Assembly (NCBI RefSeq): GCF_028369105.1
Contig: NZ_JAQNDO010000001.1
Span: forward strand, 12,432,501 to 12,496,500
Length of the DNA stretch: 64,000 nt
DNA from: Polyangium mundeleinium
Lineage (GTDB): Bacteria; Myxococcota_A; Polyangia; Polyangiales; Polyangiaceae
Direction: 5' to 3'
The notes beneath the pieces are model-generated. The model saw nothing but the letters and a program-made list of their open reading frames with translations. It was not told where the DNA came from and did not search any database. How positions within the stretch are numbered: position 1 is the stretch's first letter; the number at the start of each line of letters is the position of its first letter. Below are positions 1 through 64,000 of the stretch, piece after piece. Made by a program: the position numbers and the translations under genes.

Positions 1-1431
1 GATGTCGCCGAACTCCCATTCGTAGGCCGGAACCTGTCCGTTCGGGTGCTGGTACCACTCCTTGACCATCAGCTTGAGCTGATTTTTCGCGAGGTCCATG
101 TCGATCGGTGCGAGCGCGAGCGCATGGAAGGCGAGGTCCCAGGCCGCGAACCAGGGATATTCCCATTTGTCGGGCATGGAGATGACGTCGGCGACCGAGA
201 GGTGCCGGAAGTCCTTGTTTCGGCCGCGGAGCCGCTCGGCCGGCGGCGCGAGCGCGTCGCCGCGGAGCCAGACGTCGACGTCGTAATGGTAAAACTGCAT
301 GGACCAGAGCAGGCCCGCGGAGGCCTGGCGCTGGATCGTCCGGCGCTCGTCGGACATGTGCGGGCCTTGCATGGCCAGGTAAAACGCGTCCGCCTCGGCC
401 TTGCGTTGCGCGAGGAGCTCGTCCGAGCCCTCGAACGGAGCCCGCTCGGGCTCGGGGCAGAGCCGCGCACGGAGGACGACACGGCCCCCGGCGGGTACGT
501 TGAACATGCGCCACGCCGCCGCCTTCGAGCCACGCCCGGCGGGGTTTGTCTTGGATTCGTCGCCGTGGACGACGCGAGCGTGGAAGGCATCCTTGACGTA
601 CGGCGTGCGCGACGGCGAGCCAAAGAGGCGCTCGGTGTTGGTCTCGTTGTTCGTGAAAAGGAGGGTCGTGTCGTCGCCCTCGATGTAAAGGTGGAAGGCG
701 CCGAGATCGTGGTGATTGCAGCGGAGGGAGGTGAACCCCTCGCCGCGTTCGCCTTCTTGGATCTCGGGCGGCGCGACGACGATCTCGTCCCACGACCAGG
801 TGTTGCGGAACCAGAGGTGCGGCAAGACGTGAATCGGGGCATCCTCGGGGCCGCGGTTCTCGATGGTGACGACCATCAAGATGTCATGGGGCGCGCGTTT
901 CGCGTATTCGACGGTGACGTCGAAGTATCGACCCTCGTCGTAGAGGCCGAGGTCCCAGGTCTCGAGCTCGGGTTCGTCGCCGCCGCGCGTGCGATTTCCC
1001 GCGACGAGCTTTTCGTACGGATAACGACGCTGGGGATATTTGTAGAGGAAGCGGAGGTAACTCGACGTCGGGGTCGCGTCCTCGTAATGGTAGACCTCCT
1101 TGACGTCCTCGCCGTGATTGCCTTCGGGGCCGGTGACGCCAAAGAGGCGCTCTTTCAGAATGGGATCGCGGCCGTTCCACAAGGCAAGGGCGAGGCAGAG
1201 GATCTGCGTGCGATCACAGATCCCCGCGAGGCCGTCCTCGTTCCAGCGATAGGCGCGGCTCCGCGCGTGGTCGTGCGGGAAATACCCCCAGGCATCCCCA
1301 CTGGCGCTGTAGTCCTCCCGGACGGTGCCCCAGGCGCGCTCCGCGACGTAGGGCCCCCAGTCCTTCCAGCGAAGAACACGCTCGCGCGCCTGGGCGAGTC
1401 GATGGTGCTCCTCGGTCTTCCACGCCTGCAT
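1..1431 (-). CDS. GH63/MGH1-like glucosidase, N-terminal part (runs off window start)
   Basis: My reading of the minus strand gives 477 codons from the ATG at 1431 with no stop before the edge, so the C-terminal part is missing. The N-terminus reads MQAWKTEEHHRLAQARERVL, followed by WGTVREDYS, GDAWGYFPHDHARSRAYRW, NGRDPILKERLFG, a GNHGEDVKE segment and LPHLWFRNTWSW. These are hallmarks of the bacterial mannosyl-oligosaccharide-glucosidase-like (GH63, six-hairpin MGH1-like) family of roughly 850-900 residues, so about half is present. Family members are exo-acting alpha-glycosidases, but the substrate here is unknown. No signal peptide is visible, suggesting a cytoplasmic protein. The catalytic acids of GH63 lie largely in the missing half. 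An upstream ATG at 1442 is in another frame. The upstream parvulin gene is co-oriented, 50 bp away. Confidence 0.85.
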   Translation of the reverse strand, partial: MQAWKTEEHHRLAQARERVLRWKDWGPYVAERAWGTVREDYSASGDAWGYFPHDHARSRAYRWNEDGLAGICDRTQILCLALALWNGRDPILKERLFGVTGPEGNHGEDVKEVYHYEDATPTSSYLRFLYKYPQRRYPYEKLVAGNRTRGGDEPELETWDLGLYDEGRYFDVTVEYAKRAPHDILMVVTIENRGPEDAPIHVLPHLWFRNTWSWDEIVVAPPEIQEGERGEGFTSLRCNHHDLGAFHLYIEGDDTTLLFTNNETNTERLFGSPSRTPYVKDAFHARVVHGDESKTNPAGRGSKAAAWRMFNVPAGGRVVLRARLCPEPERAPFEGSDELLAQRKAEADAFYLAMQGPHMSDERRTIQRQASAGLLWSMQFYHYDVDVWLRGDALAPPAERLRGRNKDFRHLSVADVISMPDKWEYPWFAAWDLAFHALALAPIDMDLAKNQLKLMVKEWYQHPNGQVPAYEWEFGDI

Positions 1432-1481
1432 GCCTCGAACATATCAGGGTTCGAGGCCCCCCAAGCGCCCGAGGGGCAGGA

Positions 1482-1988
1482 TCATTCGGTGCGCTGGATG
1501 ATGTGAAAACCGTAAGCGGTCTCGACAACCTCGCTGATCTCGTTGATCTGGAGCTCGAACGCGGCATCCGAAAAGGACTTGACCATGGCGCCACGCTCGA
1601 ACTGGCCGAGATCCCCGCCGCGATCACCCGCCCCGGGCTCGTCCGAGCACTCGGTGACGACCGACGCCCACGCCGCGCCCGACCGCAACGCGCGCAGGCA
1701 CTCCAGCGCCTTCTGCTTCGCCTCTTCGCGGGTGCGGGTGACGTCCTCGGGACGCTGCTGGGAGCGCTGGTGCATGACGAGGATGTGGCGCGCGCCGATG
1801 CGGGTCGGCAGGCGGGCGATCCGCTGACGCTCGCGCTCCTCGACGGCCTCGCGCTCGGCCGCCCGCGCAGGGCCGATCGTTTCGAGCCCGCCCCCCGTCC
1901 AGTCCGGCCCCGTGGCGAGCGAGGTGCACGCGGGACAGACGAACGCGAGCGCGAGGAGAACGGACACTCGGCCAGCGAGAGCTGCCAT
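1482..1988 (-). CDS. Parvulin-type (PpiC) peptidyl-prolyl isomerase lipoprotein
   Basis: A 168-residue protein. The ATG at 1988 is chosen because it directly precedes a signal sequence (MAALAGRVSVLLALAFVCPA) with a Cys suitable for lipid attachment; the open frame further upstream only translates the tandem repeat. The C-terminal half has the parvulin signature: an ARHILV strand, a charged helix with TREEAKQKA, FASVV-like AWASVVTECS, GGDLGQFERG, MVKSFSDAAFEL and the terminal AYGFHIIQRTE. Members catalyse cis/trans isomerisation of prolyl bonds and usually help fold outer-membrane or secreted proteins. It is a single-domain form lacking the long SurA/PrsA chaperone arms. It is probably anchored facing the periplasm (inference from the lipobox-like segment). 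Confidence 0.88.
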   Translation of the reverse strand: MAALAGRVSVLLALAFVCPACTSLATGPDWTGGGLETIGPARAAEREAVEERERQRIARLPTRIGARHILVMHQRSQQRPEDVTRTREEAKQKALECLRALRSGAAWASVVTECSDEPGAGDRGGDLGQFERGAMVKSFSDAAFELQINEISEVVETAYGFHIIQRTE

Positions 1989-2029
1989 GGGGCGGGAACG
2001 TGGACCAGGGGCCGCGGGCGCGCAAGGGG

Positions 2030-2128
2030 GTTCGGGGCGTAGCTCGGCTTGTCCAAGCGTAGCCCCGAGCGTCGAAAGGTTCGGGGCGTAGCTCGGCTTG
2101 TCCAAGCGTAGCCCCCGAGCGTCGAAAG
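2030..2128. repeat. Two-copy tandem repeat (49 and 50 bp) with internal inverted repeat
   Basis: Copies at 2030-2078 and 2079-2128 are identical except that the second has one extra C in its C run (agccccg versus agcccccg). Each unit contains the hairpin core GCTTG-tc-CAAGC flanked by GGGGC and GCCCC. The pair fills the space between the divergent parvulin and radical SAM genes. It resembles a dispersed REP-like or MITE-like element caught as a tandem pair, but only these two copies occur in the window. Confidence 0.9.
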
Positions 2129-2158
2129 GCTCAGGGAGTCGTCTGATACGATGACGGG

Positions 2159-3043
2159 GTGCCGCTGCTCGATGTGGTCCTCGGCTACGACTGCAACCTC
2201 GCGTGTACCTACTGCACGATCACCGAGGCGATGCGGCGTCGCGCGCTGTCGACGGAGCAGGTGGCGCGGGAGATCGATCGGGCCGCCACACGAGGCTTCC
2301 GCGATGTCGCGTTCACCGGCGGCGAGCCGACGATCCGGAGCGATCTGCCAGCGCTCGTGCGGTACGCGAAGAAGCGCGGGTTCGAGCACGTGAAGGTCGC
2401 GTCGAACGGTCTCAGGTACGCGCATGCGCCGTACCTTTCGCTGCTCGCCGAAGCGGGCGTGGATCAGTTCCACGTGTCGATGCACGCGCCGAGCGACGCA
2501 GCCTACGAGGAGACAGTGCAACGCGAAGGGACGGCAGAGCTGCGGCGAAAGGCGATCGAGAACCTCGTCGCGCGGGGGCTCGATCCGATCGCGGATCTGA
2601 TCCTGAAGGAGGACACGTACCGGGACGTGCGCGCGTGGGTCGAGGGGCTTTTCGCGCAGGGAATCCGGCATTTTCGGCTGTGGCTCGTGTCGTTGACGGA
2701 CGGAAACCGCGCGAACGTGGACCAGCTCCCGCGTCTTTCGGACGTGGCCGCGAAAGCGCGCGAGGCGTTCGAGGCGGCGCGGAAAGGCGGCTACGAGGTG
2801 CACGCGCTGCACATCCCGCGGTGCTTTTTGCCGGGGTACGAGGATCACGTGCGGCACCCGGGCGCGGACGTCGTGCGGGTCGTGACGCCGGACGAGGTGT
2901 TCGATCTGAAAAACTCGCGCCTCACGGGTGGCGTGAAGCCCGCAGGATGCGAGGGCTGTCGGTTCTTCGAGGCGTGCCCGGGGCTGCGCCCCGACTACGT
3001 GGATCGCTTCGGCGGGGACGAGGTCAACAGCGTGCCGGCGTGA
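2159..3043 (+). CDS. Radical SAM protein
   Basis: A 294-residue protein with a GTG start at 2159; the in-frame stop at 2144-2146 leaves no other start. The CxxxCxxC cluster motif that binds the [4Fe-4S] centre used to cleave S-adenosylmethionine is at Cys12-Cys16-Cys19 (YDCNLACTYC). FTGGEPTIR, near residue 55, is the SAM-contacting GGEP motif, and VASNG and FHVSMHAP follow the normal barrel order. The C-terminus carries a second Cys group (CEGCRFFEAC), suggesting an auxiliary cluster or SPASM/twitch-like remnant. The substrate is unknown. No precursor peptide gene is evident beside it, so peptide modification is only one option. The last 49 bp overlap, tail to tail, the [2Fe-2S] protein gene on the other strand. 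Confidence 0.9.
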   Translation: MPLLDVVLGYDCNLACTYCTITEAMRRRALSTEQVAREIDRAATRGFRDVAFTGGEPTIRSDLPALVRYAKKRGFEHVKVASNGLRYAHAPYLSLLAEAGVDQFHVSMHAPSDAAYEETVQREGTAELRRKAIENLVARGLDPIADLILKEDTYRDVRAWVEGLFAQGIRHFRLWLVSLTDGNRANVDQLPRLSDVAAKAREAFEAARKGGYEVHALHIPRCFLPGYEDHVRHPGADVVRVVTPDEVFDLKNSRLTGGVKPAGCEGCRFFEACPGLRPDYVDRFGGDEVNSVPA

Positions 3044-3366
3044 GACGAAGATTCAGGCCTCGGGGCCGTGTCCCCGCCCTCGCCGTGGTGCGGGCCGCCG
3101 CCGGGCAGGTCGAGGTCGTCGAGGCCCGCGAGGACGGAGAGCGAGACGGGGTGGTACGGCGGCCTCGGGGTGATGGGCTTGTCGACGTCGCCGCCGCGCT
3201 CGGAAACGAGGCGCGCGCAGAGCGCGAGGCACCACTTGCCCTGGCACCAGCCAGTCCCGAAGCCGGTGTACCGCTTGACCGACTCGATGTCGCGGTAGCC
3301 ACGATCGAGGGCCGCTTCAAGCTCGTGGAGCGTCACGTCCTCACAGCGGCAAACCAGGGTTTTCAT
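2995..3366 (-). CDS. BFD-like [2Fe-2S]-binding protein
   Basis: A 123-residue protein. The first 55 residues match the BFD-like fold: MKTLVCRCEDVT supplies Cys6 and Cys8, and GTGWCQGKWC supplies Cys41 and Cys46, giving the CxC-x32-CxxxxC pattern of bacterioferritin-associated ferredoxin and of domains found in FAD-dependent amine oxidoreductases. It probably carries electrons or joins an amino-acid/amine dehydrogenase complex (inference from the family). The C-terminal 70 residues are low-complexity, rich in Pro/Gly/Ser, and partly encoded antisense to the radical SAM gene. They may be disordered and contribute little. No dehydrogenase subunit is adjacent. Confidence 0.82.
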   Translation of the reverse strand: MKTLVCRCEDVTLHELEAALDRGYRDIESVKRYTGFGTGWCQGKWCLALCARLVSERGGDVDKPITPRPPYHPVSLSVLAGLDDLDLPGGGPHHGEGGDTAPRPESSSHAGTLLTSSPPKRST

Positions 3367-3424
3367 GCACGAACCTCTCGCGGGATGGTAGCGCCCCCCC
3401 GGGGGGATCGGCTATATGGGGCGC

Positions 3425-3559
3425 ATGCCTCAGAAACCGCAGGTTCGTGCCAAAGAGAAGGTCCGCCAGACGCGCAGGCTCGCCCGCTGGCGCGCGAAGA
3501 AGGCTGCCGAAGCCCAGACGCAGGCGCAGCAGAGCCCCGCGCCGAAGTCGGCATCCTGA
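3425..3559 (+). CDS. Small basic protein, 44 residues
   Basis: A short frame from the ATG at 3425 to the TGA at 3557-3559. It encodes a Lys/Arg/Gln/Ala-rich peptide beginning MPQKPQVRAKEKVRQTRR and ending SPAPKSAS, with about a third basic or amide residues in its first 30. It has GGGGCGC just upstream and, more tellingly, an intrinsic terminator starting seven bases after its stop, so the region is probably a genuine short transcript. The function is unrecognised. The composition suggests a nucleic-acid- or ribosome-associated peptide, but that is only inference. The alternative is that the terminator ends a small RNA and the frame is incidental. Confidence 0.6.
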   Translation: MPQKPQVRAKEKVRQTRRLARWRAKKAAEAQTQAQQSPAPKSAS

Positions 3560-3565
3560 AGTCAC

Positions 3566-3610
3566 GTCCGTGCCGTGCGTCCCACGCGCACGGCACCGGA
3601 CGGACATTTT
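3566..3610 (+). terminator. Rho-independent terminator after the 44-residue ORF
   Basis: Arms GTCCG-TGCCGTGCG (3566-3579) and CGCACGGCA-c-CGGAC (3587-3601) form a stem of 14 base pairs with a single bulged C and a 7-nt loop. TTTT follows at 3607-3610. Only the plus strand has the T run, so it serves the small gene and not the convergent GAF gene. Confidence 0.75.
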
Positions 3611-3659
3611 CGACGGCACGACCAACGAAGCGCGCGTGATCACGCCGCGCGCCAGAGCT

Positions 3660-5081
3660 TCATTCCATCGGGTCGCTTTCAACCTCGGCCTCGGTCGTTT
3701 CGGACACGTCGGGCGGCGCTTTGCCCTTCTTCCGCTCGGCCCGGAGCGTGGCCATTTCCGCGCGCGACGGGTTGATCACGAGGAAGCCGTGATCCGCGTC
3801 GAGCAGCACGACGTCGCCGGGCGACGCCCACTGGAAGAGGCCCTCGACCTGCGTGATCGACGGCAAGCCGAGCAGCCGCAAGAGCACCGGCGTGCGGGGA
3901 TCCGAGGCGCGCTCGCTGAGCACGACGCCCACGGGATGCGTGCGCGCCGAGACGACGAGGTCGAACACGGTGAGCCGATCGCCGATGAGCACGGCCTTTG
4001 TCGGGAGCTCCGCGCGCGCGTCGGGCGACGCGAGCATGACGAGCGCGTCGCAGAGGTCCTCCATGTCGCGGGCGCGCTCCTGCAGGAAGGGATCCCCGAC
4101 GATGCCGTTCGCCGCGCGCACGCCCTCACGCGCGACGAGGCCGAGCGCCTGCGCGACGCCGTGGCCCTCGGCGACGAGCTCGGACGCGCGCTGACGAAGG
4201 CGCAGGTCGCCGATCATGAGCTCGTACGTGGAGAGGAACGCCGCCTCGCGCGAGAGCCCGAGCTTGCCCGCGCGGGCGACGAGCGCCGAGAGCGCCTTCT
4301 CGGCCGCGCTCCAGGCACCACGGAGGAGCTTCGGATCCTCGCCCGTGGCCTTGCGCTGCGGCGAGGTGGCCGGGCGGCGCAGGGCCGCGACGGCGCCGAG
4401 CGATCGGCCCGGAACCGAAGGGACGCCGGGGAGCGTGACCTTGCGGGTGCCGCCGCCTGTGCGGCGAAGCTTCTTGTCGCGTAGCTCGCGGAGAACCTCG
4501 GCATGCCGGATCGCCGAGGCGATCGGCGCGGTGAGCGCGACGAGGAGCCGGACGTCGCTCGGGCGGTAGGCCTTGTCGCCCGCGCGCTGCACGACGATCG
4601 CGCCGAGCACGCGGTCGAAGCCGAGGATGGGGACGGCAAGAAAGACGGGGTAACGGTCCTCGTCGATGAACGGAAACGCGCGCCAGCGCTGATCGCCGGG
4701 CGCTTTCACGACGGCGACGGGCCGCCTGGTCGCGACGGCCGTCCCCGTGAGGCCTTCGCCGACGGACATGCGCACGGTGCCGCGCGCGCCCACGGGAAAC
4801 CCGACGTTGCCGCGAAGGACGAGCGCGTCGCCGTCCCCTTCGAGGAGGTAGAGCGAGACGATCTCGGCCTGGACGATGGCGGCGATGCGTTTCGGGGCCT
4901 CGTCGAGGAGGACCGAGAGGGGCATCGGTTTGGCCACAAACGAAACGAAGTCGAGGACGCGGTCGAGGCGAACCTCGCGGCGCACGGGGTTCTGCGACTC
5001 CGGCGGCGGGGGCAAGGTCGAGACGACCGGCGTCACCGCAGGGTCGTTGGCGAGGACTTCGTCGGAGGGACGCGACGGCAT
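3660..5081 (-). CDS. GAF domain plus degenerate PEP-utilising (PtsP-like) protein
   Basis: A 473-residue protein. After a Pro-rich leader, residues about 40-195 form a GAF domain (LLDEAPKRIAAIV, MSVGEGLTGTAV, FLAVPILG, LGAIVVQR). Residues about 235-460 follow the N-terminal and mobile domains of PTS enzyme I/PtsP (ALSALVARAGKL, ERARDMEDLCDALV, GLPSITQVEGL, GDVVLLDADHGFLVINPS). Two features are unusual. The PEP-binding C-terminal barrel is absent, and the phosphohistidine found in the family's SHxAILAR-like motif aligns with Arg396 in DPRTPVLLRLLG. It therefore cannot perform the enzyme I reaction and is probably a regulatory protein sensing through the GAF domain. The acidic C-tail ends in SDPME. 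Confidence 0.82.
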   Translation of the reverse strand: MPSRPSDEVLANDPAVTPVVSTLPPPPESQNPVRREVRLDRVLDFVSFVAKPMPLSVLLDEAPKRIAAIVQAEIVSLYLLEGDGDALVLRGNVGFPVGARGTVRMSVGEGLTGTAVATRRPVAVVKAPGDQRWRAFPFIDEDRYPVFLAVPILGFDRVLGAIVVQRAGDKAYRPSDVRLLVALTAPIASAIRHAEVLRELRDKKLRRTGGGTRKVTLPGVPSVPGRSLGAVAALRRPATSPQRKATGEDPKLLRGAWSAAEKALSALVARAGKLGLSREAAFLSTYELMIGDLRLRQRASELVAEGHGVAQALGLVAREGVRAANGIVGDPFLQERARDMEDLCDALVMLASPDARAELPTKAVLIGDRLTVFDLVVSARTHPVGVVLSERASDPRTPVLLRLLGLPSITQVEGLFQWASPGDVVLLDADHGFLVINPSRAEMATLRAERKKGKAPPDVSETTEAEVESDPME

Positions 5082-5138
5082 TCGGGCCGTACCATACCAG
5101 GAGGGACGGTCTTGGAAAGCGGTCGCAGGAGGTCCCGA

Positions 5139-6224
5139 TCATGCGCGGGACGGGCGCAAGTCCACAGGCCCATCGAGGGGCGGGCGCTGCATCGCGCCGA
5201 GCGGCGAGCAGCGCGCAAACGGTGCGCGTTCGAGGACAGCGCGCGCGAGGGCACCGTCGTCCGACGAGCCCACGGCCGTGACGAACGGCGCCCACGGGGC
5301 GAGGAGCTGCGGCGCTTGTTCGAGCGCGAGCGCGACGACGTGAACGACGCGCGCAGCCGGCGGCAAGACGAGCGCTCGTGGGGAAGGGTCGAAGCCGACG
5401 GCATGCGAGGGGCGCGCGAGGAAGAGGCCGACGGCCTCCATCGAGGCGCCGTACAGCGTGATTTCGGCAGCGAGCGCGGGATCGAGGGGGCCGCGGGGGA
5501 TACGCGCAGCGGTGCGGGCGAGGGCGGCATCGAGCGCTTGGACAAACTGTTCCGCGTGGGGTTCTCCGCCCTCGACGAGGACGAAGCGCGGAGACAAACA
5601 CCCGCGTTGATCGAAGGGGACGACGTCCCGCGCGAGGGCCTCGGCAGCGTCGTCGAGCGCGGCGTCGGCTCCAACGACCGCGAGCCCGATGCCGGTGCCA
5701 TGTCCCCGCACGCAAACGCCCGCCGGAAGGCTTCGTGTGACGGCTTCGATCGAGGCGTCCGAGCCGTAGACGTGCAGCTCGTCGCCTGGCGCGGGTGAGA
5801 TGGTGGAGGCACGCGTGAGGGAGGCGTGGTGCGTCTGGACGAACGTTTCGTCGGCGGCAAGCGCGCGGACGAGGAGGTCGGTGACCACGGGATCACGGCG
5901 CGAGGGACGCACGACGATGTCAGGTGAGGTCGCGGCGGCAAGCGCGAGCGCGCGGAGCGGCGCGGTGCAGACGTTGGCTGCGAGGACGAGGTGGCAGCGG
6001 GGCGCGCGGCCGGTGCGCGCGAGCAGCGTGTCGATCTCGGCGTCCGTCGGCTGCGTCTCCAGGTGCGCCGAGAGCGCAAGCTCGACGCCCTTCGGATCGA
6101 GGCCGGTGACCTCGGGCAAACGCGCACGTGCCTCGGCGCCGAGCGGATCGTTCGGATCCTGGATGCGCCTGCCCGCGGCGACTACGCGGAGGACACGCGC
6201 CCTCGCCTCGGCCTCGGCGCTCAT
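5139..6224 (-). CDS. LuxC-like acyl-CoA/acyl-protein reductase
   Basis: A 361-residue protein. The ATG at 6224 overlaps the stop of the upstream LuxE-like gene (ATGA), so translation is probably coupled; the frame open to 6266 is not needed. LuxC proteins reduce activated acyl groups to long-chain aldehydes with NADPH through an acyl-Cys intermediate. The nucleophile region is clear: FDQRGCLSPRFVLVEG, with Cys at residue 209. Upstream are HLVLAANVCTAPLRALALAAA and the nucleotide-site-like segment VVRPSRRDPVV. Length is somewhat below the roughly 480 residues of Vibrio LuxC, fitting the shorter LuxC-family proteins of other bacteria. No luxAB luciferase genes are nearby, so bioluminescence is not implied; aldehyde production is. 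Confidence 0.83.
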   Translation of the reverse strand: MSAEAEARARVLRVVAAGRRIQDPNDPLGAEARARLPEVTGLDPKGVELALSAHLETQPTDAEIDTLLARTGRAPRCHLVLAANVCTAPLRALALAAATSPDIVVRPSRRDPVVTDLLVRALAADETFVQTHHASLTRASTISPAPGDELHVYGSDASIEAVTRSLPAGVCVRGHGTGIGLAVVGADAALDDAAEALARDVVPFDQRGCLSPRFVLVEGGEPHAEQFVQALDAALARTAARIPRGPLDPALAAEITLYGASMEAVGLFLARPSHAVGFDPSPRALVLPPAARVVHVVALALEQAPQLLAPWAPFVTAVGSSDDGALARAVLERAPFARCSPLGAMQRPPLDGPVDLRPSRA

Positions 6225-7336
6225 GACGAACCGCGCGAGAGAACCTCGTCGATCGCGAGCGAGCATCCGCGCGGCGTGGCGCCCGGCGCGCGGCCGAAGA
6301 GCTCGACCCCGTCGTCGGTCACGCGCCCGAGGTCCGACGTCTGGATCGCCACGGACGAGTCGACGTTCGCGAGATCGACGAACCGCAGGATGCCCGTCTC
6401 ACCCGGCGAGAGCGGCGCGAGCGTCGTGGGATCGCAGGCGGTCACGCGCATCCACGGCGGCGGCGCGTACACGCCGTGCCGCGCCGGGGACCGAGCGCCG
6501 AGCGCGGCGGCGAGCGTGCCTTCGTAGAGCTGACTCGAAAGCTCGGTCATGCCGTATTCGCCCACGATGTGGGCCCCGGGGACGCCGAACAGGGAGGCGA
6601 TCGCGCGCCGGAGCTCGGTCGGCTCGACCTCGCGTGAGCGACCTTTGAAGCCGCCGGTCTGCATGACGCGGCTGCCCGGCGGGAGCGAGAGATCCCGCGT
6701 CCCGGCGCCGTCGAGCAGGTGCACGAACGCGAACGACGCGCCGAGCACAAGCGCAGGTCTGCCTGCGGCACGTGCTTCGGCCGCGGCGCGCGCCACGCCT
6801 TCGATGTCGAGCACGCCGCTGCGCACGTGGAAGCTCACAGGACCACCGAGCTCGCGGGCGAAGAGATCGAGCATGAAGCCGAGCGACGAGTCGGCGACCT
6901 CCTCGATGGACGGCGCGAGCACAAGGACGCCAAGGTCTTGACGATCGGGCCAGAGCATCCGCTCGCCCCAACGAAGCGCGACGAGCTCGTACGTGGCGGT
7001 GGTGCGGAACGGATGCTCCCCGCGCGCTTCCTTGCCCTGGGACGTGCCGCTCGTCCGAAACACGAGCGTGTCTTCATCGGGCGCATGCGCGGCAATGCGC
7101 GCGAGCCGGAAGACGTCGCAAGGCAGCGCGGGGATCACGGCCGCGTCGCGCGCGCTCGCGAGGTCGATGCCCCGCGCGCGGACGAGGCGCCCGAGGGCAG
7201 GCACGTGCGCGGCCTGGAAACGCGCGAGCGCAAGTGCGAGGTCGTCGAAGGACTCGGGCGGCGCGCCGCGCAAGATCCCCTCGACGAACGCCCGCACGCG
7301 CCCATGCAGCGCTTCGCTCGTAGGCCGTACCGTCAC
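6221..7336 (-). CDS. LuxE-like acyl-protein synthetase
   Basis: A 371-residue member of the acyl-protein synthetase family that activates carboxylic acids with ATP and passes the acyl group to an enzyme Cys before LuxC reduces it. The adenylation-type loop FRTSGTSQG is at 93-101. The other family segments are MQTGGFKGRSREV, GEYGMTELSSQLY and TSDLGRV near the C-terminus, matching ANL-type A5/A7-like motifs. The gene sits 60 bp downstream of the aminotransferase and overlaps luxC-like by 4 bp, so the three are likely one transcript running leftward. The acyl substrate (fatty acid or an amino-acid-derived acid) cannot be read from the sequence. Confidence 0.85.
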   Translation of the reverse strand: MTVRPTSEALHGRVRAFVEGILRGAPPESFDDLALALARFQAAHVPALGRLVRARGIDLASARDAAVIPALPCDVFRLARIAAHAPDEDTLVFRTSGTSQGKEARGEHPFRTTATYELVALRWGERMLWPDRQDLGVLVLAPSIEEVADSSLGFMLDLFARELGGPVSFHVRSGVLDIEGVARAAAEARAAGRPALVLGASFAFVHLLDGAGTRDLSLPPGSRVMQTGGFKGRSREVEPTELRRAIASLFGVPGAHIVGEYGMTELSSQLYEGTLAAALGARSPARHGVYAPPPWMRVTACDPTTLAPLSPGETGILRFVDLANVDSSVAIQTSDLGRVTDDGVELFGRAPGATPRGCSLAIDEVLSRGSS

Positions 7337-7396
7337 GCGGCGATTCCTAGCAGGAGCGAGGCAAGGCCGCCAAGCGAGCGGACTTCGCTCGAACCG

Positions 7397-8746
7397 TCAG
7401 GCGAGCGTCGCCTTCATCGCGTTCGCCGCCGCCGTGAGTTGCTCCTCGGCGATCGTGAGCGGCGGCGTCCAGGTGATCACCTCGCCCTTCTGCCCGCCCG
7501 TGATCACCACGTACCCGGCTTCGAGCATGCGCCGCATCGTCTGCAAGGCGAGCGCGCCGCTCTCGAACGCGACGCCGAGCATCAAGCCCTCGCCGCGCAC
7601 GTCGACGACACCTGGCACGCCCGCGAGCACCGCCGTGAGGTACTCCTTCGTCCGCGCGCCGATCTCACGCGTCTTGTTGACGAGCTGCCGAAACCGGAGC
7701 GAGTCGAGCGTGGCGATCGCCGTCGCGCACGCGAGCGGCGCGCCCGCGTGCGTGGACGTGTGCACGACCTCGCCCTCGCGCGCCCATGCCTGCATGACCT
7801 CATCCGCCGCGATGCACGCCGCGATCGGCAAACCTCCGCCGAGGCCCTTGCCGAACACGAGCACGTCGATCGCTGCGCCCACGGCCGTCGATCGCACCAT
7901 CGAGCCCGAACGACCGAGCCCGGTCCAGATCTCGTCGGCGATCACGAGCGCGCCGTGCCGATGCGCGAGCTCGCAGAGGTCCCGCAAGAACCGCTCGGGC
8001 GGCACGATGATGCCGCCGCGCCCAAGGATCGGCTCGACCAGCACCGCGCCGACGTTGCCGGCCGCGAGCGCCTTCTCCACGGCGCCGAGCGAACGATCGA
8101 GATCGGCCTCCGCCGCGGGATACGGCGCGAACGAGACGTGCGGGTTGAGCTGGAGGTTGAACGGCTCGCGATAACTCTCGCGCAGCCCGAGCGCGGCGAG
8201 CGGCCCGTATCCAAGGCCGTGGTATGCGCCCTCGAAGGCGACGACGCCGGGTTTGCCCGTGGCGAGCGTCACCGTCTTCAGCGCGGCAGTGATCGCGTCG
8301 CTCCCGCTCTGGCAAAGCAGCACGCGCGGCGCCACGCTTGGATGTAGCGACGCGAGCCGTTCGAGTAGTGCGACCTTGATGTCGGCAGCGTACACGTCGC
8401 CGAGCGCCTGGATGAGCCGATCGGACTGCGCCTCGATCGCGCGCGTCACGCTCGTCGCGCCGTGCCCGAGCAGGAGCGATCCGAAGCCGGCCACGAGGTC
8501 GACGTAGCGGTTGCCATCGACGTCGAACAGGTTCGCGCCCTTGCCCGAGGCGAGCACGATCGGCGCCATCTCTGCGCCGCTCGTCTCCTCGCGCGTCTTG
8601 CGCCGCGTGCCGAACGCCGGGCACTCGACGCGTTCGAGCCTGCCGAGGAGGCTACGCGACGCAGGGCCCGGAGGCGGCACACGGATCTCGGGGAGCTGAT
8701 CACCCGTCAGTTCCTCTGCGGGGGCGGGAAACTCGCTCAGGGGCAT
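7397..8746 (-). CDS. Class III PLP-dependent aminotransferase
   Basis: A 449-residue protein of normal family length. Recognisable features in order: NLFDVDGNRYVDLVAGFGS, the phosphate-binding loop CQSGSDAITAALK near 145-157, EGAYHGLGYGPLA, VEPILGRGG, the cofactor Asp in IADEIWTGLGRSG (271-272), and Schiff-base Lys300 in VFGKGLGGG. The family includes ornithine, GABA and diamine transaminases and several aldehyde- or ketone-aminating enzymes. It is the first gene of the operon with the LuxE-like and LuxC-like genes, so amination of the aldehyde they make is an attractive but unproven role. An alternative is supply of an amino acid precursor that the other two activate. Confidence 0.88.
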   Translation of the reverse strand: MPLSEFPAPAEELTGDQLPEIRVPPPGPASRSLLGRLERVECPAFGTRRKTREETSGAEMAPIVLASGKGANLFDVDGNRYVDLVAGFGSLLLGHGATSVTRAIEAQSDRLIQALGDVYAADIKVALLERLASLHPSVAPRVLLCQSGSDAITAALKTVTLATGKPGVVAFEGAYHGLGYGPLAALGLRESYREPFNLQLNPHVSFAPYPAAEADLDRSLGAVEKALAAGNVGAVLVEPILGRGGIIVPPERFLRDLCELAHRHGALVIADEIWTGLGRSGSMVRSTAVGAAIDVLVFGKGLGGGLPIAACIAADEVMQAWAREGEVVHTSTHAGAPLACATAIATLDSLRFRQLVNKTREIGARTKEYLTAVLAGVPGVVDVRGEGLMLGVAFESGALALQTMRRMLEAGYVVITGGQKGEVITWTPPLTIAEEQLTAAANAMKATLA

Positions 8747-8823
8747 GTCGTTTCACCTAGCACGCACGAGCGCGGCGAGCAGCGGTGGACACGAGCGTCC
8801 TCTCGGAACCAAGGACCTCGGGG

Positions 8824-9729
<906 letters not shown>

Positions 9730-10053
9730 GCGGTTTCAGCCCGGTCTGCCTGCTACTTCGGTCACGTCGGGAAGCAATCGAAGCGGGGCCCCTCGGAAGT
9801 AGCCCGTTCCAAGCTCAATCACCCGGATCCAGCCGATCTTCCAGCTTCAGCGTATCCATCCCCCCGCACAGGCGTCAAGGTGAATTCGATTACTGGGTTT
9901 CGTCCTTGCCGTGTCTCGTCTCCAGGGCCTGGTTGCCCAGGCTCCACGGCGAGGTTTGCGACATTGTTGTGCGACGATTGTACGAATGCAAGGCGCGTGG
10001 TCCGGACAGCAGCGACGGACTCGTGCGCCCAGGACGACTTCGAAAGAAGTCGC
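9730..10053. other. Intergenic region, no supported gene
   Basis: This 324-bp stretch lies between the start of the FHA-GGDEF gene and the end of the amidotransferase gene, both on the minus strand. The frames across it have arginine-rich shadow composition and no plausible start with a ribosome-binding site. It must contain the promoter of the FHA-GGDEF gene, but I see no clear sigma-factor boxes, RNA gene or terminator. Confidence 0.5.
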
Positions 10054-10905
10054 TCAAGCCGTGAGGTCTCGCGCCGCGCTCGCGCGTAGCTCGCGTTCGG
10101 CCCGCGCGGGCCTTCGATCCGGCGTGCCCGACGGCAACGTCGCGAGCAGCCGGCCGTGATCGAAAACCCACATTTCCCCGGGTTTGCCCTGCGTCCACGT
10201 CTCGTTCTTCGTGAGCGGCGCCGTCGCCACGACCGCCACACGATCACGCGGCGTGGTCACGGCCGAGAAGTCGACCGCGAGGTCCTCGTCCGCGAGGTGC
10301 GCGAGGCCAAACGGCGCCTTTCGGATGATGTAGCAGAGCCGCGTGCCGCAACGGGCAAACAGGTGCCGCCCATCACCGAGCAGGAAGTTGAACGTACCGT
10401 CTTTCGCGATACGCGCGCCGGCGTCTGCCACGGTCTGCCAGAGCTCGCTCGGCCTGCGCGGATAATCGTCGAAGGTGCGGCGAAGCTCTTCGAGCAGGAC
10501 GCAGAAGGCGTACTCGCTGTCGGTCGTGCCGATCGGCGTGAAGCGGCCGAGCTTGCGCTGGCGCACGCGCGGCAGCGTGCCGTTGTGCGCGAAGACCCAG
10601 TGTCGGCCCCAAAGCTCGCGCACGAACGGATGCGTGTTCGCGAGACTCGTGGGCCCGCGCGTCCGCTTGCGGACGTGGCCGATCGCCAGCATCGTCTTGA
10701 TCGGGTTTTGCGCGAGGAACCGCGCGAGCGGGCTCGCGGCCGCCGATGTCGGTTCGAGGAACACGCGCGCGGCGTACCCCTCGTAAAACGACAGGCCCCA
10801 GCCGTCCCCATGCGGGCCCGTCTTCCCGCCTCGCTGGCACAAGCCAGAGAACGAGAAGACGATGTCCGTGGGGACGTTGCACTCCATCCCGAGTAGCTCG
10901 CACAT
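10054..10905 (-). CDS. Class II glutamine amidotransferase (YafJ/EgtC-like)
   Basis: A 283-residue protein. The ATG at 10905 is chosen because class II amidotransferases need Cys2 at the processed N-terminus, and this start gives MCELLGMECN; the frame upstream is shadow sequence. Supporting segments are GPHGDGWGLSFYEG, GHVRKRTRG, NTHPFVRELWGRHWVFAHNG and GTTDSEYAFCVLL, all typical of the stand-alone Gn-AT_II family that releases ammonia from glutamine or hydrolyses gamma-glutamyl bonds. The partner enzyme is unknown. It begins 29 bp after the hemG stop on the same strand, so it probably shares the heme transcript. Confidence 0.9.
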   Translation of the reverse strand: MCELLGMECNVPTDIVFSFSGLCQRGGKTGPHGDGWGLSFYEGYAARVFLEPTSAAASPLARFLAQNPIKTMLAIGHVRKRTRGPTSLANTHPFVRELWGRHWVFAHNGTLPRVRQRKLGRFTPIGTTDSEYAFCVLLEELRRTFDDYPRRPSELWQTVADAGARIAKDGTFNFLLGDGRHLFARCGTRLCYIIRKAPFGLAHLADEDLAVDFSAVTTPRDRVAVVATAPLTKNETWTQGKPGEMWVFDHGRLLATLPSGTPDRRPARAERELRASAARDLTA

Positions 10906-10934
10906 CTCCGCGCGCCTGGGAGTATAGGCGAAAC

Positions 10935-12371
10935 TCAGCGCGCCGCGACGGCCGCCGCAGCCTCGTTCGCCTGCCGCACGCAGTCGGGGATGCCGACGCC
11001 ATCGAACGCAGCGCCCGCGAAGTGGAGGCCGGGGAGCCTGCGCGCGATGTCGCGGATCCGCCGCACCCGCGCCGCGTGCCCCACGATCGGCTGCGCGTTC
11101 GCCTGCTCGTAGCGGAAAACACGCGCGAGCATGGGCGCGGCGCGGACGCCGAGGAGCGAACCGAGTTCCTCGCGCGCGAGCGACACGAGCGCCTCGTCGC
11201 TCGCCGCGAGCGCGCCGGGATCGCGGTGCCCACCCACGAACACGCGCACGAGCGCCGCATCCTGCGGGGCGCGTCCCGCCCACTTGCTGGAGATGAACGT
11301 CGCGGCGAGGATACGACGCCGTTCGTCTTTCGGGATGACCACACCCACCGCGTCGAGTGGGTGCGGGACGTCGGGCCGCGCGTACGCGAGGACGACGGTG
11401 CCCGTCGAGACGTACGGGATGCCGCGGAGGAGCGCGCCGAGCTCCGCGTCGATCTCACCGAGCGCGCTCGCCGCCGCGTGTGCGGGCGCCGCCATCACTA
11501 CGTCGTCGGCCTCGATCGACTCGGTCTGCCCGTCCCGCGCGCCGTACCGCACGACCCAGCGCGGAGGGGCGTTCGCCTCCGCGCCGCTCGATCGCTCGAC
11601 CGACACGACGGGCGCACCCACGCGGATGTCGCCGCCCGCCTTCTCGATGCGCCGGGCGAGCGCCTCGATGAGCTCGCCCATGCCCCCGAGGAGCGAATGG
11701 AACGGGCTGGGCGGTGGTCCTTTCGTCGCCGGCTTTTTCCGGCGCTCGGCGAGCGCGCCGCGGATCAGGCTGCCGTGGCGATCTTCGAGCTCGGCGAGCT
11801 GCGGAAAGGTGCTGCGGATGCTGAGCAGGTCGACGTCGCCCGCATAGATGCCCCCGAGCAGCGGTTCGCCGAGCACGTCGAGCGCCTCCGCGCCGAGGCG
11901 CCTGCGCAAAAAACTCCCGATCGACTCGTCGCCTTTTTCCCGCGGGCGCTGCGGCAAAACGAGGTCAAGCGCCATCCGGGCCTTGCCCGGCAGGCTGAAG
12001 AGCGGCGTCCGCGCGAACGGCAAGAAGCGCGTGGGCACCGCGAGCACGAGCCCCTCGGGCATCGTGTGCAGCGCGCCGCGGCGCGGGATGTACACGCGAC
12101 GGTTCTTCGGCGTCGTCCCGATGAGCCGCTCGCCGAGGCCGAGCTCCTTGCAGAGATCCGTGGCGAACGGCTTGGCGATGACGAACGAATCCGGCCCGCC
12201 GTCGATCACGAACCCGCCTTCGCGCTCGGTCTGGATGTTGCCGCCGAGCCGCGCCCGCGATTCGAGCAGCGTGACCTCGCATCGCGGACCTGTTTGCGCG
12301 GAGAGCAAGCGGTAGGCGACGACGAGCCCGGTCACGCCGCCGCCGACCACGACGACGCGACGAGCGGTCAC
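10935..12371 (-). CDS. hemG: Protoporphyrinogen oxidase (HemY/HemG-type flavoprotein)
   Basis: A 478-residue FAD enzyme that oxidises protoporphyrinogen IX (or coproporphyrinogen III in the related CgoX group) late in heme synthesis. The FAD dinucleotide-binding motif is at the N-terminus (VVVVGGGVTGLVVAYRL), followed by ESRARLGGNIQTE and FVIDGGPDSF. Mid-protein EPLLGGIYAGD and C-terminal LHFAGAAFDGVGIPDC are characteristic of this family. It starts with GTG at 12371, whose bases overlap the hemE stop (GTGA), so the two are translationally coupled. The symbol follows myxobacterial usage for the oxygen-dependent flavoprotein and does not mean the E. coli flavodoxin-type HemG. Confidence 0.93.
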   Translation of the reverse strand: MTARRVVVVGGGVTGLVVAYRLLSAQTGPRCEVTLLESRARLGGNIQTEREGGFVIDGGPDSFVIAKPFATDLCKELGLGERLIGTTPKNRRVYIPRRGALHTMPEGLVLAVPTRFLPFARTPLFSLPGKARMALDLVLPQRPREKGDESIGSFLRRRLGAEALDVLGEPLLGGIYAGDVDLLSIRSTFPQLAELEDRHGSLIRGALAERRKKPATKGPPPSPFHSLLGGMGELIEALARRIEKAGGDIRVGAPVVSVERSSGAEANAPPRWVVRYGARDGQTESIEADDVVMAAPAHAAASALGEIDAELGALLRGIPYVSTGTVVLAYARPDVPHPLDAVGVVIPKDERRRILAATFISSKWAGRAPQDAALVRVFVGGHRDPGALAASDEALVSLAREELGSLLGVRAAPMLARVFRYEQANAQPIVGHAARVRRIRDIARRLPGLHFAGAAFDGVGIPDCVRQANEAAAAVAAR

Positions 12372-13402
12372 GCCGCGCCCTCGTGCCGGTAGGCGTGGAT
12401 CACGTCGACGAGCGCCTTCACGTTGTCGACCGGCGTCTGCGGCACGATCCCGTGGCCCAGGTTGAAGATGTGCCCCGGCCTGCCGGCGGCCTCCGCGAGC
12501 ACGGCCCGCGCGCGCGCCGCGGCCACGTCAGGCGGAGCGCAGAGCAGGAGTGGATCGAGGTTGCCCTGGATCGCGTGATCGTAGCCGATGCGCTTCCACG
12601 CCTCGCCGAGCGGCAAACGCCAGTCCACGCCGATCACCGTGCCTCCACAATCGCGCTGCGCTTCGAGCAGCGTCGACGTGTTCGTGCCGAAATGGATCAC
12701 CGGCACGCCCGTCTTCTCGACGCTCTGCAGGATGTTCTTCACGTGCGGCGCCACGTGCGTCCGGTAGTCCTCGGGTGAGAGCGCGCCGATCCACGAGTCG
12801 AAGAGCTGCACGGCCTGCGCGCCGGCCTCGACCTGCGCGTGCAGGTAACGGCGCACGACCTCGGAGATCTTGCTCATGAGCAGGGAGAACGACGCGGGGT
12901 CGCCCCACATGAGCTGCTTCGTGCGGAAGTAGTCCGACGATTTGCCGCCCTCGACGAGGTAACTCGCCATCGTGAACGGCGCGCCCGCGAAGCCGATGAG
13001 CGGCGTCTTGCCGTCGAGCTCGCGCCGGATCAGGCGAATCGCTTCGAGCACGTAGCCGAGCCCTTCTTCCGGCTCGAAGACGCGCATCCGATCGATGTCC
13101 GCGCGGTCGCGCACCGGCGCGTGGATCACGGGGCCCTCGCCCTTCTCGAACGAGAACGGCGCGCCCATCGGTTCGAGCGGCAGGAGGATGTCGGCGAACA
13201 GGATGGCTGCGTCGACGCCGAGCCGCAGCGGCTGCAGCGTGACCTCAAGCGCGAGCTCCGGCGTCTTGCAGATCTCGAGCAGCGTGTGTTTTTCCCGAAG
13301 CGCGCGGTACTCCGCCATGTAGCGGCCGGCCTGTCGCATGAACCAGACGGGTGTGACGTCCGTCTGCTCGCGACGGCAGGCGCGCAAAAACCGATCGAAC
13401 AT
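12368..13402 (-). CDS. hemE: Uroporphyrinogen decarboxylase
   Basis: A 344-residue enzyme converting uroporphyrinogen III to coproporphyrinogen III. The signature PVWFMRQAGRYMAEYR near the N-terminus contains the substrate-binding Arg residues. FADILLPLEPMG, GFAGAPFTMASYLVEG, LFDSWIGALSP, HFGTNTSTLL, GVDWRLPL and FNLGHGI complete the family pattern. The ATG at 13402 gives MFDRFLRACRRE, the usual N-terminus; the frame remains open to 13438 but the extra residues are unlike the family. It is the first gene of hemE-hemG-amidotransferase. A 60-bp gap separates it from the upstream EI24-like gene on the same strand. Confidence 0.96.
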   Translation of the reverse strand: MFDRFLRACRREQTDVTPVWFMRQAGRYMAEYRALREKHTLLEICKTPELALEVTLQPLRLGVDAAILFADILLPLEPMGAPFSFEKGEGPVIHAPVRDRADIDRMRVFEPEEGLGYVLEAIRLIRRELDGKTPLIGFAGAPFTMASYLVEGGKSSDYFRTKQLMWGDPASFSLLMSKISEVVRRYLHAQVEAGAQAVQLFDSWIGALSPEDYRTHVAPHVKNILQSVEKTGVPVIHFGTNTSTLLEAQRDCGGTVIGVDWRLPLGEAWKRIGYDHAIQGNLDPLLLCAPPDVAAARARAVLAEAAGRPGHIFNLGHGIVPQTPVDNVKALVDVIHAYRHEGAA

Positions 13403-13462
13403 GGCCCGAACAGTGACCTCGGGCCCCGCCCGTGGCAACGACGAAGCGCGGCCCGCCGAGGC

Positions 13463-14293
13463 TCAGCGCGGCTGCTGTCCTGCGGCCTCGTATCGCTCCA
13501 GCATGACCACGAGCCGCGCCGCGCCGAGGACGCCGGCCGGCAGCACGATGAGCAGCGTGCACGGCAGGAACGAGAGCAGCGCGAGCCCGAGGCCAAAGCC
13601 CATCACGGCGCCGATGTTCCGACGCACGAACTCGATGCGCGCGCCCACGGGCACGCCACGAATCGAGAGCGGGCAGTCGCAGAGGTCCCACGCCCCGGCG
13701 AGGGCCGCCACCGCGAGCTGGAGCGGGAACGCGACGACGCTCAACGGCGCGAAGAAGAAGCTCAGAACGCCGAGCAAAATGAGGATCGGCGCGGTGACCG
13801 CGAGCGCCACGAGCGACGACTGCAGCGCGCGCCACATGTCGTCGAGGAGGCCGACCTCGGGCCACGTGGGCGCGCCCATATCGGCTTCGGCGCGCCGCAC
13901 CATCCGCTCGAGCGCGGGCCCTGAGAGCGGCTTCGCGAGCGCGAACGAGACGGCGAGCGCGGCCACGAGCATCACCACGATCGAGAAGACTTGCAGCACG
14001 ACGCCGAGCACCGTCCACAGCGCGCCCGTCCCGGGCTCCTTCACGATCAGCGCGACGAGCGCAGGCGCGAGCTTCACGCCGGAGATGCCGAGCACGATCG
14101 AGAGCACGAGCGCGATGCCCGTCGGGATGAGCGCGAGCGGCCAGAGGTCCGGCGTGCGGAAGAGGTAGCCGTATCCGCCGAGCACAGCCTTGAGGCCCGC
14201 GCCGAAGCCAGGGCGTTCGAACGGGACGAGCGCTGCGGGCGGGCTCTGAACGGGCGCGGCGGGGACGCCGGGGGATGCGTCGGGGGTGATCAT
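13463..14293 (-). CDS. EI24/CysZ-like multi-span membrane protein
   Basis: A 276-residue protein from the ATG at 14293 (an ATG at 14323 is also possible; neither has a strong ribosome-binding site). Hydrophobic stretches LWPLALIPTGIALVLSIVLG, VFSIVVMLVAALAVSFALA, LILLGVLSFFFAPLSVVA and ALLSFLPCTLLIVLPAGVLG give about five to six membrane passes. The overall arrangement, including the FRTPDLWPLAL opening and a C-terminal ARLVVMLERYE, is that of the EI24 domain shared by CysZ sulfate permeases and many uncharacterised proteins. Sulfate transport cannot be concluded. It lies directly upstream of hemE and may share its promoter region. Confidence 0.8.
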   Translation of the reverse strand: MITPDASPGVPAAPVQSPPAALVPFERPGFGAGLKAVLGGYGYLFRTPDLWPLALIPTGIALVLSIVLGISGVKLAPALVALIVKEPGTGALWTVLGVVLQVFSIVVMLVAALAVSFALAKPLSGPALERMVRRAEADMGAPTWPEVGLLDDMWRALQSSLVALAVTAPILILLGVLSFFFAPLSVVAFPLQLAVAALAGAWDLCDCPLSIRGVPVGARIEFVRRNIGAVMGFGLGLALLSFLPCTLLIVLPAGVLGAARLVVMLERYEAAGQQPR

Positions 14294-14374
14294 TCGGCTA
14301 CGAACGTCCCAGCGCTCGGGCATCCGGTCAACGGCTTCCGCGCAAGGAGCGCGCTAGGATGCCTCCCCTCGCCC

Positions 14375-15283
14375 ATGGCCCCTGCCCCGACACGCGCGGC
14401 TCCGATCGTCGTCCCTCTCCGCGAGGGCGGGCGCGTCGCCGTCGTCTCCGATCTGCAGCGCACGGCCCTCGTCGAGCGCCTCTTCCTGCGCGCCGAGCAG
14501 AACGACGCCGAGCGGACGGGCATCCTCGCGGCGCTCACCGCGGCGCGCCCCGACGCCACGCTCCTTCTCGGCGATCACGTCTTCCTCGGCGCCTCGTCCC
14601 GGGCCTGGGCATTTTTCGATCGGCTGGTCGAGCCGCTCCGCGCCGCGGGCGTCGAACTCTTGCCGATCCTCGGCAACCACGATTGCTGGTCGATCGGGCC
14701 GCGGGGGCTCCGCCATTATTTTTCGCGTTTCCCCCGGCTCGAAGGAAGCCGATTCTACACAGCGCGCCTCGGACCCCTCGGCATCGTCGCGCTCGATTCG
14801 AACCGGATCTTCATGCCCGCACGGCAATGGGATGAGCAATCGCTTTTTTACAACAAAACCCTCGCCCGCCTCGACGCGGATCCTGACGTGCGAGGCATTC
14901 TCGTGCTCGTCCACCACCCGCCGTTCACGAATGGCACCGTCACCGGCCCTTCGGCCCTCACGCAGCGCACGTTCGTCCCCGCATTTTTGCGCTCCCGCAA
15001 GGCCGTCTTGATGCTCTCGGGGCACGTGCACGCCTACGAGCATTTCGTCCGGGAGGGCCGCCATTTCGTCGTTTGTGGCGGCGGCGGAGGGCCGCGGCAT
15101 CGGCTGCGCCCGAAGGAGCGACAGATGTTCCGCGACCTCTTCGACGGCCCCTCGATTCGCCATTTTCATTTCCTGACCCTCGCGCCGGACGAAACTGGCC
15201 TCGACGTGCGCGCCCTCGGCCTGGCCAAGGGCGCGACACGTGTTTTGCCGATGGATCAGTTCCGGATCGATTGGCCCGGCTGA
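14375..15283 (+). CDS. Calcineurin-like metallophosphoesterase
   Basis: A 302-residue protein from the ATG at 14375 (MAPAPTRAAPIVV); the frame is open further upstream but reads as the shadow of the membrane-protein gene. Metallophosphoesterase motifs appear in order: VVSDLQ, LLLGDHVFLG, ILGNHDCW, VLVHHPPF and SGHVHAYEHF. The first motif has Gln where DxH is usual, so metal-site ligation may differ, while the GNHD and GHxH ligands are intact. The family hydrolyses phosphomono- or diesters using a two-metal centre; the substrate is unknown. No signal peptide is seen. Its stop directly abuts the stop of the convergent glycoside hydrolase gene. Confidence 0.87.
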   Translation: MAPAPTRAAPIVVPLREGGRVAVVSDLQRTALVERLFLRAEQNDAERTGILAALTAARPDATLLLGDHVFLGASSRAWAFFDRLVEPLRAAGVELLPILGNHDCWSIGPRGLRHYFSRFPRLEGSRFYTARLGPLGIVALDSNRIFMPARQWDEQSLFYNKTLARLDADPDVRGILVLVHHPPFTNGTVTGPSALTQRTFVPAFLRSRKAVLMLSGHVHAYEHFVREGRHFVVCGGGGGPRHRLRPKERQMFRDLFDGPSIRHFHFLTLAPDETGLDVRALGLAKGATRVLPMDQFRIDWPG

Positions 15284-16870
15284 TCAGGGCTTCTGCACGT
15301 AGATCCGCGGCGCGCCGTCGAGCGTGAGCGTGATCTTTCCTCCGTCGGGGCTCAGCGTCTCCACGGCGCCGGAGTCGCTGAAATCGAGCCCGTACGTCTC
15401 GTACGAACCCTCCGCGGCAAGCGAATACGACGCGCTCGCGGTCTCGCTGCCGCCCTTCGTACGCGCCCACAACACGAACGCGCGGCGCATGTCAGGCAAG
15501 CGGAACGCCGCGCCTCCGACCGTATCAGGCAAACCGAGCGCCGTCGTGCCCCCCTTGTCGAACAGCGCGCCTTCGAGCAGCTTGCCGAGCGTCCGGTACG
15601 CGCGGCCCGCCTCCGTGCGCACGGCCTCGCTCGTTTGCCCGAGCTTCGACACGTCTACGTAAAGGCCCATGTAATCGAATGAATTCGTGCTTGCCCCGAC
15701 GGCCTTTCCATCGGACAGACAGAACCAATCAATACGCTCGACCCCCACCGTCTGCGCGGCCGTCATCACCTTCACCAGGTAATTCGGCGCGTATTCGGCC
15801 CCGCCCGGCGCCCCGCCCACGGCCACGTGCGGCGCGCCGGTCTCCGTCACGATCCACCCCTTGCCCGTCACGCCCGCGTCCGTGAGCTTCTTGTCGAGAT
15901 CCGACTTCAGCTTCAAGAACCCCGCCACGCCCTCGTCCGAGCTGCCCGGCCCAAAGACCGGATAATAATGGAAGCTCACGACATCGAAATACGAGCTACC
16001 CGTCTTCGGATAGTCGTTCGTCACAGCCCCGCCGGAGGGGTTGTCCGTGTAGCGCAGCACGGCCGAGAGGAAGCTCGGATATCCGATCCCGCCGAGCGCG
16101 ATCCGTGCCTCGGGATCGGCCTTCTTCGCCGCCTCGAAGCTCACGCGCAGCATGCGCACGTAATCATAGATCGACCCGCCGAACCGCACGAGCTGCTCCT
16201 TCGTCGGCGGCTCCGTCTCCCACGTCTGCGTGACCTGCCAATCGGACACCCAGTCCGGCTCGTTCCACACCTCCCACACGCGCACCCAGGGCTTGTACGT
16301 GGTCACGGTCTGATACACGTACGCGCCCCAGTAATTGTTCGGGTTGATTGACCCGTCCCCATTGAAGACGGGCTCGTAGAGGTTTTTCGGAATGTAATGC
16401 TCGAGCTCCCAGCTCGGAGTGCCCGCCGGCGCCGTGGCGTGCTCGACCGTGGGCACGCCGAGGAACGCCACGTGTTCGCCCATGCCGAGCGACGCGTACC
16501 CTTTCATGTCCCCGACCTCGATGTCGTAGCCCCAGGTATCGAGGTGCTGCTCGGAGAGTTTCAGGCGCGCGCTGTTCGAGCCCGCCTCGTGCGACAAGAA
16601 GGCGAGGTCCTGGTCGTTCCAGCCAGGGTTCGGAAATCCATAATTGACGCCATACCGGAACGGCCCGCCGAGCGCGCCCCCGCCCCCGGATCCGCCCGAG
16701 CCACCGCCGCCCGAGGACGACCCCGAGCCACCGGACGCTCCCGCGCCTCCCGAGCCGCCGGATGCGCCGGACGCGCCGGCGCCGTCATCGCCGCTCCCGC
16801 CGCCCGAGCAGGCGGCGAGAGTGCAAAAAATAAATGCTGTCGCAAATGCAGGGCGAACCAATTGAAGCAT
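15284..16870 (-). CDS. Clan-A glycoside hydrolase lipoprotein with Gly/Ser linker
   Basis: A 528-residue exported protein. The ATG at 16870 is fixed by an AGGAGG 7 bases upstream. A signal sequence ends in FCTLAACSGG (lipobox), followed by about 45 residues of Gly/Ser/Ala linker and then a TIM-barrel hydrolase. VWEVWNEPDW carries the acid/base Glu and WIVTETGAPH the nucleophile Glu, as in clan GH-A enzymes; FHYYPVFGPG lies between them. The C-terminal 80 residues look like a small beta-sandwich (TLTLDGAPRIYV). It is probably tethered to the outside or periplasmic face and acts on a polysaccharide or glycoside, with specificity not readable. A GH39/GH5-type assignment is possible but unproven. 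Confidence 0.85.
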   Translation of the reverse strand: MLQLVRPAFATAFIFCTLAACSGGGSGDDGAGASGASGGSGGAGASGGSGSSSGGGGSGGSGGGGALGGPFRYGVNYGFPNPGWNDQDLAFLSHEAGSNSARLKLSEQHLDTWGYDIEVGDMKGYASLGMGEHVAFLGVPTVEHATAPAGTPSWELEHYIPKNLYEPVFNGDGSINPNNYWGAYVYQTVTTYKPWVRVWEVWNEPDWVSDWQVTQTWETEPPTKEQLVRFGGSIYDYVRMLRVSFEAAKKADPEARIALGGIGYPSFLSAVLRYTDNPSGGAVTNDYPKTGSSYFDVVSFHYYPVFGPGSSDEGVAGFLKLKSDLDKKLTDAGVTGKGWIVTETGAPHVAVGGAPGGAEYAPNYLVKVMTAAQTVGVERIDWFCLSDGKAVGASTNSFDYMGLYVDVSKLGQTSEAVRTEAGRAYRTLGKLLEGALFDKGGTTALGLPDTVGGAAFRLPDMRRAFVLWARTKGGSETASASYSLAAEGSYETYGLDFSDSGAVETLSPDGGKITLTLDGAPRIYVQKP

Positions 16871-16877
16871 GGATAGT

Positions 16878-16883
16878 CCTCCT
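16878..16883 (-). promoter_or_regulatory. Ribosome-binding site AGGAGG of the glycoside hydrolase gene
   Basis: On the minus strand AGGAGG precedes the ATG at 16870 by 7 bases. It decides the start in favour of this ATG over the in-frame upstream start at 16903. Confidence 0.85.
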
Positions 16884-16933
16884 CGGACGCGGGAAGGACG
16901 CATTGTATACGGAGTTGCCCGGCTTGGCTCGGG

Positions 16934-17827
16934 TCACGAACGACGTCGCGTGTCACGCCGCCAGTGCCGGCAGACCGGCTTGACCCCGCACCCCTCGCAC
17001 GCCTCCGGGTCCCGCTTCGACGGGCAGGTCTGAAGCATGCCCATATGACACAGCGAAAAATCGTACTTCACCGGGTCGTCGGGATCGAGCCGCGCGAGCG
17101 CGGCCGTGATCTCCTCGGCCGCCCGGAAATCGGCCGATGCTCGCTCCGTGAGCCCGAGGTTTCGTGCGAGCTTGTGAATGTGCGTGTCCACGGGAATGAT
17201 GAGCTGCGAGGTCGGCACGTCCCACAACCCGAGATCCACCCCGTCCGCGGGCCGCGCCATCCACCGGACAAGGAGCAAGATTCGCTTCACGGCGCTGCCT
17301 TTGCTCGGATCCGGCAAAATATGCTCCGCGCCCCGACGCCCGCCGGCGCCGGCGCCGAGCTCGCCCCGCTCCCGGATCTCACGAACCCACGCCCCGAGCG
17401 CCTCTCGTAGATTGCCCGTCGCCGCGAGTTTGTCCGTGAGTGCTTTGCCAAGCGAGCCATGGGCGCGCTGCACCGCCCGCGTGCCAATCACCAGCCCCGC
17501 GAGATCCTCGTCCCGGTAGACGCGATGCCGGAACCCCGCGAGCCGCGCGCGCACCGCCGCCGGATCGTCGGCGATCGCCGCCACGCGCGGGCCGAGCCGC
17601 GCGAGCGCGTCCTCGATCTTCGCGCAAAGCGCCTTCACGTTGCCGAAGGCCAGCGCCGACGCGATCATCGCGACGATCTCCTGGTCGTCGCGGCGGGCAT
17701 AACGATGCACGAAATGCACCGGATCGGCTGCCTTTCGCGCCTCGACGTCGCAACGCGCCCGCACGTCCTCGAGCGCGCGCCGGAGCGCCTCGTCTGCCCC
17801 TCGCAAAGACGATCCGCCGCGGCTCAT
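16934..17827 (-). CDS. TIGR02757 family protein (DUF2400)
   Basis: A 297-residue protein starting MSRGGSSLRG at the ATG at 17827. The family pattern is clear: DPVHFVHRYARRDDQEIVA near the N-terminus, ALAFGNVKAL, FRHRVYRDEDLAGL, an RWMARPADGVDLGLW segment, and PVDTHIHKLARNLGL. The C-terminus has a four-Cys cluster motif (CPSKRDPEACEGCGVKPVC) like the iron-sulfur loop of helix-hairpin-helix DNA glycosylases such as endonuclease III, to which the family is distantly related. The biochemical function is not established. A DNA- or nucleotide-related role is plausible from the shared fold features. Confidence 0.88.
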   Translation of the reverse strand: MSRGGSSLRGADEALRRALEDVRARCDVEARKAADPVHFVHRYARRDDQEIVAMIASALAFGNVKALCAKIEDALARLGPRVAAIADDPAAVRARLAGFRHRVYRDEDLAGLVIGTRAVQRAHGSLGKALTDKLAATGNLREALGAWVREIRERGELGAGAGGRRGAEHILPDPSKGSAVKRILLLVRWMARPADGVDLGLWDVPTSQLIIPVDTHIHKLARNLGLTERASADFRAAEEITAALARLDPDDPVKYDFSLCHMGMLQTCPSKRDPEACEGCGVKPVCRHWRRDTRRRS

Positions 17828-17988
17828 TCGCCTACGCCTCGTACACACGCGCCGCCTCGATTGCGCCCGCGGCGTCGGCTGGTCCAGACGAACTCGGCTG
17901 GATTGACGGTGCTCATGTAGGACCCATACGACATCGTACCCCGAGCGCTCGACCGCGAGCGTGCCGGAGGTGTTGGGGGAAACGAACC

Positions 17989-18684
17989 ATGGAGCCGCTG
18001 GAAAACGCGAACGGCGACGCGACCACCTGCGCGATCACGGACGTGGCCGTCATCGGCGGAGGCGCGGGCAGCCTGGGCGTCATCGAGGCCTGTCTGCTCG
18101 CCGGCCTGTCCGCCACGATGATTCGAACCACGCCCGGCAGCGCCGCCGAGGCGCGCAAGCGATTGGCCTCCGCACTCGAGGACAAACGCCACGACGGTCG
18201 GCTCGACCCGGAGGCCGTCGCGCGCGCGCTCCGCCTGTTCCGCGCGACCGGCGACATCGGGGCCGCGGCGAGCGCCGACCTCGTCCTCGAATCGACCGAT
18301 TTGTCCTGGAAAACACGACAAACCCTGCTCACGCAGGCCGAGCGCGCCACGAACGGACACGCCATTCTGGCCACGACGGCCCCGACCGCGCTGCTCCGGG
18401 CGCTCGCGACGCGCCTTGACGTACGTGAAAACTTCGTGGGATTGCATTTCTTCGCCCCCGCGGTGCTGGCCGGGTTTTGCGAGGTGTCCGTGACGAACCG
18501 GACCCAGCCTACCGTGGTCGAGACGGCCGTGCAATTCGTGAAGGCGCTCGGCAAACACGCGGTGATCGTCCGCGACACGCCCGCTTGTCTCCTCCTCCAC
18601 TCGCGAGGGGCCAGGCTCGGCGCGGCCCATGCCGAGCTCCCTCGTCCCCTGCGGGCGCGGCCCGGCAGCTTTTGCGGGCTCTAA
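17989..18684 (+). CDS. Truncated 3-hydroxyacyl-CoA dehydrogenase-like protein (NAD-binding half)
   Basis: A 231-residue protein from the ATG at 17989, preceded by a GGGGGA site. It has the Rossmann start VAVIGGGAGSLGVIEA, ADLVLESTDL, and the catalytic-His segment ENFVGLHFFAPAVLAGFCEV, followed by ALGKHAVIVRDTPAC. In full-length enzymes (about 280-310 residues) this last motif continues as GF(I/V)xNR and an all-helical C-terminal domain. Here it breaks into an unrelated basic tail (LLLHSRGARLG) and stops. The dimerisation and substrate domain is therefore missing. It may be a decayed gene or a repurposed NAD-binding protein; the intact frame and good start argue it is still expressed. Confidence 0.72.
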   Translation: MEPLENANGDATTCAITDVAVIGGGAGSLGVIEACLLAGLSATMIRTTPGSAAEARKRLASALEDKRHDGRLDPEAVARALRLFRATGDIGAAASADLVLESTDLSWKTRQTLLTQAERATNGHAILATTAPTALLRALATRLDVRENFVGLHFFAPAVLAGFCEVSVTNRTQPTVVETAVQFVKALGKHAVIVRDTPACLLLHSRGARLGAAHAELPRPLRARPGSFCGL

Positions 18685-18694
18685 CGGACGCTCT

Positions 18695-19348
18695 TCAAGC
18701 CGCGCGTACGAGCTCGACGAGCGCCTCGATGGCCTCGACGGGCGCGCCAGGCGCGAGCGCAGCCGAGAACGCCGCGTGCGCGGGCGCGTCCTCCGCCGCG
18801 AGCCAGCGGAAGCTCTCCTTGGGCCCGAGGAAATGGCGGCCCCGAAACACGAAATAGAGCTCCAGCAGATCAAAGAGCAGCCACGCGCGCCGGTAATGCG
18901 CCTCCACGTCCACGGGCCCGCCGCGCCGGATGCGCCCGAGCATTTTCTCGCACCAGGCCCGCCTCGCCGCGATCTCCGCCTCGGGCAAACCCTTCGGCGG
19001 CAGGGCGAGCGCGGCCGCGACGTCCTCGACGAGGCGCGCGCCAAGCCCGCGCGGGTCGAGCACGGGAATGCCCCCGCGCACGTGCAGGAAATTCGCCCCC
19101 GCGTCCACGACGGCCTTTTCAAGCACGATGAATGCGTCGAAAAACACCCCGTCCACGAGGCGCGCGTCCCGCGTCGCCTCGCCCTCCGCGCGGATCCCGA
19201 GCATGTCCCAGTCGCTCTCCGCCGTCGCCGCCCCGAGCGCGCGCGAGCCATAAAGAACGACGGTGTGGCAGCCGTGCCGCGTGACCAATTCGTTCACGAG
19301 CCGGGCGAGGATCGGATCGTTCGCGAGCGCCTCGGGGCGGTTTTTCAT
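18695..19348 (-). CDS. Nucleotidyltransferase-domain protein
   Basis: A 217-residue protein from the ATG at 19348 (MKNRPEALANDP); the frame continues upstream without a better start. The minimal nucleotidyltransferase signature is LYGSRALGAATAESDWDML: a GS motif followed by DxD metal ligands, as in the MNT/KNTase superfamily. A third acidic residue is likely in DGVFFDAFIVLE. The C-terminal half is helical (RRAWCEKMLGRIRRGG, RRAWLLFDLLELYF) and resembles substrate-binding regions of aminoglycoside-type nucleotidyltransferases. No HEPN partner gene is adjacent, so a toxin-antitoxin role is not indicated. The substrate is unknown. Confidence 0.82.
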   Translation of the reverse strand: MKNRPEALANDPILARLVNELVTRHGCHTVVLYGSRALGAATAESDWDMLGIRAEGEATRDARLVDGVFFDAFIVLEKAVVDAGANFLHVRGGIPVLDPRGLGARLVEDVAAALALPPKGLPEAEIAARRAWCEKMLGRIRRGGPVDVEAHYRRAWLLFDLLELYFVFRGRHFLGPKESFRWLAAEDAPAHAAFSAALAPGAPVEAIEALVELVRAA

Positions 19349-19444
19349 GACGCAGGTGAGGCTACGGACACCCGCGCGGGCCGTCAACCACGCGGCGGGC
19401 TTGACCTCCGCGGGCCTTCGTGATGCCTAAGGCTCACGCATCCC

Positions 19445-20224
19445 ATGGCCGAAACCCCGCCTCCGCCCCCTGCCCTCGTCACCGTCCCCGCCCGCGAGGC
19501 GCCCGCGCTTCGCCTCTTCGTCTTCCCGCACGCGGGGAGCGGCGCCTTTCCTTACCGCGCGCTCGCCCCCGGTTTGCCCCCCTGGGTCGAGTTCCACGCC
19601 GTTCAGCTCCCCGGCCGCGAGGCGATGTTCACGGCGGCACCTTACCGGTCGATGCTCCCGCTCGCTTCGGCGCTCGTCTCCGTGCTCGCGCCGAAGCTCG
19701 ACCTCCCGTTCGTGTTTCTCGGCCATAGCTTCGGCGGACACGTCGCATTCGCGGTGGCGCGTGCGCTCCGCGCGCGAGGATCCGCGGCGCCCCGGGCCCT
19801 CGTCGTCTCCGGCAGCCGCGCGCCGCACCTGCCGCTCGGGCGCCATCCCTTGCACGACCTTCCGAGGCCGCGGCTCATCGACGAGCTTCGCCGTTATGGC
19901 GGCACCCCGGAGGCCGTCTTGGCGAACGACGAGCTCATGGACCTCTTCCTGCCGCCGCTCCGCGCGGATTTCGCGATCTACGAGACAACCACCTTCGAGC
20001 CCGAAGCGCCGCTCGCGATCCCCATCGTGGCCCTCGGCGGGCACCAGGATCACTCGACGCGCCCCGAGCAAATCGAACCGTGGCGCGAGCACACGAGCGC
20101 CGCCTTCACCTCGCAGTTTTTCGAAGGCGGACATTTTTATCTGTTCGAGCAGTCGAAGGCGGCGTTCGCGGAGGCGCTGCGCGGGGTGCTCGAGGATCTC
20201 CGGCGGAATCAGGGCACGTCGTAG
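19445..20224 (+). CDS. Type II thioesterase (GrsT/TesA-like alpha/beta hydrolase)
   Basis: A 259-residue protein with the type II thioesterase pattern: RLFVFPHAGSGAFPYR, VQLPGREAMF, the nucleophile elbow FLGHSFGGHVAF, RAPHLPL, FLPPLRADFAIYE, and the C-terminal His in FFEGGHFYLF. The likely catalytic triad is Ser, an Asp around the ALGGHQDHSTRP region, and this His. Such enzymes clear mis-primed acyl chains from carrier proteins of polyketide, nonribosomal-peptide or fatty acid assembly lines. No modular synthase lies beside it. The nearest carrier protein in the window is encoded at 35.7 kb, so any partnership is speculative. Its 3' end overlaps the YtkA-like gene by 16 bp, tail to tail. Confidence 0.9.
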   Translation: MAETPPPPPALVTVPAREAPALRLFVFPHAGSGAFPYRALAPGLPPWVEFHAVQLPGREAMFTAAPYRSMLPLASALVSVLAPKLDLPFVFLGHSFGGHVAFAVARALRARGSAAPRALVVSGSRAPHLPLGRHPLHDLPRPRLIDELRRYGGTPEAVLANDELMDLFLPPLRADFAIYETTTFEPEAPLAIPIVALGGHQDHSTRPEQIEPWREHTSAAFTSQFFEGGHFYLFEQSKAAFAEALRGVLEDLRRNQGTS

Positions 20225-20646
20225 AAGAAATGGACCTCGTCGATCGTGCCCTGGTGCTCGACCCTCACGTGGACGTCCCAGCGGCCCGGCATGGAGAGGG
20301 CGAGGCCTCGTACGGCGTAGGCGCCGTCTCCCGCATCCTCGATCGAAGGGGCGAACGTCGCCTCGTGCCCCATCGCCGGCATGATCGCGGTCACTTCGAT
20401 CAAGGCCCCCTCCACGACCGCACCGGTCTCCGCGTCGCGCAGGGTCAATCGTAGATCGTTTTCGCCCTGTACGAGCGGCGCCTCGGGGACGAGCTTGAAT
20501 TGCATCGCGCCGCGCAGGCCGATCGATTCCTGGTCCGGGCTCGCAGTGGCCCCCTCCCCGCCGCACGCGGCGAGCCACGAAAAGGCGAGCGAGCAGAGGA
20601 GCATCCTCGAAAAACGGGCGCGGGAGATGCGGTTCGTGTCATTCAT
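20209..20646 (-). CDS. YtkA/FixH-like lipoprotein
   Basis: A 145-residue protein. The ATG at 20646 begins MNDTNRISRARFSRMLLC and leads into a lipobox, FSWLAACGG. The mature part is a single beta-sandwich with GENDLRLTLRDAETGAVVEG, VTAIMPAMGHEA and PGRWDVHVRVEHQG, typical of the YtkA-like/FixH family. The MPAMGH segment holds Met and His side chains that could bind copper, as proposed for related periplasmic proteins (family knowledge; binding here is untested). It overlaps the end of the preceding outer-membrane-protein gene by 8 bp, so the two are likely cotranslated. Confidence 0.8.
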   Translation of the reverse strand: MNDTNRISRARFSRMLLCSLAFSWLAACGGEGATASPDQESIGLRGAMQFKLVPEAPLVQGENDLRLTLRDAETGAVVEGALIEVTAIMPAMGHEATFAPSIEDAGDGAYAVRGLALSMPGRWDVHVRVEHQGTIDEVHFFYDVP

Positions 20647-21607
20647 AACGCGGAAATGATCTCCGTAGGCCGATGGCGAATGCCACGGCGGATGGTTCGT
20701 TCTTGCCGAGGGAGGAGACCGGCAGGTCCACCTCCAGCGAGGCGAGCGCCGTGAAGCGCTCGGAGATATCGTATCCAGCAAAGAGCAGCGCGGCCGTGCG
20801 CCGCCGATCCGCGTCGGGCGTGGTCGCGCCGCCGATGGCCGGCGCCGATTCGTACTCGTGCACGAGCCCTGCCGAGAGCGACCAACCCGTGGAAAACACC
20901 GGCCCCGCCGCCGCGACGAGCCGCATCCGCGGGCCGAGCTCGATGCGCTCGCCGCGCGCCCCCGTCATCGGCGTGCGAAGGCCGATCGACGCGCTGAAGA
21001 CAGCCGTGGCCTCGTTGTCCCAGTTTTTCTCGACGAACACGCCCGGACGAACCTCGACGGCGCCGAGGCCCGTGGCGTCCGTGGCGAGCGGGTCTTTCGC
21101 ATCCGCCGCAGATCGCCCCGTCGGGAGGCTCACGCCGGCCGTGAGGGCGATCGCGGGCCAGGCGCTCGTCGTGGTGAGCGAGACGATGTCGAAGCGCGCC
21201 GAAAGCGAGAGGTCGCCGAAGCCACCGCCGACGTCCGTGCCGTCGCGCGCGCCGCGGATGTTGAGGAGCACGGGCGCGAGGAGGCCGAGCTGAAGGCGTG
21301 GGATCGGCGCGAATAGGCAGCCGAGCTCGGCGCGGCTTTCGGTGTCGAGCGTGCCGGGCGGCGCGAGCGTGAACGTACCCGCGTGTCCGTGCGAGCCGAA
21401 CCGATCCGAGAAACGAAACGAGAGCCCGATCGCTGCGCGTTCGAACGGGCCGAGCCGCTGGCCGAGGCCGTGACCGCTGCCGCAACAAGCCGACGCCGAG
21501 GCGTCACGCGTGGCGAGGAAGAGCACGCAGCCGAGCAGAGCCGAAGCGAAGATTTTGCGGGCGCCGAGCACCGTGCATCCATGGAGCCGCGCGGCGCAAA
21601 GATCCAT
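20639..21607 (-). CDS. Putative outer-membrane beta-barrel protein with CCGSGHG motif
   Basis: A 322-residue protein from the ATG at 21607. A signal peptide (KIFASALLGCVLFLATRDASA) precedes SACCGSGHGLGQRLGP, a Cys/His pair motif at the likely mature N-terminus. The rest alternates amphipathic strands ending in the aromatic/charged turn pattern of a beta-barrel (RLQLGLLAPVLLN, FGDLSLSARFDIV, GWSLSAGLVHEYE, AFAIGLRRSFPRYE at the C-terminus). I recognise the general transporter-like barrel class but no specific function. With the downstream YtkA-like lipoprotein and the divergent RegB/RegA-like system, it may belong to a metal- or redox-related module (inference). Confidence 0.72.
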   Translation of the reverse strand: MDLCAARLHGCTVLGARKIFASALLGCVLFLATRDASASACCGSGHGLGQRLGPFERAAIGLSFRFSDRFGSHGHAGTFTLAPPGTLDTESRAELGCLFAPIPRLQLGLLAPVLLNIRGARDGTDVGGGFGDLSLSARFDIVSLTTTSAWPAIALTAGVSLPTGRSAADAKDPLATDATGLGAVEVRPGVFVEKNWDNEATAVFSASIGLRTPMTGARGERIELGPRMRLVAAAGPVFSTGWSLSAGLVHEYESAPAIGGATTPDADRRRTAALLFAGYDISERFTALASLEVDLPVSSLGKNEPSAVAFAIGLRRSFPRYE

Positions 21608-21701
21608 GAGACACGTTGTCGCATCACGCAGACGTCCGAGCGGTATGGTGCGACGATCCGACGCACCCCGCCGCGCCCCGCGGTTGCTACGCTCGCGCCC
21701 C

Positions 21702-22997
21702 ATGTCAGGCGCTCCCCCCGGCCTGCCCGCGGCCCACGAGGAAGACGACGCGATCGGGATCGTCGAGCGTGGTCTCTCCGGGCTGCGGATCGCGGTCTCC
21801 GGCCTCCTGCTCGCGACGCTGCCCTTCAGCGCGTACGTCCTCGGATTTCACGTCCGCTACGAGATCGCCGTGCCCGCGACGCTGCTCGTCGCCGCGGCGA
21901 ATGCCCTCGTCGCTTCCCGCGCGGGGCGTGGCCGCCCGCCGCCCTCGCGCCTCGCGCTCGCGGCCGGGCTCGCGCTCGATCTCGCCGGGATCTTCGTGGT
22001 CCTCGCGTGCTCGGGCGGCGCGGCGAACCCCTGGAGCGCGCTCTTTTTGATCCACGTCGCGCTCGCTGCCGCGGTCTTGCCGCTCGGCACGACGCTCGCG
22101 CTCTCGGGCTTCGCCGCGTGCCTCTTCCTCGCGCTCTTCAGCGTGCCCTCCGGGGCTTGCTGTCCGAGCCACCCGGAGAACGGGGCCTTCTCGACGCACC
22201 TCTACGGGATGTGGTTCGCCTTCGCGATCTCGGCAGGGATCATTGCCACGTTCGTCACGCACGTCCGCAGCGCACTCGCCGCGCGCGGCCGCGAGATCGC
22301 GCGCCTCCGCCGCGAGGCCGAGGTGAACGCGCGGTTCCGCGCGCTCGCGACGCTCGCGGCAGGCACGGCGCACGAGCTCAACACGCCGCTCGGGACGATC
22401 GCTGTCCTCGCCTACGAGATCGGCGACGGCTGCGAGCCCGAGGCGGCGCAGCGGCACGGCGCGGCGATCGGCGCGCAGGTCGAGCGATGCCGGCAGGTGA
22501 TCACGCGCCTCTCGGCCGGCAGTACGCGCTCGGCCGAAGGCGAACACGCGAGCATCACGGACGCGGCGACGCGCGCGGTCGAGGCCTGGCGCGCGGCGCA
22601 TCCCGACGCGAAGGTCACGATTTCCGTGTCGTGTGATCCGGGGGCGCGCGTGGGTTTGTCCGCGGCCGAGCTCGAGGGCGCGCTCGGGGCCTTGCTCGAC
22701 AATGCGCTCTTCGCGTGCCGGGCCAGGGAAGTGACGGCGCCGATCGGCGTGCACGTGCGTCGCGAGGACGAGCGAATCCTCGTGGCGGTGGAGGACGAAG
22801 GCACGGGCGTACCGGCGGATCTCCGCGAGCGGCTCGGCGAGCCATTCTTGACGACGAAGGAGCCCGGCGAGGGAATGGGCCTCGGGCTCTGGCTCGTGCG
22901 GCGCGTCGTGGAGATCGCTGGTGGGACGCTCGATATCGGGCCGCGGGAGCCGCGGGGGACACGCGTGACGATCCGGCTCGAGGAGGCGCGGGCGTGA
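21702..22997 (+). CDS. RegB/PrrB-like redox sensor histidine kinase
   Basis: A 431-residue protein from the ATG at 21702 (MSGAPPGLPAAHEED). About six hydrophobic segments span residues 30-195. The loop CSGGAANPWSALF matches the RegB GGxxNPF quinone-binding motif, with Trp for Phe. The H-box LAAGTAHELNTPLGTIAVL is the RegB type, followed by the ATPase motifs DNALFACR, VEDEGTGVP, FLTTKEPGEGMGLGLWLVRR and a G-rich end. RegB kinases sense the ubiquinone pool and phosphorylate RegA under low oxygen. A CCPSH segment lies in the last extracytoplasmic loop. The stop overlaps the regulator's GTG start (GTGA), confirming a pair. Confidence 0.88.
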   Translation: MSGAPPGLPAAHEEDDAIGIVERGLSGLRIAVSGLLLATLPFSAYVLGFHVRYEIAVPATLLVAAANALVASRAGRGRPPPSRLALAAGLALDLAGIFVVLACSGGAANPWSALFLIHVALAAAVLPLGTTLALSGFAACLFLALFSVPSGACCPSHPENGAFSTHLYGMWFAFAISAGIIATFVTHVRSALAARGREIARLRREAEVNARFRALATLAAGTAHELNTPLGTIAVLAYEIGDGCEPEAAQRHGAAIGAQVERCRQVITRLSAGSTRSAEGEHASITDAATRAVEAWRAAHPDAKVTISVSCDPGARVGLSAAELEGALGALLDNALFACRAREVTAPIGVHVRREDERILVAVEDEGTGVPADLRERLGEPFLTTKEPGEGMGLGLWLVRRVVEIAGGTLDIGPREPRGTRVTIRLEEARA

Positions 22998-23533
22998 CGG
23001 GGGCCGAGGGAAAACCCACGCTGCTCGTGGTGGACGACGACGCCGCGTTCCGGGCCGCGCTCGGTGAAGCCCTCGAACGGCGAGGTTTTTCCGTATCGCT
23101 CGCCGAGGGCCCCCCGGCGGCGCTGTCGCTCGCCGAGCGGCAGGTCTTCGAATATGCGCTCGTCGACGTGCGAATGCCGGGCGGCAGCGGGATCGACCTC
23201 GTGCGGTCGCTCCGATCCCTCGACGAGGGGACACGAATCGTGGTGCTCACCGGATACGGCACGATCGCGAATGCGGTGGAGGCGATGCGCGCAGGGGCCT
23301 TCGATTATTTGACGAAGCCGGTGAACGCGGCGGCATGTGAGCGTGCCCTCGCGGGCCGCCCGTCCGCGGAGGGCGCGCCGGACGACGTGCCTTCGCTCGA
23401 TCGCGTGGAGTGGGAGTATCTGCACCGGGTGCTGGGCGATTGCGGCGGCAATATCTCCGAGGCGGCGCGGCGGCTGCGGATGCACCGGCGTTCGCTCCAA
23501 CGCAAGATTGCCAAAATGCCGCCTGTGCGCTGA
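22994..23533 (+). CDS. RegA/ActR-like response regulator
   Basis: A 179-residue protein from the GTG at 22994. The receiver has LLVVDDDAAFRAAL (acidic pair), EYALVDVRMPGGSGIDL (phospho-acceptor Asp in LVDVRMP), VLTGYGTIANAVEAM and DYLTKPVN (Lys). The short C-terminal Fis-type helix-turn-helix, HRVLGDCGGNISEAARRLRM followed by HRRSLQRKIAK, is nearly diagnostic of the RegA/PrrA/ActR group, global regulators of respiration and redox metabolism in proteobacteria. It is coupled to the kinase gene by a 4-bp overlap. Its targets probably include the divergently transcribed outer-membrane/lipoprotein pair (inference from position only). Confidence 0.9.
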   Translation: MTGAEGKPTLLVVDDDAAFRAALGEALERRGFSVSLAEGPPAALSLAERQVFEYALVDVRMPGGSGIDLVRSLRSLDEGTRIVVLTGYGTIANAVEAMRAGAFDYLTKPVNAAACERALAGRPSAEGAPDDVPSLDRVEWEYLHRVLGDCGGNISEAARRLRMHRRSLQRKIAKMPPVR

Positions 23534-23635
23534 ACGCAGGAATTGCGGGGGCGCACGGGGCGGCGCGGCGCACGGCCGGAGCATGCTTCCGGGTTTGCAA
23601 GGTCCTGGCGCTGCCGGTAGACTGATTCGTTACGG

Positions 23636-26600
23636 ATGAGGGAAGGCACGGTCTTCGCCGAGCGGTATGAGATCCTGCACCTCGCAGGTACCGGCGGCAT
23701 GGCCGAGGTGCACCGGGCGATGGACCGGCAAACCGCGACGCCGGTCGCGCTGAAGCTCGTCTCCGACGCGAGCCCCGTGGACGACGCGCGCTTCGACCGC
23801 GAGATCGAGGCGCTCGGATCGCTCGATCACCCGGGCATCGTCCGCTACCTCGGGCACGGCACGCTCGCGAACGGCGCGCGGTACCTCGTGATGGAATGGC
23901 TCGAAGGCGAGGAGCTTGCGCGCACGCTCTCGCGCGGGCGGCTCTCGGTCGAGGACACCATCGCCCTCGCGCGGAAGGTCGCCGAGGCGCTCGCGTCGGC
24001 CCACGAAAAGCTCATCGTTCATCGCGATCTCAAGCCCGAGAACGTCTTTCTCGTGGGCGGCAGGCCCGACCAGCCGAAGCTGCTCGACTTCGGCATCGCC
24101 AAGCTCGGCCGGCACACGCGCATCACCGGAACGGACAGCATCGTCGGCACACCGGGCTTCATGGCGCCCGAGCAAGTGCGCGGCGAGGCCGAGGTAGACG
24201 CGCGGGCCGACGTCTTCGCGCTCGGCTGCCTCCTCTTCGAATGCCTCGCCGGCGTGCCCGCGTTCCCCGGCGATCACCTGCACGCGATCCTCGCGAAGGT
24301 GCTCTTCGCCGAGCCGCCGTCGCTCATGGAGCTCCGGCCCGAAATTCCGTACGAGCTCGAAGCACTCGTGATGCGCATGCTCGCGAAAGACCCGGCGGAC
24401 CGGCCTCGGGATGGGCGCGCCGTGGTGGAGGAACTTCAAGCACTGGAGAGCGGCGCGGCCACGGTTCGCGCCGTCGCGCCCCCCTCGCTCCGCCCGCCCT
24501 CGCTCACGACCACCGAGCGCCGGCCCGTCGCGGCGTTGCTCATCGGGCGATCGAAACACTCGCTGCCGCCGCCGGCGCTCGGTCGATCGTTCGAAAGCCG
24601 CGAGCGGCGCGCATCGGAGCTCGATCGATCGCTGCAAGCCGAGGCCGAAGCGCGCGGGGTGCCGTGCGAGATCCTGCGCGACGGATCGCTCGCGCTCTGG
24701 ACCGCGGGCGCGGGGGCGAAGGATCTGGCGGCGCGGGCGGCGCGCATCGCGATGGAGCTGCGGACGCACGGTGGCGGCCGGCCGTTTGCCCTCGCGGTCG
24801 GTTGGGGATCCCTCGCGGGGCCGAGCCCGCTCGGGGACGCGATCGACCGGGCGGCGCACGCGCTCGCGGAGCACCGCGGCGCGAGCGACGTGGAGTGCCC
24901 GATCGCGCTCGACGAGCTCACGGCGGGCCTGCTCGACGCGCGCTTCGAGGTGCAAAAGGACGGCGCGGGGTTCTCGCTGCACGGCGAGCGTGCGGCGCTG
25001 CTCGGCACACGCACGCTCCTCGGCAACCCCACGCCGTGCGTCGGGCGTGACCGCGAGCTGCGCACGCTCGCGGGCCTGTTCGAGGACTGCATCGAGGAGC
25101 CGGCCGCGCAAGCCGCGCTCGTGACGGCAGCCGCGGGCCTCGGCAAGTCGAGGCTCGCGCAGGAGTTCGTGCAGACCGCGCTGCGCGACGCGCCGCTCGC
25201 GAACGCGTGGATCTCGGGCGGAGACGCACGCCGGGCGGGCTCGGCGTTCCGGCTCGTGTCGCAGGCGCTCTGCATGGCGCTCGGCATCGCCGCCGGGGAT
25301 GGGCCGAACGTACGTCGTGACAAACTCGTGGCGCGGGTGTCAGCGCGCTTTGCGGAGGGCGAGGCGCGGCGCGTGGCGCGGTTCCTCGGCGAAATCGTGG
25401 ACGCGCCGTTCCCGGACGAGGACGACCTGCCGCTGCGCGCGGCGCGCGCGGACGTGCAGCTCATGGTCGACCAGATCCGCGCGGCGTTCCTCGATTTTCT
25501 CGGGGCCGAGTGCGACGCGGCGCCGGTGCTCCTCGTCCTCGAGGATGTGCAATGGGGCGACCTGCCGAGCGTCCGGCTCGTGGACGCGGCGCTGCGCACG
25601 CTCGCCGACAAACCATTTTTCGTCCTCGCCACGGCGCGCCCCGACGTGCGCGAGCGATTCCCACGGCTCTGGGAAGGGCGCCGGTTGCAGGAGATCAGCC
25701 TCACGGAGCTCGGCAAGCGGGCGAGCGAGAAGCTCGTGCGCGGGGCGCTCGGCGAGGGCGCGTCGCAAGAGGTCGTCGATCGAATCGTCCAGCGTGCGCA
25801 GGGGAATGCGTTTTACCTGGAAGAACTCATCCGCGCCGCGGCGGAAGGGCGGGACGCGGAGCTGCCGGAGACGGTGGTGGCAATGGTGCAATCACGCCTC
25901 GCCTCGCTCGACGATGAGGATCGGCGGCTGCTCCGCGCGGCGAGCGTCTTCGGGGACGTGTTCTGGGCCGGCGGCGCGCGGGCGCTGCTCGGCGAAGGCG
26001 TCAGCAAAAATGTCGTCCGCGAGCGGCTCGTGGCGCTCGAAGAGCGGGAGCTTTTGTCGTTCCGCGGCGAGAGCCGCCTCCCCGGGGAGGAGGAGGTCGC
26101 ATTCCGGCACGCGCTCGTGCGCGAGGGCGCCTATACGATGCTGACCGAGGAGGATCGCGAGCTCGGCCATCGGCTCGCGGCGACGTGGCTCGAATCCCAC
26201 GGCGAGACGGACCCGCTCGTCCTGGCGACCCATTTCGAACGCGGTCAGAAGCCGAGTCGCGCGGTGCGCCACCTCCTGCGCGCAGCCGAACAGGCGCATC
26301 GCGCAGGCGACGACGAGGACGCCGTTCGCCGCGCCGAGCGCGCCCTCGCCCTCGGCCCCGATCCCGAGACCGAAATCGGGCTGCTCGGCATCGTCTCCGA
26401 GGCGCGCATGTGGCAAAACCATCTGGAAGAGGCGGCGACCCACGGCGCGCGGCTCACGCGCAGGGCCCCGCCCGGCAGCGCGCCCTGGGTGCGCGGCGCG
26501 CTGGCGCAATTCACCTATGCGCTCCGCATGAAGCACGTCGACGAGTCGATCGGGATCCTCGACGCGATCGCCTCGATCGAGCCCGCGCCCGAGGTCCTCG

Positions 26601-27547
26601 GCACCGTGTCGCTCGCGCTCGCCATGGCCACGGTTCTGCTCCTGACGGAGGGGCGGATCGATATCGTCGAGCCCATTCAACGAAGGCTCGACGCGCTCGT
26701 CGGGCCCGCGGCCGATCGCGACCCGATGGCCCGGGCCTTCTGGCACCTCTCCTATCCGCGCTGGGAGGCGTGGATCAAGGAGAACCCGTGGGAGAGTTTG
26801 TCACGGTCGCGCGCGGCGCTCCAGGCCTTCAACGAGGCTGGTTCGCGACGCGGCGGGGTGCTCGCGCGGGTGTTCGTCGGGATGAACGAGGGGATGCTCG
26901 GGGCGAATGGGCGCGCGGCCGAGACGCTGCGGCCGGAGGCGCGGCACGACGAGGATTTTGCGATCGTGGCCTCGCTCCGGGCGCTCTTCCGGGTGCTCGC
27001 GCTCTCGGACGGAGGACGGCTCGACGAGGCGCGCGACGAGGCAATGCGGCTCTTCGCGGCCGCAAAGATGAACGGCAACGAGGCGGACGAGGCGCGCGGG
27101 CGCTGGGCGCTCGGCGAAGTGGCGCGGCGCGCGGGCCATGCCGAGGAGGCGGCGCGGCACGCGCGGGCGGCCATGGAGCTCGGCGGGGTGCTTCCGCTCG
27201 ATCACGCCGCGGCGGGTGCGGTGCTCGCAAGCGCGCTGCTCGCGGAGGGGCGCGTGGACGAGGCACTCGCGGAGGCGCGCGCGTCTCATGCGCGATACGA
27301 GGCCGTGCGTGGATTCGGGTATCGCGGCGGCTTTTTGCGGGTCACGCTCGCCGAATGCCTCGACGCGGCGGGCGCGCGTGACGAGGCGCGGGCGGCGCTC
27401 CGGCTGGCGCGCGAGCGGCTCCTTCGGATCGCGGAGCGGATCCCGGACCCTGCGTATCGGCGGAGCTTCCTCGAAGACGTGCCCGAAAACGCGCGGACGC
27501 TGGAGCTCGCCCGGGCCTGGCTCGGCCCCGATGAATCGATCGGATAG
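23636..27547 (+). CDS. Ser/Thr protein kinase-ATPase-TPR giant protein (copy 1)
   Basis: A 1303-residue cytoplasmic protein. Residues 8-270 form a Hanks-type kinase: Gly loop GTGGMAEV, Lys40, HRDLKPENVF (HRD at 129-131), DFGIAKLG (151-153), GTPGFMAPEQ. Residues about 295-460 resemble a degenerate nucleotide-cyclase homology domain. Residues about 468-800 form an AAA/STAND-type ATPase with a Walker-A-like AAAGLGKSRL (the first Gly of GxxxxGKS is Ala) and Walker B VLLVLEDVQW (631-640). The remaining 500 residues are helical TPR-like repeats. The architecture is typical of large myxobacterial signalling kinases (PknK/MalT-like). No DNA-binding domain is seen at the C-terminus. It is paralogous to the gene at 28599 throughout its length. 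Confidence 0.92.
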   Translation: MREGTVFAERYEILHLAGTGGMAEVHRAMDRQTATPVALKLVSDASPVDDARFDREIEALGSLDHPGIVRYLGHGTLANGARYLVMEWLEGEELARTLSRGRLSVEDTIALARKVAEALASAHEKLIVHRDLKPENVFLVGGRPDQPKLLDFGIAKLGRHTRITGTDSIVGTPGFMAPEQVRGEAEVDARADVFALGCLLFECLAGVPAFPGDHLHAILAKVLFAEPPSLMELRPEIPYELEALVMRMLAKDPADRPRDGRAVVEELQALESGAATVRAVAPPSLRPPSLTTTERRPVAALLIGRSKHSLPPPALGRSFESRERRASELDRSLQAEAEARGVPCEILRDGSLALWTAGAGAKDLAARAARIAMELRTHGGGRPFALAVGWGSLAGPSPLGDAIDRAAHALAEHRGASDVECPIALDELTAGLLDARFEVQKDGAGFSLHGERAALLGTRTLLGNPTPCVGRDRELRTLAGLFEDCIEEPAAQAALVTAAAGLGKSRLAQEFVQTALRDAPLANAWISGGDARRAGSAFRLVSQALCMALGIAAGDGPNVRRDKLVARVSARFAEGEARRVARFLGEIVDAPFPDEDDLPLRAARADVQLMVDQIRAAFLDFLGAECDAAPVLLVLEDVQWGDLPSVRLVDAALRTLADKPFFVLATARPDVRERFPRLWEGRRLQEISLTELGKRASEKLVRGALGEGASQEVVDRIVQRAQGNAFYLEELIRAAAEGRDAELPETVVAMVQSRLASLDDEDRRLLRAASVFGDVFWAGGARALLGEGVSKNVVRERLVALEERELLSFRGESRLPGEEEVAFRHALVREGAYTMLTEEDRELGHRLAATWLESHGETDPLVLATHFERGQKPSRAVRHLLRAAEQAHRAGDDEDAVRRAERALALGPDPETEIGLLGIVSEARMWQNHLEEAATHGARLTRRAPPGSAPWVRGALAQFTYALRMKHVDESIGILDAIASIEPAPEVLGTVSLALAMATVLLLTEGRIDIVEPIQRRLDALVGPAADRDPMARAFWHLSYPRWEAWIKENPWESLSRSRAALQAFNEAGSRRGGVLARVFVGMNEGMLGANGRAAETLRPEARHDEDFAIVASLRALFRVLALSDGGRLDEARDEAMRLFAAAKMNGNEADEARGRWALGEVARRAGHAEEAARHARAAMELGGVLPLDHAAAGAVLASALLAEGRVDEALAEARASHARYEAVRGFGYRGGFLRVTLAECLDAAGARDEARAALRLARERLLRIAERIPDPAYRRSFLEDVPENARTLELARAWLGPDESIG

Positions 27548-27597
27548 GATTGGCAGGAAGTACCATTTTCAGCCCGTGACATCGATAGAACATTCCG

Positions 27598-28503
27598 TTA
27601 CCGGATCCAGAGCAGCGCCACGCCGCCGACGGCGACCAGCGCGCCGAGGATCGCGCGCAGGCTGACGTGCTCCTTGTGGAGCAGGATGACGGCCGGAATG
27701 ACGAGGACGGGGGTCGTCGCCATGATCGTGGCCGCGACGCCCGTCTCCGTGTGCTGAATGGAGAGGAGCGAGAGGGATACGCCGACAAACGGACCCGCGA
27801 TCGCGCCGAGCGACGCGAATCCGAGCGCCACGCGGTCCCGGACCGCCACGGCCGTGCGTCCCCACCAGCCGACGAACGTGAACAGGAGGGAAAACCCCAC
27901 AATGCCTGCAAGGATACGAATCTGCGTCGCGGCAAACGGATCGTAGGTCTTCATGCCGATCTTGCTCAGCACGAGCCCCACGGCCTGGCCCACGGCACCA
28001 CCAAACGCGAGCAGGATTCCTTTGCCCGATTCCCCCTTCGGCCCGGCACCCGCGGCATTCCCATCGCCCGCTCGTTCGAGCACGACGACCGCGATGCCGA
28101 CGAGCGTCACGCCCATTCCCACGATGCCGAGAACGGAGATCCGCTCGCCCAGGACGGTCCACCCGAGGACGGCGGCGATCGGCGGCGCGAGCGACATGAT
28201 CAGCATCGCGACGCGCGGGCCAATGAGCAGGAAGGCCCGAAAGAGGCACATGTCGCCCAAGACGAACCCCACGAGGCCGCTCACGAAGAGCCAGCCCCAC
28301 GCCTCGGCGGAGGCGTCGAGCGGCAATGGAAGGCCGCGACGAACGAAATTGTACACGCCGAGAAAAACGAACGCGAGGACGAGGCGGACGAGGTTGAGCG
28401 ACAAGGAGCCCATGCGGCGCCCGGCGGCCGAGAACGCGAGCGAGCTCGCGGTCCAGCAAAGGGCCGTGCCGAGGGCCGCGAGCTCTCCGAGCGGGATGGA
28501 CAT
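27598..28503 (-). CDS. EamA/DMT-family transporter
   Basis: A 301-residue protein from the ATG at 28503 (MSIPLGELAALGTALCWTAS). Ten hydrophobic segments in two EamA repeats are visible: first half LGTALCWTASSLAF through GERISVLGIVGMGVTLVGIA, second half GILLAFGGAVGQAVGLVLSK through ILGALVAVGGVALLWIR. Family members export amino acids, drugs or other small metabolites across the inner membrane; the substrate is not predictable. It lies between the two giant kinase genes on the opposite strand, its stop facing copy 1 and its start divergent from copy 2. The 95-bp divergent gap must hold both promoters. Confidence 0.9.
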   Translation of the reverse strand: MSIPLGELAALGTALCWTASSLAFSAAGRRMGSLSLNLVRLVLAFVFLGVYNFVRRGLPLPLDASAEAWGWLFVSGLVGFVLGDMCLFRAFLLIGPRVAMLIMSLAPPIAAVLGWTVLGERISVLGIVGMGVTLVGIAVVVLERAGDGNAAGAGPKGESGKGILLAFGGAVGQAVGLVLSKIGMKTYDPFAATQIRILAGIVGFSLLFTFVGWWGRTAVAVRDRVALGFASLGAIAGPFVGVSLSLLSIQHTETGVAATIMATTPVLVIPAVILLHKEHVSLRAILGALVAVGGVALLWIR

Positions 28504-28598
28504 GGGGAAAGAGCGCGCAAGATAACCGGCCGCGAAAGACCGGGAAAGAAGCAGCGTGGCCGAACTGCCTTCTTGGAGTCCACGCGTGACGTGCGACA

Positions 28599-31500
28599 AT
28601 GTTGGAGATGCGGGTAGGTGTGTCGGTTGGCGAGCGCTTCGAGCTCGTACGTCTCGCAGGCCAGGGCGGCATGGGCGCCGTCTTCGAGGCCCGCGATCGC
28701 GAGACCGGCGATAAGGTCGCGATCAAGATCATGAACGGCGCGAGCGTCGAGGAGCGCGCGCGGTTCGATCGCGAGGCGCGCGTGCTCGCAGCGCTCTCGC
28801 ACCCGGCCATCGTGCGTTACCTCGGCTACGGCGAGCTCGACTCCGGCGAGCCGTACCTCGTGATGGAGTGGCTCTCGGGCGAGGGCCTCGACGCGCGTAT
28901 CATGCGGGAACGGCTGAGCGTCGAGGAGACGATGGCGCTCGCCGAGCGCATCGCAGGCGCGCTCGCGATCGCGCACCGGCACGGGATCGTCCACCGCGAC
29001 ATCAAGCCGAGCAACATCTTCCTGCGCGACGGGGACGTGCGGCGCGCGATGCTGCTCGACTTCGGGATCGCGCGGCGCGCCTCGGACCCGCACGTCGTGA
29101 CGAGGACGGGCGTGTTCATGGGGACGCCCGGCTACGTGGCGCCCGAGCAAGCGCGCGGAGATCGCGCGGTGAATGCGCGCGCCGACGTGTTCGCCCTCGG
29201 CTGCGTGCTCTTCGAGAGCCTCGCAGGAAAGCCCGCGTTCACCGGGCAACACGTGGTGGCCGTGCTGGCGAAGGTGCTCTTCGAGGACGTGCCGAAGGTC
29301 TCGGCGCTCAGGCCTGGCGTGCCGCTCGCGCTCGACCTGCTCATCGCGCGGATGGTCGCGAAGCAGCCGGAAGAGAGGCTCGCGGACGGCGACGCGGTGA
29401 TGGGCGCGCTCGCGCGGGTGGCGAACGACGAGTACACGAGCGAGCCGCCGCATACGCTGCGATCCAAGGGCGCGCTCGGCAGCGGCGAGCAGCGCCTCGT
29501 GAGCGTGATCCTGCTGTCGGCGCCGAAGGAGGGCCTGCCCGTCGATCCGCTGGGAGGCACGATGGACTCGGCCGGCATCGCGCCGCTCGCGGCGCTGCGC
29601 GCGGTGGCGCGGTCGTACGGGGCGCGCGTGGAGGCGCTGGTGGACGGGTCGGCAGCGCTCGTGCTGTCGGGCGCGGGCATGGCGACGGACCAGGCGACCC
29701 AAGCCGCGCGGTGCGCACTCGCGCTGCAGGCGATGGTGCCGGAGGCGCCGATGGTGCTCGTGACGGGACGAGGGGTGATCTCGCACGCGCTGCCCGTCGG
29801 AGAGGGCATCGATCGCGCGGCAAAGCTCTTGCGCGAGGAGGAGCGGCGCACGACGACGAGCGACGGTTCGGAGAGCGGGGCGCGGCGGCCGGTGCGACTC
29901 GACGAGCTGACGGCGGAGCTGCTCGAAGGGCGCTTCGTGATCGACGGGAGCGAGGAGGTGCGGTCGCTCCTCGGGGAGGCGCAAGCGCAAGAGGGATCGC
30001 GGCTCTTGCTCGGACGCGTGACGCCGTGTGTAGGCCGCGAGCGCGAGCTCTCGACGTTGCTCGCGCTCTACGAAGAGTGCGTGAGCGAGCCCGCGGCGCG
30101 CGCGGTGCTCGTGACGGGCGTGGCCGGCATCGGGAAATCGCGCATCAGGCACGAGCTCTTGCAGAAGCTCGCCGAGTCCGAGCCTCGCCCCGACATCTGG
30201 CTCGCGCAGGGGGATCCGACACGCACGGGCGCGCCCTTCGGCATGGCCGGCGAGCTCTTGCGGCGGGCTTCGTCGCTGCACGAGGAGGATCCGATCGAGG
30301 TGCGGCGGGAGAAGATCCGCGGCGCGGTGATGCGGCACCTCGGCGCGGACGCGGGGCGCGTCATGGAGCTGTACGGCGAGCTCGTGGGCGCGCCGTGGGC
30401 GGCCGAGGAGGCGAGCACGCTCCTGCGCGCGGCGCGAAAAGATCCCGTGCTGATGGGGGATCAGATCCGCCGCGGCTTCGAGGACTTCGTGAGCGCGGCG
30501 AGCGCGGCGCGGCCGGTGGTGCTGGTGCTCGAGGATCTGCACTGGGCCGACACGCCGACGGTGCAGCTCATCGACGCGGCGCTCCGTGTTTCGCGCGAGC
30601 GCTCGCTCTTCGTCCTCGCGCTCGCGCGGCCCGATGTGCACGACCGGTTCCCGGGGCTCTGGGCGGACCGCGGCATGCAGGAGATCCGGCTCGGCGAGCT
30701 GTCGCGGCGCGCGAGCGAGCGGCTCGCGCGGCACGTGCTCGGCGATGACGCGCCGCCGTCCTTGCTCACGCGTGTCGTGGCGCAGGCCGCGGGCAACCCG
30801 TTTTACCTCGAAGAGCTTTTGCGCGCGGTGGCCGAGGGCCAGGAGACCGCGCTGCCGAAGACGGTGCTCGCCATGCTGCAGGCGCGGCTCGAAGCGCTGC
30901 CAAGCGAGGCGCGCTGGCTGCTCCGCGCGGGCAGCATCTTCGGCGAGACGTTCTGGAGCGGCGGCGCGCGCGCGCTGCTCGGCGGCGAGAGCAGCGTCGT
31001 CGACGCGGGCCGCTGGATCGAGACGCTCGTCCACCGCGAACTCCTCATGCGTCGCCGCGAGAGCCGTTTCCCCGGCGAGGAGGAGCTCGCGTTCCGGCAC
31101 GACCTCCTGCGTGAAGTCGCGTATGCGGCGCTGACGGAGGTCGATCGAGCGCTCGGCCACAGGCTCGCGGCGGAGTGGCTCGAAACTGCGGGCGAGCGCG
31201 ACGCGATGGCCCTCGCCGAGCACTGCGAGCGCGGCGAGGATCGCGAAAAAGCCGCGGTGTGGTTCGTGCGCGCGGCGACGCAGGCCCTCAGCGCGAACGA
31301 CTTCGAGGCGGTTCTCGAGCGCAGCGAACGCGCCGAGGCGTGCGGCGCGGACGGCGGGCTGCTCGGCGAGGTACGGCAAGCGCAGGCCGAGGCGCACTTC
31401 TACCGCGGCGAGCTCGCGGAGGCGGCGCGGCGGGCGCGTGAGGCGATGCAGCATCTTTCGCCCGACAGCCCGCTCTGGTTCGGCGCGGCGAGCGCGGCGG

Positions 31501-32540
31501 CGTGGGCCGAGAGCTCGCGCGGCGAGCGCCGCCAGCTCCTCGGGATCGCGGAGTCGATGCTCGAGCGCGCGGATCGCGAGGCCTCGCCGTTCACGCGCAG
31601 GCTCGCGGCGATGGGCTGGATCGCGCGCATGCTCCTGCGCTCCGGGCAGCGGAACGCGGCCGAGACGCTCACCGAGCGGTTCACGCAGGCGCCCGAGGAA
31701 GCACGGCACGAGCCCATCGTGCGGGCTGAGTGGGCGGCCGTCTCGGCGACGCGCGCGGTCGTCGAGGGCGACCTCGAACCCTCGTACGAATTTTTCCTCG
31801 AAGCCGCGCAGTGCTTCGAGGAGGCGAAGGTCGATCGGTTCGGCATCTCGATGCGCATCTACGCGGCGCTCGTGCTCTGTGACCTCGGCGATCATGCCCG
31901 CGCCGAGGAGGAGCTCGCCACGCTCGTCGCGCGCGCCGAGGCGCAGTGCTTGCCGATGCTCGCGGCGAGCGCGCGGCATGGTCTCGCCGAGGCGCTCGCG
32001 GCGCGCGGGGCGCTCGCCGAGGCGCGCGCGCTGCTCGAAGACATCCTGGAGACGCTCACGAACGCCGGCCTCGTGCTCTCCGCGCACGACGTGCGGCAGT
32101 TCCTCGCGCTCGTGCTCGTGCGCCAGGGCGACAGCGAGGCCGCCGAGCGCGCAGCGATCGAGGCCGTGGCGCTCGTCGACGCGCCGCCGAACCGCCGCTG
32201 CTCGTACCTCGCGACGCTGGCGCGCGTGCTGCTCGCGTGTGGCCGCCCTGCGGAGGCGCTTTCGGCGGCGGAGGAGGGCAAGCAGCTCCTCGAACAGATC
32301 GGCGCACTCCTCTCGGACGAGCCGCTCGTGCGGCTCGTGTATGCCGAGGCGCTCCACGCGAACGGCGAGCACGAGCGCGCGAAGGAAGCGCTCTCCGCGG
32401 CGCGCGCGCATCTCCTCGGCCGTGCCGAGAAGATCGGCGATCCGTCGCGGCGGGAGCGGTTCTTGCGTGCCGTTCCGGACAACGCCCGCACGCTGGAGCT
32501 CGCGGCGGCATGGCTCACCGCGTCACCGGGCGCGGCTTGA
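28599..32540 (+). CDS. Ser/Thr protein kinase-ATPase-TPR giant protein (copy 2)
   Basis: A 1313-residue protein with the same order of domains as copy 1. Kinase: Gly loop GQGGMGAVFE, Lys43, HRDIKPSNIF (HRD 132-134), DFGIARRA (154-156), GTPGYVAPEQ. A cyclase-homology-like region spans about 297-470 (RLVSVILLSAPKEG). The ATPase starts at TPCVGRERELSTLL, with a complete Walker A TGVAGIGKS (506-514) and VVLVLEDLHW as Walker B, followed by a long TPR-like region ending NARTLELAAAWL, which closely matches the end of copy 1. The N-terminus could start at either ATG (28599 or 28608). It probably integrates kinase activity with nucleotide-dependent oligomerisation; targets unknown. Confidence 0.92.
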   Translation: MLEMRVGVSVGERFELVRLAGQGGMGAVFEARDRETGDKVAIKIMNGASVEERARFDREARVLAALSHPAIVRYLGYGELDSGEPYLVMEWLSGEGLDARIMRERLSVEETMALAERIAGALAIAHRHGIVHRDIKPSNIFLRDGDVRRAMLLDFGIARRASDPHVVTRTGVFMGTPGYVAPEQARGDRAVNARADVFALGCVLFESLAGKPAFTGQHVVAVLAKVLFEDVPKVSALRPGVPLALDLLIARMVAKQPEERLADGDAVMGALARVANDEYTSEPPHTLRSKGALGSGEQRLVSVILLSAPKEGLPVDPLGGTMDSAGIAPLAALRAVARSYGARVEALVDGSAALVLSGAGMATDQATQAARCALALQAMVPEAPMVLVTGRGVISHALPVGEGIDRAAKLLREEERRTTTSDGSESGARRPVRLDELTAELLEGRFVIDGSEEVRSLLGEAQAQEGSRLLLGRVTPCVGRERELSTLLALYEECVSEPAARAVLVTGVAGIGKSRIRHELLQKLAESEPRPDIWLAQGDPTRTGAPFGMAGELLRRASSLHEEDPIEVRREKIRGAVMRHLGADAGRVMELYGELVGAPWAAEEASTLLRAARKDPVLMGDQIRRGFEDFVSAASAARPVVLVLEDLHWADTPTVQLIDAALRVSRERSLFVLALARPDVHDRFPGLWADRGMQEIRLGELSRRASERLARHVLGDDAPPSLLTRVVAQAAGNPFYLEELLRAVAEGQETALPKTVLAMLQARLEALPSEARWLLRAGSIFGETFWSGGARALLGGESSVVDAGRWIETLVHRELLMRRRESRFPGEEELAFRHDLLREVAYAALTEVDRALGHRLAAEWLETAGERDAMALAEHCERGEDREKAAVWFVRAATQALSANDFEAVLERSERAEACGADGGLLGEVRQAQAEAHFYRGELAEAARRAREAMQHLSPDSPLWFGAASAAAWAESSRGERRQLLGIAESMLERADREASPFTRRLAAMGWIARMLLRSGQRNAAETLTERFTQAPEEARHEPIVRAEWAAVSATRAVVEGDLEPSYEFFLEAAQCFEEAKVDRFGISMRIYAALVLCDLGDHARAEEELATLVARAEAQCLPMLAASARHGLAEALAARGALAEARALLEDILETLTNAGLVLSAHDVRQFLALVLVRQGDSEAAERAAIEAVALVDAPPNRRCSYLATLARVLLACGRPAEALSAAEEGKQLLEQIGALLSDEPLVRLVYAEALHANGEHERAKEALSAARAHLLGRAEKIGDPSRRERFLRAVPDNARTLELAAAWLTASPGAA

Positions 32541-32544
32541 CGTC

Positions 32545-32561
32545 GCCCGCCCGGAGCGGGC
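32545..32561 (+). terminator. GC hairpin after kinase copy 2
   Basis: GCCCGC-ccgga-GCGGGC, a perfect 6-bp stem beginning five bases after the stop codon. No T run follows directly, so it is at best a weak or Rho-assisted terminator, or an mRNA 3'-end stabiliser before the twin-arginine gene. Confidence 0.4.
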
Positions 32562-32604
32562 ATTCTCCGGAAAGAACTTTCTTCTGCAACGTTCGGGGTG
32601 GGTC

Positions 32605-33597
32605 ATGGAACGACGTGATTTTCTGAAGGTTGGCGTGATCGGTGGGGCGGGGACCGCGGCGACAGGCAGCCTGAGTTGCGCAGGCACGACGGGCGCGGCG
32701 GCGTCGCCTGTGGCGCTGGTCAGCCCCGAGGAAATGGATCGGTTTCTCGCGCGCCTCGATAGGGGCCTCGATTCGCTGAAGACCGGCGACAGCCCCATCA
32801 CATCACTCTTCCCGAAGCTCGATACTACGGATTCGAAGGTTCAGAAGCAGGACCAACTCGTCCGCAAGACGCTCCGCTCGCTCCTCCTCGTGGGCTCGTT
32901 CAGCGATCTGCCCGAGGAGGGGCGCGCGCATCCCGGCATGCAGGCGCGCATGTGGAACGGGATGGGCGAGATGGACGAAGCGATGCTCGGCATGACGAGC
33001 GAGCTCGAAGCTTTGACGCCCACCGAACGCGCGGACATCGGCCTCCGGATGCGCAAGGATCCGGGGCTTGGGATGCGGATCGTCGAGGCGCTCGACGAGG
33101 ACGCGGCCAGGGCCGGGATCTCGATGGAGCGGCGGCTGCATTTGCGTTCGATTGCGGTCGAGGCGTGCGCCCGCATGAAGCAATCGACGCCGCTGCTCAT
33201 CGACGAATACGTGACGAAGGTGAACAAGGTGGCGGCTCGGCCGGTGACGGTCGCGGACTTCGAACGCCGCCTCGTCGCGCAAATGGGCGAAGAGGCATTT
33301 TTTCAGCTCCGAGAGCGCACCGAGGCCCACGCGCGGCGCTGGAACGTGGCCAGCACGGGCGCGACCGCGAATGACGGCGCGTCCCAGGGCCCTCCCGCTG
33401 CGAACCCGCATAGCCGCAGCAACACGGTGCTCGCGGTGGGCGGCATTCTCCTCGGCGTCGGCGTGCTCGCCATGGTGATCGGCGGCATCTTCGCGTCCGG
33501 CGGCGGCGTCTTCGCGGTGACCGTCGGCGCGATCCTCGGCATTGCGGGGCTCATCACGCTCATCGTCGGCGCGATCCTCCGGGCGACCGAGGACTGA
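32605..33597 (+). CDS. Twin-arginine-signal protein with C-terminal membrane helices
   Basis: A 330-residue protein starting MERRDFLKVGVIGGAG, which contains the Tat consensus (RRDFLK) followed by a hydrophobic segment and a Cys (GSLSCAG), so it may be exported folded and perhaps lipidated. The middle 200 residues are mostly helical and charged (LTPTERADIGLRMRKD, EACARMKQSTPLLIDEYV) with no motif I recognise. The end has two hydrophobic segments (NTVLAVGGILLGVGVLAMVI and FAVTVGAILGIAGLITLIVG). A Tat leader combined with C-terminal membrane helices is uncommon. It sits 14 bp before the ketosynthase gene and could be the first gene of that operon. Confidence 0.75.
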   Translation: MERRDFLKVGVIGGAGTAATGSLSCAGTTGAAASPVALVSPEEMDRFLARLDRGLDSLKTGDSPITSLFPKLDTTDSKVQKQDQLVRKTLRSLLLVGSFSDLPEEGRAHPGMQARMWNGMGEMDEAMLGMTSELEALTPTERADIGLRMRKDPGLGMRIVEALDEDAARAGISMERRLHLRSIAVEACARMKQSTPLLIDEYVTKVNKVAARPVTVADFERRLVAQMGEEAFFQLRERTEAHARRWNVASTGATANDGASQGPPAANPHSRSNTVLAVGGILLGVGVLAMVIGGIFASGGGVFAVTVGAILGIAGLITLIVGAILRATED

Positions 33598-33611
33598 TCT
33601 CGCCCCGCTGC

Positions 33612-35672
33612 ATGCTCCCGCGACCGACCGCCGAACCCCGGGAATCGGGCTTTCCGATTGCCATCACGGGAATGGGCGCCGTCTCCGCGCTCGGCGGAAG
33701 CACGTCCGCCTTGTGGTCCGCCATCGAGGAGGGCCGCGACGGGATTCGCCCGATCGAGCGATTCTCGACCGAAGGTTTTTCCGTATCGCTCGGCGGGATG
33801 GTGCCCGGCACGGGCACCGGTGATCGTTGCGTCGAATTCGCCACAGCCGCCGCGCGCGAGGCCCTCGCGCATGCGGGAGTGCAGATCGGACCGGACGGCG
33901 TCGCGGGGCGCCGCGTGGCCCTGATCCTCGGCACGAGCCTCGGCATGCACGTAGACGGCCTGCACCGCGTCGCCGCGGAGGTCTCGCGCGTCCTCGGCAT
34001 CGAGGGCCCGACGCTCACCCTTTCGACGGCCTGCTCCTCCTCGACGAATGCGATCGGGCTCGGCCGGGATCTGCTCGAAGCGGGGCTCTGCGACCTCGCC
34101 CTCGCCGGCGGCACGGACGAGCTGACGCCGGAGATATTTGCCGGTTTTCACGCGCTCGGGCTGCTTTGCCTCTCGAAATGCGCGCCGTTCAGCGAGCCCG
34201 TGGGGACCACGCTGGGCGAGGGCGCGGGCTTTCTGGTGCTCGAACGTGGCGACGCGGCCCGCGCCCGCGGCGCGCGGGTGCTCGCGACGGTACTCGGGTA
34301 TGGCCTCTCGGCCGACGCATACCATCCCACCACGCCCGATCCCACGGGCGCCGGCGTCGCGCGGGCGCTGCGCGGCGCGCTGCTCGATGCGAGGATGGAG
34401 GCCGACGGCATCGATTACTTCAATGCGCATGGCACGGGCACGATGACCAACGACGCCGCGGAGTTCCGCGCGATCGAACAGGTCTTCGGCGAGCGCGTGG
34501 CGCGTTTGCCCGTGAGCTCCACGAAGAGCTTCCTCGGCCACGCGCAAGGCGCGGCGGGCGTGCTCGAGCTCATCGCGACCCTCTGCGGCATGACGCAGGG
34601 CAAGGTTCCTCCCACCTTGCATTACGACAAAGCGCGGCCGCGCTCTCCGCCCGATCCGGTGGCCGCCGACCGGCCCCGCGTAGCCCGCGTCGAGCGCGCG
34701 CTTTGCAACAACTCGGCATTCGGAGGCGCGAATGCCGCCGTCATCGTGGGCAAAGCGGAGCACGTTTCGGCCGGAAAAACCCCTGCCGACTTGATGGTCC
34801 TCGGCGCCTCCGCCGTGGGACCGCATGGGATGGATCTCGACGCGCTCGGGGCCGCGCTCACCGCGAACGTCCCGCTCCGCCGCCGCGCGCCCGCATTCCG
34901 CATCGAGAGCCTCATTCCCACGGCGGACGGCCGCGGGATGGATCCTGCTTCGCGGTACCTCTCGGCCGCCGCGGCGCTCGCCCTCGCCGACGCGGGGATC
35001 ACGCTGCGCGGCGCGAAACGTGATCGGGCGGGGCTCTTCGTCGGCACGACACGCGCCTCGACCGAAAGCGAACGTGAGTTCAGGGACAGCATTCGCGAGC
35101 GTGGCCTCGTGCGCCTCTCGGCCACGGCGTTCACGCGAATGGTCCTCAATGCGTCCGCGGGGACGTGCACGAAGCTCTGCGCGCTCAAGGGCCCGACCAC
35201 GACGCTCACCACGGGCGACGGCAGCGGCCTCGTCGCGCTCATTTATGCCGCATTGCACCTCTCGACGCGGTCCGATGTCGACCTGATCCTCGCGGCCGGC
35301 GTCGACGAGCGCGTCTCCCTCGAATCCGATACGCACGAGGGGGAAGGGGCGGCGTGCCTCGTGCTCGGCAAGGGCCCGGCGCCGGATGCATCCAAAGCCG
35401 TGCGTCTCTCGGGATTCGGCCTCGCCGGTCCAGGCGACGTCGAGGAGGCCACGCGCTTCGCGATTGGAATGGCTGGGCTCGACGCGAGCGCCGTTTTCGT
35501 GGCGCCGAACGTCGCGCCCATCCTCGGCCCCGCGCCGGGGGCCGCAGCGATGTTCGCCTGCGCGTTCGCCGTCTCCTCGATTTTGCGAGGGACCTGGGAG
35601 CACGTGCTGGTCCCCGATCCGGGCGGCACCGCCGCGGCCGCCGTGGTCTTCAGCCGAAAAGGAGCCACATGA
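33612..35672 (+). CDS. Ketosynthase fused to a Cys-less ketosynthase-like (chain-length-factor-like) domain
   Basis: A 686-residue protein. Residues 15-385 are a complete beta-ketoacyl synthase with Cys141 (LSTACSSSTNAI), His273 (NAHGTGTMTND) and His310 (KSFLGHAQGA), plus LGEGAGFLVLE and the C-terminal CNNSAFGGANAA loop. Residues about 394-686 repeat the fold in shortened form, but the nucleophile position reads TTGDGSG, with Asp536 where Cys would be, and no catalytic His motifs are kept. This resembles a ketosynthase and chain-length factor of a type II system joined in one chain. It would carry out decarboxylative Claisen condensation on acyl-ACP. The stop overlaps the ACP start by ATGA. 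Confidence 0.88.
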   Translation: MLPRPTAEPRESGFPIAITGMGAVSALGGSTSALWSAIEEGRDGIRPIERFSTEGFSVSLGGMVPGTGTGDRCVEFATAAAREALAHAGVQIGPDGVAGRRVALILGTSLGMHVDGLHRVAAEVSRVLGIEGPTLTLSTACSSSTNAIGLGRDLLEAGLCDLALAGGTDELTPEIFAGFHALGLLCLSKCAPFSEPVGTTLGEGAGFLVLERGDAARARGARVLATVLGYGLSADAYHPTTPDPTGAGVARALRGALLDARMEADGIDYFNAHGTGTMTNDAAEFRAIEQVFGERVARLPVSSTKSFLGHAQGAAGVLELIATLCGMTQGKVPPTLHYDKARPRSPPDPVAADRPRVARVERALCNNSAFGGANAAVIVGKAEHVSAGKTPADLMVLGASAVGPHGMDLDALGAALTANVPLRRRAPAFRIESLIPTADGRGMDPASRYLSAAAALALADAGITLRGAKRDRAGLFVGTTRASTESEREFRDSIRERGLVRLSATAFTRMVLNASAGTCTKLCALKGPTTTLTTGDGSGLVALIYAALHLSTRSDVDLILAAGVDERVSLESDTHEGEGAACLVLGKGPAPDASKAVRLSGFGLAGPGDVEEATRFAIGMAGLDASAVFVAPNVAPILGPAPGAAAMFACAFAVSSILRGTWEHVLVPDPGGTAAAAVVFSRKGAT
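35660..35664 (+). promoter_or_regulatory. Ribosome-binding site AGGAG of the acyl carrier protein gene
   Basis: AGGAG lies four bases before the ATG at 35669, inside the end of the ketosynthase frame. It supports independent, coupled initiation of the ACP and fixes its start. Confidence 0.75.
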
Positions 35673-35971
35673 ACCCCGAGCTTGCCCGGTACATCCAGCA
35701 TCGCGAGCGTATCCTCGACAAGGTGCGCACGCTCCTCGTCGAGCGCCTGCACGTGAGCCGCGCGCCCGACGAAATCGACCCCGACGCGCCGCTCTTCGGC
35801 ACGGGGCTCGGTCTGGATTCGGTGGACGCGGTCGAACTCCTGGTCAGCATGGAATCCGAGCTCGGCGTGAAGCTGCCGCACGAAGGTTTGTCGCGACCTG
35901 CCATGCGCACCGTGAATACGCTGGTCGACCTGGCCCTCGCCCACGGGAGGACGGACGATGTCGATGGATAA
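35669..35971 (+). CDS. Acyl carrier protein
   Basis: A 100-residue protein. The phosphopantetheine site is Ser51 in GLGLDSVDAVELLVSMESEL, a close match to the DSL/DSV motif, and the following helix is acidic as needed for partner docking. LPHEGLSRPAMRTVNTLVDLAL completes the four-helix fold. A 20-residue N-terminal extension (MNPELARYIQHRERILDKVR) precedes the ACP core. It presumably carries the growing acyl chain for the enzymes of this operon. No phosphopantetheinyl transferase is encoded nearby, so a housekeeping enzyme must activate it. It overlaps both neighbours (4 bp before, 14 bp after). Confidence 0.92.
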   Translation: MNPELARYIQHRERILDKVRTLLVERLHVSRAPDEIDPDAPLFGTGLGLDSVDAVELLVSMESELGVKLPHEGLSRPAMRTVNTLVDLALAHGRTDDVDG

Positions 35972-37007
35972 CGAAATCCGCGCTTTGCGCACGAGCGTGG
36001 CGCTCGCCGCGGGTGATCACGTCACGTGCCTGCGCGTCGAGGGCGAAGGCGCGTACGAGGCGCTCGACCACGTCGTCGCCTGCGATCTTTTCTTGCAAGA
36101 CGGCCAGATGCGCCCGAGCCTCTTGCTCGATGAGGAGGCCCGACCGTTCGCGGACATTCACGTGGCCCGGGACGACGAATCGTTCTTTTTGCTTGCCGAG
36201 GGGCCGTCGCCCGAGGAGCTCGTCGCGTTCCTGGACAAACGTTTTCCCTCGGGCGTCGAGGCGACGGTCGAGCGATGCGACGGGACGCTCCTCTCGTTGC
36301 ACGGCCCTTATGCCTGGGAGCTCTGCACGACCGTGTTTGGCCCGGACGTCGGGAGCCTTCCGTATCTCGCGTTTTACCGCACCGACGACGCCGTGTTTTT
36401 CCGGTCGGGCAAGACCGGCGAGTATGGATATGATTTGCTGATTCCCACGGGCGAAGTCGAGACCGTGCGCGAGGCGCTCCTCCGGGAGGGGGCGGCGTTC
36501 GACCTCTCCCTCACCAGCCTGGCGGCGCTGGATCAATGTGGGCTCGAAAATGGCTTCTTCAACATTCGCCGCGAAGGGCGCGCCGGCCTCTCGCCGCTGG
36601 AGCTCGGCCTGCAATGGCGCGTCTCGTACCGCAAGGAATACGTGGGATCCGCCGCGCTGCGGGCGCGGCGCGAGGCGGGCGCGAAAGCGCGGGTCGTATG
36701 GGCCGTCGCCGGGGCACCCGTGGCTGAAGGGGACGAGATTTTTCTGGACGATCAGCGGATCGGCCATGTCCTCGTGTCCGGCTTTTCCGTGATCCGCGGC
36801 GAATGGGTGGCGCTCTTGCTCCTCGATCGGCCATATGCGTACGCTGGCGTCACTCGATACGAGACCCATAGCGCGGGCGAGCGCAGGCCGATCCGCACCC
36901 TCTCGGCGCCGCTCCTCAACAACCGCAGCCTGTACGTGAGCCCCCAGCGACATAGCTACCGGGCGCGGGACGAATCCAAGATGCCGCCGTTCGTATTGCC
37001 GTTATGA
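35958..37007 (+). CDS. GcvT-like aminomethyltransferase-family protein
   Basis: A 349-residue protein from the ATG at 35958, preceded by GGGAGG seven bases upstream. The fold markers are those of the glycine-cleavage T protein: LSLHGPYAWEL, FFRSGKTGEYGYDLLIPTGE, the GLENGFFNIRREGRAGLSPLELGLQW segment with YRKEYVGSAAL, and a C-terminal barrel (GHVLVSGFSVIRGEW). The family binds tetrahydrofolate and handles one-carbon units; GcvT-like members also include demethylases and the YgfZ repair factor, but YgfZ's KGCYxGQE motif is absent. No GcvH, GcvP or GcvL gene is present. Its place inside a carrier-protein operon suggests one-carbon chemistry on, or folate-linked control of, the acyl product (inference). 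Confidence 0.83.
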   Translation: MSMDNEIRALRTSVALAAGDHVTCLRVEGEGAYEALDHVVACDLFLQDGQMRPSLLLDEEARPFADIHVARDDESFFLLAEGPSPEELVAFLDKRFPSGVEATVERCDGTLLSLHGPYAWELCTTVFGPDVGSLPYLAFYRTDDAVFFRSGKTGEYGYDLLIPTGEVETVREALLREGAAFDLSLTSLAALDQCGLENGFFNIRREGRAGLSPLELGLQWRVSYRKEYVGSAALRARREAGAKARVVWAVAGAPVAEGDEIFLDDQRIGHVLVSGFSVIRGEWVALLLLDRPYAYAGVTRYETHSAGERRPIRTLSAPLLNNRSLYVSPQRHSYRARDESKMPPFVLPL

Positions 37008-37753
37008 GTGCTCGATTCGACGACAGCACGGTGATCGTGACCGGCGCCTCGCGCGGGCTCGGCCGGAGCATCGCGACGGGATTCGGCGCCGAGGGGGCGT
37101 TTGTCTTCGTCGGATACCGGACGCGCGAGGACGAGGCGAAGGAGACGCTCCGCTCGATTGAAGAGGCCGGCGGGCGCGGCGCATTGCTTGTGATGGATGT
37201 CGCGAGCGCGGCGTCGATGAACGCGGCCGTGGAGCAGGTGCTCGCCGCGCGGGGCGCGATCGACGTGCTCGTGAACAATGCCGGCGTAGCGGCGGACGAG
37301 CTCTTCCCGCTCATGGCCGAGGAGAGCTGGGACGAGGTGATGCGCGTCAATGCGGGCGGCGCCTTCCACGGCTGCCGCGCGGTGGTGCGACCGATGATGG
37401 CGAAGCGGCGTGGCGCGATCGTCAACGTCGCCTCGGTCGCGGGCCAACATGCGAGCCCGGGGCAATCGAATTACGCAGCCTCGAAGGGCGCGATCCTCGC
37501 GTTCACACGCACGCTCGCGGCCGAGCTCGCCCCACGCGGGATCCGGGTCAATGCCGTGGTGCCGGGGCTGCTCGGCACGGGCATGGCGAAGCGCCTGGAC
37601 AAACGGATCGCGGAGAAGGCGCGTACGCAGATTCCGCTCGGGCGCTTCGGGACGGGCGACGAGGTCGCGCGGGCGGTCTTGTTTCTGGCCTCGGACGAGG
37701 CATCGTACGTGATCGGGCAGGCCCTCGTGGTGGATGGGGGACTCACGTTGTGA
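37004..37753 (+). CDS. 3-oxoacyl-ACP reductase (FabG-like SDR)
   Basis: A 249-residue short-chain dehydrogenase. Cofactor loop TGASRGLG, NNAGVAADELFPLM, catalytic Ser in VNVASVAGQHASPG and the YxxxK pair in NYAASKGAILAF are all intact, and the C-terminus has VVPGLLGTGM and VIGQALVVDGGLTL as in FabG. It would reduce the beta-keto group left by the ketosynthase, using NADPH. It starts at the ATG at 37004, overlapping the previous stop (ATGA), and ends in a GTGA overlap with the acyltransferase gene. Confidence 0.94.
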   Translation: MSARFDDSTVIVTGASRGLGRSIATGFGAEGAFVFVGYRTREDEAKETLRSIEEAGGRGALLVMDVASAASMNAAVEQVLAARGAIDVLVNNAGVAADELFPLMAEESWDEVMRVNAGGAFHGCRAVVRPMMAKRRGAIVNVASVAGQHASPGQSNYAASKGAILAFTRTLAAELAPRGIRVNAVVPGLLGTGMAKRLDKRIAEKARTQIPLGRFGTGDEVARAVLFLASDEASYVIGQALVVDGGLTL

Positions 37754-38712
37754 CGGTGGCGTTTCTGTTTCCCGGGCAGGGCACGAAGGGGCTCGTCGCA
37801 GCCGTGCAATTCGCGGAGAGCGAGCCGCGGGGGAAAGAAATGCTCGAACGGGCAGCGGCGGCGGCCGACATCGCGCCGAGCGAGCTCCTGGCGAAGGGCG
37901 GGCGCGCGCTCGAACGCACGGACATTCAGCAACCGGTGCTCACGGCGGTCGCGCTCTTCGTGCACGCGGAGCTTCTCGCCGCGGGGATCAAGCCCGATGT
38001 CGTGGCAGGTCACTCGCTCGGAGAGCTCCCGGCCTGGGCAGCGACAGGCGCCCTCACGCCCGAGGATGCGATTGCGATCGCGGCGCTGCGCGGACGGTTG
38101 ATGGCACGGGAAGCAGAGCGGCACCCGGGGACCATGTTCGTATTCTCGGGACTCTCCGTCTTCGAGGCTGGGACGCTCAAGCGCGCGCTCGCGCGTATCG
38201 GAATCGACACGGCGGCATCGAATACGCCTGGCGAACTGGTGGTGAGCGGCGATGAGGATTCCATACGCAGCATGGAGCGTACCGTGAATGCAGCCATGGC
38301 TGTGTTTTCCAGTGGCGATTTCTGGTCCCGCGCGCGACGCTTGCCGGTTGCTGGTCCCTGGCACAGCAAGGCGATGAAAGATGCGGTTCCCGAGCTGGAA
38401 GCGGCGCTTACGCACGCGCGTCGGGGGACCATGCAGGTCCCCATGGTGCTCAATGCCACCGGAAAGCTCGCCGAGGCGGAGGCGCTCGTCCCGCGCCTGC
38501 TCGCCGGCCAGCTCGTCCATACCGTTCGCTGGACCGACGTCATGGCGACCCTCCAAGACGGCGGCGTCGCGGATTTCGTGACCATCGCTCCGGGCGCGGT
38601 CTTGCGATCGCTCGTCCGTGCGAACGTCGATGCTCATGCGCGGGTCCACGCGACCGAAAACGCGAATGACATGCAACGCACCGTGGACGCGCTGCGGTGG
38701 AGCCTCTCATGA
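37750..38712 (+). CDS. Malonyl-CoA:ACP transacylase (FabD-like acyltransferase)
   Basis: A 320-residue protein with a GTG start at 37750. FabD motifs: FLFPGQGTKGL (oxyanion Gln), the nucleophile Ser in VAGHSLGELPAWAATGA, the carboxylate-binding Arg in ALRGRLMAREA, and the catalytic His in VAGPWHSKAM. The presence of that Arg argues for a dicarboxylic (malonyl-type) extender rather than a plain acyl group. NTPGELVVSGDEDSI and QLVHTVRWTDVM also fit the family. It should load malonyl units onto the operon's ACP. The stop overlaps the dehydratase ATG. Confidence 0.92.
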   Translation: MTVAFLFPGQGTKGLVAAVQFAESEPRGKEMLERAAAAADIAPSELLAKGGRALERTDIQQPVLTAVALFVHAELLAAGIKPDVVAGHSLGELPAWAATGALTPEDAIAIAALRGRLMAREAERHPGTMFVFSGLSVFEAGTLKRALARIGIDTAASNTPGELVVSGDEDSIRSMERTVNAAMAVFSSGDFWSRARRLPVAGPWHSKAMKDAVPELEAALTHARRGTMQVPMVLNATGKLAEAEALVPRLLAGQLVHTVRWTDVMATLQDGGVADFVTIAPGAVLRSLVRANVDAHARVHATENANDMQRTVDALRWSLS

Positions 38713-39323
38713 AAACGAGCTCCCGTTTGTCCCTCGGCGCGGACGTCATCAACCTCCTGATCCCGCACCGTCGCCCCTTCTCGATGGTCGACGTGATCGA
38801 ATCGTACGAGCGCGGGCCGCGACCGACCTTGCGCGCCGCGCGCCACGTGTCCGCAAACGAGCCCGTGTTCGAGGGCCATTTCCCGGGCCTGCACCTCTGG
38901 CCCGGCGTGTACACAATCGAGGGGCTCGGCCAAAGCAGTAACCTCCTCGGCATCATCGCCGCATACCAGGATGCCTGGGAAGCAAAGGGCCACGATCCGA
39001 ACGACGTGATCGAGGCCCTGCAAAACCTGGCGCTCGGATATCGCCTGCAACCGGGATACAAGCCCGAGGTCTCGGCGGCGCTCATCGAGTCGCTGAAGGC
39101 GCATTCCAATTTGCACGTCGGAATGAGCGCGTCGGTGGACGTGAAGCTGCTCCAGCCGGTCTTCGCCGGGCAGCGGATCGAGTACATCGTTTCGCAATCG
39201 CATCTCATGGAAAACCTCGCGCGGTACGAGGTCGAGGCACGTGTGGAGGGGCGCACGGTGGCGAAGGGCGTGATGACCAGCACGCGCAGCATCCCGCCGC
39301 TGCCAGCGCCGATCTTCGGATGA
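38709..39323 (+). CDS. 3-hydroxyacyl-ACP dehydratase (FabZ-like) with central insertion
   Basis: A 204-residue hot-dog-fold protein from the ATG at 38709. The FabZ active site is present: LIPHRRPFSMVDVIE, the His in FEGHFPGLHLWPG, and the acidic residue in YTIEGLGQ. Ordinary FabZ is about 145-155 residues. Here roughly 50 extra residues (from about AYQDAWEAKGHDP to SLKAHSNLHVG) sit between the central helix and the strand VDVKLLQPVFAGQ. The enzyme should dehydrate the hydroxyacyl-ACP made by the FabG-like reductase. With no enoyl reductase in the operon, the double bond may be retained. It starts inside the transacylase stop (ATGA). Confidence 0.88.
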   Translation: MKTSSRLSLGADVINLLIPHRRPFSMVDVIESYERGPRPTLRAARHVSANEPVFEGHFPGLHLWPGVYTIEGLGQSSNLLGIIAAYQDAWEAKGHDPNDVIEALQNLALGYRLQPGYKPEVSAALIESLKAHSNLHVGMSASVDVKLLQPVFAGQRIEYIVSQSHLMENLARYEVEARVEGRTVAKGVMTSTRSIPPLPAPIFG

Positions 39324-40756
39324 AGGCGGTTTTCCTCGGGCTCGCCCTGCTCGTTTCATCGGGCTGCGGGCCTTCGGTGGTTTGGCTAGGCCACAGCCCC
39401 GATCGAAGCCATCACCTCGAGGTGCTGGAGAGCGCCGGCAAACAGCGAGTGCGCGTCGATGGCGTGGACGGGGCCGCGTATCTGGGCATCGGGATCGAAT
39501 CGCTCGTCTGGAGCGCGGACGGCCGCCGCCTCGCCTACCCCGCGCGCCACGAAAAAGGCTGGTCGCTCGTGGTGGACGGGCGCGCAGGCCCGACGTTCGA
39601 CGGCGTGGGCGAGGTCGTCCTGAGCCCCGACGGCGCGCACGTGGCTTATGCGGCGCAGCGAAGAGGCGTGTGGTTCGTGGTGCTGGACGAGAAACCCGGG
39701 CCCGCCTTCGATGCCATTCTGGAGGGCACGATGCTCTTCGGGCAGGGCGGGCGTTTCGCCTATGTCGGGAAAACCGGAGCCTCCGTGCGCGCGGTCGTCG
39801 ACGGCGCCCCCGGGCCGCGCTACGACGGCATCGGCGCATTACGATTCAGCGAGGACGGGGCCGCGGCAGCGCACGTGGGGCGGCGCGGCGAGGAGGCGTT
39901 TTTCTGGATGAACGGGCGTGAATCAGCGCCCGCGGAAGCGATCGCGTACCATGCGCTCGGGCCGCGCGGGGGGCGTCATGCCTACGTGGCGAAGCGCAAC
40001 GGGCAATGGCGCGTGACGGTCGACGGAATCGAATCCGCGCCGTATGCTCGTATCTCGGAGGTGCTCTTCAGCGCCGACGGCGCGCATGTAGCTTATGCGG
40101 GCCGTCGGGCGGATGGAGAGGTCCTCGTCCTCGACGCCGCGGAGGGCCCGCCGTACGAGGAAATCGCGCCCGGGAGCCTGGTCTTCGGCGCCGAGGGGGA
40201 GCGCTTGGCGTATGCGGCGCGGCGCGGTCGCGGTTGGCACATCGTCGTGAATGGGGAAGAGGGCCCGGCCTATGACGCGGTGGATCGGCCGATATTCGCG
40301 CAGCATGGGACGAAATTTGGTTATGTCGCCGCGAGCCGCGGCGCGCGATTCGTGGTGATCGACGGGCACGAGCAGAGGCCGTTTGCCTGGGCGGGAGATC
40401 TGACGTTCAGCGCCGATGGCCGATATCACGCCTATCTGGCGGATGACGGCGAGCGAATGCGGGTCGTGCAGGATGGTGCGTCGACGTCGTTCGACAGCGT
40501 GATCGCCGGGACGCTCGTTCACGCGGAGCAAGGGCCGGGCTGGGCGTGCCTCGTGGTCGACAAGGCGGCGAGGAAGCTGTTCATCGTGATCGACGGCGCG
40601 AAAAAGAGGCCGCTCGACGCAGAGGAGCTGGCAGCGGCCATGACCCAGCCGAGGTTCGAAGCGCGGTTTACGCGGGCAGAAGACGCGGAGCTTCTGCGAC
40701 GGTGGGTGGCGGCGGAGCTCGTGTTGTCGAGGCGGCGGCCAGCCCCCACGCGGTGA
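39320..40756 (+). CDS. Lipoprotein with WD40-like/TolB-type beta-propeller repeats
   Basis: A 478-residue exported protein. The signal peptide MKAVFLGLALLVSSGCG ends in a lipobox. The mature chain has about eight repeats of the type (L/V)xxSxDGxxxAY followed by W/V-rich strands and a VDG or GPxYD turn (for example SPDGAHVAYAA, SADGAHVAYAG, SADGRYHAYLA), the pattern of a propeller built from PD40-like blades. A charged helix ends the protein. Such propellers bind proteins or glycans at the cell surface. Its ATGA coupling to the dehydratase gene ties a surface lipoprotein to the acyl pathway, perhaps for export or display of the product (inference). Confidence 0.82.
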   Translation: MKAVFLGLALLVSSGCGPSVVWLGHSPDRSHHLEVLESAGKQRVRVDGVDGAAYLGIGIESLVWSADGRRLAYPARHEKGWSLVVDGRAGPTFDGVGEVVLSPDGAHVAYAAQRRGVWFVVLDEKPGPAFDAILEGTMLFGQGGRFAYVGKTGASVRAVVDGAPGPRYDGIGALRFSEDGAAAAHVGRRGEEAFFWMNGRESAPAEAIAYHALGPRGGRHAYVAKRNGQWRVTVDGIESAPYARISEVLFSADGAHVAYAGRRADGEVLVLDAAEGPPYEEIAPGSLVFGAEGERLAYAARRGRGWHIVVNGEEGPAYDAVDRPIFAQHGTKFGYVAASRGARFVVIDGHEQRPFAWAGDLTFSADGRYHAYLADDGERMRVVQDGASTSFDSVIAGTLVHAEQGPGWACLVVDKAARKLFIVIDGAKKRPLDAEELAAAMTQPRFEARFTRAEDAELLRRWVAAELVLSRRRPAPTR

Positions 40757-40880
40757 GGCCGTCCGGCGCTTCCGTGCGTCCCGACCGCCACGCGATCTTT
40801 CCCGCTTCTCTCGCGCGCCGCGTCTCCCCTCGCCCACCCGCTGACACACGCGCCGTGTCGGTGCTAATCGTACGTTCGCC

Positions 40881-43412
40881 ATGACGTCCCCCACCGCGAA
40901 CACGCCCTCGCCGAGCACGCCTGCGGATGGCACTGCGGCTGCGCAGGAGCCCGCTCGTTACGTTCACGCCGAGGCCGAGCCCCGCTGGCAGCGCTTCTGG
41001 GAGGAGACCGGCGTCTTCCGCGCCGTTCGCCATGAAGGTCGGCCCAAGCGGTACGTGCTCGACATGTTCCCCTATCCCTCGGGCGCGGGCCTCCACGTCG
41101 GGCACCCCGAGGGCTACACGGCGACCGACATCTTCTGCCGCTACAGCCGCATGAAGGGGTTCGACGTCCTGCATCCGATGGGCTGGGACGCCTTCGGCTT
41201 GCCTGCCGAGCAGTACGCGATCCAGACCGGCACCCACCCCGCCGAGACCACGCGCAAGAACATCGACACGTTCCGGCGCCAGCTCAAGATGCTCGGCTTC
41301 AGCTACGACTGGGAGCGCGAGTTCGGCACCATCGACGAGAACTACGTCCGCTGGACCCAGTGGATCTTCGTCAAGCTCTTCGAACGCGGCCTCGCCTATC
41401 AGGACAAAGTCCTCGTCAACTGGTGCCCCGCCCTCGGCACCGTCCTCGCCAACGAGGAGGTCATCGACGGCAAGAGCGAGCGCGGCGGTCACCCCGTCGT
41501 CCGCACCCCGCTGCGCCAGTGGATGCTCCGCATCACCGCCTACGCCGACCGCCTCGCCGAGGATCTCGCCCTCCTCCAGTGGCCCGAAGGCACCGTCACC
41601 GCCCAGCGAAACTGGATCGGTCGATCCGAGGGCGCGACCATTTCGTTCGACGTCCAAGGGTTCGAGGGCGCAAAGATCGACGTGTTCACGACGCGCCCCG
41701 ACACGCTGCTCGGGTGTACGTACGTCGTGCTCGCGCCCGAGCACGCGCTCGTCTCGAAGGTCACCTCGGCCGAGAACATCGACGCCGTGCGCGCGTATGT
41801 CGAGGCCACTGCACGCAAGAGTGACTTCGAACGCACCGCCGTCGTGAAGACCAAGACCGGCGTCCCCACGGGCGCGATGGCGATCCACCCGATCACCGGC
41901 GTGGCCGTGCCCATCTGGGTCGCCGACTACGTCATCGGTAGCTACGGCACGGGCGCGGTCATGGCCGTCCCGGCCCACGACGAGCGCGACTTCGCGTTCG
42001 CCAAGGCGTTCGAGCTGCCGATCATCGAGGTCGTGAGCCCCGACGGAAAGCTCCACGATTCGCTCGACGCGGCCTACGTCGACGCGGGCGTCCTCGTGCG
42101 GAGCGGCAAGTTCGACGGCCTCAAGTCCACCGATGGCAAGCGCGCCATCGTGGACGAGCTCGTCACCTTGGGCAAAGGCGCGCAGAAGGTCACGTACAAG
42201 CTGCGCGACTGGGTGTTTTCCCGGCAGCGGTACTGGGGCGAGCCGATCCCGGTCTACTTCCCCGTCGAGATGAAGGATCCGGCCGGTGACCCGCGCAAGG
42301 GCGACGAGCACGTGATCCTCTACGACAAACCCATCGCCGTCGCCGAGAGCGAGCTGCCCCTGCGCCTGCCCAACCTCGTCGATTTCCGCCCCGGCGACGA
42401 CCCGCAGGGTCCGCTCGCCCGCGCGGTCGATTGGAGGTTCTTCCAGAAAGACGGGCAGTGGTACGCGCGCGAGACGAACACGATGCCGCAATGGGCGGGC
42501 TCGTGCTGGTACTACCTGCGTTTCCTCGACCCGAAGAACGACACCGAGGCGTGGAGCCAGAAGGCCTATGACGATTGGATGCCCGTCGACCTCTACGTCG
42601 GCGGCGGCGAGCACGCCGTGCTCCACCTGCTCTACGCGCGCTTTTGGCACAAGGTGCTGTTCGACATCGGCAAGGTGAAACACCCCGAGCCGTTCATGAA
42701 GCTCGTCCACCAGGGCCTCATCCTGGGCGAGGACAGCGAGAAGATGTCGAAATCGCGCGGCAACGTGGTGAACCCCGACGACATCGTGAAGGCCTACGGC
42801 GCCGATTGCCTGCGCCTCTACGAGATGTTCATGGGCCCGCTCGAAGCGGTCAAACCCTGGCAATCCGCGCAGATCCAGGGCGTCGTCCGCTTCCGCGACC
42901 GCATCTTCTCGATCCTCACGGGCCGGCCCCTGGTCGACACCATCGATGACGCCACGAAGCGCCTCGTCCACAAGACCATCAAGAAGGTCACGGAGGACAT
43001 CGAGACGCTCTCGTTCAACACGGCGATCTCGGCGATGATGGTTCTCCTGAACCACCTCGGCGCACTGAAGGAGCTGCCGCGGGAGGCAGCGCGGGGTCTT
43101 TTGATCTGCGTCTCGCCGTTCGCGCCGCACGTGGCCGAGGAGGTTTGGCGCCTGTGGGGCAACGAGCGTTCGATCGCGCTCGAAGCCTGGCCCACGTTCG
43201 ATCCGACGCTCTGCGTCGACGACGTGATCGAGATGGCCGTGCAGGTGAACGGCAAGGTTCGCGGCCGCGTGACGCTGCCCGTCAAGGCCAGCGAAGACGA
43301 GGCCCGTAACGCCGCGCTCACAGCCGAGGGTGTCTCGGCGTTCACGGCCGGCAAAACGTTGAAAAAGTTTATCTACGTACCCGGCAAGATCGTGAATCTC
43401 GTCGTCGCCTGA
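40881..43412 (+). CDS. leuS: Leucyl-tRNA synthetase
   Basis: An 843-residue class I aminoacyl-tRNA synthetase. Diagnostic segments: FPYPSGAGLHVGHPEGYTAT (HIGH motif), HPMGWDAFGLPAEQYAI, the editing domain starting around GATISFDVQG with RPDTLLG and MAVPAHDERDF, then CWYYLRFLDP, VDLYVGGGEHAVLHLLYARF, and EDSEKMSKSRGN (KMSKS motif). The C-terminal tail VQVNGKVRGRVTLP and FIYVPGKIVNLVVA completes the tRNA-binding domain. Length is normal and all motifs are intact, so this should be the housekeeping enzyme. About 15 Ala/Pro/Thr-rich residues precede the conserved start. The 124-bp upstream gap probably holds its promoter. Confidence 0.98.
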   Translation: MTSPTANTPSPSTPADGTAAAQEPARYVHAEAEPRWQRFWEETGVFRAVRHEGRPKRYVLDMFPYPSGAGLHVGHPEGYTATDIFCRYSRMKGFDVLHPMGWDAFGLPAEQYAIQTGTHPAETTRKNIDTFRRQLKMLGFSYDWEREFGTIDENYVRWTQWIFVKLFERGLAYQDKVLVNWCPALGTVLANEEVIDGKSERGGHPVVRTPLRQWMLRITAYADRLAEDLALLQWPEGTVTAQRNWIGRSEGATISFDVQGFEGAKIDVFTTRPDTLLGCTYVVLAPEHALVSKVTSAENIDAVRAYVEATARKSDFERTAVVKTKTGVPTGAMAIHPITGVAVPIWVADYVIGSYGTGAVMAVPAHDERDFAFAKAFELPIIEVVSPDGKLHDSLDAAYVDAGVLVRSGKFDGLKSTDGKRAIVDELVTLGKGAQKVTYKLRDWVFSRQRYWGEPIPVYFPVEMKDPAGDPRKGDEHVILYDKPIAVAESELPLRLPNLVDFRPGDDPQGPLARAVDWRFFQKDGQWYARETNTMPQWAGSCWYYLRFLDPKNDTEAWSQKAYDDWMPVDLYVGGGEHAVLHLLYARFWHKVLFDIGKVKHPEPFMKLVHQGLILGEDSEKMSKSRGNVVNPDDIVKAYGADCLRLYEMFMGPLEAVKPWQSAQIQGVVRFRDRIFSILTGRPLVDTIDDATKRLVHKTIKKVTEDIETLSFNTAISAMMVLLNHLGALKELPREAARGLLICVSPFAPHVAEEVWRLWGNERSIALEAWPTFDPTLCVDDVIEMAVQVNGKVRGRVTLPVKASEDEARNAALTAEGVSAFTAGKTLKKFIYVPGKIVNLVVA

Positions 43413-43427
43413 GCGTCCCATCCACAC

Positions 43428-44051
43428 ATGAAAACTGCACGCTTGCTTCCCCTCGTCCCCGCCCTCGCCTTCGCCATGCTCGCGCCGCTCGCCGCCGGCT
43501 GCTCGAGCGACCCCGTGTTCGTCCGCGGCTCGGAGGTCAAGGGGCTCGACGACCCGCCGATGAGCACCGGCATCGACAAGCGCGACATGGAGCAGCTCCT
43601 CCACGAGAACATGAAGCACCTCGTGGCCTCGCCCCTCGCCAAGGCCTGGGCCGACGCGGGCGACAAGCCCACGCTGGCGATCTTCCCGATGCTCAACGAG
43701 ACGAGCCAGCACGTCGACAGCCAGCTCCAGGCAGTGCTCTCCGACGCCGAGACGTTCATGGTGAACTCGCAGCTCGTCACGGTCGTGAGCCGCGAGCGGC
43801 AGAACCAGATGATCGCCGAGGTCGAGCGGCAGAACGGCGGCCAGTTCGATCCGAACCACGCGGCCCAGTACGGCCGTCAGCTCGGCGCGAAGTACTACAT
43901 GACCGGCAAGGTCTACACCTCGGACGAGCGCACGGCCGGCGGGCGGCGCGTGCAATACTTCATGTTCATGCAGGTCATCGAGACCGAGACGAGCGCGGTG
44001 CGCTGGCAAAACAAGGCGGCCTTCACGAAGGCCCTGCTCAACCAGGATTGA
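43428..44051 (+). CDS. LpoB-like lipoprotein (penicillin-binding-protein activator family)
   Basis: A 207-residue protein with a signal peptide and lipobox, MLAPLAAGCSS. The mature region matches the LpoB/YcfM family: KPTLAIFPMLNETSQHVD, LQAVLSDAETFMVNSQLVTVV, AQYGRQLGAKYYMTGKVYTS and YFMFMQVIETETSAVRWQ. In E. coli, LpoB is an outer-membrane lipoprotein that activates PBP1b; the same fold also occurs in lipoproteins of other roles. It starts 15 bp after leuS and is followed 1 bp later by a COG3014-like lipoprotein, an association seen in other genomes together with CsgG-like proteins. Confidence 0.87.
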   Translation: MKTARLLPLVPALAFAMLAPLAAGCSSDPVFVRGSEVKGLDDPPMSTGIDKRDMEQLLHENMKHLVASPLAKAWADAGDKPTLAIFPMLNETSQHVDSQLQAVLSDAETFMVNSQLVTVVSRERQNQMIAEVERQNGGQFDPNHAAQYGRQLGAKYYMTGKVYTSDERTAGGRRVQYFMFMQVIETETSAVRWQNKAAFTKALLNQD

Positions 44052-44052
44052 C

Positions 44053-45453
44053 GTGCGCCCGCTCCTCGGCCTCCGGCGCGCGGCCAGCGTGATCACGTTC
44101 GCGCTCGGCGCACTCGCGAACGCGGGCTGCGCCGGGCACGAGGTGCGCGTGCGCGACTCGCTCATCGCGCTCGATCGCGGCTCGATGGATCAAGCGGTCG
44201 CCGCGCTCGATCGCGAGCTCGGCGTGAAGTCGCCGGGCGAGCTCCCGCCCGTCACGCGCGACGAGGCGCTGCTCCTGCTCGACCGCGGCAGCATCCACCT
44301 CGCGATGGGCAAGTACGAGCGCGCCTCGCGTGACTTCGGCGCCGCGGATCAGGCCATCGAGGTGCTCGACCTCTCGACGAGCAAAGCGGCGGACCTCGGT
44401 CGCTACGTGTTCTCGGACGACGCGGGGCCGTACAAGGCGCCTGCATACGAAAAACTCCTGCTGAACACGCTCAACATGCTGAGCTACCTCGCGCGGCACG
44501 ACCTCAACGGGGCGCGCGTGGAGGCGCGGCGGCTCGCGGTGATGCAGAAGTACATCGAGAGCCAGCACGACGAGGGCGCGCTGCTCGGGCTCGGGAGTTA
44601 CCTCGCAGGTTTTACGTACGAGAAGTCGAAGCAACGCGACGAGGCGCTCCTGCACTACGACGAGGCGCTCGAATACGCGCCGTACAAGTCGCTGCGGGAT
44701 CCACTCCGCGCGCTGACGCGCGGGCAGAAGACGACGCACGAGGCCGTCGACGCGCTCGTGGAGGGCGCGGAGCCGCTCCCGCCCGTGGAGGAGACGGGCG
44801 AGGCAGAGCTCCTGGTCGTCGTGGGCTTCGGGCGGGTGCCGTCGAAGACGCCGGTGCGGATCCCGATCGGCATGGCGATGCAGATCGTGGGGAACGAGCT
44901 GTCGCCGATGGAGCGCAGGGAGGTCGATTCACTCGTGCTCCAGGGCGCGGTCGCGTGGATCAACTACCCCACGCTGGGCCAGGGCCGCGGGGGGTACGAG
45001 GTGCCGAAGGCGTCGCTCGGCGAGGAGATCTTGCCGATGGAGCAGGCGCTCGACGTGGAAGGCGAGGTGCGGTCGGCCTGGCACAAGCGCGAGGGGACAC
45101 TCGTGCTCGCAGCGATCACGCGGCTGCTCGCGCGCACGGCAGCGAGCGTGGCCGTGGCAGGCGCGACGGCGGCGGGGATCAACGCCGCGCAGGACGATCG
45201 GCAGCGCCGCGATGGGAGTGCGGAGGCCGTGGGCATGCTGCTCGGCTTCGCCACGAGCCTGACGATGTCGGCGCTCGACACGCCCGACACGCGCTCATGG
45301 TCGACCTTGCCGGCGCGAATCGCGATCGCAAGGACGCGCGTTCCTGCGGGGAAACATGCGATCACGCTCGAAGTGCGCGGGCAGCGGAGAACGTTTGACG
45401 TCCAAGTAGACGCGGGCGGCTGGGCGCTCGTGCCGTTCTTCGTGCTGCGCTGA
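44053..45453 (+). CDS. COG3014-like lipoprotein with TPR-like region
   Basis: A 466-residue protein with a GTG start at 44053, one base after the LpoB-like stop. A lipobox (ALANAGCAG) follows the signal peptide. Residues 50-230 are helical repeats (LLLLDRGSIHLAMGKYERAS, SKQRDEALLHYDEALEYAPY) like TPRs. The later part contains ELLVVVGFGRVPSKTPVRIP, a short hydrophobic alanine/glycine stretch (TAASVAVAGATAAGINAAQ) and a beta-rich C-terminus. This order resembles the poorly characterised COG3014 lipoproteins that accompany LpoB/CsgG-like genes. A role in envelope assembly is inferred from that company only. Confidence 0.75.
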   Translation: MRPLLGLRRAASVITFALGALANAGCAGHEVRVRDSLIALDRGSMDQAVAALDRELGVKSPGELPPVTRDEALLLLDRGSIHLAMGKYERASRDFGAADQAIEVLDLSTSKAADLGRYVFSDDAGPYKAPAYEKLLLNTLNMLSYLARHDLNGARVEARRLAVMQKYIESQHDEGALLGLGSYLAGFTYEKSKQRDEALLHYDEALEYAPYKSLRDPLRALTRGQKTTHEAVDALVEGAEPLPPVEETGEAELLVVVGFGRVPSKTPVRIPIGMAMQIVGNELSPMERREVDSLVLQGAVAWINYPTLGQGRGGYEVPKASLGEEILPMEQALDVEGEVRSAWHKREGTLVLAAITRLLARTAASVAVAGATAAGINAAQDDRQRRDGSAEAVGMLLGFATSLTMSALDTPDTRSWSTLPARIAIARTRVPAGKHAITLEVRGQRRTFDVQVDAGGWALVPFFVLR

Positions 45454-45461
45454 TTCGCGGA

Positions 45462-46289
45462 CTACTCGAAGCGACGCCCACTCGCGCAGCCGATGTTGAC
45501 CGTCAGCTCGAAGGCGCCCTCGGACCAGTACTTCGTGATCGCGTCGCTCACGTAGCGGAAGCCGGCCTCGACGGCGCCCGGATCGGCTTCGAGCAGCGCG
45601 CGCATGTCGGGGAAGACGATCATCTGCGCGATCGGATCTTCCAGGAACTCCTTGCCGCTGTTGAACGCGACGCCGATGAGCTGCACGTCGACGTCGACCT
45701 CGCCGAGCCCGACCTTCTCGAGCTCCTCCGAGAGCGACTCGATCGTCGGGCGGCTCGCCGCCGCGACCTCGACGGCCTTGCCGAAATCCGCGAGGTCCTG
45801 CCGCAACGCGTACTCGCGCAACATGTCGTAAATCTCAGGGAACGAGCCGCGCACGGGCAGCGCGACGAGGCCCTGCCCGCCGACGACGAGGATGCGACGG
45901 AGCTCGGCGAGCAGCGCATACCGCGCCTGCGCGCTCACGACCGGATGCACGAGCAAGCCGTGCGTGAAGCTCGCGTCGGGCAGCGGCAAGGGCATGCCCG
46001 TCGCGAGTTCGAGGCTCACGTGCACGCCCGAAAGCTCCGACGCCTTCGCACGCGCGAGCGTGAGCGCCTCGGGCGAAGGATCGACGCCGACGATGTTCGC
46101 TTCCGGCAGCTTCTCCGCGATCATCGGCTCGACGTACCCCGTGCGGCAGCCGATGTCGGCCACGGCCGCCGGGGAGTACGGGATCACCATCTCCACCGCG
46201 GCCGTGCCGAAATTCGCGAGGTATCGCGGGATGACCGACGTATCGAAGACCGCCGCCTCCGCCCCCGTGAGCGGGGTCCCGAGACTCAC
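45462..46289 (-). CDS. SAM-dependent methyltransferase
   Basis: A 275-residue class I methyltransferase. Motif I is VADIGCRTGYVEP, followed by NIVGVDPSPEALTLARAKA (motif II acidic residue), and a motif IV-like region LLVHPVVSA with LLAELRRILVVGGQGLVALPV, as in ubiE/methyltransf_11 families. The substrate is unknown. It overlaps the stop of the HEAT-repeat gene by an ATGA, so the two proteins are made together. Its C-terminal 80 residues (FLEDPIAQMIVFPDMRALLE) are not a motif I recognise. Confidence 0.87.
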   Translation of the reverse strand: MSLGTPLTGAEAAVFDTSVIPRYLANFGTAAVEMVIPYSPAAVADIGCRTGYVEPMIAEKLPEANIVGVDPSPEALTLARAKASELSGVHVSLELATGMPLPLPDASFTHGLLVHPVVSAQARYALLAELRRILVVGGQGLVALPVRGSFPEIYDMLREYALRQDLADFGKAVEVAAASRPTIESLSEELEKVGLGEVDVDVQLIGVAFNSGKEFLEDPIAQMIVFPDMRALLEADPGAVEAGFRYVSDAITKYWSEGAFELTVNIGCASGRRFE

Positions 46290-46978
46290 GAAGCTCTCCC
46301 GTTCCCGCCGTTTTCTTCGTCCTCACCACCAACGGCTTCGAGCATCTCGAGCGCTTCCTCGGCGAGCTCGCCGATCGTGACCTCGGTCGTCGCGTCCGAG
46401 CCGTCCTCTTCGAGCTCGACCGTGCGCGTGTCGTCGACGAGCGGCTCGATGAGCCGGGCCGATGCCGGGTCGCCGATCTGCACGAGCGCCTCGATCGCAG
46501 CCGCAACCGCGTCGGCGTCGCCGTGCTTCAAGAACTGGCCGATCACCTTGGGGACGCCGGGCTCGGGGACCTCGGCGAGGATGTACGGGAGCTCAGGCAA
46601 CGCGGGCGAGCCGACGGGCAGACGCCGCAGCGCGCGTTCGACGCCCAGCGCGACCTCCTTGAACCGCTCGAAGCTGAGCTCCTCGAGCTGCTCGCCCGCT
46701 GCGCGACGCGCCTCCGGGTGCTCGGACGAAAGGACGTCGATCATCGCATCGACGACCCGCGGTCCCTGGAGCTCGCCGAGCAGCGCCGCGATCCGTACGA
46801 GCCGCAGCGCGGACTCGTCTTCGTCGCTCTCCTTGAGGGCGACCGCGATCGCATCGGTGAGCACGTCGAGGAGCACACCTTCGGTTTTGTCGGCGAGCTC
46901 GTCATGCACGCGGCGAACGGTGCGCTCGGCGTCGAAGAGCGCGTTCAGAGACTTTTCGATCGAGGAGCGGTCTTGCAC
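46286..46978 (-). CDS. HEAT-repeat-like protein
   Basis: About 230 residues from the GTG at 46978 (reading QDRSSIEKSLNALFDAERTV after the start); an in-frame ATG at 47029 would add 17 residues that look non-natural, so the exact start is uncertain. The chain is almost all helical, with repeats such as LRLVRIAALLGELQGPRVVD, AMIDVLSSEHPEARRAAGEQ and EALVQIGDPASARLIEPLVD that fit HEAT/armadillo pairs, and ends in an acidic tail rich in Glu/Asp/Gly. These are protein-binding scaffolds. It is translationally coupled to the methyltransferase, so it may present that enzyme's protein substrate (inference). Confidence 0.78.
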   Translation of the reverse strand: MQDRSSIEKSLNALFDAERTVRRVHDELADKTEGVLLDVLTDAIAVALKESDEDESALRLVRIAALLGELQGPRVVDAMIDVLSSEHPEARRAAGEQLEELSFERFKEVALGVERALRRLPVGSPALPELPYILAEVPEPGVPKVIGQFLKHGDADAVAAAIEALVQIGDPASARLIEPLVDDTRTVELEEDGSDATTEVTIGELAEEALEMLEAVGGEDEENGGNGRAS

Positions 46979-47133
46979 GAAGACAGGAGCTATCAACAGC
47001 CTCGTGCCGACGCAAGCCGCGGCGCCCATGGACGCGCGGCAGGGCCCCCCTGAACGTTCGTAGGGCCCCGTCCCCGACGGCGGCGCGGTCCTCCGCTCGA
47101 ACGGCGCTTCGGCCTGGGCTATACCGAAGGGCG

Positions 47134-47937
47134 ATGCAGCCGCTCGTCCGGGCCGCCGCCTTCGCCGCCCTGCTCGCGGCCCTCGGCGCGCTCGGGAAAA
47201 CCCCCCGGGCGAAGGCGCCCGAGCCCGCGAAAGCGCCCTCCCCGGTCGCCCCGGGCGTGGCCGCGTCGTGTGGCCCGCGCACGTTGCCCGAGGGTGACGT
47301 GTGCATCCCCCTGCCCCCGCCGGGTCGGGCGCCGCAGCCGGACGGGCGCGAAGAGCTCCCGGAGGACACCACGACCGCGGCGGAGCGGAGCACGCTCGTC
47401 CCGCGCCGGCCGGAGCGGCCCGTCGCGGTCGCGGCCTATCGCTTCCCGCTGACGGCCGAGGCAGCGCCGTCGGTGCTCGCGGGGCTCGATCGACCGTTCG
47501 ACCTCTCGCTCGAAGCGGGAGACGTTTCGCCCGGCCCCGGCGCCGTGCTGCTCGATGCGTCGAGCGGAGATGCGGTCGTGTCGCTGTCGCTCGAAGGGCA
47601 GGAGGGGCCGGCGGAGGTCGCGTTTGTCGGGGATATGCTCGGCGCGACGGTCGTCACGGCGCACCTCGTGCGCGACGGGGGCCGGCTGCGGCAGCTCTTG
47701 CTCGTACACGGAAACCTCGATCGGCCAAGCGAACGCGCGGTCGTTGGCGCGCCGCTCGAAGCGGGCGACGAGATCGGCTTCGTCGGCGACAGCGCCTTCC
47801 GCGGCCGCCCCGGCCTCTACCTCGAAGCGCGCCAGCTCCGCGAAGGCACGAGCCTCGGCGGCCTCGACGCCGCGCGGCTCCGGCAAGACATCGTCAGCGT
47901 CCCGATCGACGTGCGCAACGCCTTGCCCCTGCGCTGA
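47134..47937 (+). CDS. Exported protein with degenerate M23 (LytM-like) domain
   Basis: A 267-residue protein with a signal peptide (MQPLVRAAAFAALLAALGAL) and a Pro/Ala-rich linker. Residues about 150-245 follow the order of M23 peptidases: a GATVVTAHLV strand, LLLVHGNLD (where active enzymes have YxHL), GAPLEAGDEIGFVGDSAF (the G(D/E)xIGxxGxSG turn) and LYLEARQLR, where active enzymes have HLHFExR. The HxH zinc ligands are therefore missing, as in the non-catalytic LytM regulators EnvC and NlpD. If the homology is right it binds or regulates rather than cuts peptidoglycan. Its stop is 2 bp from the stop of the convergent regulator gene. Confidence 0.65.
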   Translation: MQPLVRAAAFAALLAALGALGKTPRAKAPEPAKAPSPVAPGVAASCGPRTLPEGDVCIPLPPPGRAPQPDGREELPEDTTTAAERSTLVPRRPERPVAVAAYRFPLTAEAAPSVLAGLDRPFDLSLEAGDVSPGPGAVLLDASSGDAVVSLSLEGQEGPAEVAFVGDMLGATVVTAHLVRDGGRLRQLLLVHGNLDRPSERAVVGAPLEAGDEIGFVGDSAFRGRPGLYLEARQLREGTSLGGLDAARLRQDIVSVPIDVRNALPLR

Positions 47938-47939
47938 TC

Positions 47940-48635
47940 TCAGGGCGCCAGCTTGTAGCCGTGCCCGTACACCGTCAGGATGTGCTGCGGTTTGTCCGGG
48001 GACTTCTCGACCTTCTTGCGCAGCTTGACGATGAAGTTGTCGACGGTGCGGTTCGTGGGGGACCCCTCGACGCCCCACACCTTCTGCAGGATCTCCTCGC
48101 GCGAGACGGGCTGGCCGACGCGCTCGTAGAGCAGGCGCAGGAGCTCGACCTCGTAGAACGAGAGCGGGCTCGACTTCGAGCCGCGCGCGACCGTGTGGGT
48201 CGTCATGTTGATCTTGGCCTGCCCGATCGTGAAGACCTCGGGCGTCGGATCGCCGGGCCCGCGCGTGGTGCGCCGGAAGATGGCGCGCATGCGAGCGATG
48301 AGCTCGCCCACGCTGAAGGGCTTCGTGACGTAGTCGTCGGCGCCCGCGTCGAGGCCGCGGATCTTGTCGAGCTCCTGGCCGCGCGCCGTCAGGATGATGA
48401 TCGGGATGAACGCATCCCAGCGACGCAGCTCCTCGCAGACCTTGAACCCGTTCGTGTCGGGGAGCATCAGGTCGAGCAGGATCGCCTGTGGCTTCTCCTG
48501 CCGCGCGAGCTGCACGCCCGCGTTGCCCGTGCCCGCCGAGACGACGGAGAACCCCTCGAACTCGAGCGCGTCGGTCAGGCCGAGGACGATGTGGGGCTCG
48601 TCCTCGATGATCAGGATCTTCTTTTTCGACGTCAC
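47940..48635 (-). CDS. OmpR/PhoB-family response regulator
   Basis: A 231-residue protein from the GTG at 48635. The receiver is intact: [15 protein letters not shown], the phosphorylated Asp in [26 protein letters not shown] and [10 protein letters not shown]. The C-terminal winged helix has [48 protein letters not shown] and [11 protein letters not shown], typical of OmpR/PhoB DNA binding. A second GTG at 48656 would place the start next to the T run of the terminator of the upstream gene, so 48635 is preferred. No histidine kinase is adjacent (orphan regulator). The Asp and Lys required for signalling are present. Confidence 0.92.
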
Positions 48636-48663
48636 CTCAGGGCGCCGTCTTACCACAAAACGC

Positions 48664-48689
48664 GACGAGGCCCGATGCCGGGCCTCGTC
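48664..48689 (-). terminator. Rho-independent terminator of the VWA lipoprotein gene
   Basis: An 11-bp perfect stem, GACGAGGCCCG and CGGGCCTCGTC with a 4-nt loop, lies 35 bp beyond the stop of the VWA gene. On the minus strand it is followed by GCGTTTTG, giving the T run expected of an intrinsic terminator. Confidence 0.85.
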
Positions 48690-48724
48690 ACGTTCCTATC
48701 TCAGGCAGTCAGCTACAGTCGAGC

Positions 48725-51109
48725 TCAGCCGCCGGTGTCACCCGAGCAGGTGATGAACAGCGTCGCACCCGGCTGCGCCTCGCCCGCGCCGACGAAGCGG
48801 ATGATGCGCTGCTCGTTCGCCGGGCAGTCCTTGACGATCTCGACGTTGCCGGTCGGCGGCGTGGTCGTGCCGTCGACGTAGCACCAGCCGTTGACCGCCT
48901 GGCCGCCGATCTGCGGCTCTTCGCTCGAGTCGTCCTGGCAGGCCGTACGCTCCGCGTCCTTCGCCTGCGTGATCTCGCAGAAGCAGTCCCAGCCAGCCTT
49001 TGCCGCCGCCGGATCCTCCTTCGCGAGCTGAACCGCCTTCGCCTTCGGGCCCTCGGCCGGGATATCGGCGCGTGCCTTGAGCGGATCGCAGACGCAGCCG
49101 GCGCCCTGCGTGTTGCGCGCCTCGAGGATGAGGCACGGGATGTCGCCGTTGGGGCCGGGCGTGAGCGTGCGGGGCAGGCACTGGCCCTTGAGCGCGTTCT
49201 TCAGGCGGTCGATGATCGAGCCGATGGCCGGGCGATACCCGAAGTCCGGCTTGTCGAAGTCAGCGGCCTCGATCTTCGAGGGGCACACGGAGGCGACGAT
49301 GCCCTGATTGCCGAGATCACGCATGACCTCGAGCGGGCGGACGCCGGGGTACGCCTTTGCGCGGACCTGGAGCGTCGGTTGGTTGTTGTGGTTCGGGTCC
49401 TGCTGGCAGAGCGGGTTGTCGTTGCCCACCTCGAAGCAGTCGCAGGCCGTGAGGTTCGTGTTCGTGCAGTCGCGCTGATCCGCAACGGGCAACGGGAAGA
49501 CGCACGCGTACTGGAGGTCGTCGTTCGCGATCGTCCATTCGTGGCCGTTCAGCGGGTTCGCGTTCGGCGTCGAGGCGTCGACGAGCACGTCGCCCGTGAT
49601 CGGGTTCGTACCCGTGCGCTTCTGGACCGACTCGATCATGAGCGGATCGAGGGGCTTGCCCTCCGGCGTCTTCGCGCTGCCGAGGATGACGTCCCAGGTC
49701 GAGAAGCCGCTCGCGTCGATCGGCGCGACCATCTCGTCCGCGCTCTTGAAGCCCTTCGACAGGTCGGTCTTGTCGCGGGCGATGTCCTGCCAGGGCACGC
49801 CGACGATGCCGGCGAAGAACACGAGGCCGGCGTCGCGGATGTTCGTGATGTTGTCCTGGGGGTTCAGGTCCGAGAAGATCGGGTTCGGGACGAGCTCACC
49901 CGCGCGGTTCTGGATCTCCGCGGCCGAGAACGCCTGGACGTAGCGGTCCGTCGGGTAGAGGAAGTCGATGCCGAAGCGGCGCTTCTGATCCCAGCAGCGC
50001 AGGTTGATGTCGTCTTCGTCGACGTTGAGCAGCGCCTGGCCGCCCTGCGGGTTCGTGCAGCTCGCATCGGCGGGGCAGCTCCCCGGATCCTGGCCGCACG
50101 ACTTGCAGCACGGGTCATCCGGATTCGTGGCGCACTCCTGGCGCGCGCGCGGCATGCGGACGTTCGTCGCGCCGATGCGGAGCTGGCCGACGTAGTAGAA
50201 CTGGCCGTACTCCTTGATGGAGCAATCGTTCTCGTCGGTGAGCATGATGATCGCGAGCAACGAGTCGGGCCGCATGAACTCGGCGCGCTGCTGCAGGAGG
50301 ATGGTGTCCGTGCCGTCGGGCGTCGCGCGGTTGTTGACGACGGAGATCGTCTCGTAGGGCTCGGGGTCCGCGAGGAAGCGGTAGATGCTCTCGAGCTGGG
50401 ACTCGTATCCGCAGCCGATCTGGCCCGTGCCGATGACCATGTCGCGCAGGTTCGCCTGCAGGTTCGGGATGTCCTTCTCGCCGGGCGGCGAGAGCTTCTG
50501 CTCCGGATCCCAGCCGAGGAAGCCCTTGTCCGTGCTGCCCGAGCCGTACGGATAGGTGTCGACCGACGCGCCGCCGCACTGATCGAGGCGCGAGAGCAGG
50601 TGACCCTTGTCGTTGTTCGTCGTGTTCGGCTGCGGCGAGCACTCCTTGCTGTTCGCGTCGGAGTTCGGGCAGGAGTCCGCGCCGTGGCCGCCGATGCTGG
50701 AGCTGGTGACGCCGATGTGGATGTCGAGCACCGGCTGGAACTCGCGCTTCGTGCCGGCCGGGCAGTCATCGGTCGGGTAGCCCGGCTGCACCATCGCAGG
50801 AACGCCGTCTTCGTTGATGCAGCGCGGATTCACGAGGCCCGTCACGAGGTCGGGCACCGCGGCCGCGAGGATGTTCTGCTTGTCGGCCATCGAGCGCGAG
50901 TTGTCGATGGCGAGCAGGATGTCGATCTTGTCGACCGAGCTCTGGGTGAGCCGCTCGACGATCGTCGCCGTGATACGGGGCTCGACGGTCTCGACGGGCC
51001 GATCGAGGCAGCCTGCGGCGCCAGCCGCCGTGGTGGCTACGACCATCGAGAGGGCCGCCTTGGCCGCGCGCTTCCCCAGGAAGCTTTTCTGACGCTGTAA
51101 GCCTTTCAT
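48725..51109 (-). CDS. Cys-rich VWA-domain lipoprotein
   Basis: A 794-residue exported protein. The leader MKGLQRQKSFLGKRAAKAAL and lipobox AAGAAGCLD are followed by a von Willebrand A domain whose metal (MIDAS) motif is LLAIDNSRSMADK, with IIMLTDENDCS providing the later Asp. Many Cys residues are spread through the chain (for example CCKSCGQDPGSCPADASC, CVCDPLK, CFCEITQ), pointing to multiple disulfides in an extracellular or periplasmic location. Large VWA lipoproteins of this type are abundant in myxobacteria; ligands are unknown. It is transcribed alone, with a strong terminator downstream and a 406-bp region upstream. Confidence 0.9.
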   Translation of the reverse strand: MKGLQRQKSFLGKRAAKAALSMVVATTAAGAAGCLDRPVETVEPRITATIVERLTQSSVDKIDILLAIDNSRSMADKQNILAAAVPDLVTGLVNPRCINEDGVPAMVQPGYPTDDCPAGTKREFQPVLDIHIGVTSSSIGGHGADSCPNSDANSKECSPQPNTTNNDKGHLLSRLDQCGGASVDTYPYGSGSTDKGFLGWDPEQKLSPPGEKDIPNLQANLRDMVIGTGQIGCGYESQLESIYRFLADPEPYETISVVNNRATPDGTDTILLQQRAEFMRPDSLLAIIMLTDENDCSIKEYGQFYYVGQLRIGATNVRMPRARQECATNPDDPCCKSCGQDPGSCPADASCTNPQGGQALLNVDEDDINLRCWDQKRRFGIDFLYPTDRYVQAFSAAEIQNRAGELVPNPIFSDLNPQDNITNIRDAGLVFFAGIVGVPWQDIARDKTDLSKGFKSADEMVAPIDASGFSTWDVILGSAKTPEGKPLDPLMIESVQKRTGTNPITGDVLVDASTPNANPLNGHEWTIANDDLQYACVFPLPVADQRDCTNTNLTACDCFEVGNDNPLCQQDPNHNNQPTLQVRAKAYPGVRPLEVMRDLGNQGIVASVCPSKIEAADFDKPDFGYRPAIGSIIDRLKNALKGQCLPRTLTPGPNGDIPCLILEARNTQGAGCVCDPLKARADIPAEGPKAKAVQLAKEDPAAAKAGWDCFCEITQAKDAERTACQDDSSEEPQIGGQAVNGWCYVDGTTTPPTGNVEIVKDCPANEQRIIRFVGAGEAQPGATLFITCSGDTGG

Positions 51110-51515
51110 GCTGAGCTCCTTAGCCGACCTTACGCTGGGCTCGTCCCAGAAACGGAGTTGCCGCGACGAACGAGTCCCATGCTGCCAGGCCCGTCCGTGA
51201 TCGATGGCCTCGATGCTAGGGACCTCCCGGGAAGGCTGTCAATTCGAGATCCGGCCTGGGAACCGCCCAATTGCAGAAAAGCCCGCGATCAAAGGATGGG
51301 CCACGCAACAGGCGTGCCGGACCGAGCCTTCGTCCTCCGTGGAGATCCTGCTCTGCCATTTGCCAACTTAGTTGGCGCCATGGACAACGGACGAGCCGGT
51401 CCGGGACCGGGGGCGGGAGGCCGGGACGGGGCCCGAACCGAGCGCCCCAGCGCCTCGCCGCACCCCCCGCGATCCTGCTTGCGGGCGCGCGGCTCCTCTG
51501 GCTGATTGGCGCCCG
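51110..51515. other. Divergent intergenic region between VWA gene and mgtE
   Basis: A 406-bp region with no supported coding sequence. It must carry promoters for both divergent genes. The segment from about 51235 to 51365 is visibly less GC-rich than its surroundings, as expected for a promoter. I looked for a magnesium riboswitch-like fold upstream of mgtE and could not identify one by eye. Confidence 0.5.
51362..51376. promoter_or_regulatory. 15-bp perfect palindrome upstream of mgtE
   Basis: GCCAACT-t-AGTTGGC, 7-bp arms around one base, about 140 bp before the mgtE start, in the AT-richer part of the divergent region. The form is that of a dimeric repressor site, or of a hairpin in a long leader. 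No protein can be named. Confidence 0.45.
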
Positions 51516-52904
51516 ATGATGCGAGTCGCCGTCGCGATGCTGCCCGAGGTGCGAGAGCTCCTCGCCGAAGATCCCGCGCAGATCGGCGCCTTGCTCGAGG
51601 AGATCCACGACGAGGACCTCGCCGACCTGCTCGGCATGCTCGAAGAGCACGAAGCGGCCCTCATCCTCAAGACGCTGAAGCCCGAGGAGGCCGCGCCGAT
51701 CTTCGAGCGCCTCGACGAGGATCAGCAGGAGGCGCTCGTCGAGGAGCTCGGCGTCGAGCACGCCGCACCGATCGTCTCGGAGATGGCCGCCGACGAGCGG
51801 ACCGACCTCATCGAAGCCCTGCCCGAGGAGGTCGGCGACAACCTGCTCGAGACGCTGGAGAAGGTCGATCCCGAGGCCGCCGCCGAGGTCGAAGAGCTCG
51901 CGAAGTGGCCCGAGGACAGCGCCGGCGGCCTGATGACCACCGACTACGTCTCGGTGCCGCCCACGATCACGGTCGCCGAGGCGATCGAGCGCATCCGTCA
52001 ATCCTCCCAGGATGCCGAGACGATTTATTACGTCTACGTACTTTCGGACGAGGAGCGCCTGCTCGGCATCGTGTCCTTGCGTGATCTCCTGCTCGCCACG
52101 TCCACGGACCGGATCACGGACGTGATGACGGAGAACATTTTCGCGCTGAGCCCCGAGACCGATCAGGAAGAGGTCGCGCGGAAGATGGCGAAGTACGACT
52201 TCGCGGCGATGCCCGTGGTCGGCCCGGATCGAAAGCTGCTCGGCGTGATCACAGTCGACGACGTGATGGACGTGCTCACGCAGGAGCAGAACGAAGACTT
52301 GCAGCGCCTCGCCGCCGTCGAGCCGATGGCGGAGGGCTACTTCCAGACGGGGTTCTGGACGTTCATCCAGAAGCGCGCGCCCTGGCTCGCAGCGCTGCTC
52401 GTGAGCGAGTTCATCACGGGCACGGTGCTTCGGCACTACGACGAGATCATCGAGGCCGTCTCGAAGCTCGCCTACTACGTGCCGATGCTCATCTCGACAG
52501 GCGGCAACACCGGCTCGCAGTCGTCGTCGCTCATCATCCGCGGCCTCGCCGTGGGCGACGTGAAGCCGAACGACTGGAAGCGCGTCATCGTGCGCGAGAT
52601 CGGCCAAGGCGTGGTGCTCGGCCTGATGCTCGCGACCATCGGCATGACGCGCATCTACCTCTGGGGCGACGGCTTTCCGCTGATGTTCACCGTCGGCTTC
52701 ACGTTGCTCTTCATCGTGATCATGGGCTGCACCGTGGGCTCGATGCTGCCGCTGCTCCTGCGCAAGCTCGGCCTCGATCCAGCGACGAGCTCGACGCCGT
52801 TCATCGCCACGCTGATCGACGTGCTCGGGATCCTGATCTATCTGAACGTCGCGAAGCTCCTGCTCGCCGAGGTGATCGCGCAAGCCGCGAAGACCGTGCA
52901 CTGA
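51516..52904 (+). CDS. mgtE: Magnesium transporter MgtE
   Basis: A 462-residue protein from the ATG at 51516 (MMRVAVAMLPEVRELLAEDP); the frame is open upstream but the longer form does not fit the family. Domain order is canonical: the acidic N-domain of helical repeats (ALLEEIHDEDLADLLGMLEE, LEELGVEHAAPIV), paired CBS domains (SAGGLMTTDYVSVPPTITVA, LLGVITVDDVMDVL), the connecting helix, and a C-terminal membrane domain with ISTGGNTGSQSSSLIIRGLA, which includes the pore region, and LGLMLATIGMTRI. The N and CBS domains sense cytosolic Mg2+ and close the channel. Length matches the usual 450 residues. Confidence 0.96.
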   Translation: MMRVAVAMLPEVRELLAEDPAQIGALLEEIHDEDLADLLGMLEEHEAALILKTLKPEEAAPIFERLDEDQQEALVEELGVEHAAPIVSEMAADERTDLIEALPEEVGDNLLETLEKVDPEAAAEVEELAKWPEDSAGGLMTTDYVSVPPTITVAEAIERIRQSSQDAETIYYVYVLSDEERLLGIVSLRDLLLATSTDRITDVMTENIFALSPETDQEEVARKMAKYDFAAMPVVGPDRKLLGVITVDDVMDVLTQEQNEDLQRLAAVEPMAEGYFQTGFWTFIQKRAPWLAALLVSEFITGTVLRHYDEIIEAVSKLAYYVPMLISTGGNTGSQSSSLIIRGLAVGDVKPNDWKRVIVREIGQGVVLGLMLATIGMTRIYLWGDGFPLMFTVGFTLLFIVIMGCTVGSMLPLLLRKLGLDPATSSTPFIATLIDVLGILIYLNVAKLLLAEVIAQAAKTVH

Positions 52905-53038
52905 CGAACGCCGCGCGGACGAACGAGCCGAACGGGAGCCGAAAAACGAACAATCTGATGAGGGACGCCTCTCGCTTGACGCTCGGTGCGGAACAAGGGA
53001 GACCGGAGTCCGCGCGCGGTCTGTGTCGCAAGGGTTGT

Positions 53039-53046
53039 AAGGAAGG
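53039..53046 (+). promoter_or_regulatory. Ribosome-binding site AAGGAAGG of ssb
   Basis: AAGGAAGG ends 8 bases before the ATG at 53055 and decides that start over the upstream in-frame ATG at 52986. Confidence 0.8.
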
Positions 53047-53054
53047 ACAAGTCG

Positions 53055-53699
53055 ATGGCGGAAGGTTTCAATCGCGTCATGTTGCTCGGAAATCTGGGCG
53101 CAGATCCCGAGCTTCGGTTCACCCAGGGTGGCCAAGCCGTGCTCAACCTCCGCCTCGCCACGACCGAGAGCTACCTCGACAAAGACAAGGTCCGCCGCGA
53201 GCGCACCGACTGGCACAACGTCGTCGTGTGGGGCAAGCGCGGCGAGGCGCTGGCGAAGATCCTCGGCAAGGGAACGTCGCTCTTCGTCGAGGGCTCGCTG
53301 CGCACGTCGAGCTACGACGATCGCGACGGCAACAAGCGCTACAAGACCGAGGTCATCGCGAACAACGTGATCCTCGCCAGCCGCGGTCGCGGCGCGCCCG
53401 CCGGCGATGACATGGGCCCGCCCGCCGACTTCTCCGGCTCCGGCCCGCCCGCGCGCGGCGGCGGCGGCGGCGATTACGGCGACTTCAGTGGTGGCGGCGG
53501 CGGTGGCGGCGGTGGCGGTGGCAGCCGCGGCGGCGGTGGCGGCTACGGCGGCCCGCGCAGTGGCGGCGGCGGTGGCGGCGGCAGCCGCGGCGGTGGCGGT
53601 GGCGGTGGCGGTGGCGGCGGCGGGGGTCGTCCCGCGCCGGATCCTGGGCCTCCGCCGGATGATTTCGGCTACGACGGCGGCGACGACATCCCGTTCTGA
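53055..53699 (+). CDS. ssb: Single-stranded DNA-binding protein with Gly-rich linker
   Basis: A 214-residue protein. Residues 1-110 form the OB fold of bacterial SSB (FNRVMLLGNLGADPELRFTQ, LRLATTESYLDKD, TDWHNVVVWGKRGEALAKIL, KGTSLFVEGSLRTSSY). Residues about 115-195 are a linker made almost wholly of Gly with scattered Ser, Arg and Tyr. The C-terminal tip DYDGGDDIPF-like end (YDGGDDIPF) is the acidic peptide that recruits replication and repair proteins. It should tetramerise on single-stranded DNA. The linker is encoded by GGC/GGT-rich repetitive DNA at about 53455-53640, which may vary in length between strains. Confidence 0.96.
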   Translation: MAEGFNRVMLLGNLGADPELRFTQGGQAVLNLRLATTESYLDKDKVRRERTDWHNVVVWGKRGEALAKILGKGTSLFVEGSLRTSSYDDRDGNKRYKTEVIANNVILASRGRGAPAGDDMGPPADFSGSGPPARGGGGGDYGDFSGGGGGGGGGGGSRGGGGGYGGPRSGGGGGGGSRGGGGGGGGGGGGGRPAPDPGPPPDDFGYDGGDDIPF

Positions 53700-53701
53700 T
53701 C

Positions 53702-54358
53702 TCAGGGCGAAGGTCGCGGTCGCCGCGCGAGCAGCACCGCGACCAAGAGCACGCCAATCCCCAGGCCGAGCAAGGCCGCCTCCCGCGGCCGCTCGGCTGC
53801 CATCAAGATCACACGCACCAAAAAACTCGGCGGCGGCGGCGGCACCAGCGACGCGAGCTCGGCGTTCGCCACGAGCTCGGCGCAACGCTCGCCCGCACGT
53901 GGCTCCTCGCAGACGAACGTGCACAGCACTGCTTCGCGCGCGGCGCCCTCGAAGCCGAGCACGTGCCGACCTCGAAGCGTGACGGGCCTGTCGCCGCGCG
54001 TCCCCTGCCCCGTGAGCGCTTGCTCGAAGCGGCCCTCGTGCCGCGTGATGCCCTCGGCATCCCAGCGGTCGAGCGTGATCCCATCCGACGCCGCGCTCCG
54101 CGCGATCGACGTCGCCATGCCGAGCACGATCTCCTCCACGCCCGGCGCGAACCGGTCCGACGGCGCCTCCACGCACGCGACGCGCAGCCGCAGGCCCGCC
54201 TCATCCACGAAGCCACGCCGCAGCCCTACGCGCGCGCCTTTCAGGCTCGACACCTCGATCCGCGGCAGCGCCTCGGCGCGCTCTTCCACCGCGCCCGCGG
54301 GCACGCCGAAGCGCACGATGGCCCCGCCGGAGAGCGCCTCCTCGCGCCGCTCGGTCAT
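53702..54358 (-). CDS. Hypothetical protein with C-terminal membrane anchor
   Basis: A 218-residue protein that I do not recognise. The N-terminal 150 residues look globular (GAIVRFGVPAGAVEERAEAL, VEEIVLGMATSIARSAASDG, RGRHVLGFEGAAREAVLCTF) and end in a Pro stretch (VPPPPPSFLV). A single hydrophobic segment near the C-terminus (ALLGLGIGVLLVAVLLA) precedes a short basic tail, so the bulk may face the cytoplasm as a tail-anchored protein. It follows the merR-type gene on the same strand by 11 bp and is convergent with ssb (2 bp apart). Confidence 0.65.
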   Translation of the reverse strand: MTERREEALSGGAIVRFGVPAGAVEERAEALPRIEVSSLKGARVGLRRGFVDEAGLRLRVACVEAPSDRFAPGVEEIVLGMATSIARSAASDGITLDRWDAEGITRHEGRFEQALTGQGTRGDRPVTLRGRHVLGFEGAAREAVLCTFVCEEPRAGERCAELVANAELASLVPPPPPSFLVRVILMAAERPREAALLGLGIGVLLVAVLLARRPRPSP

Positions 54359-54369
54359 CGCGCGCCGCT

Positions 54370-54768
54370 CTAGCTCTTCTTGCCCGTGGCCTTGGGCTCG
54401 TCGAGCTCACGCATCATCGCGACGAGCTCGCTCCGGATGTCGAGCAGCGCCTCGCGCATGCGGCGCGCTTGCTCCACGCTCGGATCGTCCTCGCCGGGCG
54501 GCTCGATGCCGCCCTCGCGCAGCTTGCGCCGCGCGCCCGCGATCGTGAAGCGGTGCGCGTAGAGCAGCTCCTTCACCTTGAGCAGCGTCTCCACGTCGCG
54601 GCGCGAGTAGACACGTTGCCCTTTGGCGGACTTCTGCGGCCGGATCGAGCGGAACTCGCTCTCCCAGTAACGCAGCACGTGCGTCTCGACGCCGACGATC
54701 CCGGCGACCTCTCCGATGCGGTAGTAGAGCTTCGCAGGAAGCTCTCGGCGCCCGGACAAGCCGCTCAC
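54370..54768 (-). CDS. MerR-family transcriptional regulator
   Basis: A 132-residue protein. The MerR winged helix-turn-helix is complete: YYRIGEVAGIVGVETHVLRY, WESEFRSIRPQKSAKGQRVY and SRRDVETLLKVKELLYAHRF, followed by a dimerisation helix (ARRMREALLDIRSELVAMMR). No Cys-rich effector domain is present, so this is the short type that commonly follows ihfA. It overlaps the ihfA stop by 4 bp. The ihfA-merR pairing is widespread in proteobacteria and myxobacteria. Confidence 0.93.
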   Translation of the reverse strand: MSGLSGRRELPAKLYYRIGEVAGIVGVETHVLRYWESEFRSIRPQKSAKGQRVYSRRDVETLLKVKELLYAHRFTIAGARRKLREGGIEPPGEDDPSVEQARRMREALLDIRSELVAMMRELDEPKATGKKS

Positions 54769-55091
54769 TCCTCCGCGACGGCGGAAGCCGTGGCGCCGCT
54801 CGCCCCGGAGACACGCGGGTTCAACGCGTGCTTCAGGATCTGGCTCGCCTTGAAGGAGAGGACACGGCGCTCGGTGATCACGATCGGGTCGCCCGTCTGC
54901 GGATTCCGGCCCTGACGCTGGCGTTTGTCGCGCAGAACGAAATTGCCGAAGCCCGAGATCTTGATCTTCTCACCGCGGCCGAGGGTCTCTTTCATCGTCT
55001 CGAAGATGAGGTCGACGAGGTCTGCCGACTCCTTCTTCGAGAACCCCCCGAGCCGACCGTAGACGGCTTGTACGATTTCGGCCTTGGTCAT
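54765..55091 (-). CDS. ihfA: Integration host factor alpha subunit
   Basis: A 108-residue HU/IHF-family DNA-bending protein from the ATG at 55091 (MTKAEIVQAVYGRLGGFSKK). The family core is intact: SADLVDLIFETMKETLGRGE, KIKISGFGNFVLRDKRQRQG, and the DNA-inserting arm with RNPQTGDPIVI, whose Pro kinks DNA. The C-terminal tail after LKHALN is about 15 residues longer than in E. coli IHF-alpha and Ala/Ser-rich. Presumably it pairs with a beta subunit encoded elsewhere. The long open frame upstream of 55091 is a shadow of the glycosyltransferase gene. Confidence 0.93.
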   Translation of the reverse strand: MTKAEIVQAVYGRLGGFSKKESADLVDLIFETMKETLGRGEKIKISGFGNFVLRDKRQRQGRNPQTGDPIVITERRVLSFKASQILKHALNPRVSGASGATASAVAEE

Positions 55092-55212
55092 AGACGAAGT
55101 CCCGCCCTTGCGACGCCGAGAATAAGAGCCCGGGCCGGGAATTTCCAGGGGGGAGTGATGCGGAAAGGCGAGGAGGGGCGCGGCGGAGGCGCGTGGCGGG
55201 AGGGAGGAGCGA

Positions 55213-56745
55213 TCAGGCAGCGAGCTTGCCGACGGGCTGCTCGGCAGCCGTGGGCTCGCTCGGGCGCTCGCTCGACGCGGCGAGGAGCATGGGCGCGGCC
55301 TCGCGGCGGCGCGTCGACTGCTCGTGCGCCACGAGCATCGCCACGTAGCCGTAGCCGATCGTGAAGAGCGCTGCGAAGGGCGTGGCGAAGTAGTGGCCCG
55401 TCTGGATCGAGGCGACCGTCGAGCCGAAGGAGAGCAGGCACAGGCCCGTCTCGAGGAGCGGCAGGTCGGCGCGGGCGCGGTAGCGGCCCTTGTTGACGCC
55501 GTGCTTCGGGGTCCGGACGAACTCACCGGCCATGTGGCGCATGCCCTCGAAGACCGCCTTCGAGAGGTGCGGCGCGAGGCCCGTGCCGAGGGCGATGAGC
55601 ATCGGCAGCCGCGTGAGCACGTTCGCGCGGCTCCGGCCCTGGGCCGCCTCGGCGAACATGTAGAACGCCGCGAGCGAGCCCGTCGTCGCCACGCAGAGCG
55701 GCAGATCCACGATGAGCATCGTGAGCGTGTCCGTGGCCGGCAGGAGCACGAGCGCGGGCAGGAGCAGCACGCTCAGGGTCACCATGAGCGGGTAGGCGAA
55801 GTGCGGCGTAAGGTGGAAGAGCGCCTCGATGCGCTGCGCCAGGGTGATGTTCGAGGAGAGCACGCGCTTGAGGAGCTTGCGGGCCGTCTGCACGGTGCCC
55901 TTCGCCCAGCGGTACTGCTGCGCGCGGAGGGCCGAGACATCCTCGGGCAGCTCCGACGGCGAGACCACGTCCTCGCGGTAGACGAACTTCCAGCCCGCGA
56001 GCTGCGCGCGGTACGAGAGGTCGAGGTCCTCGGTGAGCGTGTCGTGCTGCCAGCCGCCGGCCTCGTGGATCGCGTTCTTGCGCCACATGCCGCCGGTGCC
56101 GGAGAAGTTGAAGAGCAGGCCGGCGCCGTAGCGCGCGCGGTTCTCGACGAGGTGGTGGCCGTCGAGCATGAGCGCCTGCACCTTCGTGAGCACCGAGTGC
56201 TCGCGGTTCAGGTGGCCCCAGCGCGTCTGGACCATGCCGATCTTCGGGTCCGCGAAGTGACCCACGATGCTGCGAACGAACGAGGGCTGCGGGATGAAGT
56301 CCGCGTCGAAGATGGCGACGAGCTCACCCTTCGCGACCTTGAGCCCCTCGTCGAGGGCGCCCGCCTTGTAGCCGACGCGGTTCGTCCGGTGCAGGTAGAC
56401 GGCGTCGATGCCGCGCTCGCGCAGGCGGTCGACGTGCGCGCGGACGAGCGCTTGCGTCTCGTCGGTCGAGTCGTCGAGGACCTGGATCTCCAGCTTGTCC
56501 GCCGGGTAGTCCATGCGCGCGGTCGCTTCGAGCAGGCGCGCGGCCACGGTGGACTCGTTGAACAGTGGGAGCTGGATCGTCACACGAGGCAGGTCTTCTT
56601 CGGCCACGTGGGGCATTTGCTTCGCGCGCTCGATCTGGCGGCGATGCCGCAGGCACAGCAGCACGAGGTGCAGCCGGTGCAGACCGTAGGCGCTGAGAGC
56701 GAGGAGGACGGCGAAGTACAGGACGACGAGCATCGTGTGGAGCAT
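55213..56745 (-). CDS. Family 2 glycosyltransferase, cellulose-synthase-like
   Basis: A 510-residue membrane enzyme; the ATG at 56745 is supported by GGGAGG 8 bases upstream. The N-terminal membrane segment (TMLVVLYFAVLLALSAYGLH) precedes a GT-A domain with LPRVTIQLPLFNES, the donor-binding VLDDSTDET, the metal-binding IFDADFIP, the acceptor-site base in HDTLTEDLDLSYRAQ, and the processive-type QQYRWAKGT motif. Several more membrane helices follow (MVTLSVLLLPALVLLPA, FAALFTIGYGYVAMLVA). This is the layout of CslA-like and polysaccharide synthases that build and extrude beta-linked chains. No BcsB or PilZ partner is encoded alongside, so the polymer is unknown; glucomannan- or mannan-like products are possible. 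Confidence 0.9.
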   Translation of the reverse strand: MLHTMLVVLYFAVLLALSAYGLHRLHLVLLCLRHRRQIERAKQMPHVAEEDLPRVTIQLPLFNESTVAARLLEATARMDYPADKLEIQVLDDSTDETQALVRAHVDRLRERGIDAVYLHRTNRVGYKAGALDEGLKVAKGELVAIFDADFIPQPSFVRSIVGHFADPKIGMVQTRWGHLNREHSVLTKVQALMLDGHHLVENRARYGAGLLFNFSGTGGMWRKNAIHEAGGWQHDTLTEDLDLSYRAQLAGWKFVYREDVVSPSELPEDVSALRAQQYRWAKGTVQTARKLLKRVLSSNITLAQRIEALFHLTPHFAYPLMVTLSVLLLPALVLLPATDTLTMLIVDLPLCVATTGSLAAFYMFAEAAQGRSRANVLTRLPMLIALGTGLAPHLSKAVFEGMRHMAGEFVRTPKHGVNKGRYRARADLPLLETGLCLLSFGSTVASIQTGHYFATPFAALFTIGYGYVAMLVAHEQSTRRREAAPMLLAASSERPSEPTAAEQPVGKLAA

Positions 56746-56753
56746 CGTGCGCG

Positions 56754-56759
56754 CCTCCC
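56754..56759 (-). promoter_or_regulatory. Ribosome-binding site GGGAGG of the glycosyltransferase gene
   Basis: GGGAGG on the minus strand, 8 bases before the ATG at 56745. It favours this start over the in-frame start at 56769. Confidence 0.8.
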
Positions 56760-56991
56760 TCGGGCGCAAAAAAACAGCGGAACAACGAGGGAGTACCAGA
56801 GGCCGGCCGTCATAGTTGTCATGGACTTGTAAAACGTTGTCTCGGTTTGTCTCTGCTCGTCACACGCCTGCCGCAGCTCCCCCGCCCCCCGTGACAAGTC
56901 CTGACGAACCTCGACACTTCAACCCGGTGCCGGAGGACCCGCATGCCCTCGGCGCCTCGCGCTGAAAAGGCACGCGGGTTACCTTCGGCAG

Positions 56992-58053
56992 GTGAACGAT
57001 CGATCCGTGCAGACGACCCGCGCCGCGCTCGAAGACCTCAAGACGCGACACATCGCCTTCCTGAAAGCGCGTCTCACCTCGCCCTCCGCGCGCGCCGAGT
57101 GGCAAAAGACCGTGGCCAACGTGCTCGACGAGCTTCGCTTCGCGCCGCTCGGTCAGCTCGTCGAGCCGGGCTCGCTTGCCTCGGCGCTCGATGCGGCGAT
57201 CACGAAGCAGACCGTGGACGGCTCGTTGCGCCCCGCGATCGAGCGGCTCGCGCGCGAGGTGCACGGGCTGCTCCTGAAGGAGCGCGCGACGATCGGATCG
57301 TTCGTGCCGGAGCACGCGCAAAAAGGCCTCGCCGAGCTCGTCGCGCGGCCCGACGTGCTGCCGCCGAAGCTCGTGCGCGAGATCGCCGAGAGCGAGGCCG
57401 CGCGCGAGGTGATGCGCGAGGTGATGCACGACGGGCTGAAGCAGTTCTCGGAGCGCGTGAACCCCTTCGTCGCGGAGTGGGGTTTGCCCTCGCTGATGAA
57501 GAAGCTCGGGCCGTTCGGCCTCGGCGGCGTGGGCAAATCGATCGACGGGCTGCGCGTGGACTTCGAGAAGCGGCTCGATCCGGAGATCCGGAAGTTCTTG
57601 CTCGGCTTCTCGCAAAAGGCCGTGAAGAACGCCGCGGAGTCGATCCTCGCGCGCGGCAGCGAGCCGCCGTTCGTCGCGCTGCGGCAGAGGCTCGCCAGGT
57701 TTCTCCTGGAGCAACGGTTCGCCGAGGTGCTGCTCGATGTCGACGCGGCGAAGCAAGGCGCGCGCATCGGCGTCGACGTGGCGGCGCACCTCGCGGCGAA
57801 CGAAGAGCTCGCGGCGCGGCGACGCGCGTTCGTGATGGCGTGGGTGAAGGAGAACGAGGCGAAGCCCGTGTCCGAGGTGTTCGCGTCGCTCGGGCTGCCG
57901 GACAGACCTCCGCGCGAGCTCGTCCTCGCCCTCGCGGACGCGACGTTCCCCGCGCTCACGGCGACGATCGCGACGCCGGCCGCGCAAGCGTGGCTCGCGT
58001 CGATCGTGACCGAGTTCTACGACGGGCTCGTGGCTTCGGATGAGGTGGGATGA
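56992..58053 (+). CDS. Hypothetical helical protein
   Basis: A 353-residue protein with a GTG start at 56992. I recognise no family motif. It is predominantly helical and charged (ALEDLKTRHIAFLKARLTSP, EVMREVMHDGLKQFSERVNP, AVKNAAESILARGSEPPFVA), without signal peptide, membrane helices or Cys residues, so it is probably a soluble cytoplasmic protein. Normal codon bias and length support it as real. It is divergent from the glycosyltransferase (246-bp gap) and ends just before a 30-bp palindrome. Confidence 0.72.
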   Translation: MNDRSVQTTRAALEDLKTRHIAFLKARLTSPSARAEWQKTVANVLDELRFAPLGQLVEPGSLASALDAAITKQTVDGSLRPAIERLAREVHGLLLKERATIGSFVPEHAQKGLAELVARPDVLPPKLVREIAESEAAREVMREVMHDGLKQFSERVNPFVAEWGLPSLMKKLGPFGLGGVGKSIDGLRVDFEKRLDPEIRKFLLGFSQKAVKNAAESILARGSEPPFVALRQRLARFLLEQRFAEVLLDVDAAKQGARIGVDVAAHLAANEELAARRRAFVMAWVKENEAKPVSEVFASLGLPDRPPRELVLALADATFPALTATIATPAAQAWLASIVTEFYDGLVASDEVG

Positions 58054-58083
58054 ACCCCTCTCCCGCGGCCGCGGGAGAGGGGT
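58054..58083. terminator. 30-bp perfect palindrome between convergent genes
   Basis: ACCCCTCTCCCGCGG and its exact complement, with no unpaired loop bases, begin one base after the stop of the hypothetical gene and end 15 bp before the stop of the convergent MYXO-CTERM gene. Both strands can form the hairpin, so it probably limits read-through in both directions. No T runs follow, so termination would need Rho or act as an mRNA stabiliser. Confidence 0.6.
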
Positions 58084-58097
58084 GACGGGGCGGGTGT

Positions 58098-61000
58098 TCA
58101 GGCCGCGCGGCGGCGGCGCGTCGCGAAGAGGAGACCCGCGACGAGGGTGAGCGTGATGGGCAGCGCGCCGCCTTGCGCAGGCGCGGTGCGGCAGCCGCAA
58201 CCCTCGGTGGGCTCCGGCGTCTCCGGGGTGGTGTCCGGCGGCGGCTCGGCCTTGCACAGGCCGGCCGCGCCCGACGTCGACGTGCACACCTGACCTTCGG
58301 GGCAGCCGTTGCCGCCGTCGCCGCGGCAGCCGGGAACGCAGCGCTGATCCTCGCAGATCGTGCCGCTCGACGCGCCGCCGCAGTCCGCGTCCGTCGTGCA
58401 CTCGGGCTGCGTGACATCGTCGCCCGGGAAGAGCGGGTTCGTCTCGCCTGCGTCGACCATGCCGTTCAGGTTCGCGTCCTCGGCGCCGTCGCTCTTCGAG
58501 CCGCCGTCCGTGTCCGCGACGAGCACGAGCGTCTTCGTCGCGCCGTTGTCCGCGTCCGCGGTGCACTTCTGCGCGGCCGGGTCCGTCCCCTCGCCGTCGC
58601 ACGGGCGGCCCGCCTCCGTGCCGTCGGCGAGACCGTCGTTGTCCGAGTCCGCGTCCTTCACGTTGCGCCCGCCGTCGCCGTCGGTGTCGTCGCTCGGGTT
58701 CGGCTCGTCGCCGTCGGCGAGGCCGTCGTCGTCCGTGTCCGCGTCGTTCGCGCCCGTGCCGAGCGCCTTCTCGAGCGCGTCGCTCAGGCCGTCGCCGTCG
58801 GTGTCGACGACATTCGCATCATCGGACTCGTTGTTTGGATTGCCCTCGCCCGAGTCGACCACGCCGTTGAGGTTGCCGTCCTCGGAGCCGTCGCTCTTCT
58901 TGCCGCCGTCGGTGTCGCGCAAGACGGGCGAGGTCTTCGTGCCGCCGAGATCGCCGTCGGCGCGGCAATGACCGGCCGAGGCGTTCGTCGCCGGGTGCTG
59001 GCAGCCCTTGCCCGCCTCGGTGCCGTCGAAGAGCGCGTCGTTGTCGCTGTCGACGTCACGCACGTTGATGAGCCCGTCGCCGTCCGTGTCGTCGCTCGGG
59101 TTCCGCTCCTCGCCGTCGAGCAGGCCGTCGTCGTCCGAGTCCGCGTCCTTCTCGTCCGTGCCGAGCGTCTTCTCCAGCGCGTCGCCGAGGCCGTCGCCGT
59201 CGAAGTCCTTCGTCGTGTTCGCGTCGCCGGGGTTCTCGGGGTTGCCCTCGCCCGGGTCGACGGTGCCGTTCAGGTTCGCGTCCTCCGAGCCGTCGCTCTT
59301 GCCGTCGTCGTCGCTGTCGGGGTTCAGCGGATCGGTCCCCGTCTGGCCGGAGTCGGCGTCGGGCCGGCAGTGGCCGAACTGCGCGGCCGTGTCGGGATCG
59401 TTGCAGGACTTGCCGAGCTCGGTGCCGTCGAACAGGCCGTCGTCATCGCTGTCGGGGTCGAGCGCGTTGATGAGCCCGTCGCCGTCGGAGTCCTCGTCCC
59501 ATTGGGGCTCCTCGCCGTCGAGCACGCCGTCGTCGTCGCTGTCGGCGTCGTTCGGGTTCGTGCCGGTCTGCTCTTCGAGGGCGTCGTACAGGCCGTCGCC
59601 GTCCGCGTCGCCGCAGCCGTTTTCGTTGTTGCCGTCGCAGTCGGTGTCCTTGTCGTCGCCGCAGATCTCGATGCTCGGCGTGCCGGGCACCGCGTTGCAG
59701 ACCACGCCGTCGCCCATGGCGTTGCAGACCTTCACGCCGCTCGTGATGCACTCGCCGAGGCCTTCCATGCAGGGCTCGCCGACAGCGAAGCCGTCGTCGG
59801 GCACGCCGTTGCAGTCGTTGTCCGCGCCGTCGCACTTCTCCGGCTGGGGAGTGCTGGGGACGGCGTCGCACGTCGTGGCCTCCGGCCCGTCGCAGACGAT
59901 CTTGCCGACCGCCTCGCACACGCCGTCGCCCACGATGCAGGCCACGCCGAGGCCGTAGCCCTCGTCGGTCGTGCCGTCGCAATCGTCGTCGACCCCGTTG
60001 CAGGTCTCGGTGATGCTGCCGGGCGCGACGTCGGGCACGCACTCGAGCACGCCTGCGTTGCAGTTGTTCAAACCCGTGCCGCAGACCTCGGGCAGGCCCG
60101 TCGGGCAGACCGTGCCGGACTCGGGGTTGTTGTCGTCGATCGTGTCGTTGCAGTCGTCATCGATGCCGTTGCAGACCTCGGGCATCGGCTCCTTCGCAAC
60201 GGCGGTGCAAATGATGTCGGGTCCGAGGCACTGCTGGATGCCCGTACCCAGGCAGGCGCCGATGCCGATCGAGCAGGGTGTGCCGTACGCGGCGCACTCC
60301 GGCACCGTCACCGTGAGCGTGCAGTAGCCGCTGACGTTGAGCTGGTTCGTGTAAACGATCGCGAGGACCTGTGTCCCCTCCTCACCGGGGCCGGGCGTCC
60401 AGGTGAGGTTCGTCGTGAAGGGGCTCGGCTTCGTCGTGCCGGGGATGGGGTTCAGCACGCCGACCGAGCCGATCGACGTCATCTTGAGGAACGAGTTCGA
60501 CGTCCCCGTGAAGCTCGTGTTCAGCGTCTGGCCCATGTCGACGACGAAGCTGTCGCTGCCCGTGCACGTCGGCACGGGCGACTGGACCATCTCGATCATG
60601 AAGTCGACCACGGCGCTGCTCTTGGCCGTCGGGTCGTTCTCGTTCGGCGACTCGAGCACCACCTGAACCGCATACGATTGGCCCGCGACGGCGCCGTTCG
60701 TGTTCCACGTGAGCGTGCAGCCCGGCGGGGTCGTGCTCGTGGTGAGCGTCGGGGCGTTGCTGTTGGCCGGAATCTGCGGGGGATTGACCGTGGCCGCGGA
60801 GCCGATCTCCGCGGCGTTGGAGAAGCGACAGGTGACTGGCGCTCCATCGGGATCGGTCGCGGGGATCTGGATCGTGCGGATCCCGTTGATCTGCATCTGG
60901 ATGATCGCGGGCACCACCGAGACGGCGTTGCCCGTGTTGCCCGGCAACAAGTCGACCTTCGCCTCGACGCGGAAGTCATCGTCGGCGCCGTTCACGAGCT

Positions 61001-61361
61001 CCGAGATGCGGCAGCACGAGTCGAAATACGCGGTGAACGGGCCGGCCGACGCGTAGGTGTGCGTCGCGGCGTACCGGGTGACCTTGTACTCGAGGCCCGC
61101 GGCATCGACCCCGCTACCGATGATCGCGCCCGTCGTCGTGGCGTGATAGCTGCCGTCGCCGAAATTGAGCGTGGTGGAATCGACGAACGTGCTGCGCCAG
61201 GCTGTCGTAACCTCGAAGCGCACGGTGCGTGGAGCCGACACCGGGTCGGGGATGCTCCAGGTGATGTTGCCGTAGCGGAAATGCGTCGCCTCGGCGCGCC
61301 CTGCGAACACGAAGACGCAAAGCGCCGCAAGGACGGCGAGGAAGCCCTTGAATATTGACAT
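58098..61361 (-). CDS. MopE/thrombospondin-3-repeat surface protein with MYXO-CTERM tail
   Basis: A 1087-residue secreted protein; the ATG at 61361 follows GGAGG. Signal peptide (MSIFKGFLAVLAALCVFVFA), then a beta-rich region of about 380 residues starting THFRYGNITWSIPDP. Next come repeated MopE-type motifs (CNGIDDDCNDTIDDN, CNGVDDDCDGTTDEG, CDGADNDCNGVPDDG) that resemble copper/calcium-binding repeats, and then a long array of Asp-rich thrombospondin type 3 repeats (DTDGDGLSDALE-like, DADSDNDGLADG) expected to bind many Ca2+ ions. The C-terminus has a Cys-rich block and a MYXO-CTERM tail: GCGCRTAP, a hydrophobic helix (LPITLTLVAGLLFA) and RRRRAA. That tail is normally processed by a rhombosortase/myxosortase-type system and sends proteins to the surface. 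Confidence 0.93.
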   Translation of the reverse strand: MSIFKGFLAVLAALCVFVFAGRAEATHFRYGNITWSIPDPVSAPRTVRFEVTTAWRSTFVDSTTLNFGDGSYHATTTGAIIGSGVDAAGLEYKVTRYAATHTYASAGPFTAYFDSCCRISELVNGADDDFRVEAKVDLLPGNTGNAVSVVPAIIQMQINGIRTIQIPATDPDGAPVTCRFSNAAEIGSAATVNPPQIPANSNAPTLTTSTTPPGCTLTWNTNGAVAGQSYAVQVVLESPNENDPTAKSSAVVDFMIEMVQSPVPTCTGSDSFVVDMGQTLNTSFTGTSNSFLKMTSIGSVGVLNPIPGTTKPSPFTTNLTWTPGPGEEGTQVLAIVYTNQLNVSGYCTLTVTVPECAAYGTPCSIGIGACLGTGIQQCLGPDIICTAVAKEPMPEVCNGIDDDCNDTIDDNNPESGTVCPTGLPEVCGTGLNNCNAGVLECVPDVAPGSITETCNGVDDDCDGTTDEGYGLGVACIVGDGVCEAVGKIVCDGPEATTCDAVPSTPQPEKCDGADNDCNGVPDDGFAVGEPCMEGLGECITSGVKVCNAMGDGVVCNAVPGTPSIEICGDDKDTDCDGNNENGCGDADGDGLYDALEEQTGTNPNDADSDDDGVLDGEEPQWDEDSDGDGLINALDPDSDDDGLFDGTELGKSCNDPDTAAQFGHCRPDADSGQTGTDPLNPDSDDDGKSDGSEDANLNGTVDPGEGNPENPGDANTTKDFDGDGLGDALEKTLGTDEKDADSDDDGLLDGEERNPSDDTDGDGLINVRDVDSDNDALFDGTEAGKGCQHPATNASAGHCRADGDLGGTKTSPVLRDTDGGKKSDGSEDGNLNGVVDSGEGNPNNESDDANVVDTDGDGLSDALEKALGTGANDADTDDDGLADGDEPNPSDDTDGDGGRNVKDADSDNDGLADGTEAGRPCDGEGTDPAAQKCTADADNGATKTLVLVADTDGGSKSDGAEDANLNGMVDAGETNPLFPGDDVTQPECTTDADCGGASSGTICEDQRCVPGCRGDGGNGCPEGQVCTSTSGAAGLCKAEPPPDTTPETPEPTEGCGCRTAPAQGGALPITLTLVAGLLFATRRRRAA

Positions 61362-61365
61362 CGGT

Positions 61366-61370
61366 CCTCC
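61366..61370 (-). promoter_or_regulatory. Ribosome-binding site GGAGG of the MYXO-CTERM gene
   Basis: GGAGG on the minus strand, 4 bases before the ATG at 61361. It rules out the longer frame starting at 61514, whose extra residues do not form a signal peptide. Confidence 0.8.
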
Positions 61371-61431
61371 GGGAAGGGCGCGAACGAGGCGGGAGCCTCG
61401 GCGAAGGCGCGCCGGGGGAAGGCGGGCGCAC

Positions 61432-61457
61432 CTCGACCCTTGGTCGAGCCTTCGACC
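61432..61457. promoter_or_regulatory. Overlapping alternative hairpins upstream of the MYXO-CTERM gene
   Basis: Three related elements follow each other: CTCGACC (61432-61438), GGTCGAG (61442-61448) and TCGACC (61452-61457). The central element can pair perfectly with the first (3-nt loop) or with the third, so the two stems exclude each other. The site lies about 70-95 bp before the start codon, in the leader or just upstream of it, and also downstream of the co-oriented pseudo-receiver gene. Confidence 0.45.
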
Positions 61458-61577
61458 AGGGGGCCGAATGGTCGCCTTTCCCGCCGCGCTGCGCAAGCAC
61501 GGCGCTACGGACACGCACCTGTGTCCGTCGAGCCACGACGAACGCGGCGCCCCTCGCGGGGATCGATGTGCAGGACG

Positions 61578-61946
61578 TCAGGAAAAGTGCGCTGCAGCTT
61601 CGACGGCCGACTCGATGTGGCCAAAGCCGCGCGCAGGGCAAGCCGGGACCGCGGGGGCGAACGCCTCGACGTCGAGCAGGAGCTCCTGCCCCGCCTCCTC
61701 CGTCAGGAGCACGAGCGGCAGCCGAGGATACACCTTACGCACCTCCTCGACCTCGGCGTGCGGATGGTCCTTCGTCGCGAGCACGAGCACGTGCGGCCTG
61801 CGCGACGAGACCGCGCTCCGGGCCCCGTCCAGGGCAGAGCAGGTCGACACATCGTAATGATGCGCGGAGAGGAACGAGGCGAGATCACCGGCGTTCGTAA
61901 GGTTCTCGTCGATGACCAGGACGCGTATCGGAGCAACAGGATCCAT
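61578..61946 (-). CDS. Stand-alone degenerate receiver (pseudo-receiver) protein
   Basis: A 122-residue single-domain protein with CheY-like layout: IRVLVIDENLTNAGDLASFL, HVLVLATKDHPHAEVEEV, LPLVLLTEEAGQ and AVPACPARGFGHIESAV. The phospho-acceptor Asp expected at the end of strand 3 (normally LxLLDxxMP) reads LVLATKDHP, and the conserved Lys of the KPF motif is replaced (CPARG). Only one of the N-terminal acidic pair remains (IDEN). Phosphorylation in the normal way is therefore unlikely. It may act as a constitutive protein-protein interaction module. It lies 216 bp upstream of, and co-oriented with, the MYXO-CTERM gene. Confidence 0.72.
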   Translation of the reverse strand: MDPVAPIRVLVIDENLTNAGDLASFLSAHHYDVSTCSALDGARSAVSSRRPHVLVLATKDHPHAEVEEVRKVYPRLPLVLLTEEAGQELLLDVEAFAPAVPACPARGFGHIESAVEAAAHFS

Positions 61947-62110
61947 GATGGTTCGCCCTTAGCAAAAGACGCGCCCGTGGGCCCAAGAACCGGCGAACGC
62001 GCAGAGTGCGGGTTCGGCGCGGCTACGCAGGCGGCGCTGCGCGATCGGTGCGATCACGTTTGCACACCACGTGCCGCGTCATTTCGCAGTACGAGCGAGA
62101 TCGGGGAGCG

Positions 62111-62869
62111 CTAGCCGCCGAGGTACGCCGCGCGGACTTCTTCATTCGCCGCGAGCGCCTTCGAATCGCCGGTCATCGCGATCTCGCCGGTACGGAGCAC
62201 ATACGCCCGCATGCTGTATTTCAGCGCCAGGCGCGTGTTCTGCTCGACGAGCAGGATGGTCGTCCCGGCCTGCGCGACCCGGGCGATCGCCTCGAAGATG
62301 TCCGCGACGAGACGCGGCGCGATGCCGAGCGAGGGCTCGTCGAGCAGGAGCATGGAAGGCCTGGCCATCAGCGCGCGCCCAATCGCGAGCATCTGCTGCT
62401 CACCCCCCGAGAGCGTGCCGCCCTCCTGCTTCATGCGCTCGCCGAGCCGCGGGAAGAGGCGCACCACGTCTTCGAGCGTCTCGTCCATCGTCGCCCGGTT
62501 CTTGTGGTTCCAGGCGCCGATCTCCAGGTTCTCGCGCACCGTGAGGTTCGGGAAGATCGCGCGGCCCTCGGGGACGAGGGAGATGCCGAGGCTCACCATC
62601 TCCTCGGCCGGGACCCCGGCGAGATCCTTGCCGTCGTAGACGACCTTGCCCGCGGCGATCGGCAAGAGCCGCACGATCGTCTTCAGCGTCGTCGTCTTGC
62701 CCGCGCCGTTCGCGCCGATCATCGCGACGATCTCGCCGCGGCGCACCTCCAGGCTCACGCCCTTCAGCGCCTTGATGCCGCCGTACGAGACGGCGAGGTT
62801 CTCCACGACGAGCAGCGGCTTGCCGGCCTCGGCCGTGGGGGCCTTTCGCGTCGGGTGCGCGGTCTTCAC
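62111..62869 (-). CDS. livF: Branched-chain amino acid ABC transporter ATPase LivF
   Basis: A 252-residue ATPase with a GTG start at 62869 that overlaps the livG stop (GTGA). ABC motifs: Walker A GANGAGKTTT, LVPEGRAIFPNLTVRENLEI (the LivF-specific PEGR region), signature LSGGEQQMLAIGRAL, and Walker B MLLLDEPSLGIAP with the switch His/Gln region ILLVEQNTRLAL. LivF pairs with LivG to power uptake of leucine, isoleucine, valine or related amides through LivH/LivM. The long frame upstream of 62869 is a shadow of livG. The C-terminus AAYLGG is typical. Confidence 0.95.
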   Translation of the reverse strand: MKTAHPTRKAPTAEAGKPLLVVENLAVSYGGIKALKGVSLEVRRGEIVAMIGANGAGKTTTLKTIVRLLPIAAGKVVYDGKDLAGVPAEEMVSLGISLVPEGRAIFPNLTVRENLEIGAWNHKNRATMDETLEDVVRLFPRLGERMKQEGGTLSGGEQQMLAIGRALMARPSMLLLDEPSLGIAPRLVADIFEAIARVAQAGTTILLVEQNTRLALKYSMRAYVLRTGEIAMTGDSKALAANEEVRAAYLGG

Positions 62870-63678
62870 GTCGAGGCCTCCTCCTCGGCCGCAGCGGCGA
62901 CCGCGGCCTCGTCCGGCGTCTCTTCGCCGAGGTACGCCGCGAGGACCTTGGGGTCCTTGCGGACCTCCTCGGGCGTGCCGTGGGCGATCGTCTCGCCGTG
63001 GTCGAGCACGTGGATCTCCTCGCACACGCCCATGACCACCTGCATGTTGTGCTCGACGAGGATGACCGTCAGATCGAAGCGGTCGCGCAGCCAACGGATC
63101 TGCTTCTTCAGGCCCTCGGCCTCGCCGTAGTTCATGCCCGCGGCCGGCTCGTCGAGCAGCAGGATCTTCGGCTCGAGCATCATCGCGCGGGCGATCTCCA
63201 GCCGGCGCTGGTTGCCGTAGGAGAGCGAGGTCGAGGTCTCGTCCGCGAGTTTGTCGAGGTCGAAGATCGCGAGCAGCTCGATCGCGCGGCGCTGCATCTC
63301 GGCCTCGTCGCGGAAGAAAGCGGGCGAGCGGAGCAGCGCCGAGAACAGGCCCGAGCGCCTGCGGTTCTCGCAGGCGACGAGCACGTTCTCCAGCACGGTG
63401 AGCTGGCCGAAGAGGCGGATGTTCTGGAAGGTGCGCGCGACGCCGCGGCGCGCGATCTGCGCGGGCTTGAGCAGCGAGAGCTCCTCGCCGGCGAAGCGGA
63501 TCGAGCCCGTATCCGGCTTGTAGACGCCGGTCACGAGGTTGAAGACCGTCGTCTTGCCCGCGCCGTTCGGCCCGATGAGGCCGAAGATCGAGCGCTCGGG
63601 CACCTGGAAGGTCACGCCCCCGACAGCGCGCAGGCCGCCGAAGGTCTTGGTCACGCCCTGAAGATCGAGCGCGCTCAC
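62866..63678 (-). CDS. livG: Branched-chain amino acid ABC transporter ATPase LivG
   Basis: A 270-residue ATPase. Walker A GPNGAGKTTV, the LivG-specific GVARTFQNIRLFGQLTVLEN region, signature LSYGNQRRLEIARAM, Walker B ILLLDEPAAGMN and the His loop VILVEHNMQVVM are all present. The C-terminus ends KVLAAYLGEE followed by an unusual Ala/Glu-rich extension (about 18 residues). It overlaps the livM stop by 4 bp (ATGA) and livF by GTGA, so the three are one transcript. Confidence 0.96.
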   Translation of the reverse strand: MSALDLQGVTKTFGGLRAVGGVTFQVPERSIFGLIGPNGAGKTTVFNLVTGVYKPDTGSIRFAGEELSLLKPAQIARRGVARTFQNIRLFGQLTVLENVLVACENRRRSGLFSALLRSPAFFRDEAEMQRRAIELLAIFDLDKLADETSTSLSYGNQRRLEIARAMMLEPKILLLDEPAAGMNYGEAEGLKKQIRWLRDRFDLTVILVEHNMQVVMGVCEEIHVLDHGETIAHGTPEEVRKDPKVLAAYLGEETPDEAAVAAAAEEEAST

Positions 63679-64000
63679 TTGTCCCCCTTCCCGGTGAGGG
63701 GCCCGGTCTCGCTCTTCGAATCCGCCTCCACCTCGGTGCGCGCAGGCACGGGCTCGGGCGGAGCGTGGCTGACGCGCTGGCGGGGCTTGCGCCGGAAGAG
63801 CTCGCGCTCGCCGAAGATGCCCTCGGGGCGCAGGATCATGAGGCCGATCAGCACGGACGCGTAGATGACCATGCGCAGCGCGTTGAGGTCGAGCGAGGGG
63901 TAGGCCGCCTGGAGCGCCTGCACCGACTCGAAGCGCTGGAGCTGCTCGATCATCTTCACGGTGAACGTGACGAACACGCCGCCCACGATCGCGCCGGACA
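63675..64000 (-). CDS. livM: Branched-chain amino acid ABC permease LivM, C-terminal part (runs off window end)
   Basis: The open frame extends to the edge without a start, leaving about the last 107 residues of a permease. The visible part begins in SGAIVGGVFVTFTVKM, the conserved region after the LivM Gly-rich loop, then LRMVIYASVLIGLMILRPEGIFG, the usual last helix and RPxGI/LFG ending. A hydrophilic tail of about 40 residues (RRKPRQRVSHAPPEPVPART) follows, longer than typical. Inner-membrane location. LivH and the binding protein presumably lie beyond the window. Confidence 0.9.
   Translation of the reverse strand, partial: SGAIVGGVFVTFTVKMIEQLQRFESVQALQAAYPSLDLNALRMVIYASVLIGLMILRPEGIFGERELFRRKPRQRVSHAPPEPVPARTEVEADSKSETGPLTGKGDK

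What the first reader, a model, noticed from the sequence alone, without database searches (positions are those of the whole stretch)
33612..40756. Seven-gene, fully overlapping type II acyl/polyketide synthesis operon with a GcvT-like protein and a propeller lipoprotein
The genes run KS-KS', ACP, GcvT-like, FabG-like, FabD-like, FabZ-like, propeller lipoprotein, and every junction overlaps (ATGA, 14 bp, ATGA, GTGA, ATGA, ATGA). This gives a minimal elongation cycle (load, condense, reduce, dehydrate) with no enoyl reductase, no FabH starter enzyme and no housekeeping neighbours such as plsX, rpmF or acc genes. Known type II fatty acid theory would leave double bonds in place, giving a polyene-like acyl chain. 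Aryl-polyene clusters share some elements but also carry ammonia lyase, CoA ligase and methyltransferase genes that are absent here. The GcvT-like protein and surface lipoprotein are unexpected partners. I know of no described pathway with this exact set.
Basis: partly seen in the sequence, partly recalled or inferred. Interest (0 to 1): 0.85.

Follow-up and report, generated by a model that had tools for sequence, protein, structure and literature searches.

The report
Granadaene-like polyene operon in a myxobacterium
A soil myxobacterium carries a compact, widely conserved set of genes that probably builds an unsaturated, polyene-like lipid for the cell envelope with the same core machinery that makes the red haemolytic pigment of group B Streptococcus, including a glycine-cleavage-like protein whose job there is still unknown.

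Summary
The seven overlapping genes are exactly as described. The operon is larger: a Tat-signal protein gene (32605-33597) just upstream is conserved with it. It is not the cell's fatty-acid synthase: fabH-fabD-fabG-acpP-fabF lies elsewhere. The order Tat, KS-KS', ACP, GcvT-like, FabG, FabZ (often with FabD and propeller) recurs in all six genomes of the genus, in sporadic Polyangiales, and in records named Fibrobacterota, Gemmatimonadota, KSB1, Poribacteria and Bacteroidota. The claim that no pathway has this set is wrong: granadaene (cyl) operons of Gram-positives use ACP, KS/KS', KR, DH, malonyltransferase and CylF, an 'aminomethyltransferase'. In a tree the window's GcvT-like protein and a Lactococcus CylF fall together, apart from 22 other T-protein-fold sequences (support 100/99; CylF is a long branch). 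CylE, the cyl permease and CylJ were not found; Tat and propeller proteins are there instead. Best reading: a cyl-like polyene synthase whose product goes to the envelope. Most of the GcvT-like clade has changed the canonical folate pocket, which argues against the published guess that CylF splits glycine, and it nearly always sits beside an ACP. A related cluster core sits in 370 of 5426 complete E. coli genomes. New variant of a known kind.

The parts
32605..33597 (+).
   Evidence: Twin arginine R3R4 invariant in 40 of 40 aligned rows (39 of the 47 frames found, cut to the profile start, plus the window); upstream of KS in other families; no PDB fold match, model pLDDT 72; weak TAT_signal hit below cut-off
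33612..35672 (+). KS-KS' fusion (686 aa): FabF-like KS plus a degenerate chain-length-factor-like second KS
   Evidence: PF00109/PF02801; C141, H273, H310 present; the Cys position of the second domain is D536, and Cys is not among the eight commonest letters there (58 of 70 rows)
35669..35971 (+). Acyl carrier protein (100 aa) with DSV phosphopantetheine site
   Evidence: PF00550 6.7e-11; Ser motif; blastp nearer to AcpC (1e-16) than to own AcpP (3e-5)
35958..37007 (+). GcvT-like / CylF-clade protein (349 aa)
   Evidence: GCV_T 6.3e-30; T-protein fold, pLDDT 96.5, TM 0.84 to 1WOO/1WOS; clade with CylF 100/99; folate-pocket residues changed
37004..37753 (+). 3-ketoacyl-ACP reductase (FabG/CylG-like)
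   Evidence: Best NCBIfam TIGR01830 is below its cut-off (272.1 vs 297.75), NF009466 FabG passes (243.8 vs 222); Y-x3-K motif
37750..38712 (+). Malonyl-CoA:ACP transacylase-like (FabD)
   Evidence: PF00698 8.7e-30; GHSLG, LRGRLM and WHSK motifs
38709..39323 (+). 3-hydroxyacyl-ACP dehydratase-like hot-dog protein (FabZ/CylZ-like)
   Evidence: PF07977 2e-10; GHFPG His and TIEGLGQ Glu present
39320..40756 (+). Beta-propeller lipoprotein (478 aa)
   Evidence: Cys at end of signal (GLALLVSSGC); weak PD40 and partial TmcD-like hits; a homologue lies downstream of GcvT in 22 of 51 loci with enough flank

Best explanation
An operon of at least eight genes encoding a dedicated, iterative type II polyene synthase of the cyl (granadaene) kind, with Gram-negative envelope proteins in place of the Gram-positive finishing and export genes. 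Steps: FabD loads malonyl on the dedicated ACP; KS-KS' condenses, the KS' acting as chain-length factor; FabG reduces; FabZ dehydrates; with no enoyl reductase the cycle repeats and leaves a conjugated polyene acyl chain on the ACP. The GcvT-like protein (CylF clade) works on the ACP: the T-protein cavity that in glycine cleavage takes the lipoyl arm of H-protein most likely takes the phosphopantetheine arm, handling the starter or growing chain rather than doing folate chemistry. The Tat protein and the propeller lipoprotein probably receive, anchor or place the finished lipid in the periplasm or outer membrane. Shown by sequence: gene set, catalytic motifs, conservation as a unit, CylF kinship, changed folate pocket. 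Inferred: polyene product, chain-length role of KS', role of the GcvT-like protein, envelope destination.
For: Catalytic motifs intact in KS, ACP, KR, MAT and DH; second KS lacks Cys. No ER in the operon. Separate housekeeping fabH-fabD-fabG-acpP-fabF and a separate, stronger FabA-family hit. Order: 18 of the 21 relatives' loci fetched are long enough for full KS-KS', ACP and GcvT, and all 18 have them in that order. Of 67 named loci, contig-edge ones included, 28 have Tat, KS-KS', ACP, GcvT, FabG, FabZ in strict order; three more have Tat between KS-KS' and ACP; 16 of the 28 also have FabD and propeller. Co-inheritance: distance correlation with KS-KS' is 0.93 GcvT, 0.88 FabG, 0.87 ACP, 0.84 Tat; 0 of 999 permutations as high; 28 of the 31 loci used. 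CylF kinship: 49 ACP-linked proteins, L. allomyrinae CylF included, split from 22 other T-protein-fold rows with 100/99 support. By blastp the KS-KS' is nearer the Priestia megaterium cyl-like KS-KS' (1e-89) than own FabF (8e-48). The cyl operon suffices for granadaene, a 12-alkene polyene, in L. lactis (PMC6985545: abstract passage, section 7). Kin clusters carry envelope or export genes: LolA-like + ABC/FtsX (Paraburkholderia; E. coli), MMPL + LpxL-type acyltransferase (Opitutales).
Against: No product is known, and no pigment assay could be run. CylE was not found in the own genome (a search without positive control), nor in the window or 110 loci; the L. allomyrinae permease and CylJ also found nothing there, while an ABC ATPase of the E. 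coli cluster found ten frames, two of them at 62-64 kb of the window, outside the operon. How the chain leaves the ACP is unexplained. cylF mutants are reported as milder, not null (PMC6920887, passage). The FabZ-like protein has a long stretch between its two matched parts and could be an isomerase or a hot-dog decarboxylase like AmcE (PMC10698177, passages). The own genome also has an APE-like cluster (L044) and a second KS-KS' cluster (L043). Lactococcus CylF is a long branch (1.89) of uncertain place; pairwise, the window scores 60.5 bits with it, 60.1 with own true GcvT and 83.2 with T. maritima GcvT, against 102 with the Priestia member. FabG is at least as near to own FabG (189 bits) and APE-like KR (196) as to CylG (177). 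The ACP-arm model has no direct test. FabD, FabZ and propeller are missing near many relatives.
Confidence: 0.62

Rival explanations
1. The GcvT-like protein keeps one-carbon or ammonia chemistry: it splits glycine or transfers a folate-bound C1 unit and supplies ammonia or a C1 group to the product, as proposed for CylF.
For: Published prediction for CylF (PMC6985545). Full T-protein fold. The Tm GcvT D96 equivalent is kept: D in 58 and E in 8 of 67 letters.
Against: In the 67 loci plus the window, Tm Y188 is K or R in 62 of 67 letters and never Y; E195 is E in only 4 of 68; R227 is R in only 8 of 68; Y83 is H, Q, P, A, D or E in at least 61 of 68. The own true GcvT keeps all of them, and the DMGDH-like protein keeps Y83, D96, Y188 and E195. 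CylF itself has F, F, Q and N at Y83, Y188, E195 and R227 and E at D96. No ornithine-synthesis gene is among the eight cassette genes. Counter to this argument: the enterobacterial members keep Y83 and the Priestia member keeps Y188, and the folate roles of these residues are recalled.
Confidence: 0.13
2. An unusual FAS branch for ordinary membrane lipids (for example hydroxy or mono-unsaturated acyl chains for a Polyangiales lipid), finished by the housekeeping enoyl reductase.
For: All enzymes are FAS-like; a trans-acting FabI is reported as recruited in cispentacin biosynthesis (PMC10698177, passages).
Against: Dedicated KS-KS' pair with chain-length-factor-like half and dedicated ACP; kinship with cyl-type KS-KS' and GcvT; patchy distribution, 22 of 144 order genomes.
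Confidence: 0.17
3. An aryl-polyene (APE) variant.
For: KS + chain-length factor, KR, DH and an envelope destination are shared; in Fibrobacter and Opitutales relatives the ACP-GcvT pair sits in clusters with an MMPL exporter, an LpxL-type acyltransferase or a glycosyltransferase.
Against: No acyl-ACP synthetase for an aryl starter, no methyltransferase, no second ACP and no RND exporter among the eight cassette genes; Table 1 of the E. coli APE cluster has no GcvT (PMC8253772, passages).
Confidence: 0.08

Closest known systems
cyl operon / granadaene biosynthesis (group B Streptococcus, Lactococcus, Acidipropionibacterium; PMC6985545, PMC6920887)
   Same: ACP, KS, KR (CylG), DH (CylZ), malonyltransferase (CylD or MAT) and CylF, the GcvT-type protein, in one operon; a KS' gene in the L. 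allomyrinae copy; window GcvT-like protein in the CylF clade
   Different: No CylE, cyl permease or CylJ found; Tat protein and propeller lipoprotein instead; 'Gram-negative' and 'Proteobacteria' do not occur in the main text of PMC6985545
cyl-like cluster of Priestia megaterium pBM500 (L171)
   Same: MAT-KR-ACP-DH-GcvT-KSKS, nearly the same gene set, fused KS-KS'
   Different: MFS exporter, PPTase, thioesterase; different order; no Tat or propeller among the annotated products
Enterobacterial ACP-GcvT-KSKS cluster (E. coli L172, Enterobacter L167, Rahnella L170)
   Same: KR-DH-ACP-GcvT-KSKS core plus MAT (in L170 no gene is listed at the KSKS place)
   Different: AcpS, extra KS, ABC/FtsX + LolA-like export, two-partner secretion genes; no Tat or propeller among the annotated products
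Aryl polyene clusters (PMC8253772)
   Same: Type II FAS-like polyene logic, KS + CLF, outer-membrane lipid
   Different: No GcvT in Table 1; aryl starter loading, methyltransferase, RND/Lol transport
Glycine cleavage T-protein (GcvT)
   Same: Fold and the D96 position
   Different: Most folate-pocket residues replaced; partner ACP instead of H-protein; separate clade

Membership tests
cyl (granadaene) operon | ACP + KS/KS' + KR + DH operon | tested here: met
cyl (granadaene) operon | CylF-clade aminomethyltransferase-like protein | tested here: met
   ML tree, 49 ACP-linked vs 22 others, 100/99; CylF long branch and assumed root are caveats
cyl (granadaene) operon | CylE acyltransferase (in all cyl operons per PMC6985545) | tested here: not met
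   No match in own genome (no positive control) nor in the window and loci L043-L151 plus L015; query was the GNAT-type gene of L. allomyrinae, called CylE by its place
cyl (granadaene) operon | CylA/CylB ABC exporter | tested here: not met
   No ABC gene among the cassette genes; the L. allomyrinae permease finds nothing in window or loci; the E. coli-cluster ABC ATPase finds ten frames, in the window only at 62-64 kb; CylA itself was not a query
cyl (granadaene) operon | Product is an ornithine-linked polyene | not testable with these tools
   No chemistry
Aryl polyene cluster | Aryl-acid acyl-ACP synthetase, second ACP, RND exporter | tested here: not met
   Absent among the eight genes; gene list from PMC8253772 Table 1
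Housekeeping FAS II | Sole or main FabD/G/F/Z set, next to fabH/acpP | tested here: not met
   Housekeeping set at G000:C1 about 7.68 Mb (L045), fabH-fabD-fabG-acpP-fabF-nrdR; stronger FabA-family hit at 9.57 Mb
Glycine cleavage T-protein | T-protein fold | tested here: met
Glycine cleavage T-protein | Folate-pocket residues (Tm Y83, Y188, E195, R227; recalled assignments) | tested here: not met
   window has P, K, D, L; changed in most of the clade; D96 kept
Cispentacin (Amc) type II PKS-like | AmcF/AmcB/AmcE equivalog cut-offs | tested here: not met
   240.2 vs 325, 36.6 vs 80 and 41.4 vs 140 bits

The most novel reading that the evidence does not exclude
CylF and its relatives are a new kind of carrier-protein partner: a T-protein fold moved from the lipoyl arm of H-protein to the phosphopantetheine arm of a dedicated ACP, with the folate site dismantled, that serves polyene synthesis in bacteria of about ten phylum-level groups (by record names). 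In Myxococcota and other Gram-negatives it works in an undescribed envelope polyene pathway whose product is handled by a Tat-exported protein and a propeller lipoprotein.
Probability: 0.38. Interest if true: 0.8.

Novelty: new variant of a known kind. Interest (0 to 1): 0.6.

Why it matters
It links an apparently orphan myxobacterial operon to the machinery of a known haemolytic polyene. It extends that machinery from Gram-positives (the phyla named in section 7 of PMC6985545: Firmicutes, Actinobacteria, one Chloroflexi) to many Gram-negative records, including a related cluster core in 370 of 5426 complete E. coli genomes. It also makes an open question directly testable: what the GcvT-type protein CylF does. 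The altered folate pocket and the near-constant ACP neighbour argue against the ammonia-supply proposal.

Tried and rejected
Housekeeping FAS: rejected. Cispentacin-type pathway, suggested by NCBIfam hits: all below cut-off, and AmcH and the aminotransferase have no counterpart among the cassette genes. Ladderane/PUHC clusters: some flanks have FAD amine-oxidase-like genes (a family in 8 loci, one member scanned) and a Fibrobacter frame has radical-SAM and B12 domains, but the terms aminomethyl and glycine cleavage do not occur in PMC2649909 (passages). Solanimycin: its glycine cleavage passage concerns isotope labelling, not a cluster gene. swf sponge cluster: the aminomethyltransferase ORFs are in a table of flanking ORFs with FAD oxidoreductases (passages). 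Viral contigs: four stretches matched a pattern, none a relative. Fold search of the Tat protein: nothing with E under 1. Paper searches for GcvT or aminomethyltransferase with polyketide, ketosynthase or aryl polyene terms returned 0 papers; the cyl papers surfaced, after the plasmid search. All ten paper searches are spent; whether the Tat/propeller version is in print was not searched specifically.

Limits of counts. Profiles used do not separate paralogues; the KS, ACP, FabG and FabD profiles were built with some own-genome housekeeping or paralogous rows inside, so I rest comparisons with own proteins on blastp, not on those profile scores. My first 'in order' count (31) did not check Tat against KS-KS'; one search gives 28 strict plus 3. 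The tree used 71 rows after leaving out 12 and thinning 14. The Tat alignment used 39 of 47 frames. Alignment A3 left out L124 and L133 (stop inside the named range) and some short or redundant loci. The distance test left out L073-L075 as near-copies.


Full report
Observation. The seven ORFs and all six overlaps are as described. Pfam and NCBIfam name a KS-KS' fusion, ACP, GcvT-like, FabG-like, FabD-like, FabZ-like and a weakly PD40/TmcD-like propeller protein. Catalytic motifs (recalled) are present in all enzymes; the KS Cys/His/His are C141, H273 and H310; the equivalent Cys of the second KS is D536, and across 70 aligned rows Cys is not among the eight commonest letters there (58 rows), as in a chain-length factor.

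The operon is longer. A 330-aa protein (32605-33597) ends 14 bp before the KS gene; it starts MERRDFLKVG, a Tat-type signal (motif recalled), and ends in hydrophobic helices. Homologous genes lie upstream of KS in other families, and the twin arginine is invariant in 40 of 40 aligned rows. Its predicted fold is helical (pLDDT 72) and matches nothing in the PDB.

Not primary metabolism. The own genome (13.25 Mb, two contigs) has 35 matches to the KS family, many in open frames of thousands of residues as in modular PKSs; a housekeeping fabH-fabD-fabG-acpP-fabF-nrdR locus at about 7.68 Mb; a stronger FabA-family hit at 9.57 Mb; and 23 acyltransferase-domain matches.

Conservation. In 144 genomes of the order, 22 have a close GcvT-like protein (E at most 7.7e-61), including six of six of the genus; 136 have some match at E 1e-3 or better, the rest presumably ordinary T-proteins. 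I fetched the neighbourhoods of all 21 others. In the 18 with enough contig, KS-KS', ACP and GcvT lie in that order; the other three are cut by contig ends. One (L059) lacks FabG, FabD and FabZ, and FabD is displaced or missing in several. A scan of one genome per species found 146 relatives, of which the best 80 were kept. Of these I treat 67 (L072-L138) as the ACP-linked kind: ACP directly upstream in 61 of 67 by script; of the six misses, L096, L130 and L131 start at or near a contig edge, and L118, L119 and L129 have an ACP in view. A KS-type gene is nearby in 53 of 67. Tat, KS-KS', ACP, GcvT, FabG, FabZ lie in strict order in 28 of 67, three more (L089, L090, L106) have Tat between KS-KS' and ACP, and 16 of the 28 also have FabD and propeller. 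Record titles of these 31 include Myxococcota, Fibrobacterota, Gemmatimonadota, KSB1, Poribacteria and Bacteroidota (the isolate Labilibacter sediminis among them), plus single bins named Nealsonbacteria and Proteobacteria, which may be mis-binned. Distances of GcvT, FabG, ACP and Tat follow those of KS-KS' (r 0.93, 0.88, 0.87, 0.84; 0 of 999 permutations as high; 28 loci), so the cassette travels as a unit.

Other architectures. In Paraburkholderia ribeironis: ACP-GcvT, three KS-KS' genes, AcpS, SDR, MAT, then a second MAT, two KR and two DH of which only one DH was Pfam-scanned (the rest named from their first residues), then ABC, FtsX/MacB and a LolA-like protein. In Opitutales/Verrucomicrobiota records: ACP-GcvT with MMPL, LpxL-type acyltransferase, glycosyltransferase or other acyltransferase; in Fibrobacter: with MMPL and radical-SAM/B12 domains. 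Extra flanking families, one member of each scanned: FAD amine-oxidase-like (8 loci), FAD halogenase-like (7), DUF1702 (5), and a weak ferritin/desaturase-like match below cut-off (6).

The link to granadaene. A protein search of plasmids hit enterobacterial genes at 1e-34 to 1e-43, two of them annotated 'aminomethyltransferase family protein', in clusters AcpS-KR-DH-ACP-GcvT-KSKS-KS-...-ABC-permease-LolA-...-MAT (in Rahnella, no gene is listed at the KSKS place). A search with the ACP then found Priestia megaterium pBM500 and a Lactococcus allomyrinae plasmid. The latter reads KR, ACP, DH, ABC permease, GNAT-type protein, aminomethyltransferase, KS, KS', 'cylJ protein'; only cylJ is so named in the record, and the labels CylE and CylF are mine, by order and product. 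In PMC6985545 (passages and section 7) CylF is conserved in all cyl operons, the operon alone makes granadaene in L. lactis, and CylF is proposed, not shown, to free ammonia for ornithine. Mutants in cylF are described as milder than those in acpC, cylZ or cylE (PMC6920887, passage).

Tree. In a maximum-likelihood tree of 71 T-protein-fold sequences, 49 ACP-linked ones (window, CylF, Priestia and enterobacterial included) separate from 22 others (own GcvT and its kin, DMGDH-like, T. maritima, 12 distant loci) with support 100/99, and in 99% of 200 bootstrap trees. CylF is a long branch (1.89); its nearest rows by path include outgroup rows; the root is assumed between the groups. Pairwise scores alone do not show the kinship: the window scores 60.5 bits with CylF, 83.2 with T. 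maritima GcvT, 60.1 with own GcvT, 102 with the Priestia member and 140-154 with enterobacterial members. By blastp the window KS-KS' matches Priestia KS-KS' at 1e-89 and own FabF at 8e-48; its ACP matches AcpC at 1e-16 and own AcpP at 3e-5; its FabD matches Priestia MAT at 114 bits and own FabD at 73; but FabG is at least as near to housekeeping and APE-like reductases as to CylG.

The GcvT-like protein. The model has the full T-protein fold (pLDDT 96.5; TM 0.84 to 1WOO/1WOS). Mapped on T. maritima numbering, D96 is kept (58 D, 8 E of 67), but Y188 is K or R in 62 of 67, E195 is kept in 4 of 68, R227 in 8 of 68, and Y83 is replaced in at least 61 of 68; the own true GcvT keeps all. CylF shows the same erosion, but the enterobacterial members keep Y83 and the Priestia one keeps Y188. 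That these residues hold folate is recalled (T-protein structure papers, not held here); PDB titles (a D97N T-protein complex, a D552A dimethylglycine oxidase mutant) show only that Asp residues of these enzymes were mutated. The simplest reading is a T-protein that moved from the lipoyl arm of H-protein to the phosphopantetheine arm of an ACP. That step is inference.

Membership. It works like a cyl polyene synthase and shares its core by descent at GcvT/CylF, but CylE and an exporter, present in all cyl operons per PMC6985545, were not found (one search had no positive control). I therefore file it as a new variant, not as a cyl operon.

Noticed in passing
L172:12929-27722 (E. coli O158:H23 chromosome, between pgaABCD and tRNA-Ser): An ACP-GcvT-KSKS cluster with AcpS, ABC/LolA-like export and MAT; a 4-kb piece of its core matches 370 of 5426 complete E. 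coli genomes, 368 over at least 80%, whereas its last gene ycdU matches 2638 of 5426, so ycdU may be a relic of this cluster in many strains. The adjacent TpsB gene is marked as a pseudogene in this strain.
   Followed up: partly
L167:6270-26724 and L170 (Enterobacter bugandensis and Rahnella plasmids): The same cluster on plasmids, preceded by a two-partner secretion pair (filamentous haemagglutinin-like + FhaC-type), suggesting that the lipid and a secreted protein may belong together.
   Followed up: no
L043:7537-12907 (own genome, about 8.85 Mb): Two KS-KS'-sized genes with an ACP related to the cassette's (blastp 168 and 53.9 bits); no GcvT-family match lies there: possibly another polyene pathway.
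   Followed up: partly
L044 (own genome, about 3.26 Mb): Several KS genes, a FabA-family gene and a FabG-like gene together, aryl-polyene-like by eye.
   Followed up: no
L059 / L109: A reduced cassette KSKS-ACP-GcvT followed by a protein with a ferredoxin-like Cys motif (by eye) and a weakly ferritin-like family, in place of FabG, FabD and FabZ.
   Followed up: partly
L111:3954-6309, L091:3481-5967, L108:4602-6819: Two tandem copies of the Tat protein gene ahead of the KS gene.
   Followed up: no
window 28599-32540 and 40881-44051: A 1313-aa ORF upstream (protein kinase/ATPase/TPR-like by eye), and leuS plus a lipoprotein downstream, flank the operon in all five genus relatives checked.
   Followed up: no
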